In this document: positions 1 through 64,000 of the stretch, in pieces
Numbering within the stretch: position 1 is the stretch's first letter
How the letters are laid out: each line of letters begins with the position of its first letter
Origin: Aliamphritea spongicola
GTDB taxonomy: Bacteria > Pseudomonadota > Gammaproteobacteria > Pseudomonadales > Balneatricaceae
Length of the DNA stretch: 64,000 bases
Assembly: GCA_024347235.1 (NCBI GenBank)
Contig: AP025283.1
Coordinates: 2,666,001-2,730,000, forward strand
Reading direction: 5' to 3'
Position numbers and translations under genes: made by a program
The notes under the pieces: model-generated
Told to the model about the DNA's origin: nothing
What the model saw: only the letters and a program-made list of their open reading frames with translations
Databases searched by the model: none

Positions 1-944
1 CTGGTTGCAGGCTCACTGATTAAAGTATCCGTCAGCATCGGCTGTGCAATGCTGGAAGAAGATGGCAATAGTTTTGATGAGCTACTGCGGCATACTGATC
101 TGGCACTCTGCAAGGCCAAGGCCGACGGCCGTGACCGGGTGGTATTCTTCAGCCCCGGCATGGATGCAGAAGCGAACCAGAAACTGATTCTGAAGACCGC
201 CCTGCACCGCGCACTCAAGGCCAAAGAATTCGTACTCTTTATCAGCCAATCATTGACCTGAAAACCCGCCAGACAGTCTCTGTCGAATGCCTGCTGCGCT
301 GGAAGACCCCGGATGGCAATATGATTTCGCCCGCTGAATTCATTCCGGAACTGGTTTCCAGCGGTCTGATCATCGACGTGGGCGCATGGGTCATAGAAGA
401 AGCCTGCAGCACCATGGCAAAACTTGATGAACAGGTGCCGATTGCCGTCAACGTCAGCCCCTGTCAGCTTGAATCAGATGCCATCATCACCCATATCGAA
501 CAGGTTCTGGAAGAAACCGGGCTGGCACCTGAAATGCTCGTCATAGAAGTCACAGAAGACCTGATCATTCAGGACAAAGGCTGGGCAATCGAGCGGCTTA
601 ACCGGCTCAGCAACATGGGCGTTAAAATTGCCCTTGATGATTTCGGTACCGGTTACTCATCCCTCTCCTACCTCAAGATCCTGCCCGTCGATAAGCTTAA
701 GATCGATCAGAGCTTTGTCCGGGATATGCTGACTGACCCTGAAGACTCCGCCATTGTGGCAACCATCATCTCCATTGCCAAAACCCTCAATCTGGATCTG
801 ATTGCAGAAGGTGTGGAAACTGAGCTGCAGGCACAGCACCTGCGCCATCTGGGCTGCGGCAAAGCTCAGGGCTACCTGTATCAGAAGCCTCAGGGCGATT
901 TGATTAAAAGTATTCATTATCAGGAAGACGAGCTGGAAAAATAA
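1..944 (+). CDS. GGDEF-EAL c-di-GMP protein, 3' part only
   Basis: The window opens inside a GGDEF domain: the first codons read as its C-terminal end (VSIGCAM, then an AKADGRD-type segment). A complete EAL phosphodiesterase domain follows. The visible EAL catalytic motifs are VNVSP, ITHIEQVLEETGL, the conserved LALDDFGTGYSSL-type segment (read as IALDDFGTGYSSLSYL) and LIAEGVETE. The family makes or degrades the second messenger cyclic di-GMP; the well-preserved EAL motifs suggest phosphodiesterase activity. The signature at the start of EAL reads ECLLRW, so the canonical EAL triplet is ECL here. The frame changes once near 239, in a T run, where one missing T restores YQPIIDLKTRQ. The N-terminus and sensor domains lie outside the window. 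Confidence 0.9.
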
Positions 945-964
945 GTAACCTGTAACCCGCAGTT

Positions 965-986
965 CAGTGCACTGCTGTATGCACTG
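965..986. terminator. Weak hairpin after the EAL gene
   Basis: A perfect 7-bp stem, CAGTGCA paired with TGCACTG, lies 20 bases after the stop of the GGDEF-EAL gene. There is no clear T run behind it, so it may be a weak or factor-assisted terminator, or chance. Confidence 0.3.
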
Positions 987-1037
987 GGATTATCATGTTT
1001 CCGGCTCATTTTTTTGCGATCACAAAAAAGGATGACT

Positions 1038-1835
1038 ATGAAAGCAATGATACTGAGCGGGCTGTTCTTGTTTATATGCCTGCCCCTGCACAAGCCAGCC
1101 AAACAATCGTACTGAGCACCATCCAACGTCTGCCAATATCTACCAACCTTCAGACAGGCCTGGCCGACCGTATCGCAATTGAAGCATTTCACCGCATAGG
1201 CATTCAGGCGATCATTAAGAAAATTCCGGCGCGCCGGGCATTAAGGGATGCTAACGCGGGCTTACATGATGGGGATCTTGCCCGCATCGCCGGTGTTACC
1301 CGCACGTACCCAAACTTGCTGCCCGTTCCGGAAATCACATGGGTGGCAGAAATTGTTGCCTTCAGTAAAAACCAGCAGATAACAACACCTGACTGGACGA
1401 GCCTTGAAGAACACAGGATATCTTATATCCGGGGCTGGGTAGTGTTCGAAAACAACCTGCCGGATACCCCAATGGTTGATAAGGTAGCGACCCCTGAAGC
1501 CCTGTTCAAAATGCTGAAAATGGACCGCGCAGATTTAGCGTTATACGAAAAAGATGGGATACGGGCTGCTCAGTCAACAGCAAAATACTGACATTCATGC
1601 CCTGCAGCCTGCACTGAGCATAGAACCGATTTACATCTACCTGCACCGCAAACACGAAAGCCTGCTACCTAAGCTGGCAACAGCAATCCGGGACATGAAA
1701 CAGGACGGCAGCTATCAGGCCATCCTTAAAGATTGTCTGGGACAAGTTCTGCCCCCTTCATCCCTGGAAGACTACATAAGGCTGCAACAATCCTACGACA
1801 CCTCTGTTTCGCTACAGAAAACGCCGCTTCAGTAA
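1038..1835 (+). CDS. Periplasmic solute-binding protein, SBP_bac_3-like
   Basis: This is a secreted binding protein of the amino-acid (PBP type 2, SBP_bac_3) superfamily. The start at 1038 gives a signal peptide (MKAMILSGLFLF, then PAPAQA), and the mature part begins near SQTIVLSTIQRLP. The segment IKKIPARRALRDANAG is typical of this group, in which proteins of about 250 residues stand alone without permease genes. The frame changes near 1070 (one T missing from a T run) and near 1560 (one extra base, or two missing, in an A run). Its last 24 bases overlap the convergent glycosyltransferase gene. No permease or ATPase is adjacent, so the ligand is unknown. Confidence 0.75.
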
Positions 1836-2528
1836 ACAAAGAAACTCCGGCCAGGCCTGTTTAAGCCAAAGATACTGGTACCTGAGCGTGAGCTTCAACC
1901 AGCCATGAGAGGCATACTTACGGGCACTGGTAGGTAACGCAATTCCGGTTGAACACAGCGTTATCCCGGCCTGACGGGCGTACCAGACCAGCAGATGATC
2001 CTCACCATACTCAGCCTCCTCAGGATATCCACCCAATTGTCTGAACTGCCGGGCTGATAAACAGAACGCCTGATCACCGAACGGTACTCTCAGGAGATTT
2101 GAGCGTACGTTCGCGCCCCACTGGTTCAGCCTCATCGGCCCGGCACCATCACTCTTAAACGCCAGCGGAAAATAGTGAAGGGCTTCGCTGTTCTGAAGAA
2201 TCCGCTCACTCAGGCGTAAACAATGTAACGGCTCGATATTTGAATCCAGATGCAGAAACCAGATAAAACGCCCGGTTGCCGCTGCAGCCCCGGCATTCAT
2301 CTGCTTTGCCCGGCCAGCTTCCGCGTACAACACGGTCACCGCGGATATCTGCGATAGCTGCTGTTCCAAATGCCGGGATGCTTCACACAACACGACGATG
2401 ATTTCCCAGCGCTTGAGCAGCAGGCCCAGACCTGAAGTATGACGAAACACCTGCAGCAAACTGAACGGCAAATCACCCAGTTCTTTTTCCGCAGGTCCGA
2501 CAGGAATGACGACAGAAAGACTAGACAC
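1812..2528 (-). CDS. TIGR04283-type glycosyltransferase of a radical SAM cassette
   Basis: This is a GT-A fold family 2 glycosyltransferase, intact at 238 residues. The N-terminal LSVVIPVG strand, GRAKQMNAGA and the metal-binding acidic motif FLHLDSN are all visible, and GDQAFCLS lies in the acceptor half. These features fit the TIGR04283 family, which databases describe as radical SAM/selenodomain- or arsenosugar-associated transferase 2. The start is GTG with an AAGGTG ribosome site five bases upstream. It lies 14 bases after the corrected stop of the radical SAM gene, so the two are co-transcribed with the TIGR04282-type gene. The sugar and acceptor cannot be read from the sequence. Confidence 0.82.
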   Translation of the reverse strand: MSSLSVVIPVGPAEKELGDLPFSLLQVFRHTSGLGLLLKRWEIIVVLCEASRHLEQQLSQISAVTVLYAEAGRAKQMNAGAAAATGRFIWFLHLDSNIEPLHCLRLSERILQNSEALHYFPLAFKSDGAGPMRLNQWGANVRSNLLRVPFGDQAFCLSARQFRQLGGYPEEAEYGEDHLLVWYARQAGITLCSTGIALPTSARKYASHGWLKLTLRYQYLWLKQAWPEFLCLLKRRFL

Positions 2529-2542
2529 CGGTCACCTTAAAA

Positions 2543-3453
2543 TCAGGTTTCACTGCAGGAAGAACCATACTTAAAACAACTGAAACAACGGTGGTGCCGC
2601 ATACTGATCTTCTGCTCCAGCGCAGCGGCAAGATCATCCCCAGATCATATTCCGCATCATCGTCCACCAGCGTGCAGGCATACACGCGCATCCGACCTTT
2701 CTGCTTGACCAGCATTTTGCTGAAAGCACACATAAAACTGCGACGGGAGTCTTCCGTGTGATACTGCGTCATACAATTGGTGGTGATATCAGGTCCATGC
2801 CCCATACTCCCTGGCGGAAGAAAGTCCGGAAACGCGACAAACTTAATATCGTCCGGCAGGCCATAATCCCGTAAAACTGTCCGGTATGCCTGCTCCACTG
2901 CGGCGGTATCCTCACCGTCGGCCATATGACGGGCGAGTGATACACTGAAGCCGCGCTCATGGAGCATTTTCATCCCCGTTAACGCACTGGCAAACATACC
3001 TTCACCACGACCCTGATCATGGGTTTTCTCGTCCGGCGAATCAATGCTCACCCGAAAACTGACGGGGTATTTAGCATCATGTAACACATCCAGTTGCTTA
3101 ATCCGCTTCTGCAATGCATCGGTTCCGTTGGTCAGTACCAGACACGGCGCATGTTCAGCGGCAGCCTGAAGTATCTTAACCAGATCCTTAGCCAGAAATG
3201 GCTCGCCACCGGTAAATGAAAACTGCTGTACGCCTAAAATTACTGCCTGTTTAATATAAGGCTCAGCATCCACCAGCTTAATCAGCTCAAGGCGCTTGTC
3301 ACCGGGCCCGGAACCTTCAAGACAAAAATCACAGCTTAAATTACAGGCGGTGCCTGTATGAAACCAGAGCTCTTTAAGCTCATGCGGTGCAATATAACCC
3401 CGTGCGGTACCGTCTTCAGTCTGATACCAGCTACGACTGCGAATTACTTCCAT
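2543..3453 (-). CDS. Radical SAM protein of a glycosyltransferase cassette
   Basis: A radical S-adenosylmethionine enzyme of about 300 residues. The 4Fe-4S ligating motif is CNLSCDFC (CX3CX2C) near residue 37, followed by the GGEP-type SAM motif FSFTGGEPF. A second cysteine-rich region lies at the C-terminus (RCFSCFKYGSSCSE), suggesting an additional cluster. The frame changes once near 2637, where one missing G in GGGG restores this C-terminus; without the correction these cysteines are lost. Its start overlaps the upstream glycosyltransferase stop. The family is widespread next to TIGR04282 and TIGR04283 transferases, but I know of no established reaction. Confidence 0.85.
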
Positions 3454-4125
3454 CCGTCATGCTCCTCCAGCAATTGACCGGTTATCCGCAACAGCGTTTG
3501 GCGCGCTGGCCGCGGATCATCTCGTAAAGTTTTCTGTAAGCGCTGCAAGTCACTCAGCTGATCAACATCGTAACAGCCAGCTGCAAATCCGACTGACAGA
3601 CCTGCGGCTTCGGCCTGCTGTCTGAGCGCTTCACCCAACTGATCGGTACTCCAGGGCAACACTTCAAGTTCACCCCAACCCGCCGCTGAGCCCATTGCCG
3701 TGACACCACCATCTGCCGCCGGCGTAAGCACCACATCATAATCAGACATCAGGGCAGCCAGTTGCTCATAAACATCCTGATTATGTTCCGGTGCATCACT
3801 GCCGATATAAATAATCCTGCTATGCCCTTCAGCACGTAGCTGATCATCCACCCTGAGAATACGTGTACCCAGATTACCTTCAGACTGCGGCACGACTTTA
3901 TAGTTTCCTCACCCAGGCCTGCAGCCCATTCAGCGTCACTTTCACTGGCAGGTGATAATACGACCGGGCCGGGCCACAAAGCAGCATCTTCCAACACACA
4001 ATCCAGCAGCGCTTCGGCTACCTGTAACGCAGCTGCCTGACCCACGCTGGCCGCCAGACGCTGCTTACCCTGACCGAGGGCAGGTCGCTTACAAAAATGA
4101 CTAAGCTAATATCCTTTGCGAACAA
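3444..4125 (-). CDS. TIGR04282-like glycosyltransferase (DUF2064)
   Basis: The first gene of the radical SAM cassette. After correction the N-terminus reads ISLVIFCKRPALGQGKQRL, the hallmark of the TIGR04282/DUF2064 nucleotidyl-sugar transferase-like family, and the middle has IIYIGSDAPE and LTPAADGG. About 227 residues. The frame changes near 4098 (one T missing in a T run) and near 3898. The proposed start is TTG at 4125 with a GGAG site six bases upstream. The downstream radical SAM gene starts inside its last codons, which implies translational coupling. Database names link the family to arsenosugars, but no arsM or arsS gene is present here, so that role is unproved. Confidence 0.75.
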
Positions 4126-4143
4126 GTGATACTCCAGATACAC

Positions 4144-4171
4144 AAAAGGCAGAGGGTTAGCTCTGCCTTTT
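4144..4171 (-). terminator. Terminator of cysS
   Basis: An 11-bp perfect stem, AAAAGGCAGAG with CTCTGCCTTTT and a six-base loop, lies directly after the cysS stop. It separates cysS from the radical SAM cassette read on the same strand. Confidence 0.85.
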
Positions 4172-4188
4172 AAGATTACAGGGTGAAT

Positions 4189-5573
4189 TTAGCCTTCCCG
4201 ATACCAACTGGTGCCTTCGCGGGAATCTTTAAGAATAATCCCCTGAGATGCCAGCTCATCACGGATCCGGTCAGACTCGGCATAATCCTTGTTGGCCTTG
4301 GCATCAGCACGCTGCTGAATCATCGCCTCAATGGCGTCGTTGCTTAATTCACCTTCTTTAGCCTCACCCTGCAGGAAGTCAGCCGGACGCTGCTGCAGCA
4401 GACCCAGAATCCCACCCAGCTGTTTAAGCTGAGCAGCAAGAGCCGATGCTTTTTCAGGATTATCCCGCTTGGCAGTATTCAGTTCGTTAACCAGCTCGAA
4501 CATGACTGCGAATGCCTGCGGGGTGTTAAAGTCATCATCCATCGCCGCATCAAAACGCTGCTGGTAATCGTTGCCCTCAGCAGGCTCACCCAGCTCAACA
4601 TCATTCAGTGCCTGATAGAAACGCTCCAGCTTACTGCGCGCCTCTTTCAGGCTCTCTTCTGAGTAATCGATATAGCTGCGGTAATGTACAGAAGACAGGA
4701 ACATCCGCACCACTTCTGCGTCGTACTTTTCCAGTACGTCACGGATCGTGAAAAAGTTACCCAGTGACTTGGACATCTTCTCGGAGTTTACCCGTACAGC
4801 ACCAGCATGCATCCAGGTATTCACGTACTTCACACCGTTTGCCGCTTCAGACTGGGCAATTTCATTCTCATGGTGCGGGAACGGTAAATCCGACCACCGC
4901 CGTGAATATCGAAGGTATCACCCAGGCAGCACTTAGACATTGCAGAACACTCAATGTGCCAGCCCGGACGGCCTGCGCCCCATGGAGATTCCCAGCTCAC
5001 CTCACCTTCTTTCGCGCCTTTCCAAAGCACAAAATCCAGCGGGCTTTCTTTTGCATCATTCACTTCAATACGCGCACCGGCGCGCAACTCATCAACATTC
5101 TTGTTGGTAAGCTGACCGTAGGTAGCAAATTTTTCGACACGGTAATACACATCACCGTTATCTGCAGGGTATGCAAAGCCTTTATCGATCAGCGTCTGGA
5201 TCAGTTCCTGAATACTGTCGATGTGCGCAGTTGCTTTTGGCTCCTGAGAAGGACGCAGCACATTCAGTTTGGCTTCGTCTTCATGCATCGCCGCAATCAT
5301 CCGTTCAGACAGCTCAATAGCTGCTTCGCCATTCTCAGCGGCCCGGTTGATGATCTTGTCATCAACATCGGTGATGTTACGTACATATTCTACTTCCCAG
5401 CCACGCGAACGCAGGTAACGTGTGATCAAATCAAATGACACCATCACCCGGGCGTGACCGATGTGACAGTAGTCATAGACTGTCATACCACAGACATACA
5501 TCTTGATCTTGCCTGCTTCAATCGGTTGAAAAGGAGCTTTCTCTTTCGTCAGGGTGTTATAGATTTGTAGCAT
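4189..5573 (-). CDS. cysS: Cysteine--tRNA ligase
   Basis: Charges tRNA-Cys in the cytoplasm; an essential class I synthetase of about 460 residues. Visible hallmarks are the N-terminal [12 protein letters not shown], the zinc ligand region [19 protein letters not shown] with its HIGH signature, the [13 protein letters not shown] segment and the KMSKS loop ([12 protein letters not shown]). The frame changes once near 4890, within the conserved GGGxDLxFPHHENE segment, and one missing base restores it. An intact essential gene is expected, so this is most likely a sequence error. The C-terminal DALR/anticodon region is complete to 4189. Confidence 0.95.
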
Positions 5574-5806
5574 TTGATTTCGCTTATAACTAGACAGTTC
5601 GAATTGAGCTGAACATTATAAAGAAAATTACCCGCCATGCACCCGATTCGCAGTATTTCTTTGCACTCAGATCAATTACTTGCATAACTCCTTAAACATA
5701 TTCTTCTCCCGGTACAGAAGCTGAAAGAAGTTCAATTGCAAAACATTCTCAATTACAAATATAATCCCGGTTTTCGCATATCCCGCTCAGTCAGCAGGTA
5801 AGTAAC

Positions 5807-5973
5807 TTGTCATCTTCATTTAAGCCAAAAAGCCTTTGCAAGCTCAGCAAAGACAACATAGCCAAACATTTTGATGAGCTGGCAGCCGTCACCCGCCACA
5901 GTGAGTATCTGTGCCAGAAATGTGCGCGCTCAGCGAAAGCAAAAAATGGCTCTGTAAGCCAATTGCGATATAA
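5807..5973 (+). CDS. Small Cys-rich protein, probable zinc ribbon
   Basis: A protein of about 55 residues upstream of ferritin. The frame changes near 5945 in an A run; correcting one missing A gives the C-terminus KKWLCKPIAI and a stop at 5973. Four cysteines (SLCKLS, then CQKCA, then WLCKP) suggest a small metal-binding fold. The helix between them, DNIAKHFDELAAV, resembles short proteins I have seen in other gammaproteobacteria, but I cannot name the family. A TTG start preceded by CAGGTAAG is proposed; the start is uncertain. It ends 33 bases before ftnA, so the two could be co-transcribed. Confidence 0.55.
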
Positions 5974-6005
5974 TCAGTTTTTAATTCTGTATCAAGGACA
6001 TAACC

Positions 6006-6539
6006 ATGCTCAGCCCATCCATGCTTGAGAAACTTAACAGCCAGATCAATCTCGAATTTTACTCATCCAATATGTACCTGCAGATGAGTTCATGGGCTGA
6101 ATCTAAAGGCTTTGATGGCTGTGCCGCCTTTCTTATGCTTCACGCTGACGAAGAAATGCAGCACATGAAGCGCCTGTTCACCTATGTGAATGAAACCGGC
6201 GCAATGGCAAGAGTAGGTGCAATTGAGGCTCCAATTGAAGAGTTTTCTTCCATCAAAGACCTGTTCGAAAAGGTTTACGAGCATGAGTGCCTGATCACCC
6301 GTAAGATCAACGAACTGGCCCACACTGCATTCAGCAACCAGGACTACTCAACCTTTAACTTCCTGCAGTGGTACGTTGCCGAGCAACACGAAGAAGAAAA
6401 GCTGTTCAAAGGCATCCTGGACAAGATTGAGATCATCGGTGAAGACGGCAAAGGCCTGTTCTTTATCGATAAAGAAATCGGCCAGATGGCTAACGGTGAA
6501 GCCGGCGGCAGCATTCTGGAAGCAGACGCTCAGGTATAA
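6006..6539 (+). CDS. ftnA: Bacterial non-heme ferritin
   Basis: Stores iron as a mineral inside a 24-subunit shell. The 177-residue gene is intact. All expected ferroxidase-centre residues are present: E17, E50, H53, E94, E126/Q127 and E130. It starts at ATG 6006 with AAGGA upstream, and a strong terminator follows. It is the first of several iron-related genes in the window. No typical Fur box was found just upstream. Confidence 0.96.
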
Positions 6540-6570
6540 CCCCTTTCCCTTCAGTAGGGATAACATAACC

Positions 6571-6600
6571 AAAAAGCCTGTGATTATCACAGGCTTTTTA
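6571..6600. terminator. Bidirectional terminator between ftnA and the thioesterase gene
   Basis: AAAAAGCCTGTGA pairs with TCACAGGCTTTTT around a short loop. A runs and T runs on both sides let it serve ftnA on the plus strand and the convergent thioesterase gene on the minus strand. Confidence 0.9.
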
Positions 6601-6615
6601 TTCAGGATCCAAAGC

Positions 6616-7081
6616 TTAGAACTCGTTATCGCCCAAGACATATTCAGGCAACTCATCTTCCGCCGGAACCGGCACCGGATTACCGTTATCGTCAATGGCG
6701 ACAAACTTAAAGATTGCCTCGGTTACTTTTTCACGCAGACCGATACGGCCCCGGCGTACCCAGGCCTCTACATGAATCTGCATAGACGTTCGCCCTACTG
6801 ACAAGGTCTCGGTATAAACCCCAAGAATATCCCCTACCTTTACCGGCCGGATAAAGCTCATACTGTCCAGCGCGACGGTGACGACCGGTCTGCGCCCGCT
6901 GGCCAGCACAGATGCCCGCTGCCATATCCATTTGTGACAACACCCAGCCGCCGAATATATCCCCTGCCGGGTTAGTATCGTTAGGCATGGCAATGGTGCG
7001 TGTTGTGAGACGCCCGCGGGTTTTATCTTTTACTGCAGCATTCTGCTTCTGCGTTGTTGTGTTACCTGATTGATTCGACAC
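6616..7081 (-). CDS. Acyl-CoA thioesterase, YciA-like hotdog protein
   Basis: Hydrolyses acyl-CoA thioesters in the cytoplasm. The single hotdog domain carries the family's catalytic-helix region: TIAMPNDTNPAGDIFGGW leads into the conserved Asp and the QMDMAAG helix. After the frame change come VVTVALDSMSFIRPVKVGD and VEAWVRR. The frame changes once near 6905, after GICAGQRA, with one base missing. A length of about 155 residues is normal for YciA. The C-terminal acidic tail PAEDELPEYVLG is of a type seen in marine relatives. It is a convergent, monocistronic gene. Confidence 0.85.
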
Positions 7082-7161
7082 AGTGACTTCCGAATATTAG
7101 TAATTATCTGAGACAGATATATAACTATGCCACATCAGCAACTGTCTTGCTGAAGCAATCG

Positions 7162-7901
7162 TTACTCACTTTCGCTGCGACGGATCAGTTCGTCGAGTAA
7201 AGCCTGATTTTCTTCGTTGTCTGATTCCTGATTATCCCAGCGGTCAAACATCACCTGCTCTTCTACCGCCAGGCGCTTGCGCCAGCCCACACTTTCAAGT
7301 TCAGGTTTCTGATAAAAGAAGTCCACATAACCCAGACAAAGATAGGCAACAGGGGTAACGTGTTCAGGCAGATTCAGCAGCTTTTTCAGCTCAGCTTTAT
7401 CGAAAATACTCACCCAGCCGGTACCCACGCCTTCAGCCCGGGCAGCCAGCATCAGATTCTGCACCGCACACACCGTACTGTAGAGATCCATTGCTTTATC
7501 ATGGGTACGGCCCAAAACGACAGGGCCGGCTTTTTCAGAGTCACAGGTAATACAGATATTCAGAGGAGACGCCATGATCCCCTCAAGTTTTAACTGCTGA
7601 TATAAGCGAGCCTTTTCTGACTCAAACATCTGCGCGGCTTCTTCATTCGCCTTAGCAAATAACGTCTGCACACCCCGCTTTACTTCATCAGAGCGGATCA
7701 GCATGAAATTCCACGGCTGCATAAACCCAACCGATGGCGCATGATGTGCCGCATCAAGAATCCGCCCCAACACATCAGCAGGAATCGGATCCGGTTTGAA
7801 CTGCCCCGTACATCCCTTCGGGTATATATAGCTTTATAAAGACCTTCTAACTGTTGCTCAGTAAAACCATCATCGGTCTGATGCATCATAGGATCGGTCA
7901 A
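7162..7901 (-). CDS. bluB: 5,6-dimethylbenzimidazole synthase BluB
   Basis: BluB breaks down reduced FMN with oxygen to form the lower ligand of vitamin B12. Visible features are AIYTRRDVRGQF (after correction), AHHAPSVGFMQPWNF, the nitroreductase-like flavin site segment VCAVQNLMLAARAEGVGTGWVSIF, and YLCLGYVDFF. The frame changes once near 7800, giving RGQFKPDPIPADVLGR. I propose TTG 7901 as start, because AGGAG lies six bases upstream. No other cobalamin genes are near, so it may serve salvage or a scattered pathway. A plain nitroreductase is less likely given these motifs. Confidence 0.88.
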
Positions 7902-7965
7902 AACGCACTCCTGACTCAAAACAACGTATTCAGCGCCGGCACGCTCAGCCAGCGTAACAGGCAAA

Positions 7966-7989
7966 AAACGGCTAAAAAGCCGTTTTTAG
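7966..7989 (-). terminator. Terminator of glnS
   Basis: AAAACGGCT pairs with AGCCGTTTT around a short AAA loop just after the glnS stop. It has A and T runs on either side. Confidence 0.85.
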
Positions 7990-8000
7990 CAAAGTCTAGA

Positions 8001-9684
8001 TTACTTCTTCACCCAGCTGTCTTTCAAGCCAATGGTCTTATTAAATGTCGGTGTGGTGACATCGTGGTCGTAACGGTCTGCTACAAAGTAGCCTTCACGC
8101 TCAAACTGAAAAACAGTTTCCGGTTGCGCATTAATCAGATCAGGCTCAGCCCAGCAGTTGTCCAGTTCTACATAAGAATCAGGATTAATGTCCGCGAGGA
8201 AGTCATCATCGTTTGGTTTTTCAACACTGAACAGACGATCGTAAACGCGCACTTTAACCTGCTTGCCATGTGTCGCAGATACCCAGTGCATCACTCCCCG
8301 TGGCTTCATTTCAGCCGGCGGGTTTTCACCAACGGTACCCGGCACCAGAGTCGCTTTGATTTCAGTCACTTCACCACTATCATCTTTAATCACTTCTTCC
8401 GCTTTAATGACATAGGCACTGCGCAGGCGCATAAAGTCACCCGGCACCAGCTTCTTGAACTTCTTACGGGACAGGGTGCTGTCTTCGTTAAAGTCATTCC
8501 GGTCAATATAAATTTCCCGGGTGAATGGCAGGCTGCGGCTGCCCATTTCTTTGCGGGTGCGCCGGTGCGGTCATCATTTCCACTTCACCTTCCGGGAAGT
8601 TAGTAATAGTCACCTTCAGCGGATTCAGTACGCACATTGCACGGGCAGAGTTTTCATTCAGGTCTTCACGGACGAAGAACTCAAACTGCGCCATATCCAC
8701 TACACCGTCGGTCTTAGCCACCGCCAGGCTGTCACAGAAGTTACGCACGGCCTGCGCTGAATAACCACGGCGACGCATACCGGAAATGGTTGGCATCCGC
8801 GGATCATTCCAGCCACTTACCACACCTTCGTCCACCAGCTGCTTCAGCTTACGCTTACTGGTAACCGTGTAGTTAATGTTCAGACGGCCAAACTCGTACT
8901 GACGTGGCTTGCTTGGTACTGGCAGGTTTTCAATAAACCACTCATACAGTGGGCGGTGATCCGCAAATTCCAGCGTACAGATAGAATGCGTTACCCCTTC
9001 AATGGCATCTTCCTGACCATGGGCAAAGTCATAGTTCGGGTAGATGCACCATTTGTCACCGGTCTGGTGATGAGACTGTTTGCGAATACGGTACAGAATC
9101 GGATCACGCATGTTCATGTTTGAAGACGTCATGTCAATTTTGGCACGCAATACCCGGCTGCCTTCCTCAAACTCACCCTGCTTCATTCGCTCCAGCAGAT
9201 CCAGACTTTCCTCAGCACTGCGCTCACGGAACGGGCTGTTTTTACCAGGCTTAGTTGCCCAGCCACGGTACTCACTGGCCTCTTCCGGAGACAAATCACA
9301 AACATAAGCATTGCCGTTACGGATCAGGTGCTGCGCCCAGGCATAAAACTGATCAAAATAGTCAGACGCATAACGTACTTCACCGGCCCATTTAAAGCCT
9401 AACCACTGCACATCTTCTTTAATGGCATCCACGTATTCCTGATCTTCCTTAGAAGGGTTCGTATCGTCGAAACGCAGATTACACTCGCCGTTATATTTTT
9501 CAGCCGTACCGAAATTCAGGCAGATAGACTTGGCATGACCAATATGCAGATAACCGTTTGGCTCAGGCGGGAAACGCGTAACAACCTTGCCACCGTTCCG
9601 ACCCTCCTGGATATCCTGCTCAATGATCTGATGGATAAAGTTAGTCGGCGGTGTATTTGTTGTCGAAGCGTCGTTATTACTCAT
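8001..9684 (-). CDS. glnS: Glutamine--tRNA ligase
   Basis: Charges tRNA-Gln. The class I catalytic core shows [18 protein letters not shown] (HIGH motif) near residue 40, the DDTNP motif, and the [11 protein letters not shown] segment where VTSKRKL replaces KMSKS. The anticodon-binding barrels follow in the C-terminal half ([11 protein letters not shown] at the end). About 560 residues. The frame changes once near 8545, within the segment reading [23 protein letters not shown] after correction. Its neighbours ppiB and lpxH are divergent, an arrangement common in Pseudomonas-type genomes. Confidence 0.95.
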
Positions 9685-9876
9685 AGTACGTCTTTGATTC
9701 CGTTATTGTATTCACCTGACTGCAGCCAGGCTCAAAAGTGAGCAGCATTATAAATCAGCCTCAGAGCAACTGCTACATCACTCAGCATTCAGCTGCATTA
9801 ATTTTCACCTGACGCAGCCCATTGCCTGACGTATAATCCCTGCTTTGTTTTATTAGGTTTAAAGGTAATTAAAACC

Positions 9877-10403
9877 ATGATCGTTCTGCAGACTAACTTC
9901 GGGGACATTTCCTGGAACTGAACCATGAGAAAGCACCAAAGACAGCCGCTAACTTTGAAAAATACGTCAAAGAAGGCTTCTACGACGGCGTCATCTTCCA
10001 CCGTGTCATTGATGGCTTCATGATTCAGGGCGGCGGCTTTGAACCGGGCATGGTCAGCAAAGAAACCGCTGACAGCATCGAAAACGAAGCAGACAACGGT
10101 CTGAGCAACAAGAAATACACCGTTGCTATGGCCCGTACGATGGATCCGCACAGTGCTTCTGCTCAGTTCTTTATCAACGTCAGCGACAACACCTTCCTGG
10201 ATCACACCGCCAAAACAATGGAAGGCTGGGGTTACGCAGTTTTTGCTGAAGTTGTAGACGGTTTTGACGCAGTAGACAAGATCAAAGCAGTGACCACCAC
10301 TTTCCGTGCCGGCCATCAGGATGTTCCGACTGAAGACGTGATCATCAAGTCTGCATCCATTGCCGACCTCCCGGACCTGGAAGAGATCGACGTCGACGAA
10401 TAA
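9877..10403 (+). CDS. ppiB: Peptidyl-prolyl cis-trans isomerase B (cyclophilin)
   Basis: A cytoplasmic cyclophilin that speeds proline isomerisation during folding. The start at 9877 (AAAGGTAATT upstream) gives [11 protein letters not shown]. One missing C near 9913 then restores [16 protein letters not shown]. The catalytic region is clear: [31 protein letters not shown], and [10 protein letters not shown] for the hydrophobic pocket. About 175 residues, slightly longer than the E. coli enzyme because of the acidic C-terminus DLEEIDVDE. The lpxH start follows one base after its stop, so the two form an operon. Confidence 0.93.
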
Positions 10404-10404
10404 C

Positions 10405-11123
10405 ATGCGCTGCCTGTTTATTTCCGACCTGCATCTGCAGGCCTCACGCCCGGATCTTACCCGGGCGTTGCTGACCTTTCTGAACAATGAAGCCAGCCAG
10501 TGCCAGCAACTTTATATCCTTGGCGATCTTTTCGAAGCCTGGATCGGTGACGATGCAATTCCTCCGGATATGCAACCTGTCATAACAGCCCTGCGTAATT
10601 TACATGACCAGGGAACCCAGCTGTTTTTCAGCACGGTAACCGTGATTTTCTGGTTCAGCAGACCTTTGCCGAACTGACCGGCTGCACCCTGTTACCGGAA
10701 GCCATAACCGTTAACCTACCCGCAGGACGCGCTCTGCTCATGCATGGCGACCAGCTGTGCACGGATGACTATGAATATATGGAATTCCGCAAACTGCTGC
10801 GTAATCCTCAATGGCAAAATGACTTTTGAGCAAAAGCATTGCAGAACGCTTAGAAGTCGCCCGTCAGTTGCGCGCAGCAAGCCAGAGCAAAATGCCGAAA
10901 AATCCATGACCATCATGGATGTTAATCCACAGGCTGTGACACAGGCAATGACTGATGCAGACGTAAGCCTGCTCATTCATGGTCACACTCACCGCCCGGC
11001 TGTTCACGAAGACACTCAGGATTTGCGACGCATTGTTCTGGGAGACTGGGATACTCAGGGCTGGTATCTGGAATGCACAGAAGCAGGTGAATCCTCATCA
11101 GCTTCCCCATTACAGATACCTGA
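10405..11123 (+). CDS. lpxH: UDP-2,3-diacylglucosamine diphosphatase
   Basis: Cleaves UDP-2,3-diacylglucosamine to lipid X in lipid A synthesis; a manganese calcineurin-like phosphoesterase at the inner membrane. The motifs are FISDLHL, ILGDLFEAWIGDD, a GNRDFL segment (restored), LMHGDQLCTDDYEYM and LIHGHTHRP. This gene has the densest errors here: frame changes near 10635, 10828 (T run), 10893 (A run) and 11095. The last correction gives the end LISFPITDT with a stop at 11123, neatly before the terminator; uncorrected, the reading would run through the hairpin. About 240 residues, as expected. Confidence 0.9.
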
Positions 11124-11127
11124 GCAT

Positions 11128-11152
11128 AAAAACCGGCATATAGCCGGTTTTT
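11128..11152. terminator. Bidirectional terminator between lpxH and miaE
   Basis: AAAAACCGGC pairs with GCCGGTTTTT around a five-base loop. It is flanked by convergent genes and serves both. Confidence 0.9.
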
Positions 11153-11170
11153 ATCATGACTGACGAAGCT

Positions 11171-11779
11171 TCACGCTGCCGAAGGGACACCGCTGTGGAA
11201 ACGGAACTCGGTATCCGGAGACTCAATCAGATTACGTTCGACTTCACGGAACATTGCCACCCGCTCACTGATATCCTCACCCGCTGCATCTTCAGCCAGC
11301 TTCAGATAATCCTGATAATGACGCCCTTCAGACTTAAGTAAAGAACGATAGAATTTTGCCAGCTCATCATCCAGATAAGGCGCCAGCTTGGCAAAACGCT
11401 CACAGGAACGCGCTTCAATGAATGCGCCGATAATAGAAATATCAATTAACCGGCCTGGTTCACTGGTCCGCACATGTTCACGCAAGCCACCGGCATAACG
11501 GGCTGAACTCAGATGGCAGTACTGGATACCCCGGTCTTCCATTAGCGCCAGCACCTGCTCAAAGTGAATCAGCTCTTCACGTGCCAGACGGGACATTTTA
11601 TTCAGCAAATCACTGTTATCGACGTAACGGAACATCAGCGTCATCGCGGTGGATGCCGCTTTCTTTTCACAGTGCGCATGATCGATCAGTAACAGATCCT
11701 GCTGCTCAAGCGCAGCCTGAATCCAGCTATCAGGGGTTTCACAGGCAAGAAATTCTTTAATCTCGTCCAGAGCAGACAT
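11171..11779 (-). CDS. miaE: tRNA-(ms[2]io[6]A)-hydroxylase
   Basis: Hydroxylates the isopentenyl group of 2-methylthio-N6-isopentenyladenosine-37 in tRNA. It is an intact diiron ferritin-like protein of about 200 residues. Candidate iron-ligand segments are HAHCEKKAAST, REELIHFEQV, EARSCERF and EGRHYQDYLKLA. The ATG at 11779 (MSALDEIKEFL) matches the family N-terminus; an upstream in-frame TTG at 11791 would add four residues. It is convergent with lpxH. The substrate depends on miaA and miaB, which are not in this window. Confidence 0.88.
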   Translation of the reverse strand: MSALDEIKEFLACETPDSWIQAALEQQDLLLIDHAHCEKKAASTAMTLMFRYVDNSDLLNKMSRLAREELIHFEQVLALMEDRGIQYCHLSSARYAGGLREHVRTSEPGRLIDISIIGAFIEARSCERFAKLAPYLDDELAKFYRSLLKSEGRHYQDYLKLAEDAAGEDISERVAMFREVERNLIESPDTEFRFHSGVPSAA

Positions 11780-11881
11780 GTCATAATCCAACTGAAATTT
11801 AGCGAGCCGGGATTATACCCCGCAGCCAGTCAGTAACAAACCGGCAGGGCCTGATTCAGGGCAATAAAGTCAGGAAAATCT

Positions 11882-12325
11882 TTACTCAGAAGGTCCGTCA
11901 GCGGTGCGCCAGATAAATATCAGCAACCCACACATCATTGTAATGAGCATAACTTTCAGAATCAGATACTTAACAATGAAAGCAGAGACGCTGAAGCTAA
12001 GCACGATGAGCACGGTAGCAAGGCGTTTGGTGCCAGGGACAATGCAGCGGTATTGCTGCCAGTCCCGGATTGGCGGCCCAAGCTTGGGATGATTCATCAG
12101 CCAGCCGTGGAACCTCGGTGATGACTTAGCAAAGCACGTCGCGGTCAGCAACAGGAATGGCGTGGTCGGCAGTAACGGCAGAAAGATACCAATCACGCCG
12201 AGAATCAGCGATAACCAGCCTGCCAGCATCAACAGAGGCCGCCAGAATGAGGAGACAGTGGCCACGTCATCACTGATAACAGATGACTCGGGGCCGGAAA
12301 CGGATGAATCTTTTAACGGGTTCAT
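11882..12325 (-). CDS. YbaN-like inner-membrane protein (DUF454)
   Basis: A small membrane protein of about 147 residues, intact. The DUF454 signature is plain: GWLSLILGVIGIFLPLLPTT, then CFAKSSPRFHGWL and the hydrophilic PKLGPPIRDW. Two further membrane spans follow near the C-terminus. The N-terminal 25 residues are polar and variable. The family has no established function. ATG 12325 is chosen over the TTG two codons earlier. Confidence 0.82.
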   Translation of the reverse strand: MNPLKDSSVSGPESSVISDDVATVSSFWRPLLMLAGWLSLILGVIGIFLPLLPTTPFLLLTATCFAKSSPRFHGWLMNHPKLGPPIRDWQQYRCIVPGTKRLATVLIVLSFSVSAFIVKYLILKVMLITMMCGLLIFIWRTADGPSE

Positions 12326-12492
12326 AACCAAACAGCATAATTACAAGCTGCCCACAAACCAAGTTGTAAATACTCATTACGGCCATTTATTTTCATAATC
12401 AGACTATATTCCCCTTTGGCTTAAATCCGGGGCTAAACTCAGCCTCCCGGACAGGCTATAATGCGCTCCTTTTCAACTGACAGGATCTGCGC

Positions 12493-12906
12493 ATGACAAC
12501 CAGTGACACTCAAAATCCGGAAACCAATCAAACCAAAAACGGATACCTGGTACTTGCCTCGCGCATGATTTTCGATGAAAAGCTACCGGTTCGCTTTATG
12601 TACAAAACCGTACCTGAACACCTGAATGATACCGGCTGGCGCCTGTATACCGGCTATGAGACACCGGAATACCTTGAAGATGACATTGCCAACATGGCAA
12701 CGGTTCCTATGGAGAAAATCACTAATCTGGACCCGTCACTTAAACCCCTGCTTGAATATAATGCAGGTACCGTCTGGGAACGGACACCGGATTCAACCGA
12801 ATGGCAGCGTGTGTATGATTTCAAAATCCCCACCACCAGCCCGGACGTTGAAATCACCAACGACCTGGAACGCTTCAGCGTTAAAGAAGAAGATCTGGAT
12901 ATCTGA
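12493..12906 (+). CDS. DUF2185 (Imm33-like) protein
   Basis: An intact 137-residue cytoplasmic protein. The central GYLVLASRMI, PVRFMYKTVPE and DTGWRLYTGYE are the recognisable DUF2185 core, a fold also listed as immunity protein Imm33. Here the gene stands alone, with no toxin or secretion gene beside it, so a housekeeping or general role is as likely as immunity. The start at ATG 12493 follows CAGGATCTGCGC. A good terminator follows. Confidence 0.72.
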   Translation: MTTSDTQNPETNQTKNGYLVLASRMIFDEKLPVRFMYKTVPEHLNDTGWRLYTGYETPEYLEDDIANMATVPMEKITNLDPSLKPLLEYNAGTVWERTPDSTEWQRVYDFKIPTTSPDVEITNDLERFSVKEEDLDI

Positions 12907-12928
12907 CTCCCTCCTTCTGACAAACACA

Positions 12929-12952
12929 AAAAAGCGCCCTGAGGCGCTTTTA
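12929..12952. terminator. Bidirectional terminator between the DUF2185 and chemoreceptor genes
   Basis: AAAGCGCC pairs with GGCGCTTT around CTGA, with A and T runs on both sides. It lies between convergent genes. Confidence 0.88.
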
Positions 12953-12963
12953 TTTCCGAATGC

Positions 12964-14843
12964 TTAAACTTTGAACTGGTTCAGACCCGCATCCTGCTTC
13001 TGAGTCAGCTCAACCATGCCATGGCACAGCTGTGACTGTTCGTTAGCACTGTCAGATACTGTCTGACTGATGTCACGAATGTTAGTCGTATTACGGTTAA
13101 TCTCTTCAGCTGTTGCACTTTGCTCTTCAGCCGCCGTTGCAATATGAATGGTCATTTCACTGATACTGCGGATACTGTCACGAATATTCAGCAATGCACC
13201 ATTCGCTTCACTGGCCAGTTCACTAGTTTCACTGGCCATATTACGGCCCTGGCTGATGGTTTGCTCAGCATTGGTTACACCGTTCTGCAGCTGATCAATC
13301 ATTTCCTGAATTTCTTCAGTGGACTGCTGCGTCCGCGATGCCAGCGCACGCACCTCATCAGCAACCACGGCAAAACCACGACCAGCTTCACCTGCCCGTG
13401 CAGCCTCAATCGCCGCGTTAAGCGCCAGCAGGTTAGTCTGCTGAGAAATTCCGGTAATAACAGTCAGGATAGATGCAATGTTGTTACTGAAATCAGCCAG
13501 CTCGTTGATGGTATTCACCGCATTGTCCATATCAACCACCAGCTTCTCGATAGAAGATGTGGTCTGGGAAACAATACCTGCGCCCTGCTCTGCAGCACGG
13601 TCTGCCTGGTTTGCCGCGTCAGCTGTATGCTGAGCGTGCTGAGCAACATCCTGAGCCGTCGCCGACATTTCATGCATCGCCGCCGCAAGCTGGTCCAGCT
13701 CACTCAGCTGCTGAGTCAGACGGGATACGGACTCATTAGCTGAACCGGCGGTCAGCTCAGTATTCGTCAGAATATCTGTGGAAGTAGTTTTCACATCCAG
13801 AATAAGCGCCTGAAGATGCGATACGAATTCGTTAAAGTCGACCGATACCTGACCGAATTCATCCTTGCTGTCGACTGACAGACGATGCCGCAGGTCACCT
13901 TCACCGGAGTTAATATCGATCAGTGATTCACGCAGATTCTGTAACGGCGTCAGCAGACGGGTTGTTGTCAGATACAGTACAACTGAACAGATCAGCACGC
14001 TCAGTACAGTCACCACTAACGCCCGTACACCCAACGCAGTCGCTTCTGCCATGACAATGTCTTTCTCAAGAATCACACCAATCAACCAGTCACTGCCGTA
14101 CAGGCCTTCCAGCTTGGTGAATGAGGTCAGTACTTTCTCACCCTTAAAATCAACTTCCTGCAATTGATTGTTCAGCTGCGGCTGATCAGCAGTAAACACA
14201 TCTGACAATTGCTTGCCATCGAACTCACCACCCGGATAGCTGATGATACTACCGTTGCTGTCCAGCAGGAATGCATGACCCGCACCGTTGAAATTCAGTG
14301 TGTTCACAGCATCAGAAATAACCTGCAAACTCAGGTCACCACCAAATGCGCCCTTGAATACACCGTTGTCGGTAAACTTGGTTACCGCAGACACCAGCAG
14401 CAAGCCGGAAGCAGCATCATTGTAAGGTGCCGTCAGCACTGCCCGGTTATGTTCCTGAGCATATGGATACCACGGACGTTTACGGGCATCCCAGCCGGCA
14501 GGATTCCAGCTCGGATCATTGGTGATCCGCTTACCGTCAGTCGCCAGACCACCAAAGATCAGCTCGAATTCACGCTTAAGAATCGGCGCATCAAACGTCT
14601 GCTGAATTGCCTCAGGTGTAAAGTCAGCATCAATTACCTGCGCTGTCATATCAATCAGCGCCAGTTTGGCATTCAGCCAGTTAGTAATCTGAGACGACAA
14701 TGCCTGCGTCGCTTCCTGGGTGTTACTCGCCGCGGTGCTATACAGTGAGTCACGCACAGACGCGTACTGAAACCAGGAAAAACAGTAAAGATAACTGCAA
14801 CAACAGCCGATGCCACCACTGCAATTTTATGGGAGACTTTCAT
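12964..14843 (-). CDS. Methyl-accepting chemotaxis protein with dCACHE sensor
   Basis: A transmembrane chemoreceptor. The start at 14843 follows AGAGG; the first membrane span is [14 protein letters not shown]. One missing T near 14781 joins it to [16 protein letters not shown]. The periplasmic double Cache domain runs to about residue 290 and carries [13 protein letters not shown] and [10 protein letters not shown], the pattern of small-ligand and amino-acid sensors. A second span ([18 protein letters not shown]), a HAMP domain and the signalling tip follow. The tip is highly conserved ([30 protein letters not shown]). About 625 residues. Its partner CheA/CheW genes are not in this window. 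Confidence 0.93.
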
Positions 14844-15106
14844 AGAACCTCTTTATGCTACTCATGTCAGCGAAAAATTACCCGCGCCGGAACTAATTCT
14901 TGTTGTCGTAATCAGACAAGTGGGTATTTAGCGAATACTACTTTTGTCGAGTAGCACGGACAATCGACTTACATCACAGATTGGGTACTGCAAGCCACGG
15001 AAAATGCAGTCTATAGAGCTGAATCAATAAAAACTGAAGATCAGAAAGCTTCTGAAACACGACTTTTGTATGAATGGCAGCCGTCGCAAAACGGCATGTA
15101 TAAAGG

Positions 15107-15125
15107 CCACTGAGAACTCAGTGAC
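15107..15125 (-). terminator. Terminator of dusC
   Basis: CACTGAG pairs with CTCAGTG, and flanking G-C pairs extend the stem. Read on the minus strand it is followed by GGCCTTTATA. It lies 27 bases after the dusC stop. Confidence 0.65.
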
Positions 15126-15151
15126 CCGAACTGTTTCAAATTGCCTGCGCT

Positions 15152-16092
15152 TTATACGCCTGCAAAAATCTCGCACTTCCCCACCTCTTTCAGGGTTCGC
15201 ATTTCCTGTAGCATCTGTTCAGCCTGCGGATAACGTCGCTGCATCATTTTCAGCCATTGCTTCAGCCGACCATGAACGTACTTAGGTGCCATCTGCACCA
15301 CTACCCGCTCCAGATAATCTTCCAGCACTGACAACATGCAGGGCCAGCTCATCGGCTCAAACTCTTCACCCCGGTTGTGGCTGTTAATCAACAGACCCAG
15401 ATCCGGTGACGCAATCAATCCCCGACCAATCATGACATCGTCACAACCGCTGACCTCCCGGCACTTCAGATAATCCTGATAATCCCAGACTTCACCGTTA
15501 GCCGTTACCGGGATATCAATTGCTTCCCTGATCCTGGCTATCCATTCCCAGTGCGCTGGCGGTTTATAACCTTCAACCTTGGTGCGCGCATGTACCGCCA
15601 GGCCATCGGCACCGGCATCAGCAATTGCACTGGCATTTTCCAGTGCGAGCGTTTTATCTGCAAAGCCCAGCCGCATCTTAGCGGTGACAGGCACATCCGC
15701 CGGCACTTCATCACGGACCTTTTAACAATGCTGTAGATCTCTTCAGGAAACTGCAGCAATACAGCCCCGCCACGGTTTTTATTAACCGTTTTGGCTGGGC
15801 AGCCGAAGTTCAGATCAATCCCTGGCGCACCCAGTTTAGCCGCACGACAAGCATTCATTGCCATGACTTCCGGGTTATTGCCCAACAGCTGGACAATGAC
15901 CGGCACACCGCTGGCGGTTTTACCACCGTTAAGCAGCTCCGGAGACAGCCGATAAAACACTTTACGGGGTAACAGACGGTCAGAGATCCGCACAAACTCT
16001 GTCACACACTGATCAACACCACCAATGTCCGTCAGCATGTGCCGCATGGTTGCGTCCACAACACCTTCCATCGGCGCTAAAACAATCTTCAT
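15152..16092 (-). CDS. dusC: tRNA-dihydrouridine(16) synthase
   Basis: A flavin enzyme that reduces uridine to dihydrouridine in tRNA; the sequence best fits the DusC branch. APMEGVVDATMRHML begins the barrel. The FMN and substrate sites show QLLGNNPEVMA and IDLNFGCPAKTVNKNRGGA, with the conserved catalytic Cys in the GCPAK loop. VTAKMRLGF, HART and GEVWDYQDY follow. The frame changes once near 15724, where one missing A in an A run gives IVKKVRDEVPAD. ATG 16092 is chosen over an upstream start because it opens directly with the family's MKIVLAPMEG. Confidence 0.92.
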
Positions 16093-16148
16093 AAGCGAGA
16101 CTTTATACCCGGAATACGGCACCGGCAGATATTACGATGCCCCTTAAA

Positions 16149-16180
16149 TAAAAAGGAGTGCCCGGCTTCCCGATCACTCC
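16149..16180 (-). terminator. Terminator of purF
   Basis: GGAGTG and CACTCC enclose a loop, and on the minus strand a T run (TTTTTATTT) follows. It lies 40 bases beyond the corrected purF stop. Confidence 0.7.
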
Positions 16181-16219
16181 TCTGTTCTGACGGCACCGGC
16201 AATTACGCCGGTAAACACG

Positions 16220-17734
16220 TTAGCTGATCTTGGTTAGCAGATCAGTGGAATCATTACCGTCTTTTTATCTTTGCCCGCTTTAGCAGCATCATTACGCTTC
16301 GCTTCAATGCGGTCCAGATAGGCCTGATCGATATCACCGGTGATGTATTCACCGTTAAACACAGAACTGTCGAAGTTATTGATGTCTTCATTACCGGCAC
16401 GGACACACTCTTTCAGGTCATCCAGATCCTGATACAGCATCCAGTCACAGCCAATCAGCTCACCAACTTCATCATCGGTACGGCCATGGGCAATCAGCTC
16501 ATCAACCGACGGCATATCAATACCGTAAACGTTCGGGAAGCGAACCGCAGGCGCAGCAGATGCAAAGTACACCTTCTTCGCGCCCATGTCGCGAGCCATT
16601 TCAACGATCTGACGGGAAGTGGTACCGCGAACAATCGAGTCATCAACCAGCATCACGACTTTGTCTTTAAACTCCAGCTCAATCGGGTTCAGCTTACGGC
16701 GCACAGACTTCTCGCGCATTTCCTGACCCGGCATGATGAAGGTACGGCCAATGTAACGGTTCTTAATGAAGCCTTCACGGAAATTCACATTCAGATGATG
16801 AGCCATTTCCAGTGCCGATGTACGGCTGGTATCCGGAATCGGAATAACCACATCAATGTCATGATCCGGGCGCTCACGCATCACTTTTTCTGCAAGCTTT
16901 TCACCCATGCGCATACGAGACTTGTATACGTTCACTTCATCCATAATGGAGTCAGGACGGGCCAGATATACATACTCAAACAGACACGGCGCAAATTCAG
17001 CCTTAGGCGCACACTGCAGTGTGCTAACTTCGCCATCCTGGGAAATATAAATCGCTTCACCCGGCGCAATATCACGTACCAGGGTATAACCGGAAATATC
17101 CAGCGCAACGGATTCGGAAGCAACCATGAACTCGGTACCTTTCGGCGTTTCACGCTTACCATATACCAGCGGGCGGATACCGTTAGGATCACGGAATGCC
17201 ACGATGCCATAGCCAGTAATAACAGCAACCACAGCATAACCACCAGTGCAACGCTCATGCACAGCTTTTACCGCAGTGAAAATATCATCAGCGGTCGGTA
17301 CCAGTTTACCGATCTGCTGCAGTTCATGAGCAAAGATATTTAACAGGATTTCTGAGTCAGAGGTGGTGTTAATGTGACGCAGGTTCTCATTACGCATCTG
17401 CTCAGCCAGCTGCTCAGCATTGGTCAGGTTACCGTTATGCGCCAGCGCAATACCGTAAGGAGAGTTCACATAAAAGGCTGGGCTTCTGCAGAGCTTGAGC
17501 TGCCCGCTGTCGGATAACGGACATGACCGATACCCTGATTACCTACCAGGCGCTTCATGTGCCGGGTACGGAAAACCTCATTGACTAAACCATTATCCTT
17601 ACGCAGAAAAAACGATCTTCATCGCAGGTCACCATACCTGCAGCGTCCTGGCCACGGTGCTGGAGCACTGTCAGTGCATCAAAAATCGTCTGGTTTACAT
17701 AGGACTTGGCAACCACGCCAACAATACCGCACAT
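16220..17734 (-). CDS. purF: Amidophosphoribosyltransferase
   Basis: Catalyses the first step of purine synthesis, PRPP plus glutamine to phosphoribosylamine. The start at 17734 gives MCGIVGVVA, where Cys2 becomes the N-terminal nucleophile of the glutaminase. [13 protein letters not shown] and [13 protein letters not shown] follow. The PRPP loop is visible as [19 protein letters not shown]. The frame changes near 17605 and 17472 (both missing T in T runs) and near 16262 (missing A). The last gives the end [12 protein letters not shown] with a stop at 16220. It is the last gene of a conserved cluster with cvpA, dedD, folC and accD. Confidence 0.94.
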
Positions 17735-17767
17735 TTAAGACACCTCAGCTAAGCAATTACAGCAAAG

Positions 17768-18283
17768 TTAGTTATTATTGATCCCGTCGACACCTATATT
17801 CCAGATCAGCGAGCCAATATCAGTGGCTGTGTCCCGGGTCCAGGTTTCTAACAACAGGAAGTGGGGAATTAGCTGGGACTCATTCCACCACTGATCACTG
17901 ACGACCGGTGAACGCACCAGTAATGCCGCCAGCACGACAACGATTAATCCGCCACGCACCACTCCAAAGCCTACGCCCAGAATACGGTCCGTGCCACTCA
18001 GACCGGTCGCTTCTACTAGCATTCCGATCAGATTATTAATGATAGCCCCCACCATCAGGGTAGCGACAAATAAGAGAATAAAAGCACCGCCGATACGCAC
18101 TGAAGGCGTGCTGATAAAATCATCAAGTAAGGTGCTCATTGAAGGAGCAAAGACGCGCGATAACAAATGCGGCAACCAAGTGACCAGCGACAGTGCTTCC
18201 TTCACGAAACCACCGCGCAAGCTGTATAGCCCCGACAAAACAACGATACCGACAATGGCCCAGTCGGCCCAGTTCAGTGTCAT
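17768..18283 (-). CDS. cvpA: Colicin V production protein CvpA
   Basis: An inner-membrane protein with four predicted spans, about 170 residues. It sits directly before purF as in most gammaproteobacteria. NWADWAIVGIVVLSGLYSLRGGFVKEALSLVTW is the conserved N-terminal region, followed by RIGGAFILLFVATLMVG and the GTDRILG loop. A short patch after LVTW reads LPHLLS in the open frame, while the neighbouring frame reads the expected AAFVIA. Two compensating indels (about 18168 and 18152) therefore leave the gene open but garble six residues. The role in envelope homeostasis is known only broadly. Confidence 0.9.
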   Translation of the reverse strand: MTLNWADWAIVGIVVLSGLYSLRGGFVKEALSLVTWLPHLLSRVFAPSMSTLLDDFISTPSVRIGGAFILLFVATLMVGAIINNLIGMLVEATGLSGTDRILGVGFGVVRGGLIVVVLAALLVRSPVVSDQWWNESQLIPHFLLLETWTRDTATDIGSLIWNIGVDGINNN

Positions 18284-18389
18284 AACAATCAGTTACCCAA
18301 GCCCTGATACAGGGACTGTCAGTAGGCTGAATCAGCCTGTTATCTGCAATGCCGCGGATTCTACCAGAGCCTGCGGCATTACCCAATGC

Positions 18390-18941
18390 CTAACGCGTGG
18401 TAAAACGCACGATTATGCCGTCCAGACCAAACTGCTCTTTGATCCCGCCCTGCAGCGACTCCAGCCGGGTCTTCTGAACATCCGGTCCGACAAACACCTT
18501 GATCAGGCTGCCATTCTTACGGGTATATACTTTATATCCCGCTTTAATCAGCTGACGCCGGAGCGCCTTGGCATTATCTTCATCTTTAAAGCTGGCCAGC
18601 TGCAGCGTCCAGGCAACGGTTACCCCTTCCGCATCAAGGGTTGGAGTATCTGTACTCAAATCTATTTCCGGGGCAACTTTTTCAACCGCCTCGGCCAGAA
18701 CAGCCGGCTTAGCTTTAATCGTGACAGCAGGTTGCGGCTCAGCAGGTTCGTCAGTATCCGGTAAACGTTCATTCACCGGCTCACTGATAATCACCTCAGC
18801 AAGTTCAGGTTCTGCAGGAATACGGCTGTCCAGATGCCGTTCTTTATAACCGGCACCGTCGAACAGTACAGGCAGCAGAACAACTGCTGCCAGAATTACG
18901 ATTACTGCACCTACCAGGCGCTGTTTGAGCACGTCTGTCAC
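18390..18941 (-). CDS. dedD: SPOR-domain cell division protein DedD
   Basis: A bitopic inner-membrane protein that binds denuded septal peptidoglycan through its SPOR domain. The GTG start at 18941 has a GGAAGG site and overlaps the folC stop. A short cytoplasmic part (VTDVLKQRLVG) precedes one membrane span (AVIVILAAVVLLPVLF). A proline- and acid-rich periplasmic linker then leads to the SPOR domain (VAWTLQLASFKDEDNAKALR to the end). About 183 residues, intact. Cluster position between folC and cvpA supports the call. Confidence 0.88.
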   Translation of the reverse strand: MTDVLKQRLVGAVIVILAAVVLLPVLFDGAGYKERHLDSRIPAEPELAEVIISEPVNERLPDTDEPAEPQPAVTIKAKPAVLAEAVEKVAPEIDLSTDTPTLDAEGVTVAWTLQLASFKDEDNAKALRRQLIKAGYKVYTRKNGSLIKVFVGPDVQKTRLESLQGGIKEQFGLDGIIVRFTTR

Positions 18942-18942
18942 A

Positions 18943-20232
18943 CTAGCCTTCCAGTTCAAGTGCCGCCAGCGCACCACTGACGGTAAAGAATGAACCGGCA
19001 ATCACAACCCGATCGCCGGCGCTCAGTTGAGGCGCGAGCCCTTCCAGAGCCTGCGCCACATTATCATAAGCAGTTTGTCGTTCGCTGGCGACCCCTTGCT
19101 GCTGAAGCATTTCAGCCAGCGCTACACTGGTTTGCCCCGGGGAACATCCAGGGTAACCAGCAACCACTGATCAGCAAGATCCTTAAGGTGGCCAAGCACC
19201 TCTGTAATATCTTTGTCTGCCAGCATCCCCAGCACCATCCAGGTTTTACCTGCACAGGGCTCAGAATTCAGTCTGCGGGTAACATACTCCGCTGCCTGCG
19301 GGTTATGGGCTACATCCAGCGTATACTGGCAACCGTTCCGCTCGATTCGCTGCAAACGACCTGTCAGCGTTGCCGCTGCCAGACTGCCAGCCAGCTCACC
19401 TTCTTCAGGGGAAACCCCAAGTAACTGCAGTACTTGGATCACAACGGCAGCATTTGGTTTCGGTAAATTTATATCCGGCAAGCCGCTGTAATTTATAACA
19501 TCGCCACCGGCAGACTTACCCTGCCAGTCCCAGCTGCCGTCGGCATGTTCGGTAAGCTGAAAATCTGTACCGCGGGCACAGAGCTCAGCACCAATTTCAG
19601 CTGCATAATCTAACAGCATTTTTGGCGCATCCGGATCACCGCATACCGCCGGACGTCCGCTACGGTAAATACCTGCTTTCTCATAACCGATTTTTCCCGG
19701 TCATCGCCTAGCCAATCAATGTGATCAACAGCTACCGTGGTAACCACAGAGATATCCGCGTCAACAATGTTGATGGCATCAAGGCGACCACCCAGGCCGA
19801 CTTCCAGCAACATCACATCCGGCTTGGCATCCGCAAACACAATCAGTGCCGCAAGCGCATTGTATTCAAAGTATGTCAGTGAAGTATCACCGCAGGCCGC
19901 ATAAATACGCTCGAACGCACTGACCAGCACATCATCCTGAGCCTGCTGACCGTTCAGCTTGATCCGCTCGTTGTAACGAAGAAAGTGAGGCGACGTAAAG
20001 CAACCAACCGTTTTACCGGCATCACGCAATGCCTGATCAAGCATCGCAACCGTTGAGCCCTTACCGTTGGTACCACCAATAATAACGACCTTCGATACCG
20101 ACAGATCCAGATTCAGCCGCTGGTAAACTTCATTAAGCCTTTCAAGACCAAGCTCTATTTCACTGGGATGGGACTGTTCAATCCAGCTCAACCACTGTGC
20201 CAGATCTTTTTATTTGCTGTTTGCTCAGACAT
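18943..20232 (-). CDS. folC: Dihydrofolate/folylpolyglutamate synthase
   Basis: A bifunctional Mur-ligase family enzyme that makes dihydrofolate and adds glutamates. The P-loop region reads VVIIGGTNGKGSTVAML, followed by YFTSPH-type CFTSPHFLRYNERI, MLLEVGLGGRLDA and VDHIDWLGDD. The C-terminal ligase part has TLDVAHNPQAAEYV and VIAGSFFTVSGAL. The frame changes near 20207, 19694 and 19137. Each is one base missing in an A, A or G run, and after correction the protein is about 430 residues. ATG 20232 gives MSEQTANKK. The short gap to accD and the overlap with dedD indicate one transcript. Confidence 0.92.
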
Positions 20233-20297
20233 ACTTACTGCCATCAATTACGACCTGAAAACGGTCTGCAATGCTAAAAACCATCAAAAACAAGAAA

Positions 20298-20322
20298 GCC
20301 GACTTGCTAAGCAAAATCGGCC
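20298..20322 (-). terminator. Hairpin after accD
   Basis: GCCGA pairs with TCGGC, and TTGC pairs with GCAA inside it; on the minus strand TTTCTTG follows. It is imperfect and may only attenuate reading into folC. Confidence 0.5.
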
Positions 20323-20345
20323 TTCAAAGTGTCTGCCTCTGCAAC

Positions 20346-21206
20346 TTATGCTGCCGGCTTACCCTGCATCATACGCAGAATGGAAGATAAACGGTCACGC
20401 ATTTCGCCGCGGTTAATAATCATATCAACCTGACCGTGCTCCAGCAGGAATTCGCTGCGCTGGAAACCTTCCGGTAACTTCTCACGTACAGTTTGCTCAA
20501 TAACCCGCGGGCCGGCAAAACCAACCAGCGCGCGAGGCTCACCTACGTTCAGGTCACCCAGCATTGCCAGACTCGCTGATACACCGCCGTAAACAGGATC
20601 AGTCAATACAGAAATATACGGAATACCCGCATTTTTCAGCTTCTCCAGAGCGGCGCTGGTCTTAGCCATCTGCATCAGGGAGAACAGCGCTTCCTGCATG
20701 CGGGCACCACCACTGGCAGCAAAACAGATCAGCGGAATGCCTTCTTCCAGAGCAACATTAGCAGCACGTACAAAACGCTCACCAACAACCGCGCCCATTG
20801 ATCCACCCATGAAGCGGAACTCAAATGCCACCGCCACAACCGGCAGACCATTCACTTCACCGCGCATAGCAACCAGCGCATCTTTCTCACCGGTTTCTTT
20901 CTGCGCAGCCGCAAGACGGTCTTTATACTTTTGGAATCTTTAAACTTCAGACGGTCAACCGGTACTACATCCGCACCGATTTCCTGACGCCCGTCTTCAT
21001 CCAGGAACATTTCCAGACGCGGACGCGCACCAATACGCATATGGTGATCACACTTCGGACATACGCTCAGGTTCTTTCCAGTTCCGGGCGATACAGTACC
21101 GATTCACACTTTGCACACTTCTTCCACAGTCCTTCAGGAATGTTGGTACGTTTCTTCTCCGAAGAACGCGCCAGAGAAGGTACAATTTTTCCAGCCAGTT
21201 ACTCAT
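20346..21206 (-). CDS. accD: Acetyl-CoA carboxylase carboxyltransferase beta subunit
   Basis: The beta subunit of the carboxyltransferase that makes malonyl-CoA for fatty acid synthesis; essential. The corrected N-terminus [15 protein letters not shown] leads to a four-cysteine zinc ribbon (KKCAKCESV and SVCPKCDHH). The crotonase-type core follows: [30 protein letters not shown] and [16 protein letters not shown]. The frame changes near 21190, 21076 and 20937, each restored by one missing A in an A run. About 285 residues. Three lesions in an essential gene argue strongly for sequence error rather than decay. Confidence 0.94.
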
Positions 21207-21239
21207 TATGACTCCACTAACCGCATTTCTTCAGCGGGT

Positions 21240-22043
21240 TTATTTATCCATGGCCTGACGCATGCTACCGGAAATTGCAGCCACTGCTTCAGGAATCTTA
21301 TCTTGCTGATCAGCCAGTTCGGCGATCTTATTAACCAGTACGCTGCCCACGATCACACCGTCAGCAACTTCAGAAATTGCCCGGGCAGAAGCATCATCGC
21401 GAATACCAAAGCCCACACCCACAGGCATATCAGTATGCTTACGGATGACATCCAGCCGGTCTGCCACTTCACCGACATCCAGACTGGCTGAACCGGTTAC
21501 ACCTTTAACAGACACGTAATACACGTAACCGCTGCCCGCAGCACAGATCTTCTCAATACGGGACTCAACAGTCGTCGGTGCCAGCAGGTAAATGACATCA
21601 ATCTCTTTTGCCTTCATCAGCGGACCGAACTCAACCGCTTCTTCAGGCGGCAGATCGACAGTCAGAACACCATCTACACCGGCATCAGAAGCCGCCTGGG
21701 CAAATACTTCATAACCCATCACTTCAATCGGGTTCAGGTAGCCCATCAGTACAACCGGCGTTGTCTGATCTGTCTTGCGGAACTCAGCCACCACCGCCAG
21801 CACATCCTGCAGGCTGGTGTTATGACTCAGCGCCCGCTCACATGCCAGCTGAATCACCGGGCCATCAGCCATCGGATCAGAAAACGGCACGCCCAGCTCA
21901 ATAATATCAGCGCCGGACTCTACCATCGCATGCATTAACGGCAGAGTAACACCCGGGGCCGGATCGCCGGCAGTTACGTAAGGAATCAGCGCCTTACGAC
22001 CTTCAGCCTGCAACTTGTCAAAACAGGAACTTATACGACTCAT
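21240..22043 (-). CDS. trpA: Tryptophan synthase alpha subunit
   Basis: Cleaves indole-3-glycerol phosphate to indole, which is channelled to TrpB. It is intact at 267 residues. Catalytic Glu lies in [16 protein letters not shown] and catalytic Asp in [11 protein letters not shown]. The phosphate site is near [13 protein letters not shown] and GVIVGSVLV. It is the last gene of a trpF-trpB-trpA run embedded between truA and accD, as in Pseudomonas-type genomes where trpBA may be separate. Confidence 0.96.
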
Positions 22044-22081
22044 AATATTCAGTACTCTTTCGCTGTCTGCGTAAACCGTTG

Positions 22082-23312
22082 TTAAACCTTAATACCATCA
22101 ATCGCAGCAACGGTATGCATATCTTTATCACCCCGACCTGACAGGTTGACCAGTAAAATCTGATCCTTATCCATCGTCGGCGCCATCTTCATCGCCTGAG
22201 CGATTGCATGGCTGGATTCCAGTGCCGGCATAATACCTTCAACCAGCGTCAGACGACGGAAAGCATCCAGTGCTTCATCATCATTGATCGCAGTATATTC
22301 AGCCCGGCCAATATCTTTCAGATAGGAATGCTCAGGACCTACACCCGGGTAATCCAAACCGGCAGACACTGAGTGAGTACCCAGAATCTGACCCGCATCA
22401 TCTTCCATCAGGTACGTACGGTTGCCGTGCAGAACACCTGACGACCGGCAGTCAGCGGCGCTGCATGCTCACCGGTTTCGAGACCGTTACCGCCCGCTTC
22501 AACGCCCACCATACGAACATCTGCATCTTCAATAAACGGATGGAACAGACCAATAGCATTCGAACCACCACCGACACAGGCGATCAGCGCATCCGGCAGT
22601 TTACCGGTCTGATCAAGACACTGTTTACGGGCTTCACGACCAATAATTGACTGGAAGTCACGCACCAGCTTCGATACGGGTGCGGACCGGCCGCAGTACC
22701 GATAATGTAGAACGTGTTGTCTACATTGGTTACCCAGTCACGCATGGCTTCGTTCATGGCGTCTTTCAGGGTTTTAGTGCCGGAACTGACTGAAATAACT
22801 TCAGCGCCCAGCAACTTCATCCGGTAGACGTTCATCACCTGACGGCGAACATCTTCTTCACCCATGTAAACCTGGCACTTAAGACCCAGACGGGCAGCAA
22901 CCGTAGCACTGGCAACGCCATGCATGCCGGCACCGGTTTCTGCAATAATCCGTGGCTTACCGGTATGCTTGGCCAGCAATGCCTGACCAATGGTGTTATT
23001 TACCTTGTGGGCACCGGTGTGGTTAAGATCTTCACGCTTCAGATAAATCTGCGCGCCGCCCAGTTCACGGGATAAACGCTCCGCGTGATATAACGGTGAC
23101 GGACGACCAACATAGTGAGCCAGATCGCGGTCAAATTCTTCCTGAAACTTCGGATCAGCCCAAAGGGTTTCATAAGTTTGTTCAAGATGCTGCAAAGCAG
23201 CCATCAGGGTCTCAGATACATAACGACCACCGAAGTCACCGAAGTGACCACCCTGATCAGGCATCTGCTTTGCGATTGCAAGTTCAGCTGTAGTTGGCAC
23301 GTGCCACCTCAC
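22082..23312 (-). CDS. trpB: Tryptophan synthase beta subunit
   Basis: Joins indole and serine to make tryptophan using pyridoxal phosphate. The PLP lysine is in [13 protein letters not shown]. The glycine-rich phosphate site is [10 protein letters not shown], and [13 protein letters not shown] marks the N-terminus. The frame changes near 22678 (restoring HPYPKLVRDFQ) and near 22418 (restoring [12 protein letters not shown]). The GTG start at 23312 lies inside the end of trpF; a slightly later start is possible. About 410 residues after correction. Confidence 0.93.
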
Positions 23313-23962
23313 TCATAAAGGTATTGATTTTCTCAGGTGACTTTCGCCCCTGACTCGCTCTACTCCGCCACTGACGTCAACCGCAAACGGGCTGACCTGG
23401 GTGATAGCGCGATAAATATTGGACTCATCCAGACCGCCCGCCAGAATTAATGGCTTCGGCAGGTCTGCAGGTATACGTTGCCAGTCAAAGCTTTCGCCGG
23501 TACCACCCGGTACACCTTTGCGATAAGCATCCAGCAAAATTGCCCGGGCCGAGGGATACTCAGCAGCTGCCAGGCTAACATCAATATCAGCAGACATGCG
23601 CAGGGCTTTGAAATAAGGACGGCTGAACTGCTCACAGTAAGCAGCAGTTTCTTTGCCATGGAATTGCAGGAGATCTATCTGGGTCAGTTCGACAACAGCC
23701 GTTACATCTGGCGCCGGCGCATCCACGAACAGGGCAACCGTCGTAACAAAGGGAGGAAGCTGGCGAATAATCTCTGCAGCAGCTTCAGGGCTGACATAGC
23801 GGGGCTTGGCTCATAAAACACAAAACCCAGTGCATCAGCGCCTGCATCAATAGCGCTAAGCGCATCTTCAAGACATGTAATACCACAGATTTTCACCCGG
23901 GCTACCGTACCGGATCCGACGTTATTCTGTTCTGAATTGCCAGTAGCCGTTTCAACCGCCAA
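23284..23962 (-). CDS. trpF: Phosphoribosylanthranilate isomerase
   Basis: A TIM-barrel isomerase of tryptophan synthesis. [19 protein letters not shown] is the family N-terminus, with the catalytic Cys in KICGIT, and the general acid Asp is in [11 protein letters not shown] (restored). LLQFHGKE and [11 protein letters not shown] line the phosphate site. The frame changes near 23803, 23718 and 23354. The last correction moves the stop to 23284, overlapping trpB by 29 bases, which indicates coupling. The TTG start at 23962 has AGGAG eight bases upstream. The 15 or so N-terminal residues before VARVK look like a lineage-specific extension. Confidence 0.9.
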
Positions 23963-24186
23963 CTGCAGTTCTCCTGCTTATCTGTTACACAGCCTGCAAG
24001 GCAGGCTCAAACAATGATTTCTGTATAATTCACATGCAACCTGCACGTGTATTACACAATAATCTTATATCTATTTGTAAAGCCGAACATACTACCAGAT
24101 AGATCCGCCAAGCACAGCCCCAAGAGACGTTTCAGAGAGGAAAAGAAACGCCATGCTCCCGCAGGCCGGATCAGCGTACTGACCAC

Positions 24187-25028
24187 CTAACAGGATATAA
24201 AATACGGCCCCAGATCAGACGCCGGCAATTCGTATTCTGCCGGATACTTAACATCCACAAAGTACAGACCAAATGGCGGTGCAGTAACACCGCCCAAACG
24301 GCGATCCCGCGCTTCCAGCACTTCTTTAGCCCACACAGGCTCAGCCTCACCCGCCCCGATCGTCATCAGTACACCGGCGAAGTTACGGATCATATGATGC
24401 AAAAACGCATTAGCCCGCACATCCAGAACAATCAGATCTCCTTCACGGTAAACATTGAACTCCCGAACCTCCCGCACAGGACTTTTTGCCTGACAGCCTA
24501 CCGCCCTGTATGAAGTAAAGTCATGCTTACCAATCAGGTACTGAACCGCTTCACGCATCGCCTCAATATCAAGATCTTTATACGTCCAGGTAACCCCTTT
24601 ATTAAGTACAGCGGGCTTCACCTTCGCACTGTATATCAGGTACCGGTAACGGCGCTCCAACGCTGAAAAACGGGCATGGAAAGTCGTATCAACAGGCTTC
24701 GCCCATTTAATGGCTATATCATCAGGAGCTTAGTATTCGTCCCCATTACCCAGCCGCGGACATCGCGCTTTGCATAAGTATCAAAATGGATAATCTGATA
24801 GGTACCACTGACCCCGGCATCAGTCCTGCCGGCACAGACAACACTGACGGGCTCATTGGCAATCTTACTCAGCGCAGCTTCAACTTCAGCCTGGATGGTC
24901 GGGACGTTATGTTCCGGCTGGATCTGCCAGCCCCGGTAATTTCCACCGGCATACTCAACACATAACGCAAAACGATAAGGGGCGACTAACGTCGCCCCTT
25001 CTGAATGGGTATTATCCCTTTGTGACAT
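24187..25028 (-). CDS. truA: tRNA pseudouridine(38-40) synthase
   Basis: Makes pseudouridine at positions 38-40 of tRNA. FALCVEYAGGNYRGWQIQP opens the fold, and the catalytic Asp lies in CAGRTDAGVSG. The frame changes once near 24725, where one missing base gives TKLPDDIAIKWAKPVD, exactly the family pattern. FLHHMIRNFAGVLMTIG follows near the C-terminus. About 280 residues. It lies 39 bases downstream of fimV, an order kept in Pseudomonas. Confidence 0.94.
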
Positions 25029-25067
25029 ATCTTTTACTTAATATCCTGAATGCTTAAAACCCTGTCT

Positions 25068-27835
25068 TCAGACAAGTGATTCCAGCAGAGAGTTAGCTTC
25101 CTGCTTTTGATTATCACTGCCTTCCTGCAGAATTTCAGCCAAAATATCTTTTGCACCGTCGACATCTTCCATATCGATGTAGGCACGTGCCAAATCAAGC
25201 TTAGTCTCAACTTCATCAGCACCGTCCAGCAAGCTGATTCCATCAAGGCCTTCATCACCGGAAGCCGGTGAAGCACTATCATCACCACTGAGCAGCGCTT
25301 CCAGCTCAGAATCAAGATCAGCATCCAGATCCTGAGAGAAAGTTGCTTCCAGATCATCTGCAGCAGAGCCGCCGGCAAAAGCTTTCTCATCGAGCACTAC
25401 TTCATCGTTGTCAGCAACCGCTTCTTCAAGCAGGCTTTCAACTTCAGGGTGAACAGCTACATGCTCAGGCACCGGTGAAGCAGCCTCAGCTTCAGACTCC
25501 GTTGATTCACCCAGCAGCTCATCCAGCGAAACCATATCGCTGTCTTCACCATCATCTTCCGGCAGCTCATCAGCCGACTGAAGATCAGCCATCAGATCGT
25601 CGATATCAACAGATTCATCTTGCGCTGCAACCGGCTCTTCCGGTGGCGCATCATTCAGCAGTGAATCAAGATCAACCAGATCTTCATCTTCTTCAGCCGC
25701 TGATAAATCAAATTCAAGATCATCTGCGTCATCCACTGCTGCTTCAGCAACGGCTTCCGGCTCATCATCAGGCAAAGCCTGCGGATTAAACTCCAGATCA
25801 TCGCCATCAGTTTCTGCCAGTACATCATCCAGATCTGCTATTTCTTCTTCAGCTTCTTCAGCGATTGGCTCTGCAGTGAACTCAAGCTCATCATCATCGA
25901 TCTCAGCCAGAACATCATCGATTGACGCGTCATTACCTTCATCAAGGATGGCATCAAGGGCATCGTCAACCTCCGGCTCTGCCAGCTCATCAGCCAGATC
26001 ATCAGCCTCAGGCTGCTCTGCTGCGGCAGTAAATGGCTCATCGATATCCATGTCCAGATCAAGGTCAAACTCATCTTCCGCTGAGTCAGTTGCCGCCGCT
26101 ACAGCAGCAGGCTCGACAGCCTCTTCCACATCTGCAATGTCCAGCTCAGCCAGATCCGCATCCAAGTCATCATCGCCCAGCCCCAGATCGAACTCCTGAT
26201 CATCAATGGTTTCGTCTAAAGGATCAGCTTCGGACTCTTCAAGTGGATTTTCTGCAAAGCTGTCATCAAGATCCATTTCCAGATCCAGCTCAGTCAGATC
26301 TTCAAGATCATCCAGATCCACATCTTCGGCTACAGCGGCCAGCTCTTCAGTTTCTTCCGGCGCCTCAGCATCCGTATCTGCGTCAGTGTCTGCAGCTACA
26401 GCTTCTTCAGCGACATCATCAAGCTCACCGATATCTGCTTCAGCATTAGCCACTGCCTGTTCCAGCTCACCGCCTTCTTCCTCTTCTTTATTCTTACGAC
26501 GACGCAGGAAGAAAATCAGACCAGCAATCAGCGCCAGTAAGCCGGCGCCACCGGCAGCAATATAAAGACCAAAATCTTTCAGCACCTTCATGATAGTCGG
26601 CACCAGACCGCTTTCAGCAGCTTGCTGGGCGGCAAGTTCAGCATCTAACTGCTGTTTCTTTGCCGCATCAAGCTCGGCCTGAAGCGCAGCAAGTTGCTGA
26701 TCCTTAAGCTCAAGTAAACGCTGTAAACTTTCCATCTGCTGAGCCAGTGCATCAACCCGGCCAGATAATTCCTGATTCTCACGCTGAATCTGATCGACAG
26801 TTTCAAGCGCAGCAGATAAATCTGTTTCTAACTGGGTATTCTTGGCTACCAGCTCAGAATCCTCAGCTTTTGCCATTTCACCACTCTGTCCATCAGCCAT
26901 CGCAGCCGAATCACTCTCAGTGGCAGATGCAACTATTTTAAGCTGGCCTGACTCAGCAACAGGATCTGCAGGAGCCGCCGTTTTTACACTGACATCACCT
27001 TTATCAGAGCTATCCAGCTGTTGCTTTTTGCTGATTTACCCGTGCTCTGCTTCCACACTGCAGTCTGCCGCCAGAACTCTTCTTTCGCCTGTTTAGCCGT
27101 GAGTTTCTGAGCTTCTTCCTGTGTCGGCATTTTAAGCACCACACCGGCTTTCAGCTGATTAACATTACCGTTGGTAAATGCATCCGGGTTTTACGCTGAA
27201 TCGCCAGCATCATCTGCGCTTCAGAAATGCTGTCAGATGGTCGGTTCTGCTGTGCTATATGCCAAAGGGTATCGTTTACATCGACATATACTTCAGATTT
27301 GCCGTCCGCACGGGTCTGAATATTGGAAACAGGCTTTGAAGGTGCTGCAGGCTGGGATTGTGGCTGGGAAAGCGGTGCTGCTGCCATTGCCTCTGAGCGG
27401 ATTTTAGGCGGCTGCGCTGCAACCGTTGCCGGTGTCGGATCATAAACCGGCGGATCGAGCAGAACTGTATATTCACGAACCAGACGTCCGCTAGGCCAGT
27501 TCACCTCAACCAGAAAATTCAGAAACGGTTCTTTTACCGGTACAGCAGAAGAAAGATAAATAACGCCGTTACCGTCAGGACGGATCTGCACATTAAACTG
27601 TACATCCGTCAGAAAACGCAGTTTCTCGATACCCGCTAATGCGAACTCGTCAATACCAGCCATTCTTGGCTGTACTTGCTGGGGTTTAACTGCCGCGCCT
27701 GGAGAAGTTGTATCTCAGCCCTTAACGGCTCGTTCAACGCCGACTTAATTTGATTTCACCCAGTCCCAGTGCCCGGGCTGTGGTGCTACTCATTGCTCCG
27801 GCAATTGCCAGGCTAAGAGCCAATTTACGCAGCAT
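25068..27835 (-). CDS. fimV: FimV/HubP-like polar hub protein
   Basis: A large inner-membrane protein that organises cell poles and type IV pilus or flagellar functions in relatives. After correction the order is a signal peptide (MLRKLALSLAIAGAM), a periplasmic FimV N-terminal domain (LGEIKLSSALNEPLRAEIQ), a LysM peptidoglycan-binding domain (DTLWHIAQQN to VLKMPT) and a coiled coil. One membrane span (FGLYIAAGGAGLLALIAGLIFFL) and basic stop-transfer RRRKN come next. A very acidic cytoplasmic stretch with repeated DLD/DDLE motifs ends in a C-terminal TPR-like FimV domain (TKLDLARAYIDMEDVDGAKDIL). The frame changes near 27756, 27695, 27188 and 27033. About 920 residues. Confidence 0.9.
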
Positions 27836-28324
27836 ATTTTGCTTCCTTATATCCCCACTCAAAAATACCTGAGCGAAAACCTTATATATTCAGAAAGTTA
27901 CAAAGCGGACTATCACAGCAGAGTATTCATTAAAACCAGTGTTTAATCAACAACTCAGGACCAACTGACACCATAATGGTCAGTAAAATTGTTACATTTG
28001 TGCCATTTGGCCCCTAAATTATTGATTTGCTGCACATATCTTACGTCCAACAGAGGGATTCCGGGGCTTTTCCCCGCTAAAATCAACCTGACGGTTTCAG
28101 GCGAAAACCAACCGCGCCTGACCATAAACTACAAAATATTAATCTCCGCCAAACGAACGATTATTCATTTTTATTATTTAAGTTCACCGCCCTTCCACCA
28201 GCATAATCATGCAACCATCCGTCTGTATTATCGGCCCGTCACCAGTACCAGGTTGGCTCCGGTCACTAAAGCAATAAAAAAGCCGCTAAAGGCGGCTTTT
28301 CAGTGTTCACAAAGAAAAATAATT
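27836..28324. other. Intergenic region between fimV and tmpB
   Basis: A gap of almost 500 bases, AT-rich nearest fimV, that presumably holds the fimV promoter. Apart from the terminator at its tmpB end I see no gene, repeat or RNA fold in it. Confidence 0.5.
28276..28300 (-). terminator. Terminator of tmpB
   Basis: AAAAGCCGC pairs with GCGGCTTTT around a five-base loop, 25 bases beyond the tmpB stop. Confidence 0.88.
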
Positions 28325-28897
28325 TTACTGAAGACGTAACGCTTCCAGCATTGGGCGGTAGTACGACACTTTATGAATTGTCCGCCCTGCAACCTTACCG
28401 TCATCATCGTAATACCGCAGGCGCACAGCATCTTTATGGTGTGGATTAGCTTCAAATTCGGCAACTTCTTCTGCAGACATTTTACCGCCCTGCAGATTCA
28501 GTGAGTTAATTGACGCCGGTGACAAACGGTCATAATACGTTTCATCAACAGTACACAGATAACGCTTGGCAGCGACATGCAGACGAACCGGCTCACTGAC
28601 TTCCGGCGGATAAAACATTTCAAGAATCGCACCACCGGCATCTTCATGTAAGTTATCCGTTCCGTTCTCCAGTGCATCCAGCGGAAAATCACCTATGAAA
28701 TGCCCGATATCATGCAACAGTGCGGCAATCACCAGTGAATCCGGCGCACCATCTTCAACCGCACAGGCCGCTGACTGCTCCATATGATCAGCCATTGATA
28801 CAGGCTCACCCAGATAAGATTCAGGTCCGCGAATCGCAAACACTTCCAACAGATAATCGACAATATTGTCGCGGGTTACATCACTCTTATTAATCAT
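28325..28897 (-). CDS. tmpB: HD-domain diiron oxygenase, TmpB/PhnZ-like
   Basis: Predicted to cleave a 1-hydroxylated phosphonate oxidatively to phosphate and a carboxylate, using a mixed-valent diiron centre. It is an intact HD-domain protein of 190 residues. The PhnZ/TmpB hallmarks are present: Y28 and E31 of the YLGE motif, H38, the HD pair H62-D63 (LLHDIGHF), H84, and H107 with K111 in HVAAKRYL. Conventional HD phosphohydrolases lack the YxGE pattern. Pairing with a TmpA-like oxygenase and a phosphonate-type importer favours TmpB, whose product is glycine betaine, over PhnZ. ATG 28897 with GAGGA upstream is chosen. It lies 61 bases downstream of the AraC gene on the same strand. Confidence 0.82.
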   Translation of the reverse strand: MINKSDVTRDNIVDYLLEVFAIRGPESYLGEPVSMADHMEQSAACAVEDGAPDSLVIAALLHDIGHFIGDFPLDALENGTDNLHEDAGGAILEMFYPPEVSEPVRLHVAAKRYLCTVDETYYDRLSPASINSLNLQGGKMSAEEVAEFEANPHHKDAVRLRYYDDDGKVAGRTIHKVSYYRPMLEALRLQ

Positions 28898-28958
28898 TTT
28901 CCTCACCAGTAATAAAGTTGCCCGTCATATGGACACTCACTCAGTGTTCAGCCATTGC

Positions 28959-29748
28959 TCACTGGCTGCCTAAATCAAACTGTTTAATTTTCCGGTATTC
29001 ACGGGGCGACAATCCGGTATATTTTTGAAGATCCTCGAAAAATATAACGCATCCTCGTATCCGCAATGTCGCGCCACCGCCTCAATATTCTGGCCGCCAA
29101 ACAGGAGTAGTCTGGTGGCAGCTTCTACCCGCTTCTGGATTACATAACGCTTAGGAGACACCCCATAACATTATTAAACCAGCGGCTGAAATGCCCATCA
29201 CTGAACCCCAGCTGGGAAGCCAGATCAGTCATATCCAGATTGGTCAGATGCCGGTCAATATAACTGAGCACCTTCTGCATTCTCACTTCATCCTGACCGG
29301 ACTCTCCCCGGGTCGTGGACACATCCAGCAGAGGCGCCAATAACCTCAGCACAGCCCCCATTGCCAGCAGCGTACCGCCAGGCTTTTGCTCTGCCTCTAT
29401 AACATCCCTGAAAAGCTGCTCGTCTGTCACCGCAACCGGATTATCCGGTACACGGTACAAATCAAACACATCTACCCCGGGCGACATCTGCAAGGTAAAC
29501 GCACAGGCCCCGATTTCCATGGGTTCAGTGCAGTGATAATGACACTCACGGTTCAGAGGCACGACAACCATGCTGCCGGGCAACAGTTTTAGCCGCCGCC
29601 CTTCAAGCTCAACGTATCCCCGGCCACTGCGGGTATAAATCAGCCAGTTGTACGGACGCTGATAGCTCGGATATGCCCAGTCCAGATCCGCTTTCTGCCA
29701 GTATGAACGCACCAGAGACAAGCTTAAATTTGCATCAGTCAGTTGCAT
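28959..29748 (-). CDS. AraC-family regulator of the phosphonate cluster
   Basis: A transcription factor of about 263 residues with an N-terminal cupin-type ligand domain (WLIYTRSGRGYVELEGRR, LLPGSMVVVPL) and two C-terminal helix-turn-helix units. The HTHs read LASQLGFSDGHFSRWFNN and IEAVARHCGYEDALYFSRIFKK. The frame changes near 29160 (giving MGVSPKRYVIQKR) and near 29026 (giving KKYTGLSPREYRKIKQ), with a stop at 28959. It sits between tmpB and the divergent tmpA, so it probably activates both when the phosphonate or betaine is present. ATG 29748 is preferred to a TTG five codons earlier. Confidence 0.85.
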
Positions 29749-29930
29749 AGACCAAACCGTCAAACGTCATTAAAACTTCACATCTATATCAAAAGTCCAT
29801 ATTTATATCCATAAAATCCATATGAATAATCATAAAACCGACATACCATAACAATCATAATTCAACACCGTCAAGCAACGGTCTGAATCTATTTGCCAGC
29901 CCGTCGGATAAACTTTCAAGAGACTCTGTT
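29749..29930. promoter_or_regulatory. Divergent control region of the phosphonate cluster
   Basis: This AT-rich gap separates the araC-tmpB and tmpA-transporter arms. The hexamer TCCATA occurs three times in the same orientation, at 29796, 29808 and 29817, as expected of direct-repeat sites for an AraC protein. Promoter boxes are not clear enough to assign. Confidence 0.45.
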
Positions 29931-31002
29931 ATGCAAGACATACTTACTTATAAAAATCAGCGCTTTCACAGTCTGTGGCTACGGGATAACTGCCAGTGCC
30001 CTGAATGCCGCCATGAAAACGGCCAGCGTCTTCATGAAACCTGGCAACTGCCTGCGGATGTTAAAATTGCAGAAAGCCGTGAAACCGACACTGGCCTGTG
30101 GGTCCGGTTTGCTGAACCACATGCCCACGAATCAGAATTTATCGACGCTTACCTGACTGAGCACGCTTATGACCAGCCTGCTGCGAAACCTGAAACAACC
30201 TCTCTCTGGGAAGCGATCTGGAGCTGGACAGCATCAGTTTCGAATACGCGGACGTCATCAGCGATGACCGCACCAAGCTGGCCTGGCTGGATGCGCTTAT
30301 CAGCCACGGCATCACCAAGCTCAGCGGGGTACCCGCACAGGCAGGAATAATCCTTAAAGCTGTCGATCTGTTTGGCTTTGTTCGCCAGACCAACTACGGC
30401 ACTCTGTTTGAAGTTAAAACTGAAGAGAAGCCTCAGAACCTGGCATATACGCCTATGCCACTCAGCCTGCATACGGACAACCCCTACCGCGACCCGGTGC
30501 CAACTCTGCAATTACTGCACTGTCTTGTTCAGGCTCAGGAAGGCGGTGTCACCGCACTGACAGACGGCTTTGAAGCGGCACGGATTTTACGGGAGGAGTA
30601 CCCGGAGAAGTTCGCACTTCTGAATGAGCAGATCGTCCGTTTCCGCTTTGCCAGTGAAGATGCAGAACTTGAGCATCAGGACACAATGATCACCACCAAC
30701 ACCCGTGGCGAAATCATTAAAGTGCGGATCAATAACCGCTCATCAGCCCCCTTCCAGGTGGACTTCGATATCATGCCGGCCTTTTATGATGCCTATCAGA
30801 CCTTCATGCGCATCGTACAGGAGACCGTTGCAAACGGACCCTGAAACTTCAGTCCGGTGACCTGATCCTGTTTAACAATGAACGCGTTCTCCACGGCCGT
30901 GAAGTACAGGCCATCGGCGCCCGCCACCTGCAAGGCTGTTATGCTGATATCGACAGCCTGCGCAGTACCGCAGCCGTGCTGCGCAATAAACTGAACGGCT
31001 AA
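29931..31002 (+). CDS. tmpA: Fe(II)/2-oxoglutarate oxygenase, TmpA-like
   Basis: Predicted to hydroxylate 2-(trimethylammonio)ethylphosphonate at C1 with O2 and 2-oxoglutarate. The N-terminal zinc (DUF971) domain reads LWLRDNCQCPECRHENGQR, shared with gamma-butyrobetaine and trimethyllysine hydroxylases. The TauD-like catalytic domain has iron ligands in PLSLHTDNPY (HxD) and RVLHGRE (distal His). The frame changes near 30213 and 30839; the second correction restores LKLQSGDLILFNNERVLHGRE and the stop at 31002. About 357 residues. Sequence alone cannot exclude gamma-butyrobetaine hydroxylase, the usual automatic label, but the adjoining TmpB-like gene and importer favour TmpA. PhnY* lacks the zinc domain. 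Confidence 0.8.
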
Positions 31003-31120
31003 AAGACTGCAGCTAATGCAACCTCAGCACCAACCCGGCACAGAGGTTGCTATATCGCGGCATTTTTCATAAAAACCGCTATAACTCTCGAGCTTACCCC
31101 GCAGATATGTAAGAATGCGC

Positions 31121-31148
31121 GCCGCTGAATCCGTACTGATTCAGCGGC
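31121..31148 (+). terminator. Strong hairpin between tmpA and the binding-protein gene
   Basis: An 11-bp perfect stem, GCCGCTGAATC with GATTCAGCGGC and a six-base loop, is followed by a weak T-rich stretch. It could attenuate transcription into, or protect the 5' end of, the transporter message. Confidence 0.6.
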
Positions 31149-31177
31149 CTGTTATTCTGTTCATCAATGAGCTCACA

Positions 31178-32052
31178 ATGAAACTGAAACACACTCTGAT
31201 TGCCTGTCTGGCCGCGTTATCCGGCAGCCTGGTGCATGCCGCACCCACTTTAGTTTTTCTGCTATTCCGGACCAGGACGAAACCCGTCTTAAGGAACGTT
31301 TTGCCAGAGTATCCGAGTATCTGGAAATCCAGCTTAAGACAGACGTCCGCTTTGTACCGGTTAAATCATATGCTGCTGCCATCACAGCATTTCGCAATAA
31401 TCAGGTACAGCTGGCCTGGTTCGGCGGCCTTTCCGGCGTTAAAGCACGTCAGCTGGTACCCGGCGCTCAGGCAATTGCTCAGGGCATTGAAGACCCTAAC
31501 TTCAAATCTTACTTCATCGCCCATAACAGCACCGGCCTGACCGAAAATGCCAATCCTGAGGCAACTACCCTGCCAGCAGAAATTCAGGGCAAGACATTCA
31601 CTTTTGGCTCCAAAGGATCAACTTCAGGCCGACTGATGCCGGAATTTTTCCTGCGCAAACAGTTTGACCAGTCCCCTGATGATATTTTCAGCCGGGTAGG
31701 ATTCAGCGGTAACCATTCACGTACAATTGCCCTGGTTGAGTCCGGTGCTTATCAGGTAGGTGCAGTTAACTATAAAGTATGGGACAGCAACGTAGCCGCC
31801 GGATCCGTTGACACCACAAAGGTAAATATCATCGGAAAAACACCGGGATATCCGGATTACCAGTGGACAGTACGTGGCGATCTCGACAGCCAGTTCGGTG
31901 AAGGTTTCACTGAAAAGCTAAAGCAGGCACTGCTCAGTATGAAAGACCCGGAACTGCTTAACAGCTTCCCGCGCAAAGGCTTTATTCCTGCGACCAACGA
32001 AGACTTCCAGCCAATACTTGAAGTTGGCAAACAGGTAGGGCTGATTGACTGA
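31178..32052 (+). CDS. PhnD-type ABC transporter binding protein
   Basis: A periplasmic binding protein of the phosphate/phosphonate-binding-like family. The signal peptide MKLKHTLIACLAALSGSLVHA is clear. One missing T near 31256 restores VFSAIPDQDETRLKERF. Oxyanion-site segments are PVKSYAAAITAFRNNQVQLA, TFGSKGSTSGRLMPEFF and GFSGNHSRTI. About 291 residues. It closely resembles the group databases call putative selenate-binding (TIGR04553), a label based on context elsewhere. Here the neighbours are phosphonate-degrading enzymes, so a phosphonate ligand such as TMAEP is the better inference. Its stop overlaps the ATPase start. Confidence 0.82.
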
Positions 32053-32708
32053 TGCCAGCCCTGGCCCTTGAAAACCTCAGCGTTCATTACGGCAAACAGC
32101 AGGTCATCGGACCGGTTACCCTGCATCTGAATACTGATCAGCTGACTGTTTTCATTGGCAAGAGCGGCGGTGGTAAATCATCGCTGCTCAACCATATCTA
32201 TGACCGCCTGTCTTCTAACCGGAGCATTGCGCTTATCCCACAGGATCTCGGGCTGGTCGACACCCTTTCAGCGTATCAGAACGTCTATATGGGCCAACTG
32301 TACAGGCATTCAACCCTGTATAACCTGACGAACCTGATCCGCCCCAGACAAACTGATATTGCCGCCGTCCACGAACAGCTGAAACAACTGGATCTGGCAG
32401 ATAAATGCTGGCAACCGGTTGGCGAACTTTCCGGTGGACAACAACAGCGCATCGCCATTGCCCGTGCACTTTACCAGCAGGCTGACCTGTTGATTGCAGA
32501 CGAACCCTGCTCTGCACTTGACGGCCCCAGGGCCAACCAGGCAATGCAGCTGCTACGCCAACAATATCCGGGAGCCATCATTGCCCTACACGATCTGGAT
32601 GTGGCGCTGAAGTATGCAGACCGCATCATCGGCATCGCAGACGGCCAGATAGCCCTTGATCAGCCCACCGCCCGCCTGACACACCAAAGCCTGCTGGATT
32701 TTTACTGA
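32052..32708 (+). CDS. PhnC-type ABC transporter ATPase
   Basis: The ATP-binding subunit of the importer, intact at 218 residues. Walker A is GKSGGGKSS, the signature is LSGGQQQRIAIARAL, Walker B is LLIADEP, and the switch His is in ALHDLDVAL. The stretch LGLVDTLSAYQNVYMGQL followed by STLYNLTNLIRP is characteristic of PhnC-like phosphonate ATPases. Its start overlaps the stop of the binding-protein gene (TGATG), and the permease follows within ten bases, so all three are translated together. Confidence 0.88.
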   Translation: MPALALENLSVHYGKQQVIGPVTLHLNTDQLTVFIGKSGGGKSSLLNHIYDRLSSNRSIALIPQDLGLVDTLSAYQNVYMGQLYRHSTLYNLTNLIRPRQTDIAAVHEQLKQLDLADKCWQPVGELSGGQQQRIAIARALYQQADLLIADEPCSALDGPRANQAMQLLRQQYPGAIIALHDLDVALKYADRIIGIADGQIALDQPTARLTHQSLLDFY

Positions 32709-32717
32709 TACCGGCAT

Positions 32718-34246
32718 GAACACCAGCCAGCAACCGGGCTTACTCAGCCACGCTCCCCGCCTGCGAATCAGTATCTGGTTTTTACTGATTGCCACCGGCT
32801 GCCTGTTTCTTGCAGACATATCCATCACCAGCATCAACCCGATGCTGGAAATGCAGCGTTTTTCAGTGCCTGGTTACAACCGGATCTGAATATCATTGGC
32901 ACCGCAGCAGGGGCACTGGTCATCACCATTGCATTTGCGCTCATAGGCGTGGCACTGGCGGCAATCTGCGGCCTGTTTATAGCAACTCAGTTTCAGCGCC
33001 GCTGGCTACGGACGCTCTGTGCAGCGCTACGCTCCGTTCACGAGTTATTCTGGGCACTCATATTTCTGCAATGTTTCGGTCTCCATCCGCTTACCGGCCT
33101 GCTGGCTATCGCACTGCCTTACAGCGGTGTTTTCGCCAAAGTATATGCAGAGATTCTGGAAGAAACCTCTGCCAGCCCTGAACGGGTTATAGCTGGCAAT
33201 AACAGCCGCCTCACCAATCTCTGTTACAGCCGGATTGCCCAGGCCTGGCCACACCTTGCAAGCTATACCCGCTACCGGTTTGAATGCGGCATCCGCTCCA
33301 GTGCAATCCTTGGTTTTATTGGCTTACCCACCCTTGGCTACTATCTGGAAGCCTCTTTCAGCCAGGGATACTATTCTGAAGTGGCCAGCCTGCTGCTGCT
33401 ATTTTTGCGCTCATCGCCAGCATCAGATTCTGGTGCCACAAACGTCTGCTACCGCTGTGGCTGCTGACCAGCCCCTGGCTGATCATCTCTGACCATTTCA
33501 ACCCGGCAGGACAGACCAGTATTCAGTGGCAAAACATTGAGCGCTTTTTTACTTCAGACATCATACCGGCCCCGTTACGAAACGCCGACACCTGGTGGGA
33601 AGCGGAAACACTGGCGGTATTTCTGCAATGGTTTGAAAATATCTTCAGCCAGCAGATACTGCCCGGTATCTGGAATACGCTGATACTGACTCAGATCGCA
33701 CTGGTCGTGACCGGCATCATCGCCTTACTGCTTTTCCCACTAGCATCAAAACTCTTTGTGAATACCATCGGCCGCAGCGGCGGTAAACTGCTGCTGATCG
33801 TTGCCCGTTCAACACCGGAATATCTGCTCGCCTATATACTGCTGCAATTGTGGGGCCCTTCCATGCTGCCGGCCATTGCCGCGCTGGCACTGCACAACGG
33901 GGCACTGATCGCTCACCTGCTGGCCAAACGCAGTGAACATCTTCCGTTGCGTAAAGATGCTGCCACCGGGCTTGCCCGCTACGGATACGAAGTGCTGCCG
34001 CGAATTTATAACCCGTTTATGGCCATTCTGTTTTACCGCTGGGAAGTCATCATGCGCGAAACTGCCATACTCGGCATCCTGGGTATCCACACCCTGGGAT
34101 TCTTTGCAGACAGCGCCATACAGGAGATTCGCTTTGATGTTGCCATGCTACTGATCATCAGTGCGGCAATGCTGAACATTCTTGCGGACCATGTCGCCGG
34201 AATGCTGCGTAAGAAGCTTAAATTACAACAGATGAGCAGTTGCTGA
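32718..34246 (+). CDS. Double-domain PhnE-like permease
   Basis: The membrane subunit of the importer. Unlike ordinary PhnE (one domain, about 270 residues), this gene encodes two binding-protein-dependent permease domains in one chain of about 510 residues. Domain 1 has the EAA-type loop at FAKVYAEILEET and LGFIGLPTLGYYLEAS. Domain 2 has IVARSTPEYLLAYILLQLWG and LGILGIHTLGFFAD. The frame changes near 32759 (one extra or two missing), 32862 (missing T) and 33402 (missing T). The last lies where the two halves might be mistaken for separate genes, but the reading continues straight through (FFALIASIRFW). Confidence 0.8.
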
Positions 34247-34247
34247 T

Positions 34248-35046
34248 TTATTCCGTCACAGCAACGGGCAGTAAACGGCTGGTGAAACTGTCTGTAATTT
34301 CCAGAACCGTGCCTTCACGCCACATATCCTGCAGATTCTTGTTCACCGCCTCAATCAACAACTTTTGGTTAAGCGGAGACTTTTTGGAAAAATCATATAA
34401 GCGGGACGGGGCTCATGCAAGGATTGCCTAACGGCACTATTTCGTTACTCATTCCCAGCTCATACAAGGCATACAGGCCTACATGCCGCTCATTTACATA
34501 AGCATCCACACGGCCACTCATAAGCATCTGGAAACCACTGGCAATAGAGTTCGTTTCGTAGGAGGTAAACAGACCACTTTGCCTGGCCTGATCGAACTGC
34601 GGATTAATACTGAACCCAGCAGGTACACTGACCCGCTTACCGGCCAAATCCTCAACAGACTCCAGAGAAAATCCCTCCCCTTTACGCACAAACACACTGA
34701 AAGCCGTCAGGTGAAGCGGCGCTTTAGGATACGTAGCAAACTCCTCACGGTCAGCCGTTTTATAGGCAGTCAGCAAAACATCCGCTGATCCGTTTTTAAT
34801 ATAATGGAGGGCACGCTTCCATGGAACACACTCGATCTCATACGCCATTTCAAGCCGGTCAAACAGCTCGGCAATCAACTCGATATCGATACCTTCCGCC
34901 TGATCCTGCTCGCACCAGATGAACGGCTTAAAATCTGTCAGGGCAATAACCCTGAGCGGAGACTTTTCGCTGGCAGATACAGCGACAGATATAAAAGATA
35001 AAACAATACCAACCCATAACAACAAACATCTTGCTGTCTTAGTCAT
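34248..35046 (-). CDS. Periplasmic solute-binding protein, SBP_bac_3-like
   Basis: A secreted protein of the amino-acid-binding superfamily, about 265 residues, that converges with the phosphonate permease gene. The signal peptide ends near SVAVSASEKSPLRV. IALTDFKPFIWCEQDQAEGIDIELI and VPWKRALHYIKNGSAD are typical, as is RVSVPAGFSINPQFDQA. The frame changes near 34413, and correction gives NPLHEPRPAYMIFSKKSPLNQKL and a stop at 34248. No permease is adjacent. Together with the protein at 1038-1835 it is one of two orphan binding proteins of this type in the window. Confidence 0.75.
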
Positions 35047-35199
35047 ACTGTTATTTTCCTGCGGTCAGCCAGTGAGAAAGGATACTGCAGAGCAATCAAG
35101 CAGCACATCAATATCACTTAAAACTAGCGGCTGACGGGGAATGGGTCAACTGAAATGTTGCCGGCATGCGGTACAGCAAACCGACAACAATAAACAACC

Positions 35200-37212
35200 T
35201 CAGATACGGAACTGGCTTACCTGCGCCTGCAGCGCCGGGCAGACGCCTCCATCTGCTGACTGGCATCAGAACTGGCATGGGCCTGCTCTGCCGCCTGACG
35301 GGAACGCAACTGCAACGACTGACTGCTCTGGCTGATCTGCTCAGACGCACAGCTTTGTTCTTCTGTGGCACTGGCAACATCAAGCATCCGCTCACGTACC
35401 CGCTGGGTCGCCGCCTGAATCTGACCAAGCAGCACTTCAGCAATGCCGGCTTTCTCAACACTCTCCGACACCCGGGACTCACCGGCCCGCATACGCTCAG
35501 AAGCCTGCTTGGCGTTCAGCTGTAACTTGGCAACCACCTGCTGGATTTCCTTGGTTGAATCCTGAACCCGCTGCGCCAGCGTACGTACTTCATCTGCCAC
35601 CACGGCAAAACCACGGCCCTGCTCACCGGCACGGGCAGCTTCGATCGCCGCATTCAGCGCTAACAAATTGGTTTGCTCAGCGACGGCATTGATCACTTCA
35701 ACCACATTACCGATATCAGCACTGTCCTGTTCAAGCTTACCAATTGAGCCCACTACCTCAGCAAACTCTGCATTCAGCAGGTTAATCGATTGCTCAACCC
35801 CGGCAACCGCCTGCTGCCCTTCTGTTGCTAACTGAGAGGTTGTATCTGCCTCTGCAGAAACTGAGCTGACGTTTTCTGCTACATGATGAATTGAATCAGC
35901 AACCTGAGTAATTGCTGCCGACACCTGTACAATCTCTTCACTGCTGGCCTGAGCAGCTTCCTGAAGCTGATCGCTGCCAGCATAAATTTCACCGGATACA
36001 TGGGCTACGTCATCACCGGATGCCCGAACTTTGGCAATTACATCAGAAAAGCCACCAGCATAGCGCTTACCCGCAGCTGCAGACGCACCAGCTCATTTTC
36101 ACTCTGTGCGTCCGGCGCCCGCTTAAAGCCGGCGGTAAGATCTCCCTGTCCCACCAGTGTCAGCACCCGGCCAACCTCTTTAAGCGGTGCCAGTGCGCGG
36201 CGCAAAAATACTGACAGCAAGACCACCATCACCACTACAGCAATGCATGCCATCGCCATAAGCAGCCAAAGCAAAGGCTCTACCTGACGGGTATATTCAT
36301 CTTTATAACTGACCGCAAATACCGTCCACGGACTGTTGCCTGCCTGACGGTAACTGACCCGTACACCACCCTCATGATTTTCATCGCTGTACTCGAATGC
36401 ACCACTGGCATTATCCAGCACATCTTTGTAAGCGGTATTCGTATAAACGGATATCAGTGACTCCCCTGATTGCGCTGATCGGCAATCAGTTTACCCGCCA
36501 GTTTGTTTTCACCGTTATAAACAAGCCCCGCATGGCCTGAGTCACCAAACCGGGTCATTAACAAGTTGTTACGCAATTGCTTAAGCAAATCAGATGTCGG
36601 GAAGCCCACATACAGAATCGCAACCACTTCACCGTTCGCCATCACCGGCGTGTATTTGGTCATGTAATCAGTGCCAAACAGACGGGCTTCACCCAGGTAA
36701 ACTTCACCGCGCATTAACTGCTGATAACCGGGATGCCCCTTACCCAGCAGCGTACCGATTGCGCGTTTGCCCTGCAGATTCTTCAGTGATGTGGTGACCC
36801 GCAGGAAATCATCCTGGTAACGGATAAAGACTGTCGCATTACCGCCGGTCATCCGGGCAAACCGGTCGACCTGAGAAAATTCAGATTCACCACTTCTCCG
36901 TTGTGGGTGACCTGCGGGCTGGCATAATCACCGATCTGAACTGTTTTATCCCGATCAAAACCAATGCGTCGGGATACAGCCCTTTAAACGTGGTGGCCAG
37001 GCGTTCGGTATTATCAATGATGGTGCCATACGCTGTATCCAGCTGCGACGCCAGCACCTCAACCTGCCGATCCTGCGACTGCTCCGCCTGACTGATCAGC
37101 ACAGTACGGGTTTCGTAACCCACCACACCAATCAAAATGGCCATGATTACACCCACCAGCACAAAAACCCCCAGGCTCAGTTGCCTGGTAAGGGCCAACG
37201 ATTAATTGCCAT
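35200..37212 (-). CDS. Methyl-accepting chemotaxis protein with single Cache sensor
   Basis: A transmembrane chemoreceptor. After correction the first span is [20 protein letters not shown]. The periplasmic Cache_3-Cache_2-type domain contains [31 protein letters not shown] and [17 protein letters not shown]. The second span is [20 protein letters not shown], then a HAMP domain and the signalling tip [19 protein letters not shown]. The frame changes near 37195, 36893, 36462, 36052 and 35243; the last restores the end [10 protein letters not shown] and the stop at 35200. About 665 residues. A Fur-like sequence lies about 100 bases upstream of the start. Confidence 0.88.
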
Positions 37213-37310
37213 TTCATTCCTCACTACTGCTAGATAAACGGCTCTCGACTGAACCGTCTGACTGTTTTTCCAGGTTGAAATAAACCTGTCATATTTGCAG
37301 CGCACTATAT

Positions 37311-37330
37311 AGAAATGAGATTCATTTTCA
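37311..37330 (-). promoter_or_regulatory. Fur-like box upstream of the chemoreceptor gene
   Basis: On the minus strand the sequence TGAAAATGAATCTCATTTCT resembles the inverted Fur pattern, with AATGA and TCATT arms. The match is partial. If real, this receptor is made under iron limitation. Confidence 0.4.
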
Positions 37331-37444
37331 ACAACTCCCTAATACATATATGTCAATTTGGGTAATAGAAAATAAACAGATGATTTACATCATATTTTTA
37401 CAACAATGAAGCGTCAGGAAAAGCGTCCGAAAAAGCATAAGGCA

Positions 37445-37470
37445 TAAAAACCGGAGCAGGCTCCGGCTTT
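37445..37470 (-). terminator. Terminator of the envelope operon
   Basis: CCGGAG pairs with CTCCGG around a four-base loop, and a T run follows on the minus strand. It lies 20 bases after the corrected stop of the barrel protein. Confidence 0.85.
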
Positions 37471-37489
37471 ATACGTTTGAAAAGTAATT

Positions 37490-38685
37490 TCAGAAGTAGC
37501 GTTCAACCGTCAGCTGAATGCGATCATCCTCTGAAAGCGCCACTGCAGGATCAGCGGCTTTATCAGTACTGAAGAAACGGCCATCCAGGCTGACTTTCCA
37601 GTCTTCACCCACCCGCCGGCTGGCTTCAACAAAAAGCTGTGGCTGCCGTAGTCCGCATCAATACCGCCACCCAACAGAACTTCTGTACTGGCTTCGTCAT
37701 TAAGCGTAAAACGGGTACCGATGAACACATCATTCTGTGCAGCTGAGGTTGCATCTTTACCACGCTCATCCCAGCCATACTCCAGCAATAAACCTAAATC
37801 TGTGTTGGTTTCACTGATGCCGTAAAAGGTATATTCAACACCGCCCTGAAAAGCGGTATAGCGATCATCCTTACTGTCACGGATAATGGTTTCAACCTTC
37901 CAGAGCCAGGAATCAATGGTCGCCTGACCATCAAACCCTAGCTGATCGATTTGCTGATACACCGGTACCAGTTCCGTTTTACCGCCAATGCTGCGGGTTT
38001 GCAGCAGCGGCTCACGGTTTGTACCACGGAACCAGTAAACACCCAGATCGAATACATCAATGCTGTTGCTCCAGCGCAGCGCCAGATCCACGTGCTTATC
38101 TTCCGCCGACGATTCGTACTCTGCTTCATCAGTATTAACGACCAGACCAGAACGCAGACGACCGTCCTGTCCGGCGAACGTCCGCTCCCGGAACCCCGGC
38201 AGAATGAAGGCATCAACGATACCCCAGTCGTACACCAGAGACAGGTTCAGCATGGGTTGCCCTAGCTTTTCCTCACCGTCAAAACTTTCAACACCGTCCG
38301 TCTGGTTGATGATATCTGTCAGGTGCTGGAACTCCGTCACCCCCAGAAAACCTTGCTCAGACCGGCCCGGAATTCCCAACCATCACCCACTCTCAGCCAG
38401 TTCAGTTCGCGGATATCGCCATGGGTCCGCTCGCTGTCCTGCTCGTCGTAGCGATAAAAGGCTCAAAGATGATTGAGTCTTCACCGTCATTCCATTCCCA
38501 GTAGAACTCAGGCTCGATACTGAACGACAGATTCGTATCGTAGTCCTGGCCGGCAAACTGCGCATCTTCAGTGAAGCCCTGCAGCTGCCCGGCGACCTTA
38601 CCCGACACCTCAAAAACACATCCTCAGCACTGGCAGCCACCGGCGCGAACGCCAGTGCTGCGACAGCCATATGCCTGAACGCCAT
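37490..38685 (-). CDS. Predicted outer-membrane beta-barrel, DUF1302-like
   Basis: The last gene of the TetR-controlled operon. A signal peptide (MAFRHMAVAALAFAPVAASA) is followed by a protein of about 395 residues rich in alternating aromatic strands, for example NLSFSIEPEFYWEWND and WRLSNSIDVFDLGVYWFRG-type segments. The corrected C-terminus is IQLTVERYF; a terminal Phe after alternating hydrophobics is the usual outer-membrane insertion signal. The frame changes near 38605, 38450, 38368 and 37612. Its place after an MMPL transporter and LolA-like gene suggests it is the outer-membrane exit or acceptor for the exported lipid. The DUF1302 match is a recognition call, not proved. Confidence 0.7.
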
Positions 38686-38687
38686 GA

Positions 38688-39492
38688 TTAACGCGCCCGC
38701 TTCAGAGTATTTTTATTAAAGTCAGAGTCTTTCAGGCCAGTACGGAAGGTATAACCGGACCACTCAAGATCAGTGCCTTTGCCGTTCTGGTGGTTAACCA
38801 TTGTCTGAACGTCTGCACGCCAGTACTTACCCAGATACTGCTGATAGCCATCAAAGGTCAGGGTTTTCAGCAGACTGTCTTTACGGTCATAAAACTCAAC
38901 TTTTTCTGTACGGTATTCCGCCTGATCCAGCCACACCACACGACGGGTATAACCGGAGTTTTTATCAACCGGATATTGCTCAATCACGAAGCACTGGCCC
39001 AAATCACAGGCCTCATCACGCAGGTACTTATAGGTGTACTTTTCAACCTCAAATGAACTCAGGTCTTCAAAAGCAAACTCAGACCCCATAAAGGACCGGA
39101 TTTATTACGGGATGCAATACGCTTAACCCGCTTCAGTGCCGGCAGATACAGCCACTGATCATCTGCTCCCACCGGGTGAGAGAAACTCAGGAACGCGGTT
39201 CCTTTAACATCACGGGGCTTATCGAAAACCGTCAGGCTCTTATCACCGTCGTTTTCCATTTCCAGGTTTTTAATGCGGATCTCCCGGACACTTTCCTCAC
39301 CCTGCTTGTTACGCAGCACCATCAGCATCTCGGCCTGCATGTCACCCCAGCCAAGGTCACGCTGCTTAGCTTCTTTAGAAATTTCAGGCCACGCTCTTCA
39401 GCTGTCTGCGCCAGCGTCAGAGAACTCATCAGCATTCCGGATGCCAGCAAACCGGCACCCAGGACAAAATTTAAAGACTTAGTTACTTGCAT
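38688..39492 (-). CDS. LolA-like outer membrane lipoprotein-sorting protein
   Basis: A periplasmic protein of the LolA/LolB half-barrel superfamily, about 265 residues. The signal peptide is followed by AQTAEERGLEISKEAKQRD and MQAEMLMVLRNKQGEES, and HPVGADDQWLYLPALKRVKRI and NKSGPFMGSEFAFEDLSS are the recognisable core of this family. The frame changes near 39385 and 39092. The start at ATG 39492 overlaps the end of the MMPL gene by 14 bases. The family occurs with MMPL transporters and probably carries lipid across the periplasm. Confidence 0.82.
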
Positions 39493-41857
39493 GTTGCTCT
39501 CCAGCAGCCACAGTAGCAGTGACAGTAGCGGTTTCAGTTTCAGATTCTTTTTCAGCAGCATCTACAGGCGCTTCAACCCGGCCGGCATCCAGCTTCATCA
39601 GCAGCGGCGGCAGGAAGAAGAAGTCCACAATCAGAGCGATCAGAATGGTCACAGCGGTAAGCAGTCCCATATCAGCATTCAGCTTGAAGGTAGACAAAGA
39701 CAGCACCAGGAAGCCGGCAACCAGAACAAATGTGGTAATCCATAAAGCCCGGCCAACGCTGCCAAATGCATAGCGAACTGCCGCTTCAGGTTCTGCCTGC
39801 TTATTACGGCGGGCATGCAGATACTTACTCAGGAAATGAACTGTATCATCTACCACAATACCCAGAGTCATACCGGCCACAACCGAAAGACCAAGTCCCA
39901 CCTGACCGTCGATCAGGAACCAGACACCAAAGCCCATAGCCGCTGGCGCCAGGTTAGGAATCAGACTGATCAGGCCGAAACGTACGGAGCGTAATGCAAA
40001 GCCCAGCAGTACCGAAATCAGCACCAGTGCCATCGCAATACCGGATAACATACTCTGAATATTACGCTGGCCAATATGCGCAAACATCAGGTTTGGTCCG
40101 GTGACTTCCACTTCAATATCCGGTGCATTGGCAATAAACCAGCCCTGAATACGCTTTTCAACCTGTATGAGTTCATTACTGGTCATATTGGTCATGGTGG
40201 CAATAATACGGGTCGCAGACTTATCAACGTTAAGCTGATTGTTCAGATCCAGCCCGTACGGCAACGACATCTCATAGAGCAGCAGATACTGTGCCGACAG
40301 CTCACGGTCATCCGGCAAACGGTAATAGCTTTCATCATCTGCGTGCATGTTCTTATTCAGACGCATCAGGGTATCAGACAGCGTATTCACGTGGTCTGTT
40401 TCCGGCTGCTCACGTAACCACGCACTGAACTCACCCAGGACTTTCAGGTAAGCAGGATCGTTGATACCGCTGGATTCACCGCTACCCAGAGAAATCTCAA
40501 GCTGTGTCATACCGGACAGGTTGTCCTGCATGAAATCAGTCGCCTGACGGAACGGCACAGACTCATCAAAATACTTAACGAAATCATCGTTCAGTTTGTT
40601 CTGCGGCAGGAACACGATCAGGCTCGCCATGATCACACTCATCACCGGTAACAGCACACGGCGGTTATTGGTCACGAAAGCCGCCAGAGAACGCATTGAA
40701 TCACGCTCCTCTTCCTTACGTACTTTCACCCGTACCGGCAGAATCATCAGCAGCGCCGGGAACAGCGTCACAGACAGAATAAACGCCAGCATCACACCCA
40801 CAGCAACGATGTTACCCAGGTCGCGGAACGGTGGTGAATCTGAGAAGTTCATGCTCAGGAAACCGATTGCTGTGGTTACACTGGTCAGCAGGATCGGCTG
40901 GAAGTTAACCCGCAGGCTGTCCAGAATCGCTTCACGTTTTGCCACACCCAGACGCATCTCATATTTCATGGTACTGAGAATATGAATACAGTCAGCAACC
41001 GCCAGGGTCAGGATCATTGTTGGCGCGCTCGCTGAAGGCCCGGTCAGGAATAATCCGGCCCAGCCTGCCAGCCCCATCGCACCGGCAATACTGGTGGCAA
41101 CAATCAGCACGGTCGAAAGTGTACCGGTGATACTGCGCAGCAGCAGAATCATGGCAATAATAACAACCAGGAACATGCCGGGAACAAGGGTGGCATTATC
41201 CTTTAAAGACGATTCGGCAAAGCTGTTATTCATCATCACGATGCCAGACAGCTGAATACTGATATCAGGGTTTGCCTGCATGTATTTCTGCTGAATTTCA
41301 CGGACCTTGCTGACAACCTCAGGTACTTCTGTAACCGGATCGATACCCGGCAGACGTACGGTGACATTCACAACCGCCACGTGACCGGTTTTGGAAATCT
41401 GGTTATTCAGCAATAACGGTTCGTTGACAGCTACCTCACGCACCCGGTCAAGTGCCGCCTGATCCAGCTCAGCGCCTTCCAATACCAGATCTTCAACGAT
41501 CATGTCGTCTTCTTCAGCCCAGGTATGCTGGAAGTTAGTGATCGAATCAACCCGGGTAGAATACGGAATCTGCCAGGCCTCTTCAGTAATCTGACGGATC
41601 ATCTCCAAACGTTCCGGAGTGAACACATCCCCATCAGCCGGAGCAATTACAAAAGAAGCATTATCACTCTTGTTGTAAATGTTCTGCATCGCTTCATAGG
41701 CGAGTAACTGCGGGTTATCTTCACTGAAAAACACCCTGTAATCGCTCTTAAATACCAGATTCTTAGCACCGTATGCAGCACCCACTATCAACAGAATTGA
41801 CAGTAAAGCCACCCATACAGGATGCTTAAGCACCGTTGAGAAAAGTTTCTCTTTCAT
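39479..41857 (-). CDS. MMPL/RND-superfamily exporter
   Basis: A large inner-membrane RND-type transporter of about 792 residues, intact. There are two halves, each with a single N-terminal span, a big periplasmic domain and a bundle of five spans. The first bundle holds FLVVIIAMILLLRSITGTL and a sterol-sensing-like segment LTLAVADCIHILSTMKYEM; the second has MTLGIVVDDTVHFLSKYLHA, where the Asp residues are the likely proton-relay sites. Relatives export hopanoids and other hydrophobic lipids. ATG 41857 is chosen over the upstream start because GGCAGAGAA precedes it and the operator lies between the two. Confidence 0.9.
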   Translation of the reverse strand: MKEKLFSTVLKHPVWVALLSILLIVGAAYGAKNLVFKSDYRVFFSEDNPQLLAYEAMQNIYNKSDNASFVIAPADGDVFTPERLEMIRQITEEAWQIPYSTRVDSITNFQHTWAEEDDMIVEDLVLEGAELDQAALDRVREVAVNEPLLLNNQISKTGHVAVVNVTVRLPGIDPVTEVPEVVSKVREIQQKYMQANPDISIQLSGIVMMNNSFAESSLKDNATLVPGMFLVVIIAMILLLRSITGTLSTVLIVATSIAGAMGLAGWAGLFLTGPSASAPTMILTLAVADCIHILSTMKYEMRLGVAKREAILDSLRVNFQPILLTSVTTAIGFLSMNFSDSPPFRDLGNIVAVGVMLAFILSVTLFPALLMILPVRVKVRKEEERDSMRSLAAFVTNNRRVLLPVMSVIMASLIVFLPQNKLNDDFVKYFDESVPFRQATDFMQDNLSGMTQLEISLGSGESSGINDPAYLKVLGEFSAWLREQPETDHVNTLSDTLMRLNKNMHADDESYYRLPDDRELSAQYLLLYEMSLPYGLDLNNQLNVDKSATRIIATMTNMTSNELIQVEKRIQGWFIANAPDIEVEVTGPNLMFAHIGQRNIQSMLSGIAMALVLISVLLGFALRSVRFGLISLIPNLAPAAMGFGVWFLIDGQVGLGLSVVAGMTLGIVVDDTVHFLSKYLHARRNKQAEPEAAVRYAFGSVGRALWITTFVLVAGFLVLSLSTFKLNADMGLLTAVTILIALIVDFFFLPPLLMKLDAGRVEAPVDAAEKESETETATVTATVAAGEQHASN

Positions 41858-41869
41858 TTCTCTGCCTTT

Positions 41870-41887
41870 TGACGAATCGTCATTATA
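41870..41887 (-). promoter_or_regulatory. TetR operator and -10 box of the envelope operon
   Basis: TGACGAATCGTCA, a 13-base palindrome, begins 12 bases before the MMPL start codon. On the minus strand it is directly preceded by TATAAT, so a bound repressor would cover the transcription start. The -35 region is not obvious. The same palindrome recurs at the tetR promoter. Confidence 0.8.
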
Positions 41888-41948
41888 AAGGTTTAAAAAC
41901 GGCATTTCTGCCGCACCTGTTTTGTTATATTGCCTTTAAATCAAACAG

Positions 41949-42690
41949 TTAACCGCCGCAACGGGCCATCAGCAACTGTACTTCTGTTGCAAAATCTTCC
42001 CGCTTTAAACGTTCAACTGTCTGTTCAAAATTGTAGTCCCGCAGTAATGGTAGCCACTGCAGGCCGTCAAGGTGTGTATGCACCGAAGTCATCACTACTT
42101 GCTGGGGCACAACTCTCCCCGCACGACACAATCATCAGCACCTTTTACCATCAGGGTAATTGCACCGAAGGCTGTCGCCCAGCCGGTACAGGCAATCACT
42201 TCCAGACTAAGACCGTTCGATTCTTACAGTCACCGTTATCCAGTGCATCCTGAATAATGCCTCCAACACTGGCAAACAGCGTCTGCTCCAGTTCATGATG
42301 GTCAGCCCGGCGCTTATCAGACGCCTTTTCAATGACCCCCGGCGCCTTCGCACTGATCACCAGCATGAAAAGCATCGGATATATCTGCGAATAAATCAGA
42401 TACGCAAACATCAGTGCCAACATCCGTTCCCGGGTACTGCCATCAAACAGATATGCCCGGCGGAAATAACCAGCCAGAAGCCCCATACCCCGGTTGCACA
42501 AGGCCAGTAAAACATCCTCTTTACCGGTAAAGTGGCTGTATACCGTACCTTTGGAAAACGGCACTTCCTTCACCAGCTTATCCATGGTCAGACCTTCCAC
42601 GCCGATCTTTTCGATCAGCAACGCTGCCGCATCCAGCATTTGCTGTTCACGGTCATGGAGGGTACGTTCATCAACCTGGCGAGGACTCAT
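41949..42690 (-). CDS. TetR-family repressor of the envelope operon
   Basis: A repressor of about 246 residues. The N-terminal helix-turn-helix is clear: REQQMLDAAALLIEKIGVEG, then LVKEVPFSKGTVYSHFTGKE. The C-terminal ligand domain ends in TSVHTHLDGLQWLPLL. The frame changes near 42213 and 42113 (one C missing in CCCC), and correction extends the protein to 41949. It lies 91 bases upstream of the MMPL start. An identical palindrome at its own promoter and in front of the MMPL gene indicates autoregulation and joint control. Confidence 0.87.
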
Positions 42691-42745
42691 TTAAATCTCT
42701 TTACTTAACTTACCGGATACATATGTCAGCCACATGAAGCTTTAG

Positions 42746-42786
42746 TGACGAATCGTCAATTATAGAGATAAAGCATCTTATGACAA
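42746..42786 (-). promoter_or_regulatory. tetR promoter with operator
   Basis: On the minus strand TTGTCA (42781-42786) lies 16 bases from TATAAT (42759-42764), a good sigma-70 promoter. The palindrome TGACGAATCGTCA (42746-42758) abuts the -10 box. The layout matches the MMPL promoter. Confidence 0.82.
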
Positions 42787-42853
42787 CTAAAAAGTTCAGT
42801 TTATTTCTGATTGTTGAGTAAATTTCAGGAAAACACAGATACAGCCTGCGCGG

Positions 42854-43324
42854 TTACAGCAACAGGTCACTATCGATAGGAAAGAAAGTATTTACACTGT
42901 TTATCAGAGAGTTAGCCGTAAGACCGGGCACACCGTAAGCATCAGCCACCACACCATGGTGTTGCTGAATATGTTGCATGAGCAGATCAAAATCGCCGTC
43001 GCCGGAAAGTAACACTACCCGGTCCACTTCAGCAGCGGCCTGCATCACATCAATGGTAATCCCCACATCCCAGTCGCCCTTGGCGGTGCCGTCACTGCGC
43101 TGGATATAAGGCTTGAGCTTCACATCAAAACCGATATGCCGTAATGCCTGCTGAAACCCCATTTGCTTATCATCACCACGGTGAATCGCATAAGCATTAG
43201 CCAGTACAATTTCCCCTTCAGCACTCAGTTGCTGCCAAAGCTTACGGTAATTGAACTGGCGGTTATACGCCTGGCGGGTGGTGTAATAGAGATTTTGCAC
43301 ATCAGCAAATACGGCGATCTTCAT
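42854..43324 (-). CDS. NYN-domain (LabA/DUF88) putative RNase
   Basis: A PIN-like nuclease-fold protein, intact at about 157 residues. The acidic catalytic positions are visible in IAVFADVQNLYY, GDWDVGITIDVMQAA and VLLSGDGDFDLLMQHI. Family members cut RNA or regulate it in unknown ways. ATG 43324 is preferred because AAGG lies at the right distance. It follows rhlE on the same strand with 36 bases between, so a joint RNA-related transcript is possible. Confidence 0.83.
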   Translation of the reverse strand: MKIAVFADVQNLYYTTRQAYNRQFNYRKLWQQLSAEGEIVLANAYAIHRGDDKQMGFQQALRHIGFDVKLKPYIQRSDGTAKGDWDVGITIDVMQAAAEVDRVVLLSGDGDFDLLMQHIQQHHGVVADAYGVPGLTANSLINSVNTFFPIDSDLLL

Positions 43325-43359
43325 CACTTTCACCTTTCTCCCTTACACCTTTTCAGCGT

Positions 43360-44936
43360 TTAAACAGCCCGGTTTCCGGACGCAGCACGTTTACGGGGCG
43401 CATTACTTGCCGGGCGCTGTGCAGCGGACTGATCGTTACGGCGTTGATTACCCTTAGCCGAACCACGGGAACGACTGTTGGTATTTGCCGCCTGCCCCTG
43501 CTCAGCCCTGTTACCGTTTGCAGCCTGCTTAGGCCCTGAACGACGGCGACGGTTTGCAGGTTTGGCCGAATCTGCAGCCTGACCATCACGCTTTTGCCCT
43601 GAACGGGCTTCGCCCCGGCTATTACCTTTAGCCTGGCTATCGCTGCGGTGTCGTTTATTCTTACCTGCAGGTTTATGGCCTCGCGCATTATCCGCCGAAC
43701 GCTGACCGTCCTTGTGCTCACCGGACTGGCGTTCACCACCTGCCCGTTGCTTAGGCTTTTAGGCTTTTTCTTCTTCAGGGCTTTTAAAGGCTTTTCCGGT
43801 AGAGGTTCAGACGGTTCAAAACCTTCTACAGACACCCGCTCAATAAGTTTTCCGATCAGGCTTTCGATGCCAGTCAACTGGTCCAGCTCTTCAGCACAAA
43901 CCAGTGACACAGCTTCACCACTGGCACCGGCACGGCCGGTACGGCCAATACGGTGAACGTAATCTTCGGCCACATTCGGCAAGTCGTAATTGACCACCTG
44001 CGGCAGTTGTTCAATATCCAGGCCACGGGCCGCAATATCAGTCGCCACCAGGGTACGTACTTCGCCGGCTTTAAAATTCGCCAGCGCCCGGGTGCGTGCG
44101 CCCTGGCTCTTATTACCGTGAATCGCCGCTGCAGTAATCCCCTTGGCTTCCAGCTGTTTTGCCAGACGGTTAGCACCATGTTTGGTTCGGGTAAACACAA
44201 TCAACTGCTGCCAGTCGTTTTCTTTAATCAGCTTGATCAGCAACGGTGCTTTACGGTTTTTATCAACCGGACTGAGCCACTGCTTCACGGTTGTTGCCGC
44301 AGCATTACGGGGTTACCGAAATTTCCACAGGATCATTCACCAGCCCTTTGGCCAGCTGACGAATCTCATCGGAAAAGGTCGCAGAGAAAAGCAGGTTCTG
44401 GCGGCGCGGCGGTAACAGCCGCAGGATCTTACGAATGTCATGGATAAATCCCATATCCAGCATCCGGTCCGCCTCATCCAGCACCAGTACTTCCAGCTGA
44501 TCAAACTTCACCGCATTCTGGTTATACAAGTCCAACAATCGTCCCGGTGTTGCCACCAGCACATCGGTGCCTTTACAGAGCTTTTGCATTTGCGGATTGA
44601 TCTTCACACCGCCAAACACCACTGCGGAGCTGAGGTTCAGATATTTGCCGTAATCAACCACACTTTCCCTACCTGAGCCGCCAGCTCACGGGTAGGTGTC
44701 AGAATAAGTGCCCGGGCCTGATTCGCTTTCGCCCGCGAACCATCTTTCAGACGCTCAAGAATAGGCAGAGTAAACCCTGCGGTTTTGCCGGTCCCGGTCT
44801 GGGCAGCAGCCATTACATCCTTTCCATGGATAACTGCTGGAATTGCTTCCGCCTGAATCGCTGAAGGCTCTGAATAGCCCTGTTCGCTAACGGCATCAAG
44901 CAATGGCGTCGATAAGCCTAAATCGGCAAAACTCAT
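43360..44936 (-). CDS. rhlE: DEAD-box RNA helicase RhlE
   Basis: An ATP-dependent RNA helicase. [16 protein letters not shown] and the Q motif open the gene, followed by AAQTGTGKT (Walker A), [13 protein letters not shown] (DEAD box), LLFSATFSD and [12 protein letters not shown]. The frame changes near 44660, 44312 and 43758. Beyond the last, the open reading misleads; the corrected tail is very basic and disordered ([22 protein letters not shown], ending [10 protein letters not shown]) and stops at 43360. Such tails bind RNA. About 525 residues. Confidence 0.92.
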
Positions 44937-45088
44937 AAAAAATGTTTCTCTTGGTTGGCAAGTAATGGCGAGAGATTCACCGGCTGACAGTCATCTGATG
45001 TAACCGGCAATATCCGATGTAAAGAACCGGCGCGAAGCTTACAGCAGGCTATCCCATAACACCAGTAAGACTGATGGATAAGGACACT

Positions 45089-45432
45089 TTAGCGAAACAT
45101 TTCCAGATTCAGGGGCACAGCATCCCTAACCAGTATGCATAGTCAGTATGATCTTTGAGATTATCACCGGTTAAACCGTGCACCAGCACACTGAGGCCAT
45201 TACGGTGTTCATCCAGCCAGCCCACGACTTTATCGAAATCAGCAGCCACGAAACTCAGCTGACAACTCCAGCAAGGATGCGGCCCGACCAAACGTTCATG
45301 CACTCTGCCAACCTGAACATTCAGCACCTTGCCAGCCTGCTCACACAATGAGGAGGCGAACGCCAGTGTGCCGGCATCAAAATAGACATGCGCATGGTAA
45401 GCAGGGTGAAGATTCCGGGGATAGAGATCAGA
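45089..45432 (-). CDS. DOPA 4,5-dioxygenase-like protein
   Basis: A small cupin-free protein of about 114 residues resembling the DOPA 4,5-dioxygenase family (COG3805). Conserved His-rich segments include HPAYHAHVYFD, RVHERLVGPHPCWSCQLSF and SVLVHGLTGDNLKDHTDYAYWLG. The frame changes near 45118, where one missing G gives WLGDAVPLNLEMFR and the stop at 45089. It lies downstream of sodX on the same strand. The physiological substrate in bacteria is not known. Confidence 0.78.
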
Positions 45433-45514
45433 CATAGCATTAAGTAACTCAGACAAATGACAATCTGAGTATCATAGCAAGTCTGCCCGCGAACAGGGGA
45501 TTAAATATACTGAT

Positions 45515-45820
45515 TCAGCCGGATACAGGCGAAGGTCTGGCGATATGCCACGCCACACGGCCGATTAGGGTTTGTCTGGGCTGCCAGCCCATCACTTCAC
45601 TTGAAGTACTGTGCGGGCTGTCACCACTGAGCCACATATCGTGACTGGCACTGAGGTTTGCCACACGTTTAATGATACACCCTAAACGGGGATGCTGAAT
45701 CACCACAACATCCCCTTTCTTCAGCGGCATAAAAGGCAGAGGCTTAATACAGAGTACATAATCGCCATCGGCAAACGCCGGCAGCATACTCTGTCCATTC
45801 ACACGGTGAATACTGATCAT
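45515..45820 (-). CDS. sodX: Ni-SOD maturation protease (S26 signal peptidase-like)
   Basis: A small S26 peptidase, intact at 101 residues, that removes the leader of Ni-superoxide dismutase to expose its N-terminal His. The catalytic Ser11 is in VNGQSMLPAF and Lys51 in CIIKRVANL. LSGDSPHSTSS is the family's conserved third box. No membrane span is evident, as expected of the nickel-type group. It starts 49 bases after sodN, and the pair is diagnostic. Confidence 0.9.
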   Translation of the reverse strand: MISIHRVNGQSMLPAFADGDYVLCIKPLPFMPLKKGDVVVIQHPRLGCIIKRVANLSASHDMWLSGDSPHSTSSEVMGWQPRQTLIGRVAWHIARPSPVSG

Positions 45821-45869
45821 TACTAAGCCCTGCTCTTCTTTATGTTTCTGAAGCCCTTAACCCGGCTAA

Positions 45870-46370
45870 TTAACCAAGCTTTGGATAGGTCACCTGCATT
45901 GCCGGTGGGTAAGGACACTCAGCAGTGAAGGTCTCAACGCCTTTGGTTGCCCAGAAGCTTGCGGCAAACTCATTCACCAGCGACAGCAGTTTTTCACCGT
46001 GTTCACGGCCGATGTTCTGCTTGCAGGCAGAGCCGGTCAGCATAATGCTGTGCACCAGTTCATTGGTATTCGGGAACTGATCAAACTGAGGCTGTTTGAA
46101 GTAATCACCCCAGATAACCCGAACCTCTTCCTTAGCTTTTGCCGCATGGGTTTCTTTTTCCTGCACCAGACGGCCCAGCTGTGCCTGCTCAGCCAGGGTC
46201 AGGCTGTCTTTGTCAGCCAGTTCCTGAATCAGATCCATAAAACGAATCACACTCAGTGCTGCGATCTGAGCAATCTGAGGATCATAAATCTTGCACGGGA
46301 TATCGCAGTGCGCATCCGCTGCTGAGAACTGACAAATGGCGTCAAGCTGTTTAAAAATACCGTGGATCAT
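45870..46370 (-). CDS. sodN: Nickel superoxide dismutase precursor
   Basis: Disproportionates superoxide using nickel. It is intact at 166 residues. A 20-residue leader ending AADA is followed by HCDIPCKIYDP: the new N-terminal His21, Cys22 and Cys26 form the nickel hook (consensus HCDxPCxVYDP). The hexamer-forming helical bundle follows (ALSVIRFMDLIQELADKD and VIWGDYF). It requires sodX downstream for leader removal. Using nickel instead of iron or manganese suits iron-poor seawater. It lies behind fumC and an OrfX-like gene under a Fur-like box. Confidence 0.95.
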   Translation of the reverse strand: MIHGIFKQLDAICQFSAADAHCDIPCKIYDPQIAQIAALSVIRFMDLIQELADKDSLTLAEQAQLGRLVQEKETHAAKAKEEVRVIWGDYFKQPQFDQFPNTNELVHSIMLTGSACKQNIGREHGEKLLSLVNEFAASFWATKGVETFTAECPYPPAMQVTYPKLG

Positions 46371-46472
46371 TGTTTACTCTATCATAGTAAAGCGTACAGA
46401 GTTATCGGCCCGGCCGGCACTCTGCACTCAGGGGTATTCCGTTTCCGGAAACTTTCTTATTTCATTGCATTG

Positions 46473-46899
46473 CTACCCGGCCAGAAGCTCAGCTTCATAG
46501 CGGGCCTGCAATTCACCAATCTGCTCTGGACGATGCTGCTGATTAAATTCAAGCAACGCCTGATATGTACGCCGGAGCCCCGATAACAGGGCCTGATACC
46601 GTGACGAGTCAGCTTCGTTGGCAATTTCCTGCAACAGGCTATCGTGCACCCGGTTAAGCTCATTGCCTGCCATATCCGTCTGCATCCGCCGTAAATAAAG
46701 ATCTGCCAGGTTGTGATAACTGATGATCACTACCGCAACCGCTTCGGCAGGATCTTCCCAGTGCCTGAACAACCCCAGGCCAACTGCTTAGCAGACTGAT
46801 AATGCGCTACCGCAGCGAACAGCTGATGAGCATTGAAGCACTCGTTACCGGCCTGAACCTGCTGTTGCCAACGCTTCATTTTGAGGATCTGATTGCTCA
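46473..46899 (-). CDS. OrfX-like TPR-type hypothetical protein between fumC and sodN
   Basis: A helical protein of about 142 residues with no named function. ATG 46899 with GGGAG upstream gives MSNQILKMKRWQQQ; the frame changes near 46782, giving QLALGLFRHWEDPAEAV. FNAHQLFAAVAHYQSAKQLA and VVIISYHNLADLYLR look like tetratricopeptide helices, similar to DUF2753-type proteins. It begins 10 bases after the fumC stop. In Pseudomonas aeruginosa an unnamed gene (orfX) lies at the same place between fumC and sodA, so positional equivalence is likely. Confidence 0.68.
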
Positions 46900-46909
46900 T
46901 ACATCACTC

Positions 46910-48284
46910 CCTACAAACCACCTTCTGTCAGCTTCTGCGGATCCAGTAACACCGCCAGTTCTTCCGGGACAGATCCGTCCCCTCGACAGCCACATCCAGA
47001 ATCGGACGGCCTTCGCTATATGCCTGCTTAGCAATTTCTGCGGCTCTGGCATAACCGATAACAGGATTCAGCGCCGTTACCAGAATCGGATTACGGTGCA
47101 ATGCCTCGTTTAACTTCGCCTCGTTCACACTGAAACTGCTGATCGCTTTATCTGCCAGTAATCGGCTGGTGCTGGTCAGCAGGCCAATGCTCTTCAGCAA
47201 GTTCGCGGCAATCATTGGCAACATAACATTGAGTTCAAAGTTGCCAGACTGACCACCCACACTGATCGCCGTATCATTGCCCATCACCTGTGCTGCAGCC
47301 ATAGCCGCGGCCTCAGGAATCACTGGATTAACCTTACCCGGCATAATGGATGATCCCGGCTGCAACGCCTCCAGAGAAATCTCCCTAGCCCGGCTAGAGG
47401 GCCGGAGTTCATCCAGCGCAAATCATTAGCGATCTTCATAATGCTGACCGCTGTTGTTTTCAGCTGACCGGAAACAGCAACAGCCGTGTCCTGCGAACCA
47501 ATTGCTGCAAACGTGTTATGGCATGGAGAAAAACTGTACCCGGTGAGCGTGCTTAAACGTTGAGCAAACAGGGATGCAAACTGCTCATGGGTATTCACAC
47601 CGGTACCTACCGCTGTACCGCCCTGCGCCAGTTGCTGCAACGCTGGCAACAGCGCTTCCAGATGCTCACGGTTTTGCCGGATCTGGCTGGCCCAGCCAAG
47701 TAATTGCTGATCCATCCGCACCGGCATGGCATCCATCAGGTGTGTCCGGCCGGTTTTACAGAAGCCGGCCACCTCTGCAGCCTTAGTTTCAATTGCTGAC
47801 TGCAAATGCTCCAACGCCGGCAGCAACTGACTCTGTATCTGTAAAGCGGCACTGATATGAATCGCACTAGGCACCACATCATTACTGCTCTGGCCGAAGT
47901 TCACGTGATCATTAGGGTTAACTTCATCCCCAGTGCTCTGCTGGCCAGGGTGGCAATCACTTCATTGGCGTTCATATTTGAACTGGTGGCTGAACCGGTC
48001 TGAAAAATATCCACCGGAAAATTGTCCATCAGTAACGGATCGCTGCTAAGCAACTGACAGCTGTCACTGATAGCATTGGCAATCGCCGCGGGGATGCAGC
48101 CCAGTTCCTGATTCGCCTGCGCAGCAGCGTCCTTAATCAGCAACAGGGCTTCAATGAATGGCCGCGGCATAGTTTCACCACTGACCGGAAAGTTGTTTAT
48201 TGCCCGCTGAGTCTGCGCGCCATACAGCGCGTTTTCTGGTACTTCCAGGCTTCCCATACTGTCTTTTTCAATACGTGTTTTCAT
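46910..48284 (-). CDS. fumC: Class II fumarate hydratase, iron-independent
   Basis: Converts fumarate to malate without an iron-sulfur cluster, so it can replace class I fumarase under iron shortage or oxidative stress. RIEKDSMGSLEVPENALYGAQTQRA, GSATSSNMNANEV, CKTGRTHLMDAMP and the mobile signature loop GSSIMPGKVNPV are visible. The frame changes near 47915, 47388 and 46962; the last restores SREELAVLLDPQKLTEGGL and the stop at 46910. About 457 residues. It is the second gene of the Fur-linked operon ending in sodN-sodX. Confidence 0.93.
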
Positions 48285-48310
48285 AGTGACTCCTTAAGGC
48301 CCGGAACGGA

Positions 48311-48663
48311 TTACAGAAAATAATTGCTTAAAACCGATACTTCACGATAACAGCGCCTGACGGCCTGCCGCTGTTGTTCAGATCTGGCCAGCCTGCCGAG
48401 AGCAAGCAACGGCCGGTAAATATGATCCATACAGAGCCGGCGCCAGTGAACAGGCACACAGCTGTCGCAGATCGCTTCCAGCAACAGTTCATAACAAAGT
48501 ATATATGCCTGGCGCTGCACCGGACGTGGCGACTGACTGACCAGCCTGTCGGCTTCATCGAGATACTCTTTGACCAGCTCCGGGCGGTCGGGCTCAGGCC
48601 TAAACGGATCGCCTGTCCGTCCGGAAGATGAACTGAAAGCTGGTCGATGATCTGTTGACTCAA
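48311..48663 (-). CDS. FagA-like protein heading the fumC-sodN operon
   Basis: A small protein of about 117 residues, the first gene of the operon. The TTG start at 48663 has AAGGAG six bases upstream. The frame changes near 48600, where correction gives RPELVKEYLDEADRLVSQ. AYILCYELLLEAICDSCVPVHWRRLCMDHIYRPLLALGRLA resembles, in length and position, the FagA protein of the P. aeruginosa Fur-regulated fagA-fumC-orfX-sodA operon. I match it on recalled pattern and context only. It has no known biochemical function. Confidence 0.62.
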
Positions 48664-48772
48664 GCGTGTCTCCTTAGCAGATACTCCACCGGCACCTGGC
48701 TAATTGCTGCTGAAAGTTTGTCCGTCATGGCAAGGAAAGGATGATCTGCATCATCAAAACACTAACTACAAA

Positions 48773-48793
48773 CGAGAATTATTCGCATTATAT
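48773..48793 (-). promoter_or_regulatory. Fur-like box and -10 of the fagA-fumC-sodN operon
   Basis: On the minus strand TATAAT (48787-48792) runs into AATGCGAATAATTCTCGTT, a good Fur-type inverted repeat (GCGAATAATTCTC core). A repressor here would block the promoter, so the operon should be on when iron is low. Confidence 0.68.
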
Positions 48794-48984
48794 TTTACAA
48801 TATGCTTCAGGTAAACCCATATCAGCCCTGATTCAGGCTAATTAAATCCATGGATTTTCAGGGGTTTTTAATCTTCTTAAGCGGTAAAAACCCTTCCCTG
48901 ACTTAATAACGACAATTGCGCTGAAAACGGTGGACTCCGCTTTAAAATTAGCCGACTATCCCCTCACCCGGATAACCGGGTAAT

Positions 48985-49196
48985 TCTCAGGGCGGGGTGC
49001 AACTCCCCACCGGCGGTGATAAAAGACAAAACATCTTTTAAGCCCGCGAGCGCCCGGAAAACTGAACCACTGACAGCCTCAGTGACAATCAGTGCCGGGG
49101 TCAGCAGATCTGGTGATTTCGCAGAAATAATCCAGAGCCGACGGTAATGTCAGTGTTGTCAGTTAAACACTGCTGAGTCCGGATGGAAGAGAATGA
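48985..49196 (+). ncRNA. FMN riboswitch (RFN element)
   Basis: The conserved RFN blocks appear in order: TCAGGGCGGGGTGCAACTCC, CACCGGCGGTGAT, AGCCCGCGAGCG, then the GTCAGCAGATCTGGTGA block, GAGCCGACGGT and AGTCCGGATGGAAGAGA. Binding of FMN folds the aptamer and lowers expression of riboflavin genes. About 150 bases separate it from the ribB start, room for an expression platform that hides the ribosome site or ends transcription. Confidence 0.96.
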
Positions 49197-49345
49197 ACAA
49201 CATCCCCTGCGTCGGCCGGTTTGCTTCCTGCTGAGCGCAGCTATGTATGTCATATCTGATGGCGGGGCTTGCTGTGCAAACAGCGGATGCCTGCTGCCGT
49301 TCCTTATGCCCTGATTCTGGAACTATTACTCATTTAGGTATAACC

Positions 49346-50011
49346 ATGAATCAGTCTGAAACATTTAAAAATCCATTTACTGAAAGCACGCCCGCGGAAC
49401 GCATCTGTCTGGCACTGGAAACCCTGCGCAACGGTCAGGGTGTACTGGTGGTCGATGATGAAGACCGGGAGAATGAAGGCGATATCATATTCGCCGCAGA
49501 AAGCCTGACCATACCTCAGATGGCCATGCTGATCCGTGAATGCAGTGGCATTGTCTGCCTGTGTCTTGATGAAGACCGGGTCCGTCAGTTGGAACTGCCA
49601 CCGATGGTCACCGAGAATAACAGCCAGTACGGTACGGCCTTTACGGTCAGTATTGAAGCCAGCAAAGGTGTCACCACCGGTGTATCTGCTGCTGACAGAG
49701 TCACCACCATTAAAGCAGCTATCGCTGATGACGCGGTGCCCTCAGATCTGGCACGGCCCGGACATGTTTATCCGCTGCGGGCCCGTGAAGGTGGCGTGCT
49801 GACCCGCCGGGGACACACAGAAGCCACCATTGACCTGATGAAGCTGGCAGGATTACAGCCATACGGCGTACTCTGCGAGCTGACCAATCCGGATGGCAGC
49901 ATGGCTAAACTGCCGGAAATTGTCCGTTTCGGTGAAGCGAATGATATGCCGGTGCTGAGCGTTGAGGATATCGTCGCTTACCGGCTGGCGGCGCTGTCAG
50001 CCAGCGCGTAA
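49346..50011 (+). CDS. ribB: 3,4-dihydroxy-2-butanone 4-phosphate synthase
   Basis: Makes the four-carbon precursor of riboflavin from ribulose 5-phosphate. It is intact at 221 residues. [20 protein letters not shown] holds the magnesium and catalytic acidic residues. [44 protein letters not shown] and [15 protein letters not shown] complete the site. There is no GTP cyclohydrolase II domain, so it is the stand-alone RibB form. ATG 49346 matches the family start; in-frame codons upstream belong to the leader. The FMN riboswitch upstream controls it. Confidence 0.95.
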
Positions 50012-50059
50012 TTCAAACGACAAGGAAAACACCTGCCGGACGGCTCAGCACCTTCCGGC

Positions 50060-53000
50060 TCAGGCAGGCACCACCTGACTGCACACTGGCGAATAATCAG
50101 CTATAAACGCTTCAAGCTCAGCCGCCGGCATAGGCCTGGCAAGATAAAAGCCCTGGGTCAGGTCACAATTCAGCGAACCGAGAAAATCCAGCTGCTTCTG
50201 GGTTTCCACCCCTTCTGCAACCACCCGCAGCCCAAGAATATCCGCCATGGAGATGATGGCACTGGTCAGCTGTGCTGCCTCATCACGCTCATCCACATCA
50301 TTGATAAAGGAGCGATCGATCTTCAGGGTATCAAACGGAAAACGCCCCAGATAACTCAGTGATGAATAGCCTGTACCGAAATCATCGATGGATAACCGCA
50401 CCCCCATGGCATCAATCACGTTCAGAATACTGTGATTGCGCTCCGTATTATCCAGCAGCACGGTTTCTGTAATTTCCAGTTCCAGCGCCTGCGGCGGAAT
50501 CCACTTCCTGAAAAACCTTACCCACCAGCTCAGCAAAACGCCCCTGCCGTAATTGCTGCACGGAAACATTCACCGCCACATACTGCGGCATGCCAGGCTG
50601 CTGCCGCCAGGCTTTAATCCGGGAAGCCGCCTGATACAGCACCCACTCCCCAAGCTCGTTTATTACCCCGATACTTTCCGCCAGCGGGATAAACACATCA
50701 GGAGCAACATTGCCAAGGGCTTCATTGTGCCAGCGTAAAGGGCTTCCACGCCCATAATCTGACCGGTTGTAGTACAGATCAGCGGCTGATAATGCAGCAC
50801 GAACTCTTCTCGCTGCAAAGCCTTACGCAACTCCAGCTCCATTTTCAGCAGCGCCTGGGCATGGCGGTTCATTTCTTCGGTATAAAAGTGAAAATGGTTA
50901 CGGCCATCTTCCTTACATTTGTACATCGCGGTATCGGCATTTTTCAGCAGCATCTCCTGGTCTTCACCGTCATCAGGGAATACGGTAATACCGATACTGG
51001 CACTCACTGCCACCTCATGCCCCTGATGAAAACCGGCTCACTGCAGGCCTTTATAATTTTCTCCGCAATCAGCTCCGCTTCCATTGCTTCCTTCAGCTCC
51101 GGCAGGATCAGCGTAAACTCATCGCCGCCCAGACGTGCAACAGTATCCCCTTCCTGATACAACCGGTTAAGCGCCGGGATACCTCCTTCAGTAACAGGTC
51201 ACCAGCATTGTGACCCAGGTTGTCATTCACGGTCTTAAAATGATCCAGATCCAGCATCATCAGGGCGATACGGGTCTCCTGGCGCTTGGCCCGTGCCATG
51301 GCATCCTGTAAACGGTCGAACGCCAGCCCCCGGTTAGGCAGCCCGGTCAGGGCATCATAATTAGCCTGCTCAAATAATTTATCTTCATGATTTTTCGTTC
51401 AGACAGATCAATAACACTGGTAATAATGGCATCACTATTACCGTACAGCGCCACCTGAGAAGACAAAGATGCCCAGAACTTTTCTCCGGCATCCCGCTTC
51501 TCAATCAGTAACTCAAAATTATCCAGATGCCGCTCTTCTCTTATCTGTGAACAGAAGCGGCGATAATCTTCAGGTTTGGAAAAATAACCTTCCAGCTGAC
51601 TTCCATGCAGCGTATCAATAGCACAGCTGAACAGTTTCTCTGCCTGGGCGTTACCATAAATGATCTTTCCGTCTTCCGGACAACTGATAATAATCGCCAT
51701 AGGGGAAGACTGAGCAATGGCCTGAAAATGCCGCTGACTTTCCCGCAGATCTTCACCCAGACGCCAGTTAAGCCGGCTTTCCCGGTACTGTAACCACAGA
51801 CTGATACCGATACCGGTCGCCAGCAATAACAACAGAATCAGCAGCAAACGGCTGCTTTGCTCGGGCGGTTATCATATGCGTTCAGCCGCAGCCACACCGT
51901 TTCATTCAACTGGCTGATAGGCAGCACCCGGGTAAGGCCGGTTAACGGTGTCTGCTCAGCATCGCCATAAATAACCTGTCCTTCCCGGTCGACAAAATCC
52001 ACTTTGTATCTGCTGCGCACATCATCCGGCACCAGGCCATCCAGCAAATATTCAATTTTATAAACTGCCCCTAAGGTACCGAGGAAACGTTCGCCGGTGA
52101 AAATCGGCACGTAAAGCTCAAATGCCGGATGCCCCTGAATGACGACGAACGGATTGGTATAGACCGGCTGACGGCTCACATACGCCTCATAAGACGCCCG
52201 CTTAGGCTCAGGCAACAGCAGCTTTAACCCCACCACCTGTTTGTTTTCCTCATAAGGTGCCGTATCCCTGATAACAAAATCAGCATCCGCCCAGGTTACG
52301 TTTACCAGCCCGGGATGATCATATACATAACGGGATACCCGCTCCTGATAAGAAGTTTTTGAAAGCTGCCCCTGGCTGATTTGCTCTGCCAGTAACTCAA
52401 AATACTCCTGATGGGAACTCAACCGCCGGCGAATATCATGCTCGAGGGTCGCCGCCGTATTATTCAGCGCCAACTGCTCACTGGCCGTATCATTACGCTG
52501 CATAAACCAGTACAGAGCAACGGTTGCCATAAACAGTGCACAGAACGTAAGCAGCGGCGCGGCCCATGTTGGAGGTCCCGGCTGCGCAGGATGGGTGCTA
52601 TTGTTTCCATCCGCAGAAGATGACTGAGCACGGTACTGCCGTCGCTGCTGTGTTAAAACACCGGTCACCAGCAGAAAGAAAGCCGCCAGGACACCTTCAA
52701 AAATCATGACGGACTGACGAATATCGGCATCAGCCCCGGCGGACGTCATGGCAGCAAGCTCCCACTGGCCATCAATCAGATCAACCCGGTGCACCAGACG
52801 CTCATTACTGAACAACTCATCGTCACCGTAAAACACCACCCCCTGGCTATCGCGGATGCCGATCTGCAAATCTGTTTCCGGATTTAATAAACCGGACTCC
52901 TGCAACAAAGGCGCCATATCCAGCGCCATCGAAACCAGCCCCCAGAAATGCCCGTCTACATTCACCGCCTGGCGGGCAACAACACCATTGCCGCCCTGTA

Positions 53001-53505
53001 ACAACTGCATCGGTGATGTCAGTGCAATGTCCGACTGACGCATCGCCCGTAACGTTGCATGCCTGCTCGCCAACCGGGTGTCACTCAGCAGATCATGCCC
53101 AAGCGCAGACTCATTGCCCTGCAGAGGTATGACTTTGCTGATGACCCCATCCGGCGCCACCGCGAAATTCCGGATGCCCTTTGAGGTAGTCAGTAAGCCG
53201 TTAATAAAGGTATCGAGGCGCTGCCCTGAACCTTCAGATGTGACGTCAGAAGACAGCAAGTCTGTTTCCACGTACGAGGTTAAGCCCTGCAACAGTGCAA
53301 AGCGCTTGTTGAGAATGTTCGCCAGATTCTGTGCGTAACCGTCAACCTGTTGATCAAACTGCTGAGCACGTTCTTCAACCAGATAGGTTTCAAACCAGTA
53401 GGATGCCTGCCACCAGATAACAGAAAAACACAGCAGCAGGGTTACGGAAGCAAAGCTTAAACGTCGCTTGATTGTTGCAGCCAGCAGAGACGGGCTCAGA
53501 CTCAT
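50060..53505 (-). CDS. Large membrane sensor with GGDEF and EAL domains
   Basis: A c-di-GMP enzyme of about 1,150 residues. The order is a membrane span, a CHASE-type periplasmic domain (PDGVISKVIPLQGNESALG), two spans, a second periplasmic sensor domain (about 320-520; TYSEEQ-free, ending with TGERFLGTLGAVYKIEYLL), a span (LLLILLLLLATGIGISLW), PAS (SPMAIIISCPEDGKIIYGN), GGDEF (ARLGGDEFTLILPEL) and EAL (VEALLRW, LSIDDFGTGYSSLSYL, VVAEGVETQ). Both catalytic signatures are intact, so either activity is possible. There are at least six frame changes: near 51843, 51393, 51180, 51040, 50715 and 50510. It converges with ribB. Two periplasmic sensors in one chain is uncommon. Confidence 0.85.
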
Positions 53506-53620
53506 CAGGGATCACCATTACATCGCGATTCCGTCCCTGGCGCGTACACTAAAACAATATTCAACTATGACAGACAGAAACTACCGGCCTGAATAAACAC
53601 AACATCCGGCTAAATGCGTT

Positions 53621-53663
53621 TGATATTTATTTTCAAATAAAATAACAATACTAATAAATATCA
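53621..53663. repeat. Inverted repeat upstream of the large GGDEF-EAL gene
   Basis: TGATATTTATT (53621-53631) and AATAAATATCA (53653-53663) are perfect 11-base inverted arms 21 bases apart, in AT-rich DNA 116 bases upstream of the start codon. It could be a regulator site or a cruciform; no protein can be assigned. Confidence 0.55.
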
Positions 53664-53796
53664 TAAAGTTACAGCGGTAATCTAAACCATAATACTCATT
53701 AAATTACGTTTAGATCACAGCGTGAATTTCTGTCCGCAACATTGTATCCGGCAATCTGAAGTCTGCAATGATTTTTCTGTTTCCCCTGGCAATTAA

Positions 53797-54830
53797 TCAC
53801 TCGTCATAACCGACCTTATCAATCAGCTGCAGCGCCTGCTGACGGCGGGCGGCAATCTGCCCCAGTGGCTGATCATCTTCCTTAAAGTCTCCCATATAGG
53901 TTTCAATCAGCTCAGCCCGGGAGTATTCACCCGTACCGGAAACTCAAAATTACCCTGCGCATACATAAACTGGGCCCGCTCAGCACTGAGATACTCCATG
54001 AGCCGGATCGCTTCTTCCCGGTGAGGCGCATACCGGCTCAGGGCAATTCCGCTGATATTCATATGCGCACCGCGGTCCGCCTGATTAGGAAACACCAGCC
54101 TGACCGCATTCGCCCAAACCTGCTGCTCGGGCTTTCGCTCATTGGTGAGGATCTTGCCGAAGTAATACGAGTTAGCCAGTGCAACATCACACACACCGTC
54201 ACTGATTGCTTTGATCTGCGCCCGGTCGTTTCCGGTTGGTCGCCGGGCCAGATTGCCTTTAACATCCCTGAGCCATTGCTCAGTCGCCGTCTCTCCGTTA
54301 GCCAGAATCAGACTGCTCACCAGCGACAGCATATATTTATGTTTACCGCTGCGGCTGCAAACCCGTCCTTTCCAGCGACTGTCAGCCAGTTCTTCATACC
54401 GTCCGATAGCGTCCGCCTCCAAACGCTCTCTGGAGGTATACAAAATGCGGGAACGGGCTGTAAGACCAAACCACTGAGAATCTGCATCGCGGTACTTGGC
54501 CGGTATATTTTTCCGTAACACATCGCTTTTAACCGGCTGGATCAGCCTTGACTGTTTCAGCGCATACAGTGGGCCAATATCCGCGGTCAGGATCAGGTCA
54601 ACCACTGACCGGTCGCCCTCTATTTCCAGCCGCTTCACCAGCCCCTTGCGCACATAAACAACATTCACCTGTATACCCGATTCTTCCTCAAAGGCATCCA
54701 GTATCGGCTCAATCAGAAACGGCTGGCGATAGGAGTAGATATTAATTTCAGAGGCAGAAACCGCACTGCTTAACAGCAAAGAGACACCGCCACAAAACAT
54801 GGCTGCACGTTTCATCAGATCAGTACTCAT
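53797..54830 (-). CDS. Iron(III)-type ABC transporter binding protein, orphan
   Basis: A periplasmic binding protein of the FbpA/FutA ferric-iron group, about 345 residues. The signal peptide KRAAMFCGGVSLLLSSAVSA leads to EINIYSYRQPFLIEPILDAFEEESGI, the family opening. NSYYFGKIL and FPNQADRGAHMNISGIALSRYA hold the expected tyrosines and the C-terminal lobe pattern. The frame changes near 53934 (one G missing), giving PVRGEYSRAELIETYMGDF and a stop at 53797. It starts 20 bases after the upstream GGDEF-EAL gene, and no permease or ATPase is beside it. It may feed a distant transporter or act as the sensor's ligand-binding partner. Confidence 0.83.
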
Positions 54831-54850
54831 CAGACACAAACCTTACACAT

Positions 54851-57601
54851 TTACACCGGCAGAGGATTCACCTGCACAGTTACATCCCCTTCAGCGGAAT
54901 CATCACCCAGCACCCGGGTGTACTCATTCAGCACCAGTGGTTTATAAAACAGAAAGCCCTGTCCGTACCGGCAATCCAGATCCGCAAAAACTGTTGTTGC
55001 TGGAAGGTTTCAATACCCTCCGCGGCAACGGTCAAACCCAGTAACTCCGCCATCTTTACCGTGGCCTGCAAAATAATGGCCTGGGTATTATCCGGTGCCA
55101 GCTTACTGACAAATGAGCGGTCAATTTTCAGCCCGCTCAACGGATAGGTGACCAGCCGCTCCAGCGAACTGTGGCCGGTGCCAAAATCATCAATATAAAT
55201 ACCGATACCCATGTCATGCAGGGCCTGCAATTGCTTAATTGCCAGCTCCTCATGGCTGTACAGCGCACTCTCAGTCACTTCAAGGCGAAGGTTGTAAGGC
55301 TGCAGCTGGTAGCTGGTCAGTAACTGACTGACCCGCTGAAGAATAGAGTCACTCAGCAGCTGCTTGGGGATACATTCACATTAACAAACAAACGCTGATT
55401 GCCTGTGTGCCTGATAAGACCGGCCAGATCAGCAACCGCCTGCTGTAAAACCCAGTCTCCGATTACCTGGATCATATTCAGCTCTTCCGCCAGCGGGATA
55501 AACTCCACCGGAGAGACCTCACCCAATAACGGGCTCGACCAGCGCAACAGTGCTTCACTGCCTTTAATTTTCGAATCGCTCAGTGCCACTATCGGCTGGT
55601 GACAGAGCACGAACTCGTTATTTTCAATGGCACTGCGCAAACTGACTTCCAGTCGGATACGCCGCTGGGCTCTGGCATTCAGACGGTCATCATAAAGTAC
55701 CTGACTGTCCCGACCGTTGCGCTTTACCTCGTACATCGCCAGGTCTGCCTGACGCAGGCCATCTTCGGCACTCTGGCAAGCCTGATCAAGCAAACTCAGC
55801 CCCAAACTTGCAGTGGTCTGAAAACAGTTACCATCACTGAAGACAAACGGTTGCTGCATGGTTTCCAGCACCCTGGCGGCCAGTAACTGCAGCCGGGCAC
55901 TGCCCGCCACATCCGTGACAAATACAGCAAACTCATCTCCGCCAAAGCGGGCTATCAGGTCCGACTCCCGGAAACAATCTGTCAGCCGGGCGGAAAACTG
56001 CTGCAACAGCTCGTCACCGATGGCATGACCGTAGGTGTCATTCACCGCTTTAAAACGGTCCAGATCGATGAAAAATAGTCCGGTGCCCATCGCACCGTAT
56101 GTATTCAGATGGTGATCAATCCGGGCGACAAACGCCGGTCGGTTATAAAGGCCTGTAAGGGCATCCCGTTCAGCCTGATGCTGCAACTTCAGTTGCGCCA
56201 GTTTACGTTCAGTGATAACGCTGATAGAGCCTTCGTAGTAACTTTCACCCTGGCCGTCATCGACAATATAAGCGTTTTCAACCAGCCATACCGGCTGACC
56301 GGCAGAATCGGTTCCCTGCCACTCAAAATTGACCACCCGCCCGGACGCTTTCAGCTCGTCAACCAGGGCACTGAATACTTCCGGATCATGGTGCAGCTGC
56401 CCGGGCACACTCTGAACCTGCTGATGCAAAGCATCCTGGGAACTGAAACCGAACGCCGCTGCAAATGCAGGATTAGCCTTCAGCAAGCGACCGGACACCG
56501 ACGCCCGGTAAATACCGTCGACCGACAGCATAAACAGCTGGCTATATTCATGCTTAACCGCCCGCAGCCGTAGGGTTCTGTTGGTAAACAAACGCTCTAT
56601 TTTCAGGGCATAACGCCGGGACGTGTAAATGTACATCAGCACCATGATGCTCACCCCGAGCAACGCCAGCCCCACCAGATTTGACAGGGCAAACCAGCGC
56701 ATATGCCCGGGCCGGGTCTGATCATAAAACGTAAACCGCAACTGCCGCCCTCCCAGTGTGTAAGCCATAGAGCGCGTTGCTTCAGGGGCAACATCGTACT
56801 GGCAGCGGCTGCCGGATAAATAACTGCTGCGGAACAGAACCCCCACATCAGCACCGGTCATATCTGCCACCTGCACACACAGACCGGCCTGAACCGCCTG
56901 CTGACCCAGTAACACTTCCATGGCATTACCGATATCAATTGCTGCGGAAACATAACCGTTCAGGGATGAGTACTGCGGGATGCCTGCCTGCGGTTCAAAT
57001 ACACCAAAAACAAGACGGGAAAAGTGCTCGCTGTCAGCAGGGTCATCAACAATGGCAATCTGCAAACCGGCATTTTCTGCCGCCGCCGCAAACGCACTGT
57101 TGTATTCAGGTAAGGCCACAAGGTTAGTCCCCAGCGCGATACCATCCATATCAGAAGAGGAACTGTAGAGTAGCGGGAACAAATCAGAAAACGGGATTTG
57201 CGGGCCTGTATCCGGCTCACGAACAGCAAAATCAAACTGCCCTTCAGCACGGGCCTGCCGGGTCAGGTCTTCTGCTTCATCTGCGGACACCTTGGGCAAC
57301 CATTCAAACGAAGCAATGCCGTAATCAGATACATTCTGCGAAACAATAAAGTGATCGAATTCCCAGCGCTTCACCTTGCCGCTGATTTCAATAAAACTGC
57401 GCAGGGAAGATAACCCTCCCACCAGCTCATTCAACGCGGCACGCACGACACTGAACTGCCCCGCTGCCCGCTCCTCAAGGGTACGTTCATATTCGCGCTG
57501 CTCAAGACCGGCCGTTACACGGTAAGCAGCCCAACTGCTGGGCAACAGAATACAGGTGGCAAAAACACCATTACAAGCGGGGAAACCGAACGCTTTTTCA
57601 C
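54851..57601 (-). CDS. CHASE-PAS-GGDEF-EAL c-di-GMP protein
   Basis: A membrane c-di-GMP enzyme of about 918 residues. The GTG start at 57601 gives MKKRSVSPLVMVF; one missing T near 57552 continues FATCILLPSSWAAYRV. A CHASE periplasmic domain (SFEWLPKVSADEAEDL, LGTNLVALPEYNSAF), a membrane span (ALSNLVGLALLGVSIMVLMY), PAS (MLSVDGIYRASVSGRLLKAN), GGDEF (FGGDEFAVFV) and EAL (SEALLRW, IYIDDFGTGHSSL, VAAEGIETF) follow. Further frame changes lie near 55373 and 54966. Both signature motifs are intact. The next gene encodes an iron-binding protein 20 bases downstream, so this is probably an iron-linked operon. Confidence 0.88.
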
Positions 57602-57693
57602 GCAATCATTATCTCTCAGATCACACCGGTAAAACCGGGATGACAGGCTGAACATCAGAATGCGCCATTAACAAAATACCAAAGCGCACACCA

Positions 57694-57712
57694 ATAATGA
57701 TAATGATTTTTA
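57694..57712 (-). promoter_or_regulatory. Fur-like box upstream of the CHASE-GGDEF-EAL operon
   Basis: AATAATGATAATGATTTTT closely matches the repeated GATAAT units of Fur sites and lies about 90 bases upstream of the start codon. Iron-type binding protein in the same operon supports the call. Confidence 0.6.
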
Positions 57713-57773
57713 TTTAGATAACAAAATACAATTACCCATTTTGCCATTTAGGCCAAAAGGATGCGTCTGCAAT

Positions 57774-58458
57774 CTAAACCAGCGGCCGGCTTTCCGTCGT
57801 CATTTGTAACTGCCCGTCCGGAGAAAAACTCAGGCCAACTTCCGGATAACGGGCATTATCATTCAGCAAGTGACTGAACCGTTGCAGAATTGAATCAATT
57901 TCTGCCTGCGAAGTGGCAGCATCCAGCTCATCATGCATAGGCTGCAAACTCTGTAATGCGGCAAGATGAGAACTCAACCCGTTAACCGTCGACAGCATCC
58001 GGGACATTTCTTCGTCCTGCCCCAAGGCTTCTTTCAGTTGCTCTGCGTATGGATAATCCGCCGGCAGTACAATTTGCCCCTGACTGTCATATTCAATTTT
58101 GCCGGTGGTTCAGGAATATTGTTGGCCGCCAGAAAATCAGGAAAACGCTGACTGATGTGCTGCTGCAGTGCTTTAACATTCTCTGCATTGGGCATCAGTA
58201 AGGCACCGGTATCCAGCACGCCGTCTTTCAGATGAGAGCCGGGGTTGAAAAACGATCCAGATCGACATCTTTACGGCCGGCACCGGTTTCCATTGTATAA
58301 ACCGCCTGACTGGCTGATATTTCACGGGCCTGCGCCGACACACTGACCGTTTCAGACTGGCCAGATGTTGCCGCCTGATTATGGCTGTTTGCCACTGTAG
58401 AGGTATGGGGTGCTGAAGGTACCGCTGGCTGTACCACCGCAGATTGCTGAATATACAT
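57774..58458 (-). CDS. Hypothetical protein, unrecognised family
   Basis: A protein of about 228 residues that I do not recognise. The N-terminal 60 residues are polar, rich in Ser, Ala, Gln and Val (MYIQQSAVVQPAVPSAPHTS), with no signal peptide. After frame changes near 58243 and 58108 the middle reads NAENVKALQQHISQRFPDFLAANNIPEPPAKIEYDSQGQIVLPADYPYAEQLK, then a helical part (MSRMLSTVNGLSSHLAALQS). The C-terminal segment VGLSFSPDGQLQM resembles a short beta hairpin. Flagellar or secreted structural proteins can look like this, but there is no direct support. It is flanked by c-di-GMP and polyamine genes. Confidence 0.6.
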
Positions 58459-58639
58459 AGCTTTTCCTTAAGTCTGCGCCCACCGGATGGCAGGCAAAAA
58501 TATATCTCAGGAAAAGATAAGCAAAAATAAGACCATATAACCGTATCAGAAAACCATACCTGACACGGTAATGAAAACACCCTGCCCTGCTGGCCTGTCC
58601 GCTTCAGCCAGAGCCTGCAGGCGGCGGGGTAAACAGCGA

Positions 58640-59757
<1,118 letters not shown>

Positions 59758-59911
59758 AGATCTCCCGGATTATTTTTATTCTCAGAACAGATGCTTCAGC
59801 CACAACTCACCCTGTGCAGCTAAGCACATGACTGAAAGCGGATTCAGAAACTAAGCAGAAACCTGCCTGCTACCCTGAGGACGTGGGTAACAGACAGAGA
59901 AAGCTCAACGG

Positions 59912-60846
59912 CTAGACAGCGCCACCGTTAGCGGCCAGAACGTACAGATACTCAAGCGCAAGGGTTGCGCCTGCCAGTGAAGTGATTTCAGCATGATCGT
60001 AAGCCGGGGCGACCTCGACCACATCCATACCAATCAGATCCAGCCCCTGCAGGCCACGGATCACTTTCAGGGCACAGTCAATGCTGATGCCTGCTGCCAC
60101 CGGCGTACCGGTACCCGGTGCAAACGCCGGGTCAAGGCCGTCAATATCAAAACTGACATAAACCCTCTTATCACCCACCCGCTCACGGATACGCTCCAGG
60201 GTTTTCTGCGGGCCGTTATCCCCCACCCAGGCAGCATCCAACACTTCAAAGGATGGTTCTTGCGGTTATAGGAGGTACGGATACCAATTTGCAAAGAATG
60301 CTCGGTATCCACCAGCCCCTCAACCACCGCATGATGGAACAAGGTGCCGTGATCATACTTGCTGCCGCCGTCATACGTGTCTGTATGGGCATCAAAATGA
60401 ATCAGCGCCACCGGGCCGTGTTTCTTGGCATAAGCACGCAGCACAGGCAGCGTAATAAAGTGATCGCCACCAAACGTCAGTGCAGATTTACCGCTTTCAA
60501 GAATCTGACTGATATGAGCTTCCAGATTATCCACCAGCGTCTGCGGCTCGCCGTGCTTGAATGACACATTACCGGAATCTTCAACTTTCAGATGGTTATC
60601 CAGCGCAAATGACCAGGGCCAGCGTGCACCTTCCCACACCAACTGGGCAGACGCCTGACGCACACCGGTAGGTCCGAAACGGGCACCCGGCCGGCCGGAT
60701 GTCGCCATATCAAAAGGCACCCCGGTCACCACCACATCGGCATCACTGGTCTGTATATTGGTTACCTGCGGGAACTCCATAAACGTCATTCCCAGACCGC
60801 CATAAATAGGCATATCCGCGTCGGCAATATTCATAGAAGCTGACAT
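59912..60846 (-). CDS. speB: Agmatinase (ureohydrolase family)
   Basis: Hydrolyses agmatine to putrescine and urea with a two-manganese centre. The metal motifs are [25 protein letters not shown] and [19 protein letters not shown]. The frame changes once near 60253, giving [16 protein letters not shown]. About 311 residues. Guanidinobutyrase and guanidinopropionase are close relatives with the same motifs, so the guanidino substrate is not certain. Adjacent potF favours agmatine. A LysR regulator is divergent. Confidence 0.87.
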
Positions 60847-60932
60847 TACTCACCTCATTACGGGCAGCCTCTTGCTACCCGGCTTATTGTTATTGCTAAC
60901 CAAGGTAACGCCCGGGTTATAATTAGTGAAAC

Positions 60933-60955
60933 GCATAGTTTAAATACAACTATGC
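60933..60955. promoter_or_regulatory. LysR-type operator between speB and lysR
   Basis: Perfect 8-base inverted arms GCATAGTT (60933-60940) and AACTATGC (60948-60955) are separated by seven AT-rich bases. The layout is that of an extended T-N11-A LysR box. It lies 86 bases upstream of speB and 30 bases upstream of the regulator start, suited to activating one and repressing the other. Confidence 0.75.
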
Positions 60956-60985
60956 ATAAAATTAATAACAGTGAGAAAACTCCCC

Positions 60986-61897
60986 ATGCAGGCCCTCAGA
61001 CAATTCGACCTGAACCTGCTGATCATCTTTGAAGCCCTGATCAGCGAATGCCATGTCAGCCGCGCTGCTGAGAAAGTCTTTCTCAGCCAGTCAGCCATGA
61101 GTCACGCCCTTAACCGGTTACGGGAATACTGCGATGATCCGCTGCTGGTGCGCACTGCCAACGGTTTGCAGGCAACTCCCCGGGCACTGGAAATGCTGCC
61201 GGAAGTCCGCCGGGCCCTGCAGCTGATCGACCGTACCCTTGCCAAGCCAGAACCCTTTGATGCAGAGCGCAGCAACCGGGTATTCACCATCGCCTGTACC
61301 GATTACTTTGAAGCCGTCATCTTTCCGGGACTCTTCGCCCAGTTACAGCAAACAGCCCCGGAGTCAGAATTAACGTCGAAATGATCACCGACGCCAGCAG
61401 CCGGGAAAAACTGGAAAACCGCAGCGTCGACCTGGTCGTCGGCGTTGATGCCAGCCACAGGCTGCCTAAACATCTCGTTACCGAAGACTGGATCAGTGAA
61501 CACCTGGTATGTCTGGCCGGCCAGCAGAATACCCGCATCAGTGAGCAACTCAGCCTGCAGGAATATCTGGACATAAATCATGTGGTTTTTCGATCAGGTT
61601 GGTGATACCGCCAACCCCGTAGACAGCTGGCTGCAAAATCAGCAGCTCAGCCGCCATCACAGTGTCCGTACCACCAACTATATGGCAGCTGCCAGAATCG
61701 TGGCCCAAACCGGTGCGATCGCCACCCTGCCTTACCAGATGGCGCGACTGTTCTGCGATCTGCTGCCGGTAAGGATTGTCACCCCGCCGGCCAATATGCC
61801 GGTCCTCGACATGCAGATCCTCCATCACCCACTGTTCGATAACGACCCGGGGCTGATCTGGTTACGGGAAACTATCAAACAATACGAGGTGATTTGA
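60986..61897 (+). CDS. LysR-family regulator of the agmatinase operon
   Basis: A transcription factor of about 304 residues. The N-terminal helix-turn-helix is visible in FDLNLLIIFEALISECHVSRAAEKVFLSQSAMSHALNRLR, followed by the linker helix and a ligand domain. The frame changes near 61362 and 61587; correction continues FRSG into WLQNQQLSRHHSVRTTNY and IVAQTGAIATLPYQMA. It is divergent from speB with a shared operator. The inducer is probably agmatine or a related guanidine. ATG 60986 is chosen; a GTG five codons upstream is possible. Confidence 0.88.
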
Positions 61898-61911
61898 CAT
61901 ACAGACAAGCG

Positions 61912-61928
61912 TACATACACTGTATGTA
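61912..61928. promoter_or_regulatory. Palindromic operator over the brnT start
   Basis: TACATACACTGTATGTA is a perfect 17-base palindrome with one central base. It overlaps the brnT start codon (ATG 61924). It is the natural candidate site for autorepression by the BrnA antitoxin or the toxin-antitoxin complex. Confidence 0.7.
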
Positions 61929-62213
61929 TGCTTATTTTGAATGGAACTCAATTAAAGCTAAATCGAATTTACTGAAACACGGGATATCTTTTACAGAAGC
62001 CCAAACAGTGTTCATGGATGATCAGGCACTGCAGTTCTTCGATACAGAACATTCTTCAGAAGAAGACCGGTTTATTATGCTCGGCATGAGCGCTCACACC
62101 CGTGTTCTGGTGGTCTGTCACTGCGAGCGGGACACAGGCAATGTTATCCGGATCATCTCTGCACGTAAGGCAACTAAAAAGAGCACAACTACTATATGGA
62201 GCACCGGGAATGA
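61924..62213 (+). CDS. brnT: BrnT-like ribonuclease toxin
   Basis: A RelE-fold toxin of about 95 residues. YFEWNSIKAKSNLLKHGISFTEAQTVF is the BrnT opening, followed by the basic active-site end VIRIISARKATK. The frame changes near 62184 in an A run; correction gives KEHNYYMEHRE, and the stop TGA overlaps the antitoxin ATG. In the family the toxin cleaves RNA and gene order is toxin first, as here. The start lies inside a perfect palindrome. Confidence 0.88.
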
Positions 62214-62432
62214 AAGAAGAATATGATTTCGCCGGTATGGAATCACGAAGCAACCCTTATGCTGCGCGATTAAAAACCGGTGACGATCCGGCTGGATGAA
62301 GAGATCATCAGCTATTTTAAGACGATGTCTTCCGATACAGGCATCCCGTATCAGAGCCTTATCAATCTGTACCTGCAAGACTGCGTGAATCAGCAACGCA
62401 AGATAGACATCACCTGGCAACAGGAACAATAA
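62210..62432 (+). CDS. brnA: BrnA-like antitoxin
   Basis: The partner antitoxin of about 74 residues with a CopG-like ribbon-helix-helix fold at its C-terminus. The gene begins MKEEYDFAGMESRSNPYAAR. The frame changes near 62272, where correction gives LKKPVTIRLDEEIISYF, the beta-strand of the DNA-binding fold. DTGIPYQSLINLYLQDC then follows, a signature of the family. The start overlaps the brnT stop (ATGA), so the pair is translationally coupled. It presumably binds the palindrome at the brnT start. Confidence 0.85.
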
Positions 62433-62490
62433 TTCCCGTTAGTCTTAGCCCCCAAACCGTCAATAAGTCAGGTCGCCGAAAGATAAACCT

Positions 62491-63554
62491 TCAGAAAGAA
62501 TTCCGCGACCGGCCTATCCCACTGGGCATAATGCCCTCGGTAACTTCCACCCGGTTACGTTCTTCACGGGGTGATACGCCGTAATGGTTACGATAAGCAG
62601 TGCTGAAATAAGACGCACTGGAAAAACCGCATTCCTTGCCAATCTCGGCAGCCGGCTTGTCGCTCTGGCGTAACAGTTGCCGGGCACGTTCCAGCCGCAG
62701 TTCCAGATAATGTTTCGATGGTACGGTTTGCAGATGCTGTTTAAAGAGCCGTTCCAGATGCCGGCGGGAAATGCCCACCAACTCTGCAAGATCTTCACTG
62801 CTCAGAGGCTCTTCAAGATTAGCTTCCATCAGGCTGACCGCCTCAATCAGTTTTGGCTGGCTGGCCCCGATCCGGTTTTTCAGTGGTATCCGCTGCTGGT
62901 CATCTCCGGCCCGCATCCGCTCACAGATAAACTGTTCCGAAATAGCCCCAGCCAGTGACATATCAAAATGCTGACCGATCAGAAACAGCATCATATCCAT
63001 CGAGGCTGTACCGCCACTGCAGGTATACCGCTTACCGTCGATCTCAAACAAAGTATTCGTTACCTGGGTCTGGGAAACTCCGCCTTCAGACTGGCCATAT
63101 CCCACCAGTGAATGGTGGCACGGTGCTCATTCAGCAGCCCGGCACAGGCAAGAATATAGGAACCGGTACCGATCCCGCCGATCGCCAAAGATGTATTCGC
63201 CTGACGGCGCAGCCAGGCAATAATCGCCTCATTGCCAGTCCGGGCGATGGGGCTGGCACCGCAGACAAACACTGCATCCAGCGTCGGCATTGTCGCCAGA
63301 CTGCAATCCACCAATGTCTGCACACCGAAACTGCTAGCCACCGCTTCACCGTCATGGCTGATCAGTACGGTTTCATAACAGTCTTCTCCGGTCACCCAGT
63401 TAGCCATACGCAGGGGCTCAATCGCAGAAGAAAAAGCAATTAAAGAAAAGTTAGGCAGCAGCAGAAAGCCAAAACGGTACGGCCGTTCTGGCTTATTCGC
63501 TAAAGTCACTATCTGCTGAGGCGTTATCTGTTCCGCTGCCATCTGTACAACCAT
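62491..63554 (-). CDS. ArgR/GlxA-type AraC regulator
   Basis: A transcription factor of about 354 residues with an N-terminal DJ-1/PfpI-like amidotransferase-fold domain (YRFGFLLLPNFSLIAFSSAIEPLR, AVFVCGASP, HWWDMASLK) and a C-terminal AraC helix-turn-helix pair (LAELVGISRRHLERLFKQH, IGKECGFSSASYFSTAYRNHYG). The frame changes once near 63078, giving EFPQTQVTNTLFEIDGKRY. The class includes the arginine regulator ArgR of P. aeruginosa. It is divergent from an acetylornithine/succinylornithine aminotransferase gene, the very target of that ArgR, which supports the same role here. Confidence 0.87.
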
Positions 63555-63747
63555 TACCTAAATTAAGAACCCTGTTACGCAAATGACAAAAATCTAAAGT
63601 CTTCACGAAAACTTGTACTAATCATACGCAGCGACCGGTGCTCTGTCGCGAAGATTGCCCCGTATCAGGCCCAAAATGGCAACAAACTAAAAGTTTATGT
63701 CGCAGGACATAAACTTCAGATCTTATCTCCACGATGGGTTTTGTTAG

Positions 63748-64000
<253 letters not shown>

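What the first reader, a model, noticed from the sequence alone, without database searches (positions are those of the whole stretch)
28325..34246. Candidate 2-(trimethylammonio)ethylphosphonate (TMAEP) use cluster with its own importer and regulator
Seen: an HD-domain protein with the YLGE (Y28, E31), H38, HD (62-63), H84, H107/K111 pattern of mixed-valent diiron oxygenases; a DUF971 plus TauD-domain Fe/2OG oxygenase; an AraC regulator; and a complete PhnD/C/E-type importer in two divergent arms. Known: TmpA and TmpB convert TMAEP to glycine betaine and phosphate, and both are commonly misannotated (TmpA as gamma-butyrobetaine hydroxylase). Inference: this is a full uptake-and-cleavage unit that yields phosphorus and an osmolyte in a marine bacterium.
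Basis: partly seen in the sequence, partly recalled or inferred. Interest (0 to 1): 0.85.

Follow-up and report, generated by a model that had tools for sequence, protein, structure and literature searches.

The report
Phosphonate cleavage genes beside selenium importer
A marine bacterium carries a divergent version of the known two-enzyme route that cuts phosphorus out of a choline-like phosphonate, but the importer next to it does not look built for that molecule and more likely brings in a selenium compound.

Summary
The enzymes are where stated. 28325-28897 is a TmpB-type HD oxygenase with all metal and YxxE residues. 29931-31002 is a TmpA-type Fe/2OG oxygenase, broken in this error-rich assembly, intact in relatives, keeping the three residues that hold the phosphonate in TmpA. 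An AraC gene lies between; this divergent unit occurs in 13 genomes seen here. The pair falls outside butyrobetaine hydroxylase and PhnZ but is a sister clade of the assayed pair, below curated cut-offs, so TMAEP as substrate is inferred. The importer claim fails: its binding protein is of the TIGR04553/PhnD1 family, keeps the capping tyrosine reported to bar aminoethylphosphonate, and adjoins tmpA in only 4 of 13 genomes. Over three samples, 60 of 61 genomes with this family over cut-off have selD, and it lies beside selD, selU or selenoneine genes in diverse families. Best reading: a selenium oxyanion (selenite-like) importer that happens to adjoin tmpA. A better TMAEP importer candidate, Opp-type and found beside tmpAB in three other loci, lies about 1.85 Mb away in the same genome. 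The link to PhnD1 is the most interesting outcome.

The parts
28325..28897 (-). tmpB-like gene: HD-domain mixed-valent diiron oxygenase (intact)
   Evidence: NCBIfam TmpB 232.5 bits (cut-off 300), Phn-HD 187.6, PhnZ1 151.5; PDB TmpB 6npa 2e-54, PhnZ 4mlm 2e-22; tree
28962..29763 (-). AraC-family regulator gene, broken in the window, intact in relatives (269 aa in L034)
   Evidence: between tmpA and tmpB in 13 genomes
29764..29930 (.). shared upstream region between araC-tmpB and tmpA
   Evidence: geometry only
29931..31002 (+). tmpA-like gene: Fe/2OG oxygenase in three reading-frame pieces; intact in G001, G002, G012
   Evidence: each piece scores best with NCBIfam TmpA; intact L034 copy 396.6 bits, cut-off 400; PDB TmpA 6npb 2e-82, butyrobetaine dioxygenase 1e-46; residues
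31018..31050 (+). hairpin after the tmpA stop, possibly a terminator; hairpins of unlike sequence at the same place in G012, G001, G002
   Evidence: z -2.5 window, -2.6, -1.7, -4.4; T-run some way off, so weak
31121..31148 (+). 11-pair hairpin before the binding-protein gene
   Evidence: 12 terminator-like sites found, 6.7 expected
31178..32052 (+). periplasmic binding protein of the TIGR04553/PhnD1 family (frame-broken near its start)
32052..32708 (+). PhnC-like ABC ATPase (intact)
32716..34246 (+). fused PhnE-PhnE permease (broken in the window, 509-510 aa in relatives)

Best explanation
Two neighbouring but functionally separate units. Unit 1, tmpA <- -> araC-tmpB, is a divergent branch of the TmpA/TmpB pathway: TmpA hydroxylates C1 of 2-(trimethylammonio)ethylphosphonate (or a very close N-methylated analogue) with Fe(II), O2 and 2-oxoglutarate; TmpB, a mixed-valent diiron oxygenase, then cuts the C-P bond to phosphate and glycine betaine; AraC probably controls both arms. 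Shown here: family, active-site residues, tree position, conserved gene order. Inferred: substrate, products, regulation. Unit 2, binding protein-ATPase-permease, is a TIGR04553/PhnD1-type importer of a small pyramidal oxyanion, most likely a selenium oxyanion such as selenite, serving SelD-dependent selenium use; it came to lie next to tmpA in one small clade. Shown: pocket residues, co-occurrence with selD, physical linkage to selD, selU, senA and senB in other genomes. Inferred: ligand. TMAEP uptake is more likely done by an Opp-type ABC importer about 1.85 Mb away (binding protein at G000 838950-840536), near genes for a PF01663 phosphodiesterase, a HAD hydrolase, a LysR regulator and a Na/Pi cotransporter with a PhoU domain.
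For: Enzymes: best models and structures are TmpA and TmpB; N187, N287, R288 of TmpA kept in the window pieces; R288 in 31 of 31 TmpA-type rows; the N-R-S triple in none of 4 own-genome paralogues nor in human BBOX; trees; a separate HD/PhyH oxygenase pair with a PhnS2-type importer in the same genome. Module: 13 genomes. Importer: 9 of 9 Pm_PhnD pocket positions kept; Prochlorococcus and Synechococcus PhnD1 score over the TIGR04553 cut-off. SelD in 28 of 28, 14 of 14 and 27 of 28 TIGR04553-positive genomes against 11 of 29, 78 of 356 and 81 of 281 of the rest (Fisher p 1e-7, 2e-9, 9e-13). SelU in 27 of 28 against 12 of 29. Selenium genes in 14 of 38 fetched stretches with the protein over cut-off, five of them with SelD-fusion, SenB, SenA and importer together. 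Opp-type unit: beside tmpAB in L041, L047, L108; near-identical units in G000, G001, G002, G012.
Against: TmpB misses its equivalog cut-off by 67.5 bits and the intact TmpA by 3.4; the assayed Leisingera pair lies in another clade in both trees and differs in the TmpB stretch between HD and the next metal histidine. Exclusion of BBOX from the TmpA group has modest support, 88/69, and BBOX is a long branch. In the four genomes where the importer adjoins tmpA it is the only TIGR04553 copy over cut-off, so a real link there cannot be excluded. PhnD1 proteins bind phosphite and phosphate in vitro (PMC10284923, PMC5700983, PMC8786288 passages); I saw no selenite test. G542 has TIGR04553 without a SelD hit. 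Two selenium-linked members (L115, L129) have Asn at the D205 position. Selenium genes were not within the fetched stretch in 24 of 38. Co-occurrence tests ignore kinship. Opp-type copies at 40-44% identity in tmp-positive G004 and G017 sit in other settings, and tmp-positive G018 had no match at that threshold, so the Opp link rests on three cis cases and one clade.
Confidence: 0.66

Rival explanations
1. One reading: the adjacent transporter is the dedicated TMAEP importer, so the whole stretch is one uptake-and-cleavage unit.
For: Same strand and about 175 bases downstream of tmpA in the window, and next to it in four genomes; its models include PhnC and PhnE.
Against: PhnD1-type pocket with the capping Tyr, which PMC10284923 (passage) describes as the steric barrier to 2-AEP; 9 of 13 module genomes lack it there; 12 of 12 same-genus genomes without a TmpB hit of 200 bits have it; selenium linkage; hairpins after tmpA.
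Confidence: 0.06
2. The importer is a phosphate or phosphite transporter, as proposed for picocyanobacterial PhnD1, and its nearness to tmpAB reflects a shared phosphorus role.
For: PhnD1 binds phosphite (nM to low uM) and phosphate (uM) and the pocket is conserved.
Against: Tight co-occurrence and linkage with selD, selU, senA, senB, mostly in Gammaproteobacteria and in G624 of another class. Five weaker homologues (208-240 bits) in the class sample are in genomes without a SelD hit; the boundary is not clean, since the 201-bit protein of G044 does lie beside SelU.
Confidence: 0.22
3. The two oxygenases act on another cationic phosphonate (for example dimethyl-AEP, or a compound freed from an ester or lipid) rather than TMAEP.
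For: Equivalog cut-offs not met; sister clade to the assayed pair; a PF01663 phosphodiesterase or a HAD hydrolase accompanies relatives.
Against: The three phosphonate-holding residues and the aromatic positions aligned to the trimethylammonium end are kept; the genome has a separate AEP-type locus.
Confidence: 0.25
4. The Fe/2OG enzyme is a butyrobetaine or trimethyllysine hydroxylase of carnitine synthesis.
For: Same superfamily and Pfam domains.
Against: Lower scores for both models in every piece and for the intact copy (335.5 and 185.9 bits, cut-offs 414.75 and 268.3); Arg288 present; a TmpA gene or fragment lies beside TmpB in 21 of 22 named loci.
Confidence: 0.02

Closest known systems
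TmpA/TmpB pathway of Leisingera caerulea (PDB 6npb, 6npa)
   Same: Paired Fe/2OG and HD diiron oxygenases; metal ligands, YxxE loop, N187/N287/R288 of TmpA
   Different: Sister clade, below curated cut-offs; divergent arrangement around an AraC gene; different TmpB stretch between HD and the next histidine
PhnY/PhnZ (AEP oxidation; PhnZ PDB 4mlm)
   Same: HD oxygenase motif
   Different: PhnZ far more distant (2e-22 vs 2e-54); the genome has an HD gene beside a PhyH-domain gene elsewhere (L151)
Gamma-butyrobetaine dioxygenase (BBOX)
   Same: Domain make-up, aromatic positions at the trimethylammonium end
   Different: No Arg at the position of R288; lower model scores
Picocyanobacterial PhnD1-CE transporter (PDB 5lq5/5lq8, 7s6g)
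   Same: Binding protein in the same NCBIfam family, 9 of 9 tested pocket residues kept, PhnC and PhnE type partners
   Different: PhnE halves fused here (form in picocyanobacteria not checked); residue after the pocket His is Ser here and in most gammaproteobacterial members aligned, Asp in PhnD1
NCBIfam TIGR04553 'putative selenate ABC transporter' systems in selD/selU/sen clusters
   Same: Family membership over the cut-off (384 bits for the intact L034 copy)
   Different: Here next to tmpA, with selD and selU elsewhere in the genome

Membership tests
TmpB (NF049941) | score over curated cut-off 300 bits | tested here: not met
   232.5 bits
TmpB (NF049941) | YxxE plus H...HD...H...H...D | tested here: met
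   but all 48 rows, PhnZ included, share it
TmpB (NF049941) | groups with the assayed TmpB apart from PhnZ | tested here: met
   33-row group, support 96/90, as a sister clade within it
TmpB (NF049941) | oxidative cleavage of 1-hydroxy-TMAEP | not testable with these tools
   needs an assay
TmpA (NF049936) | score over curated cut-off 400 bits | tested here: not met
   intact L034 copy 396.6 bits; window copy is in pieces
TmpA (NF049936) | N187, N287, R288 contacts to the phosphonate | tested here: met
   residues named in PMC9296572 (passage)
TmpA (NF049936) | HxD...H iron ligands | tested here: met
Gamma-butyrobetaine dioxygenase (TIGR02409) | score over cut-off 414.75 bits | tested here: not met
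   335.5 bits for the intact L034 copy
PhnD phosphonate-binding protein (TIGR03431) | score over cut-off 261.1 bits | tested here: not met
   134.9 bits for the intact L034 copy
TIGR04553 / PhnD1 | score over cut-off 250 bits | tested here: met
   384.1 bits for L034; 377.3 for the window genome
TIGR04553 / PhnD1 | phosphite pocket I11, Y46, F90, S126, T127, S128, H158, D205, Y206 | tested here: met
   9 of 9 in the window piece
TIGR04553 / PhnD1 | transport of selenate or selenite | not testable with these tools
   genome context only

The most novel reading that the evidence does not exclude
The TIGR04553/PhnD1 family, including the much-studied picocyanobacterial PhnD1, is the missing dedicated selenium-oxyanion importer. 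Its pocket accepts a three-oxygen pyramid, so phosphite binding in vitro would be mimicry of selenite. That would explain why marine Synechococcus and Prochlorococcus keep a 'phosphite' transporter they cannot use for phosphorus while carrying SelD and YbbB.
Probability: 0.45. Interest if true: 0.78.

Novelty: new variant of a known kind. Interest (0 to 1): 0.56.

Why it matters
The enzyme pair extends the TmpA/TmpB route to a divergent, AraC-linked branch in marine Gammaproteobacteria (records titled Amphritea, Marinomonas, Oceanospirillaceae and Osedax symbionts) and gives a concrete candidate importer and accessory genes to test. Correcting the importer matters more: a review states that no high-affinity selenium transport system has been identified (PMC9312934, passage), and the physiological ligand of PhnD1 is unsettled (PMC10284923, passages). 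Both questions become testable with one binding assay on a protein family that already has crystal structures.

Tried and rejected
Rejected: importer as part of the TMAEP unit. Rejected: tmpA as a dying gene (10 of 12 compared genes are broken). Rejected: butyrobetaine hydroxylase and PhnZ identity. Rfam gave no match at gathering threshold over 24000-36000. The conserved block upstream of the binding-protein gene in the four tmp-linked genomes was looked for, by one short motif, upstream of 22 other copies and not found; no regulatory clue. I first took the Opp-type co-occurrence as strong (6 of 38 genomes at E 1e-100, those 6 being 6 of the 7 genomes in the sample with a TmpB hit of 200 bits; G018 is the seventh). 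Searches then showed that the 40-44% identical copies in G004 and G017 sit elsewhere, beside an HD/oxygenase pair and beside genes that look like histidine use (the latter recalled from the sequences), so I count only the four near-identical copies and the three cis cases. Tmp-positive G027, G032 and G033 were not in that 38-genome sample. Structure prediction was asked four times and was busy each time; no fold comparison was made. The Rajakovich 2019 paper and the 2022 selenoneine paper (DOI recalled) are not held and were not seen. Papers: only search listings and passages were seen for PMC10574752, PMC8177086, PMC9296572, PMC5700983, PMC10284923, PMC8786288, PMC5029168, PMC1273633, PMC5322559, PMC9312934. 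That a selenite role for PhnD1 is not in print rests on paper searches in the held library and on zero hits for 'selen' in three PhnD1 papers; the phrase 'putative selenate ABC transporter' occurs in one paper (listing only). The selenium idea itself is in the NCBIfam family name.
Full report
What was checked. The window lies in a 5.0 Mb single-contig genome (G000) of 78.5% completeness. Against the complete relative G001, 10 of 12 compared genes in and around the stretch are broken in the window. Broken frames are therefore a feature of the assembly. Intact copies of tmpA exist in G001, G002 and G012. L034 and G012 lie on contigs of equal length with identical genes and are treated as one genome; the same goes for L035 and G004.

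The two enzymes. The HD protein scores 232.5 bits with the TmpB model, 187.6 with the general phosphonate HD model and 151.5 with the PhnZ1 model. Solved structures rank TmpB (2e-54) far before PhnZ (2e-22). All three pieces of the oxygenase score best with the TmpA model; the intact relative scores 396.6 bits against a cut-off of 400, butyrobetaine dioxygenase 335.5 against 414.75. Its best solved structure is TmpA (2e-82), then butyrobetaine dioxygenase (1e-46). PMC9296572 (passage) names N187, N287 and R288 as the TmpA residues that bind the phosphonate. All three are present in the window. R288 is present in 31 of 31 TmpA-type rows (30 genes, one seen in two loci); N187 and N287 are Ser in two rows each. 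The N-R-S triple is absent from human BBOX and from four other homologues in the same genome; a fifth, weak TauD match was not in that alignment. In the TmpB tree the window protein lies in a 33-row group with the assayed TmpB (96/90), apart from PhnZ and from the genome's second HD oxygenase. The window tmpA is in pieces and was not put in a tree; the clade of its nearest relatives (12 rows, with G001, G002, G012, G004) is sister to a 19-row group (96/87) that holds the assayed TmpA and a third clade. BBOX, a long branch, is outside with modest support, 88/69. Both curated cut-offs are missed, so I do not file the pair as certified TmpA/TmpB; it works like them, probably on the same substrate.

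The module. Of 22 named loci found with the HD protein, 21 have a TmpA gene or fragment beside it and 9 have the divergent tmpA, araC-tmpB order; 11 have tmpB-tmpA on one strand and 10 of these 11 are followed by a HAD gene whose best model with a phosphonate name is PhnX-like, for the L041 copy 77 bits against a cut-off of 219. The importer of the window lies next to tmpA in 4 of these 13, namely G000, G001, G002 and G012; in the others it is not in the stretch held.

The importer is something else. The whole binding protein (L034) scores 384 bits with NCBIfam TIGR04553, 'putative selenate ABC transporter substrate-binding protein' (cut-off 250), but 135 with PhnD (cut-off 261). Its nearest solved structures are 7s6g and 5lq5 (1e-67 and 6e-58), which are picocyanobacterial PhnD1 according to PMC10284923 and PMC8786288; phosphite-binding PtxB follows at 1e-29 and E. 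coli PhnD is at 7e-9. The two PhnD1 sequences themselves pass the TIGR04553 cut-off, 338 and 297 bits. The phosphite pocket of Prochlorococcus PhnD (PMC5700983, passages) is kept at 9 of 9 positions in the window piece, capping tyrosine included. PMC10284923 (passage) describes that tyrosine as the steric barrier that keeps out 2-AEP; TMAEP is larger still. That the pocket cannot take TMAEP is structural reasoning, not a measurement.

Selenium linkage. Among 57 relatives TIGR04553 is over its cut-off in 28, SelD in 39; all 28 have SelD, against 11 of the other 29. In an even class sample of 370 the figures are 14 of 14 against 78 of 356, in a phylum sample of 309, 27 of 28 against 81 of 281, the exception being G542. 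The samples share members; together they hold 61 genomes with TIGR04553 over cut-off, 60 with SelD. Five weaker homologues (208-240 bits) in the class sample are in genomes without a SelD hit; on the other side, the 201-bit protein of G044, among the relatives, lies beside SelU in a genome with SelD, so the family boundary is not a clean divide. Fisher p values are 1e-7, 2e-9 and 9e-13, without correction for kinship. SelU is present in 27 of the 28 positive relatives against 12 of 29; the one positive without it, G013, is 75% complete. In 38 fetched stretches with an over-cut-off protein, 14 hold selenium genes (SelD, SelU, SenA or SenB), 24 do not; of 5 with a weaker homologue none does. Five show SelD-fusion, SenB, SenA and the importer together (L114, L129, L130, L131, L134). 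Ten neighbouring ORFs from six of these loci were scanned: eight are SenA or SenB over their curated cut-offs, two matched nothing. In the phylum sample the binding protein is next to SelD in G467, G579, G581 and G624 and within 3 kb in G538, G563 and G054. By comparison TmpB-type proteins of 200 bits or more are in 10 of the 57 relatives, 6 of them with TIGR04553, and in 5 of the 370 class genomes, only G000 with both. In the same genus, 12 of 12 genomes without such a TmpB have the importer, in another setting. The window genome has SelD and SelU elsewhere. After the tmpA stop all four linked genomes have a hairpin of different sequence at the same place, which suggests that tmpA transcription ends there; the T-run is some distance off, so this is weak.

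Link to PhnD1. PMC1273633 (passages) reports that Prochlorococcus marinus and Synechococcus have a SelD homologue with an NADH-dehydrogenase-like extension, and YbbB (SelU); it also calls the history of that SelD hard to sketch. PMC10284923 reports that Synechococcus PhnD1 binds phosphite best although the strains cannot use it, and that the system is not induced by phosphate shortage; its text has no 'selen'. PMC9312934 (passage) says that no high-affinity selenium transport system has been identified. A selenite importer would join these facts. I could not look at phnD1 neighbours in cyanobacteria; PMC10284923 reports tesA there, and no selenium gene is mentioned.

A better TMAEP importer. 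In L041 and L047 the tmp module is followed by a LysR gene, an Opp-type ABC importer and the HAD gene (with a phosphodiesterase gene starting at the end of L041); in L108 (G018) an Opp-type importer and a PF01663 phosphodiesterase lie beside tmpAB; L036, L038, L039 and L040 have the phosphodiesterase, and L040 also a PhnS2-type importer. L035, L037 and G027 (L106) show none of these in the stretch held. The window genome has LysR, Opp importer, Na/Pi cotransporter with PhoU domain (one 578-aa gene in G001), HAD and phosphodiesterase at about 832.8-843.4 kb, its binding protein 63% identical to that of L041; G001, G002 and G012 have the same set. In 38 relatives a match at E 1e-100 occurs in 6, which are 6 of the 7 with a TmpB hit of 200 bits, but in G004 and G017 it is a 40-44% identical copy in another setting. 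The Na/Pi-PhoU gene hints at phosphate release when the compound is used for carbon or nitrogen; that is inference.

Verdict. Enzymes: a divergent pair of the TmpA/TmpB kind, substrate probable but untested. Importer: not part of it, probably a selenium oxyanion importer.

Noticed in passing
L150 (G000:C1:832000-848000), 841-11369: LysR, Opp-type ABC importer, Na/Pi cotransporter with PhoU domain, HAD hydrolase and PF01663 phosphodiesterase in one stretch; candidate TMAEP or TMAEP-ester uptake locus.
   Followed up: partly
L151 (G000:C1:3550000-3566000), 1445-8170: Second phosphonate locus of the same genome: PhnZ-like HD oxygenase, PhyH-domain gene, a HAD gene that looks like PhnX (recalled), and a PhnS2-type binding protein.
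   Followed up: partly
L129, L130, L131, L134, L114: SelD-fusion, SenB, SenA (selenoneine genes) and a TIGR04553 importer together in five genomes of different families.
   Followed up: yes
G044:C4:27695-29567: A binding protein of only 201 bits with TIGR04553 lies beside SelU, so the selenium link may reach below the family cut-off.
   Followed up: no
L036, L038, L039, L040, L041 (end), L108: A PF01663 phosphodiesterase travels with tmpAB; weakly similar to bacterial NPP and to ENPP6. It could free TMAEP from an ester.
   Followed up: partly
L055, 7998-8537: TmpB-like gene in a Planctomycetales contig without a TmpA match in the stretch.
   Followed up: no
L054, 877-2484: GMC oxidoreductase gene directly after tmpB.
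   Followed up: no
L150, 11608-13227, and L161, 12088-14149: MbnB/TglH-type RiPP enzyme with a DUF2063 domain and, in L161, a small Cys-containing ORF, next to the Opp-type locus.
   Followed up: no
window 34251-35058 (-): Convergent broken gene weakly similar to amino-acid binding proteins, followed by what is a chemotaxis transducer gene in G001.
   Followed up: no
window 31121-31148: 11-pair hairpin some 30 bases before the binding-protein start codon, also pairable in G001 (read).
   Followed up: partly
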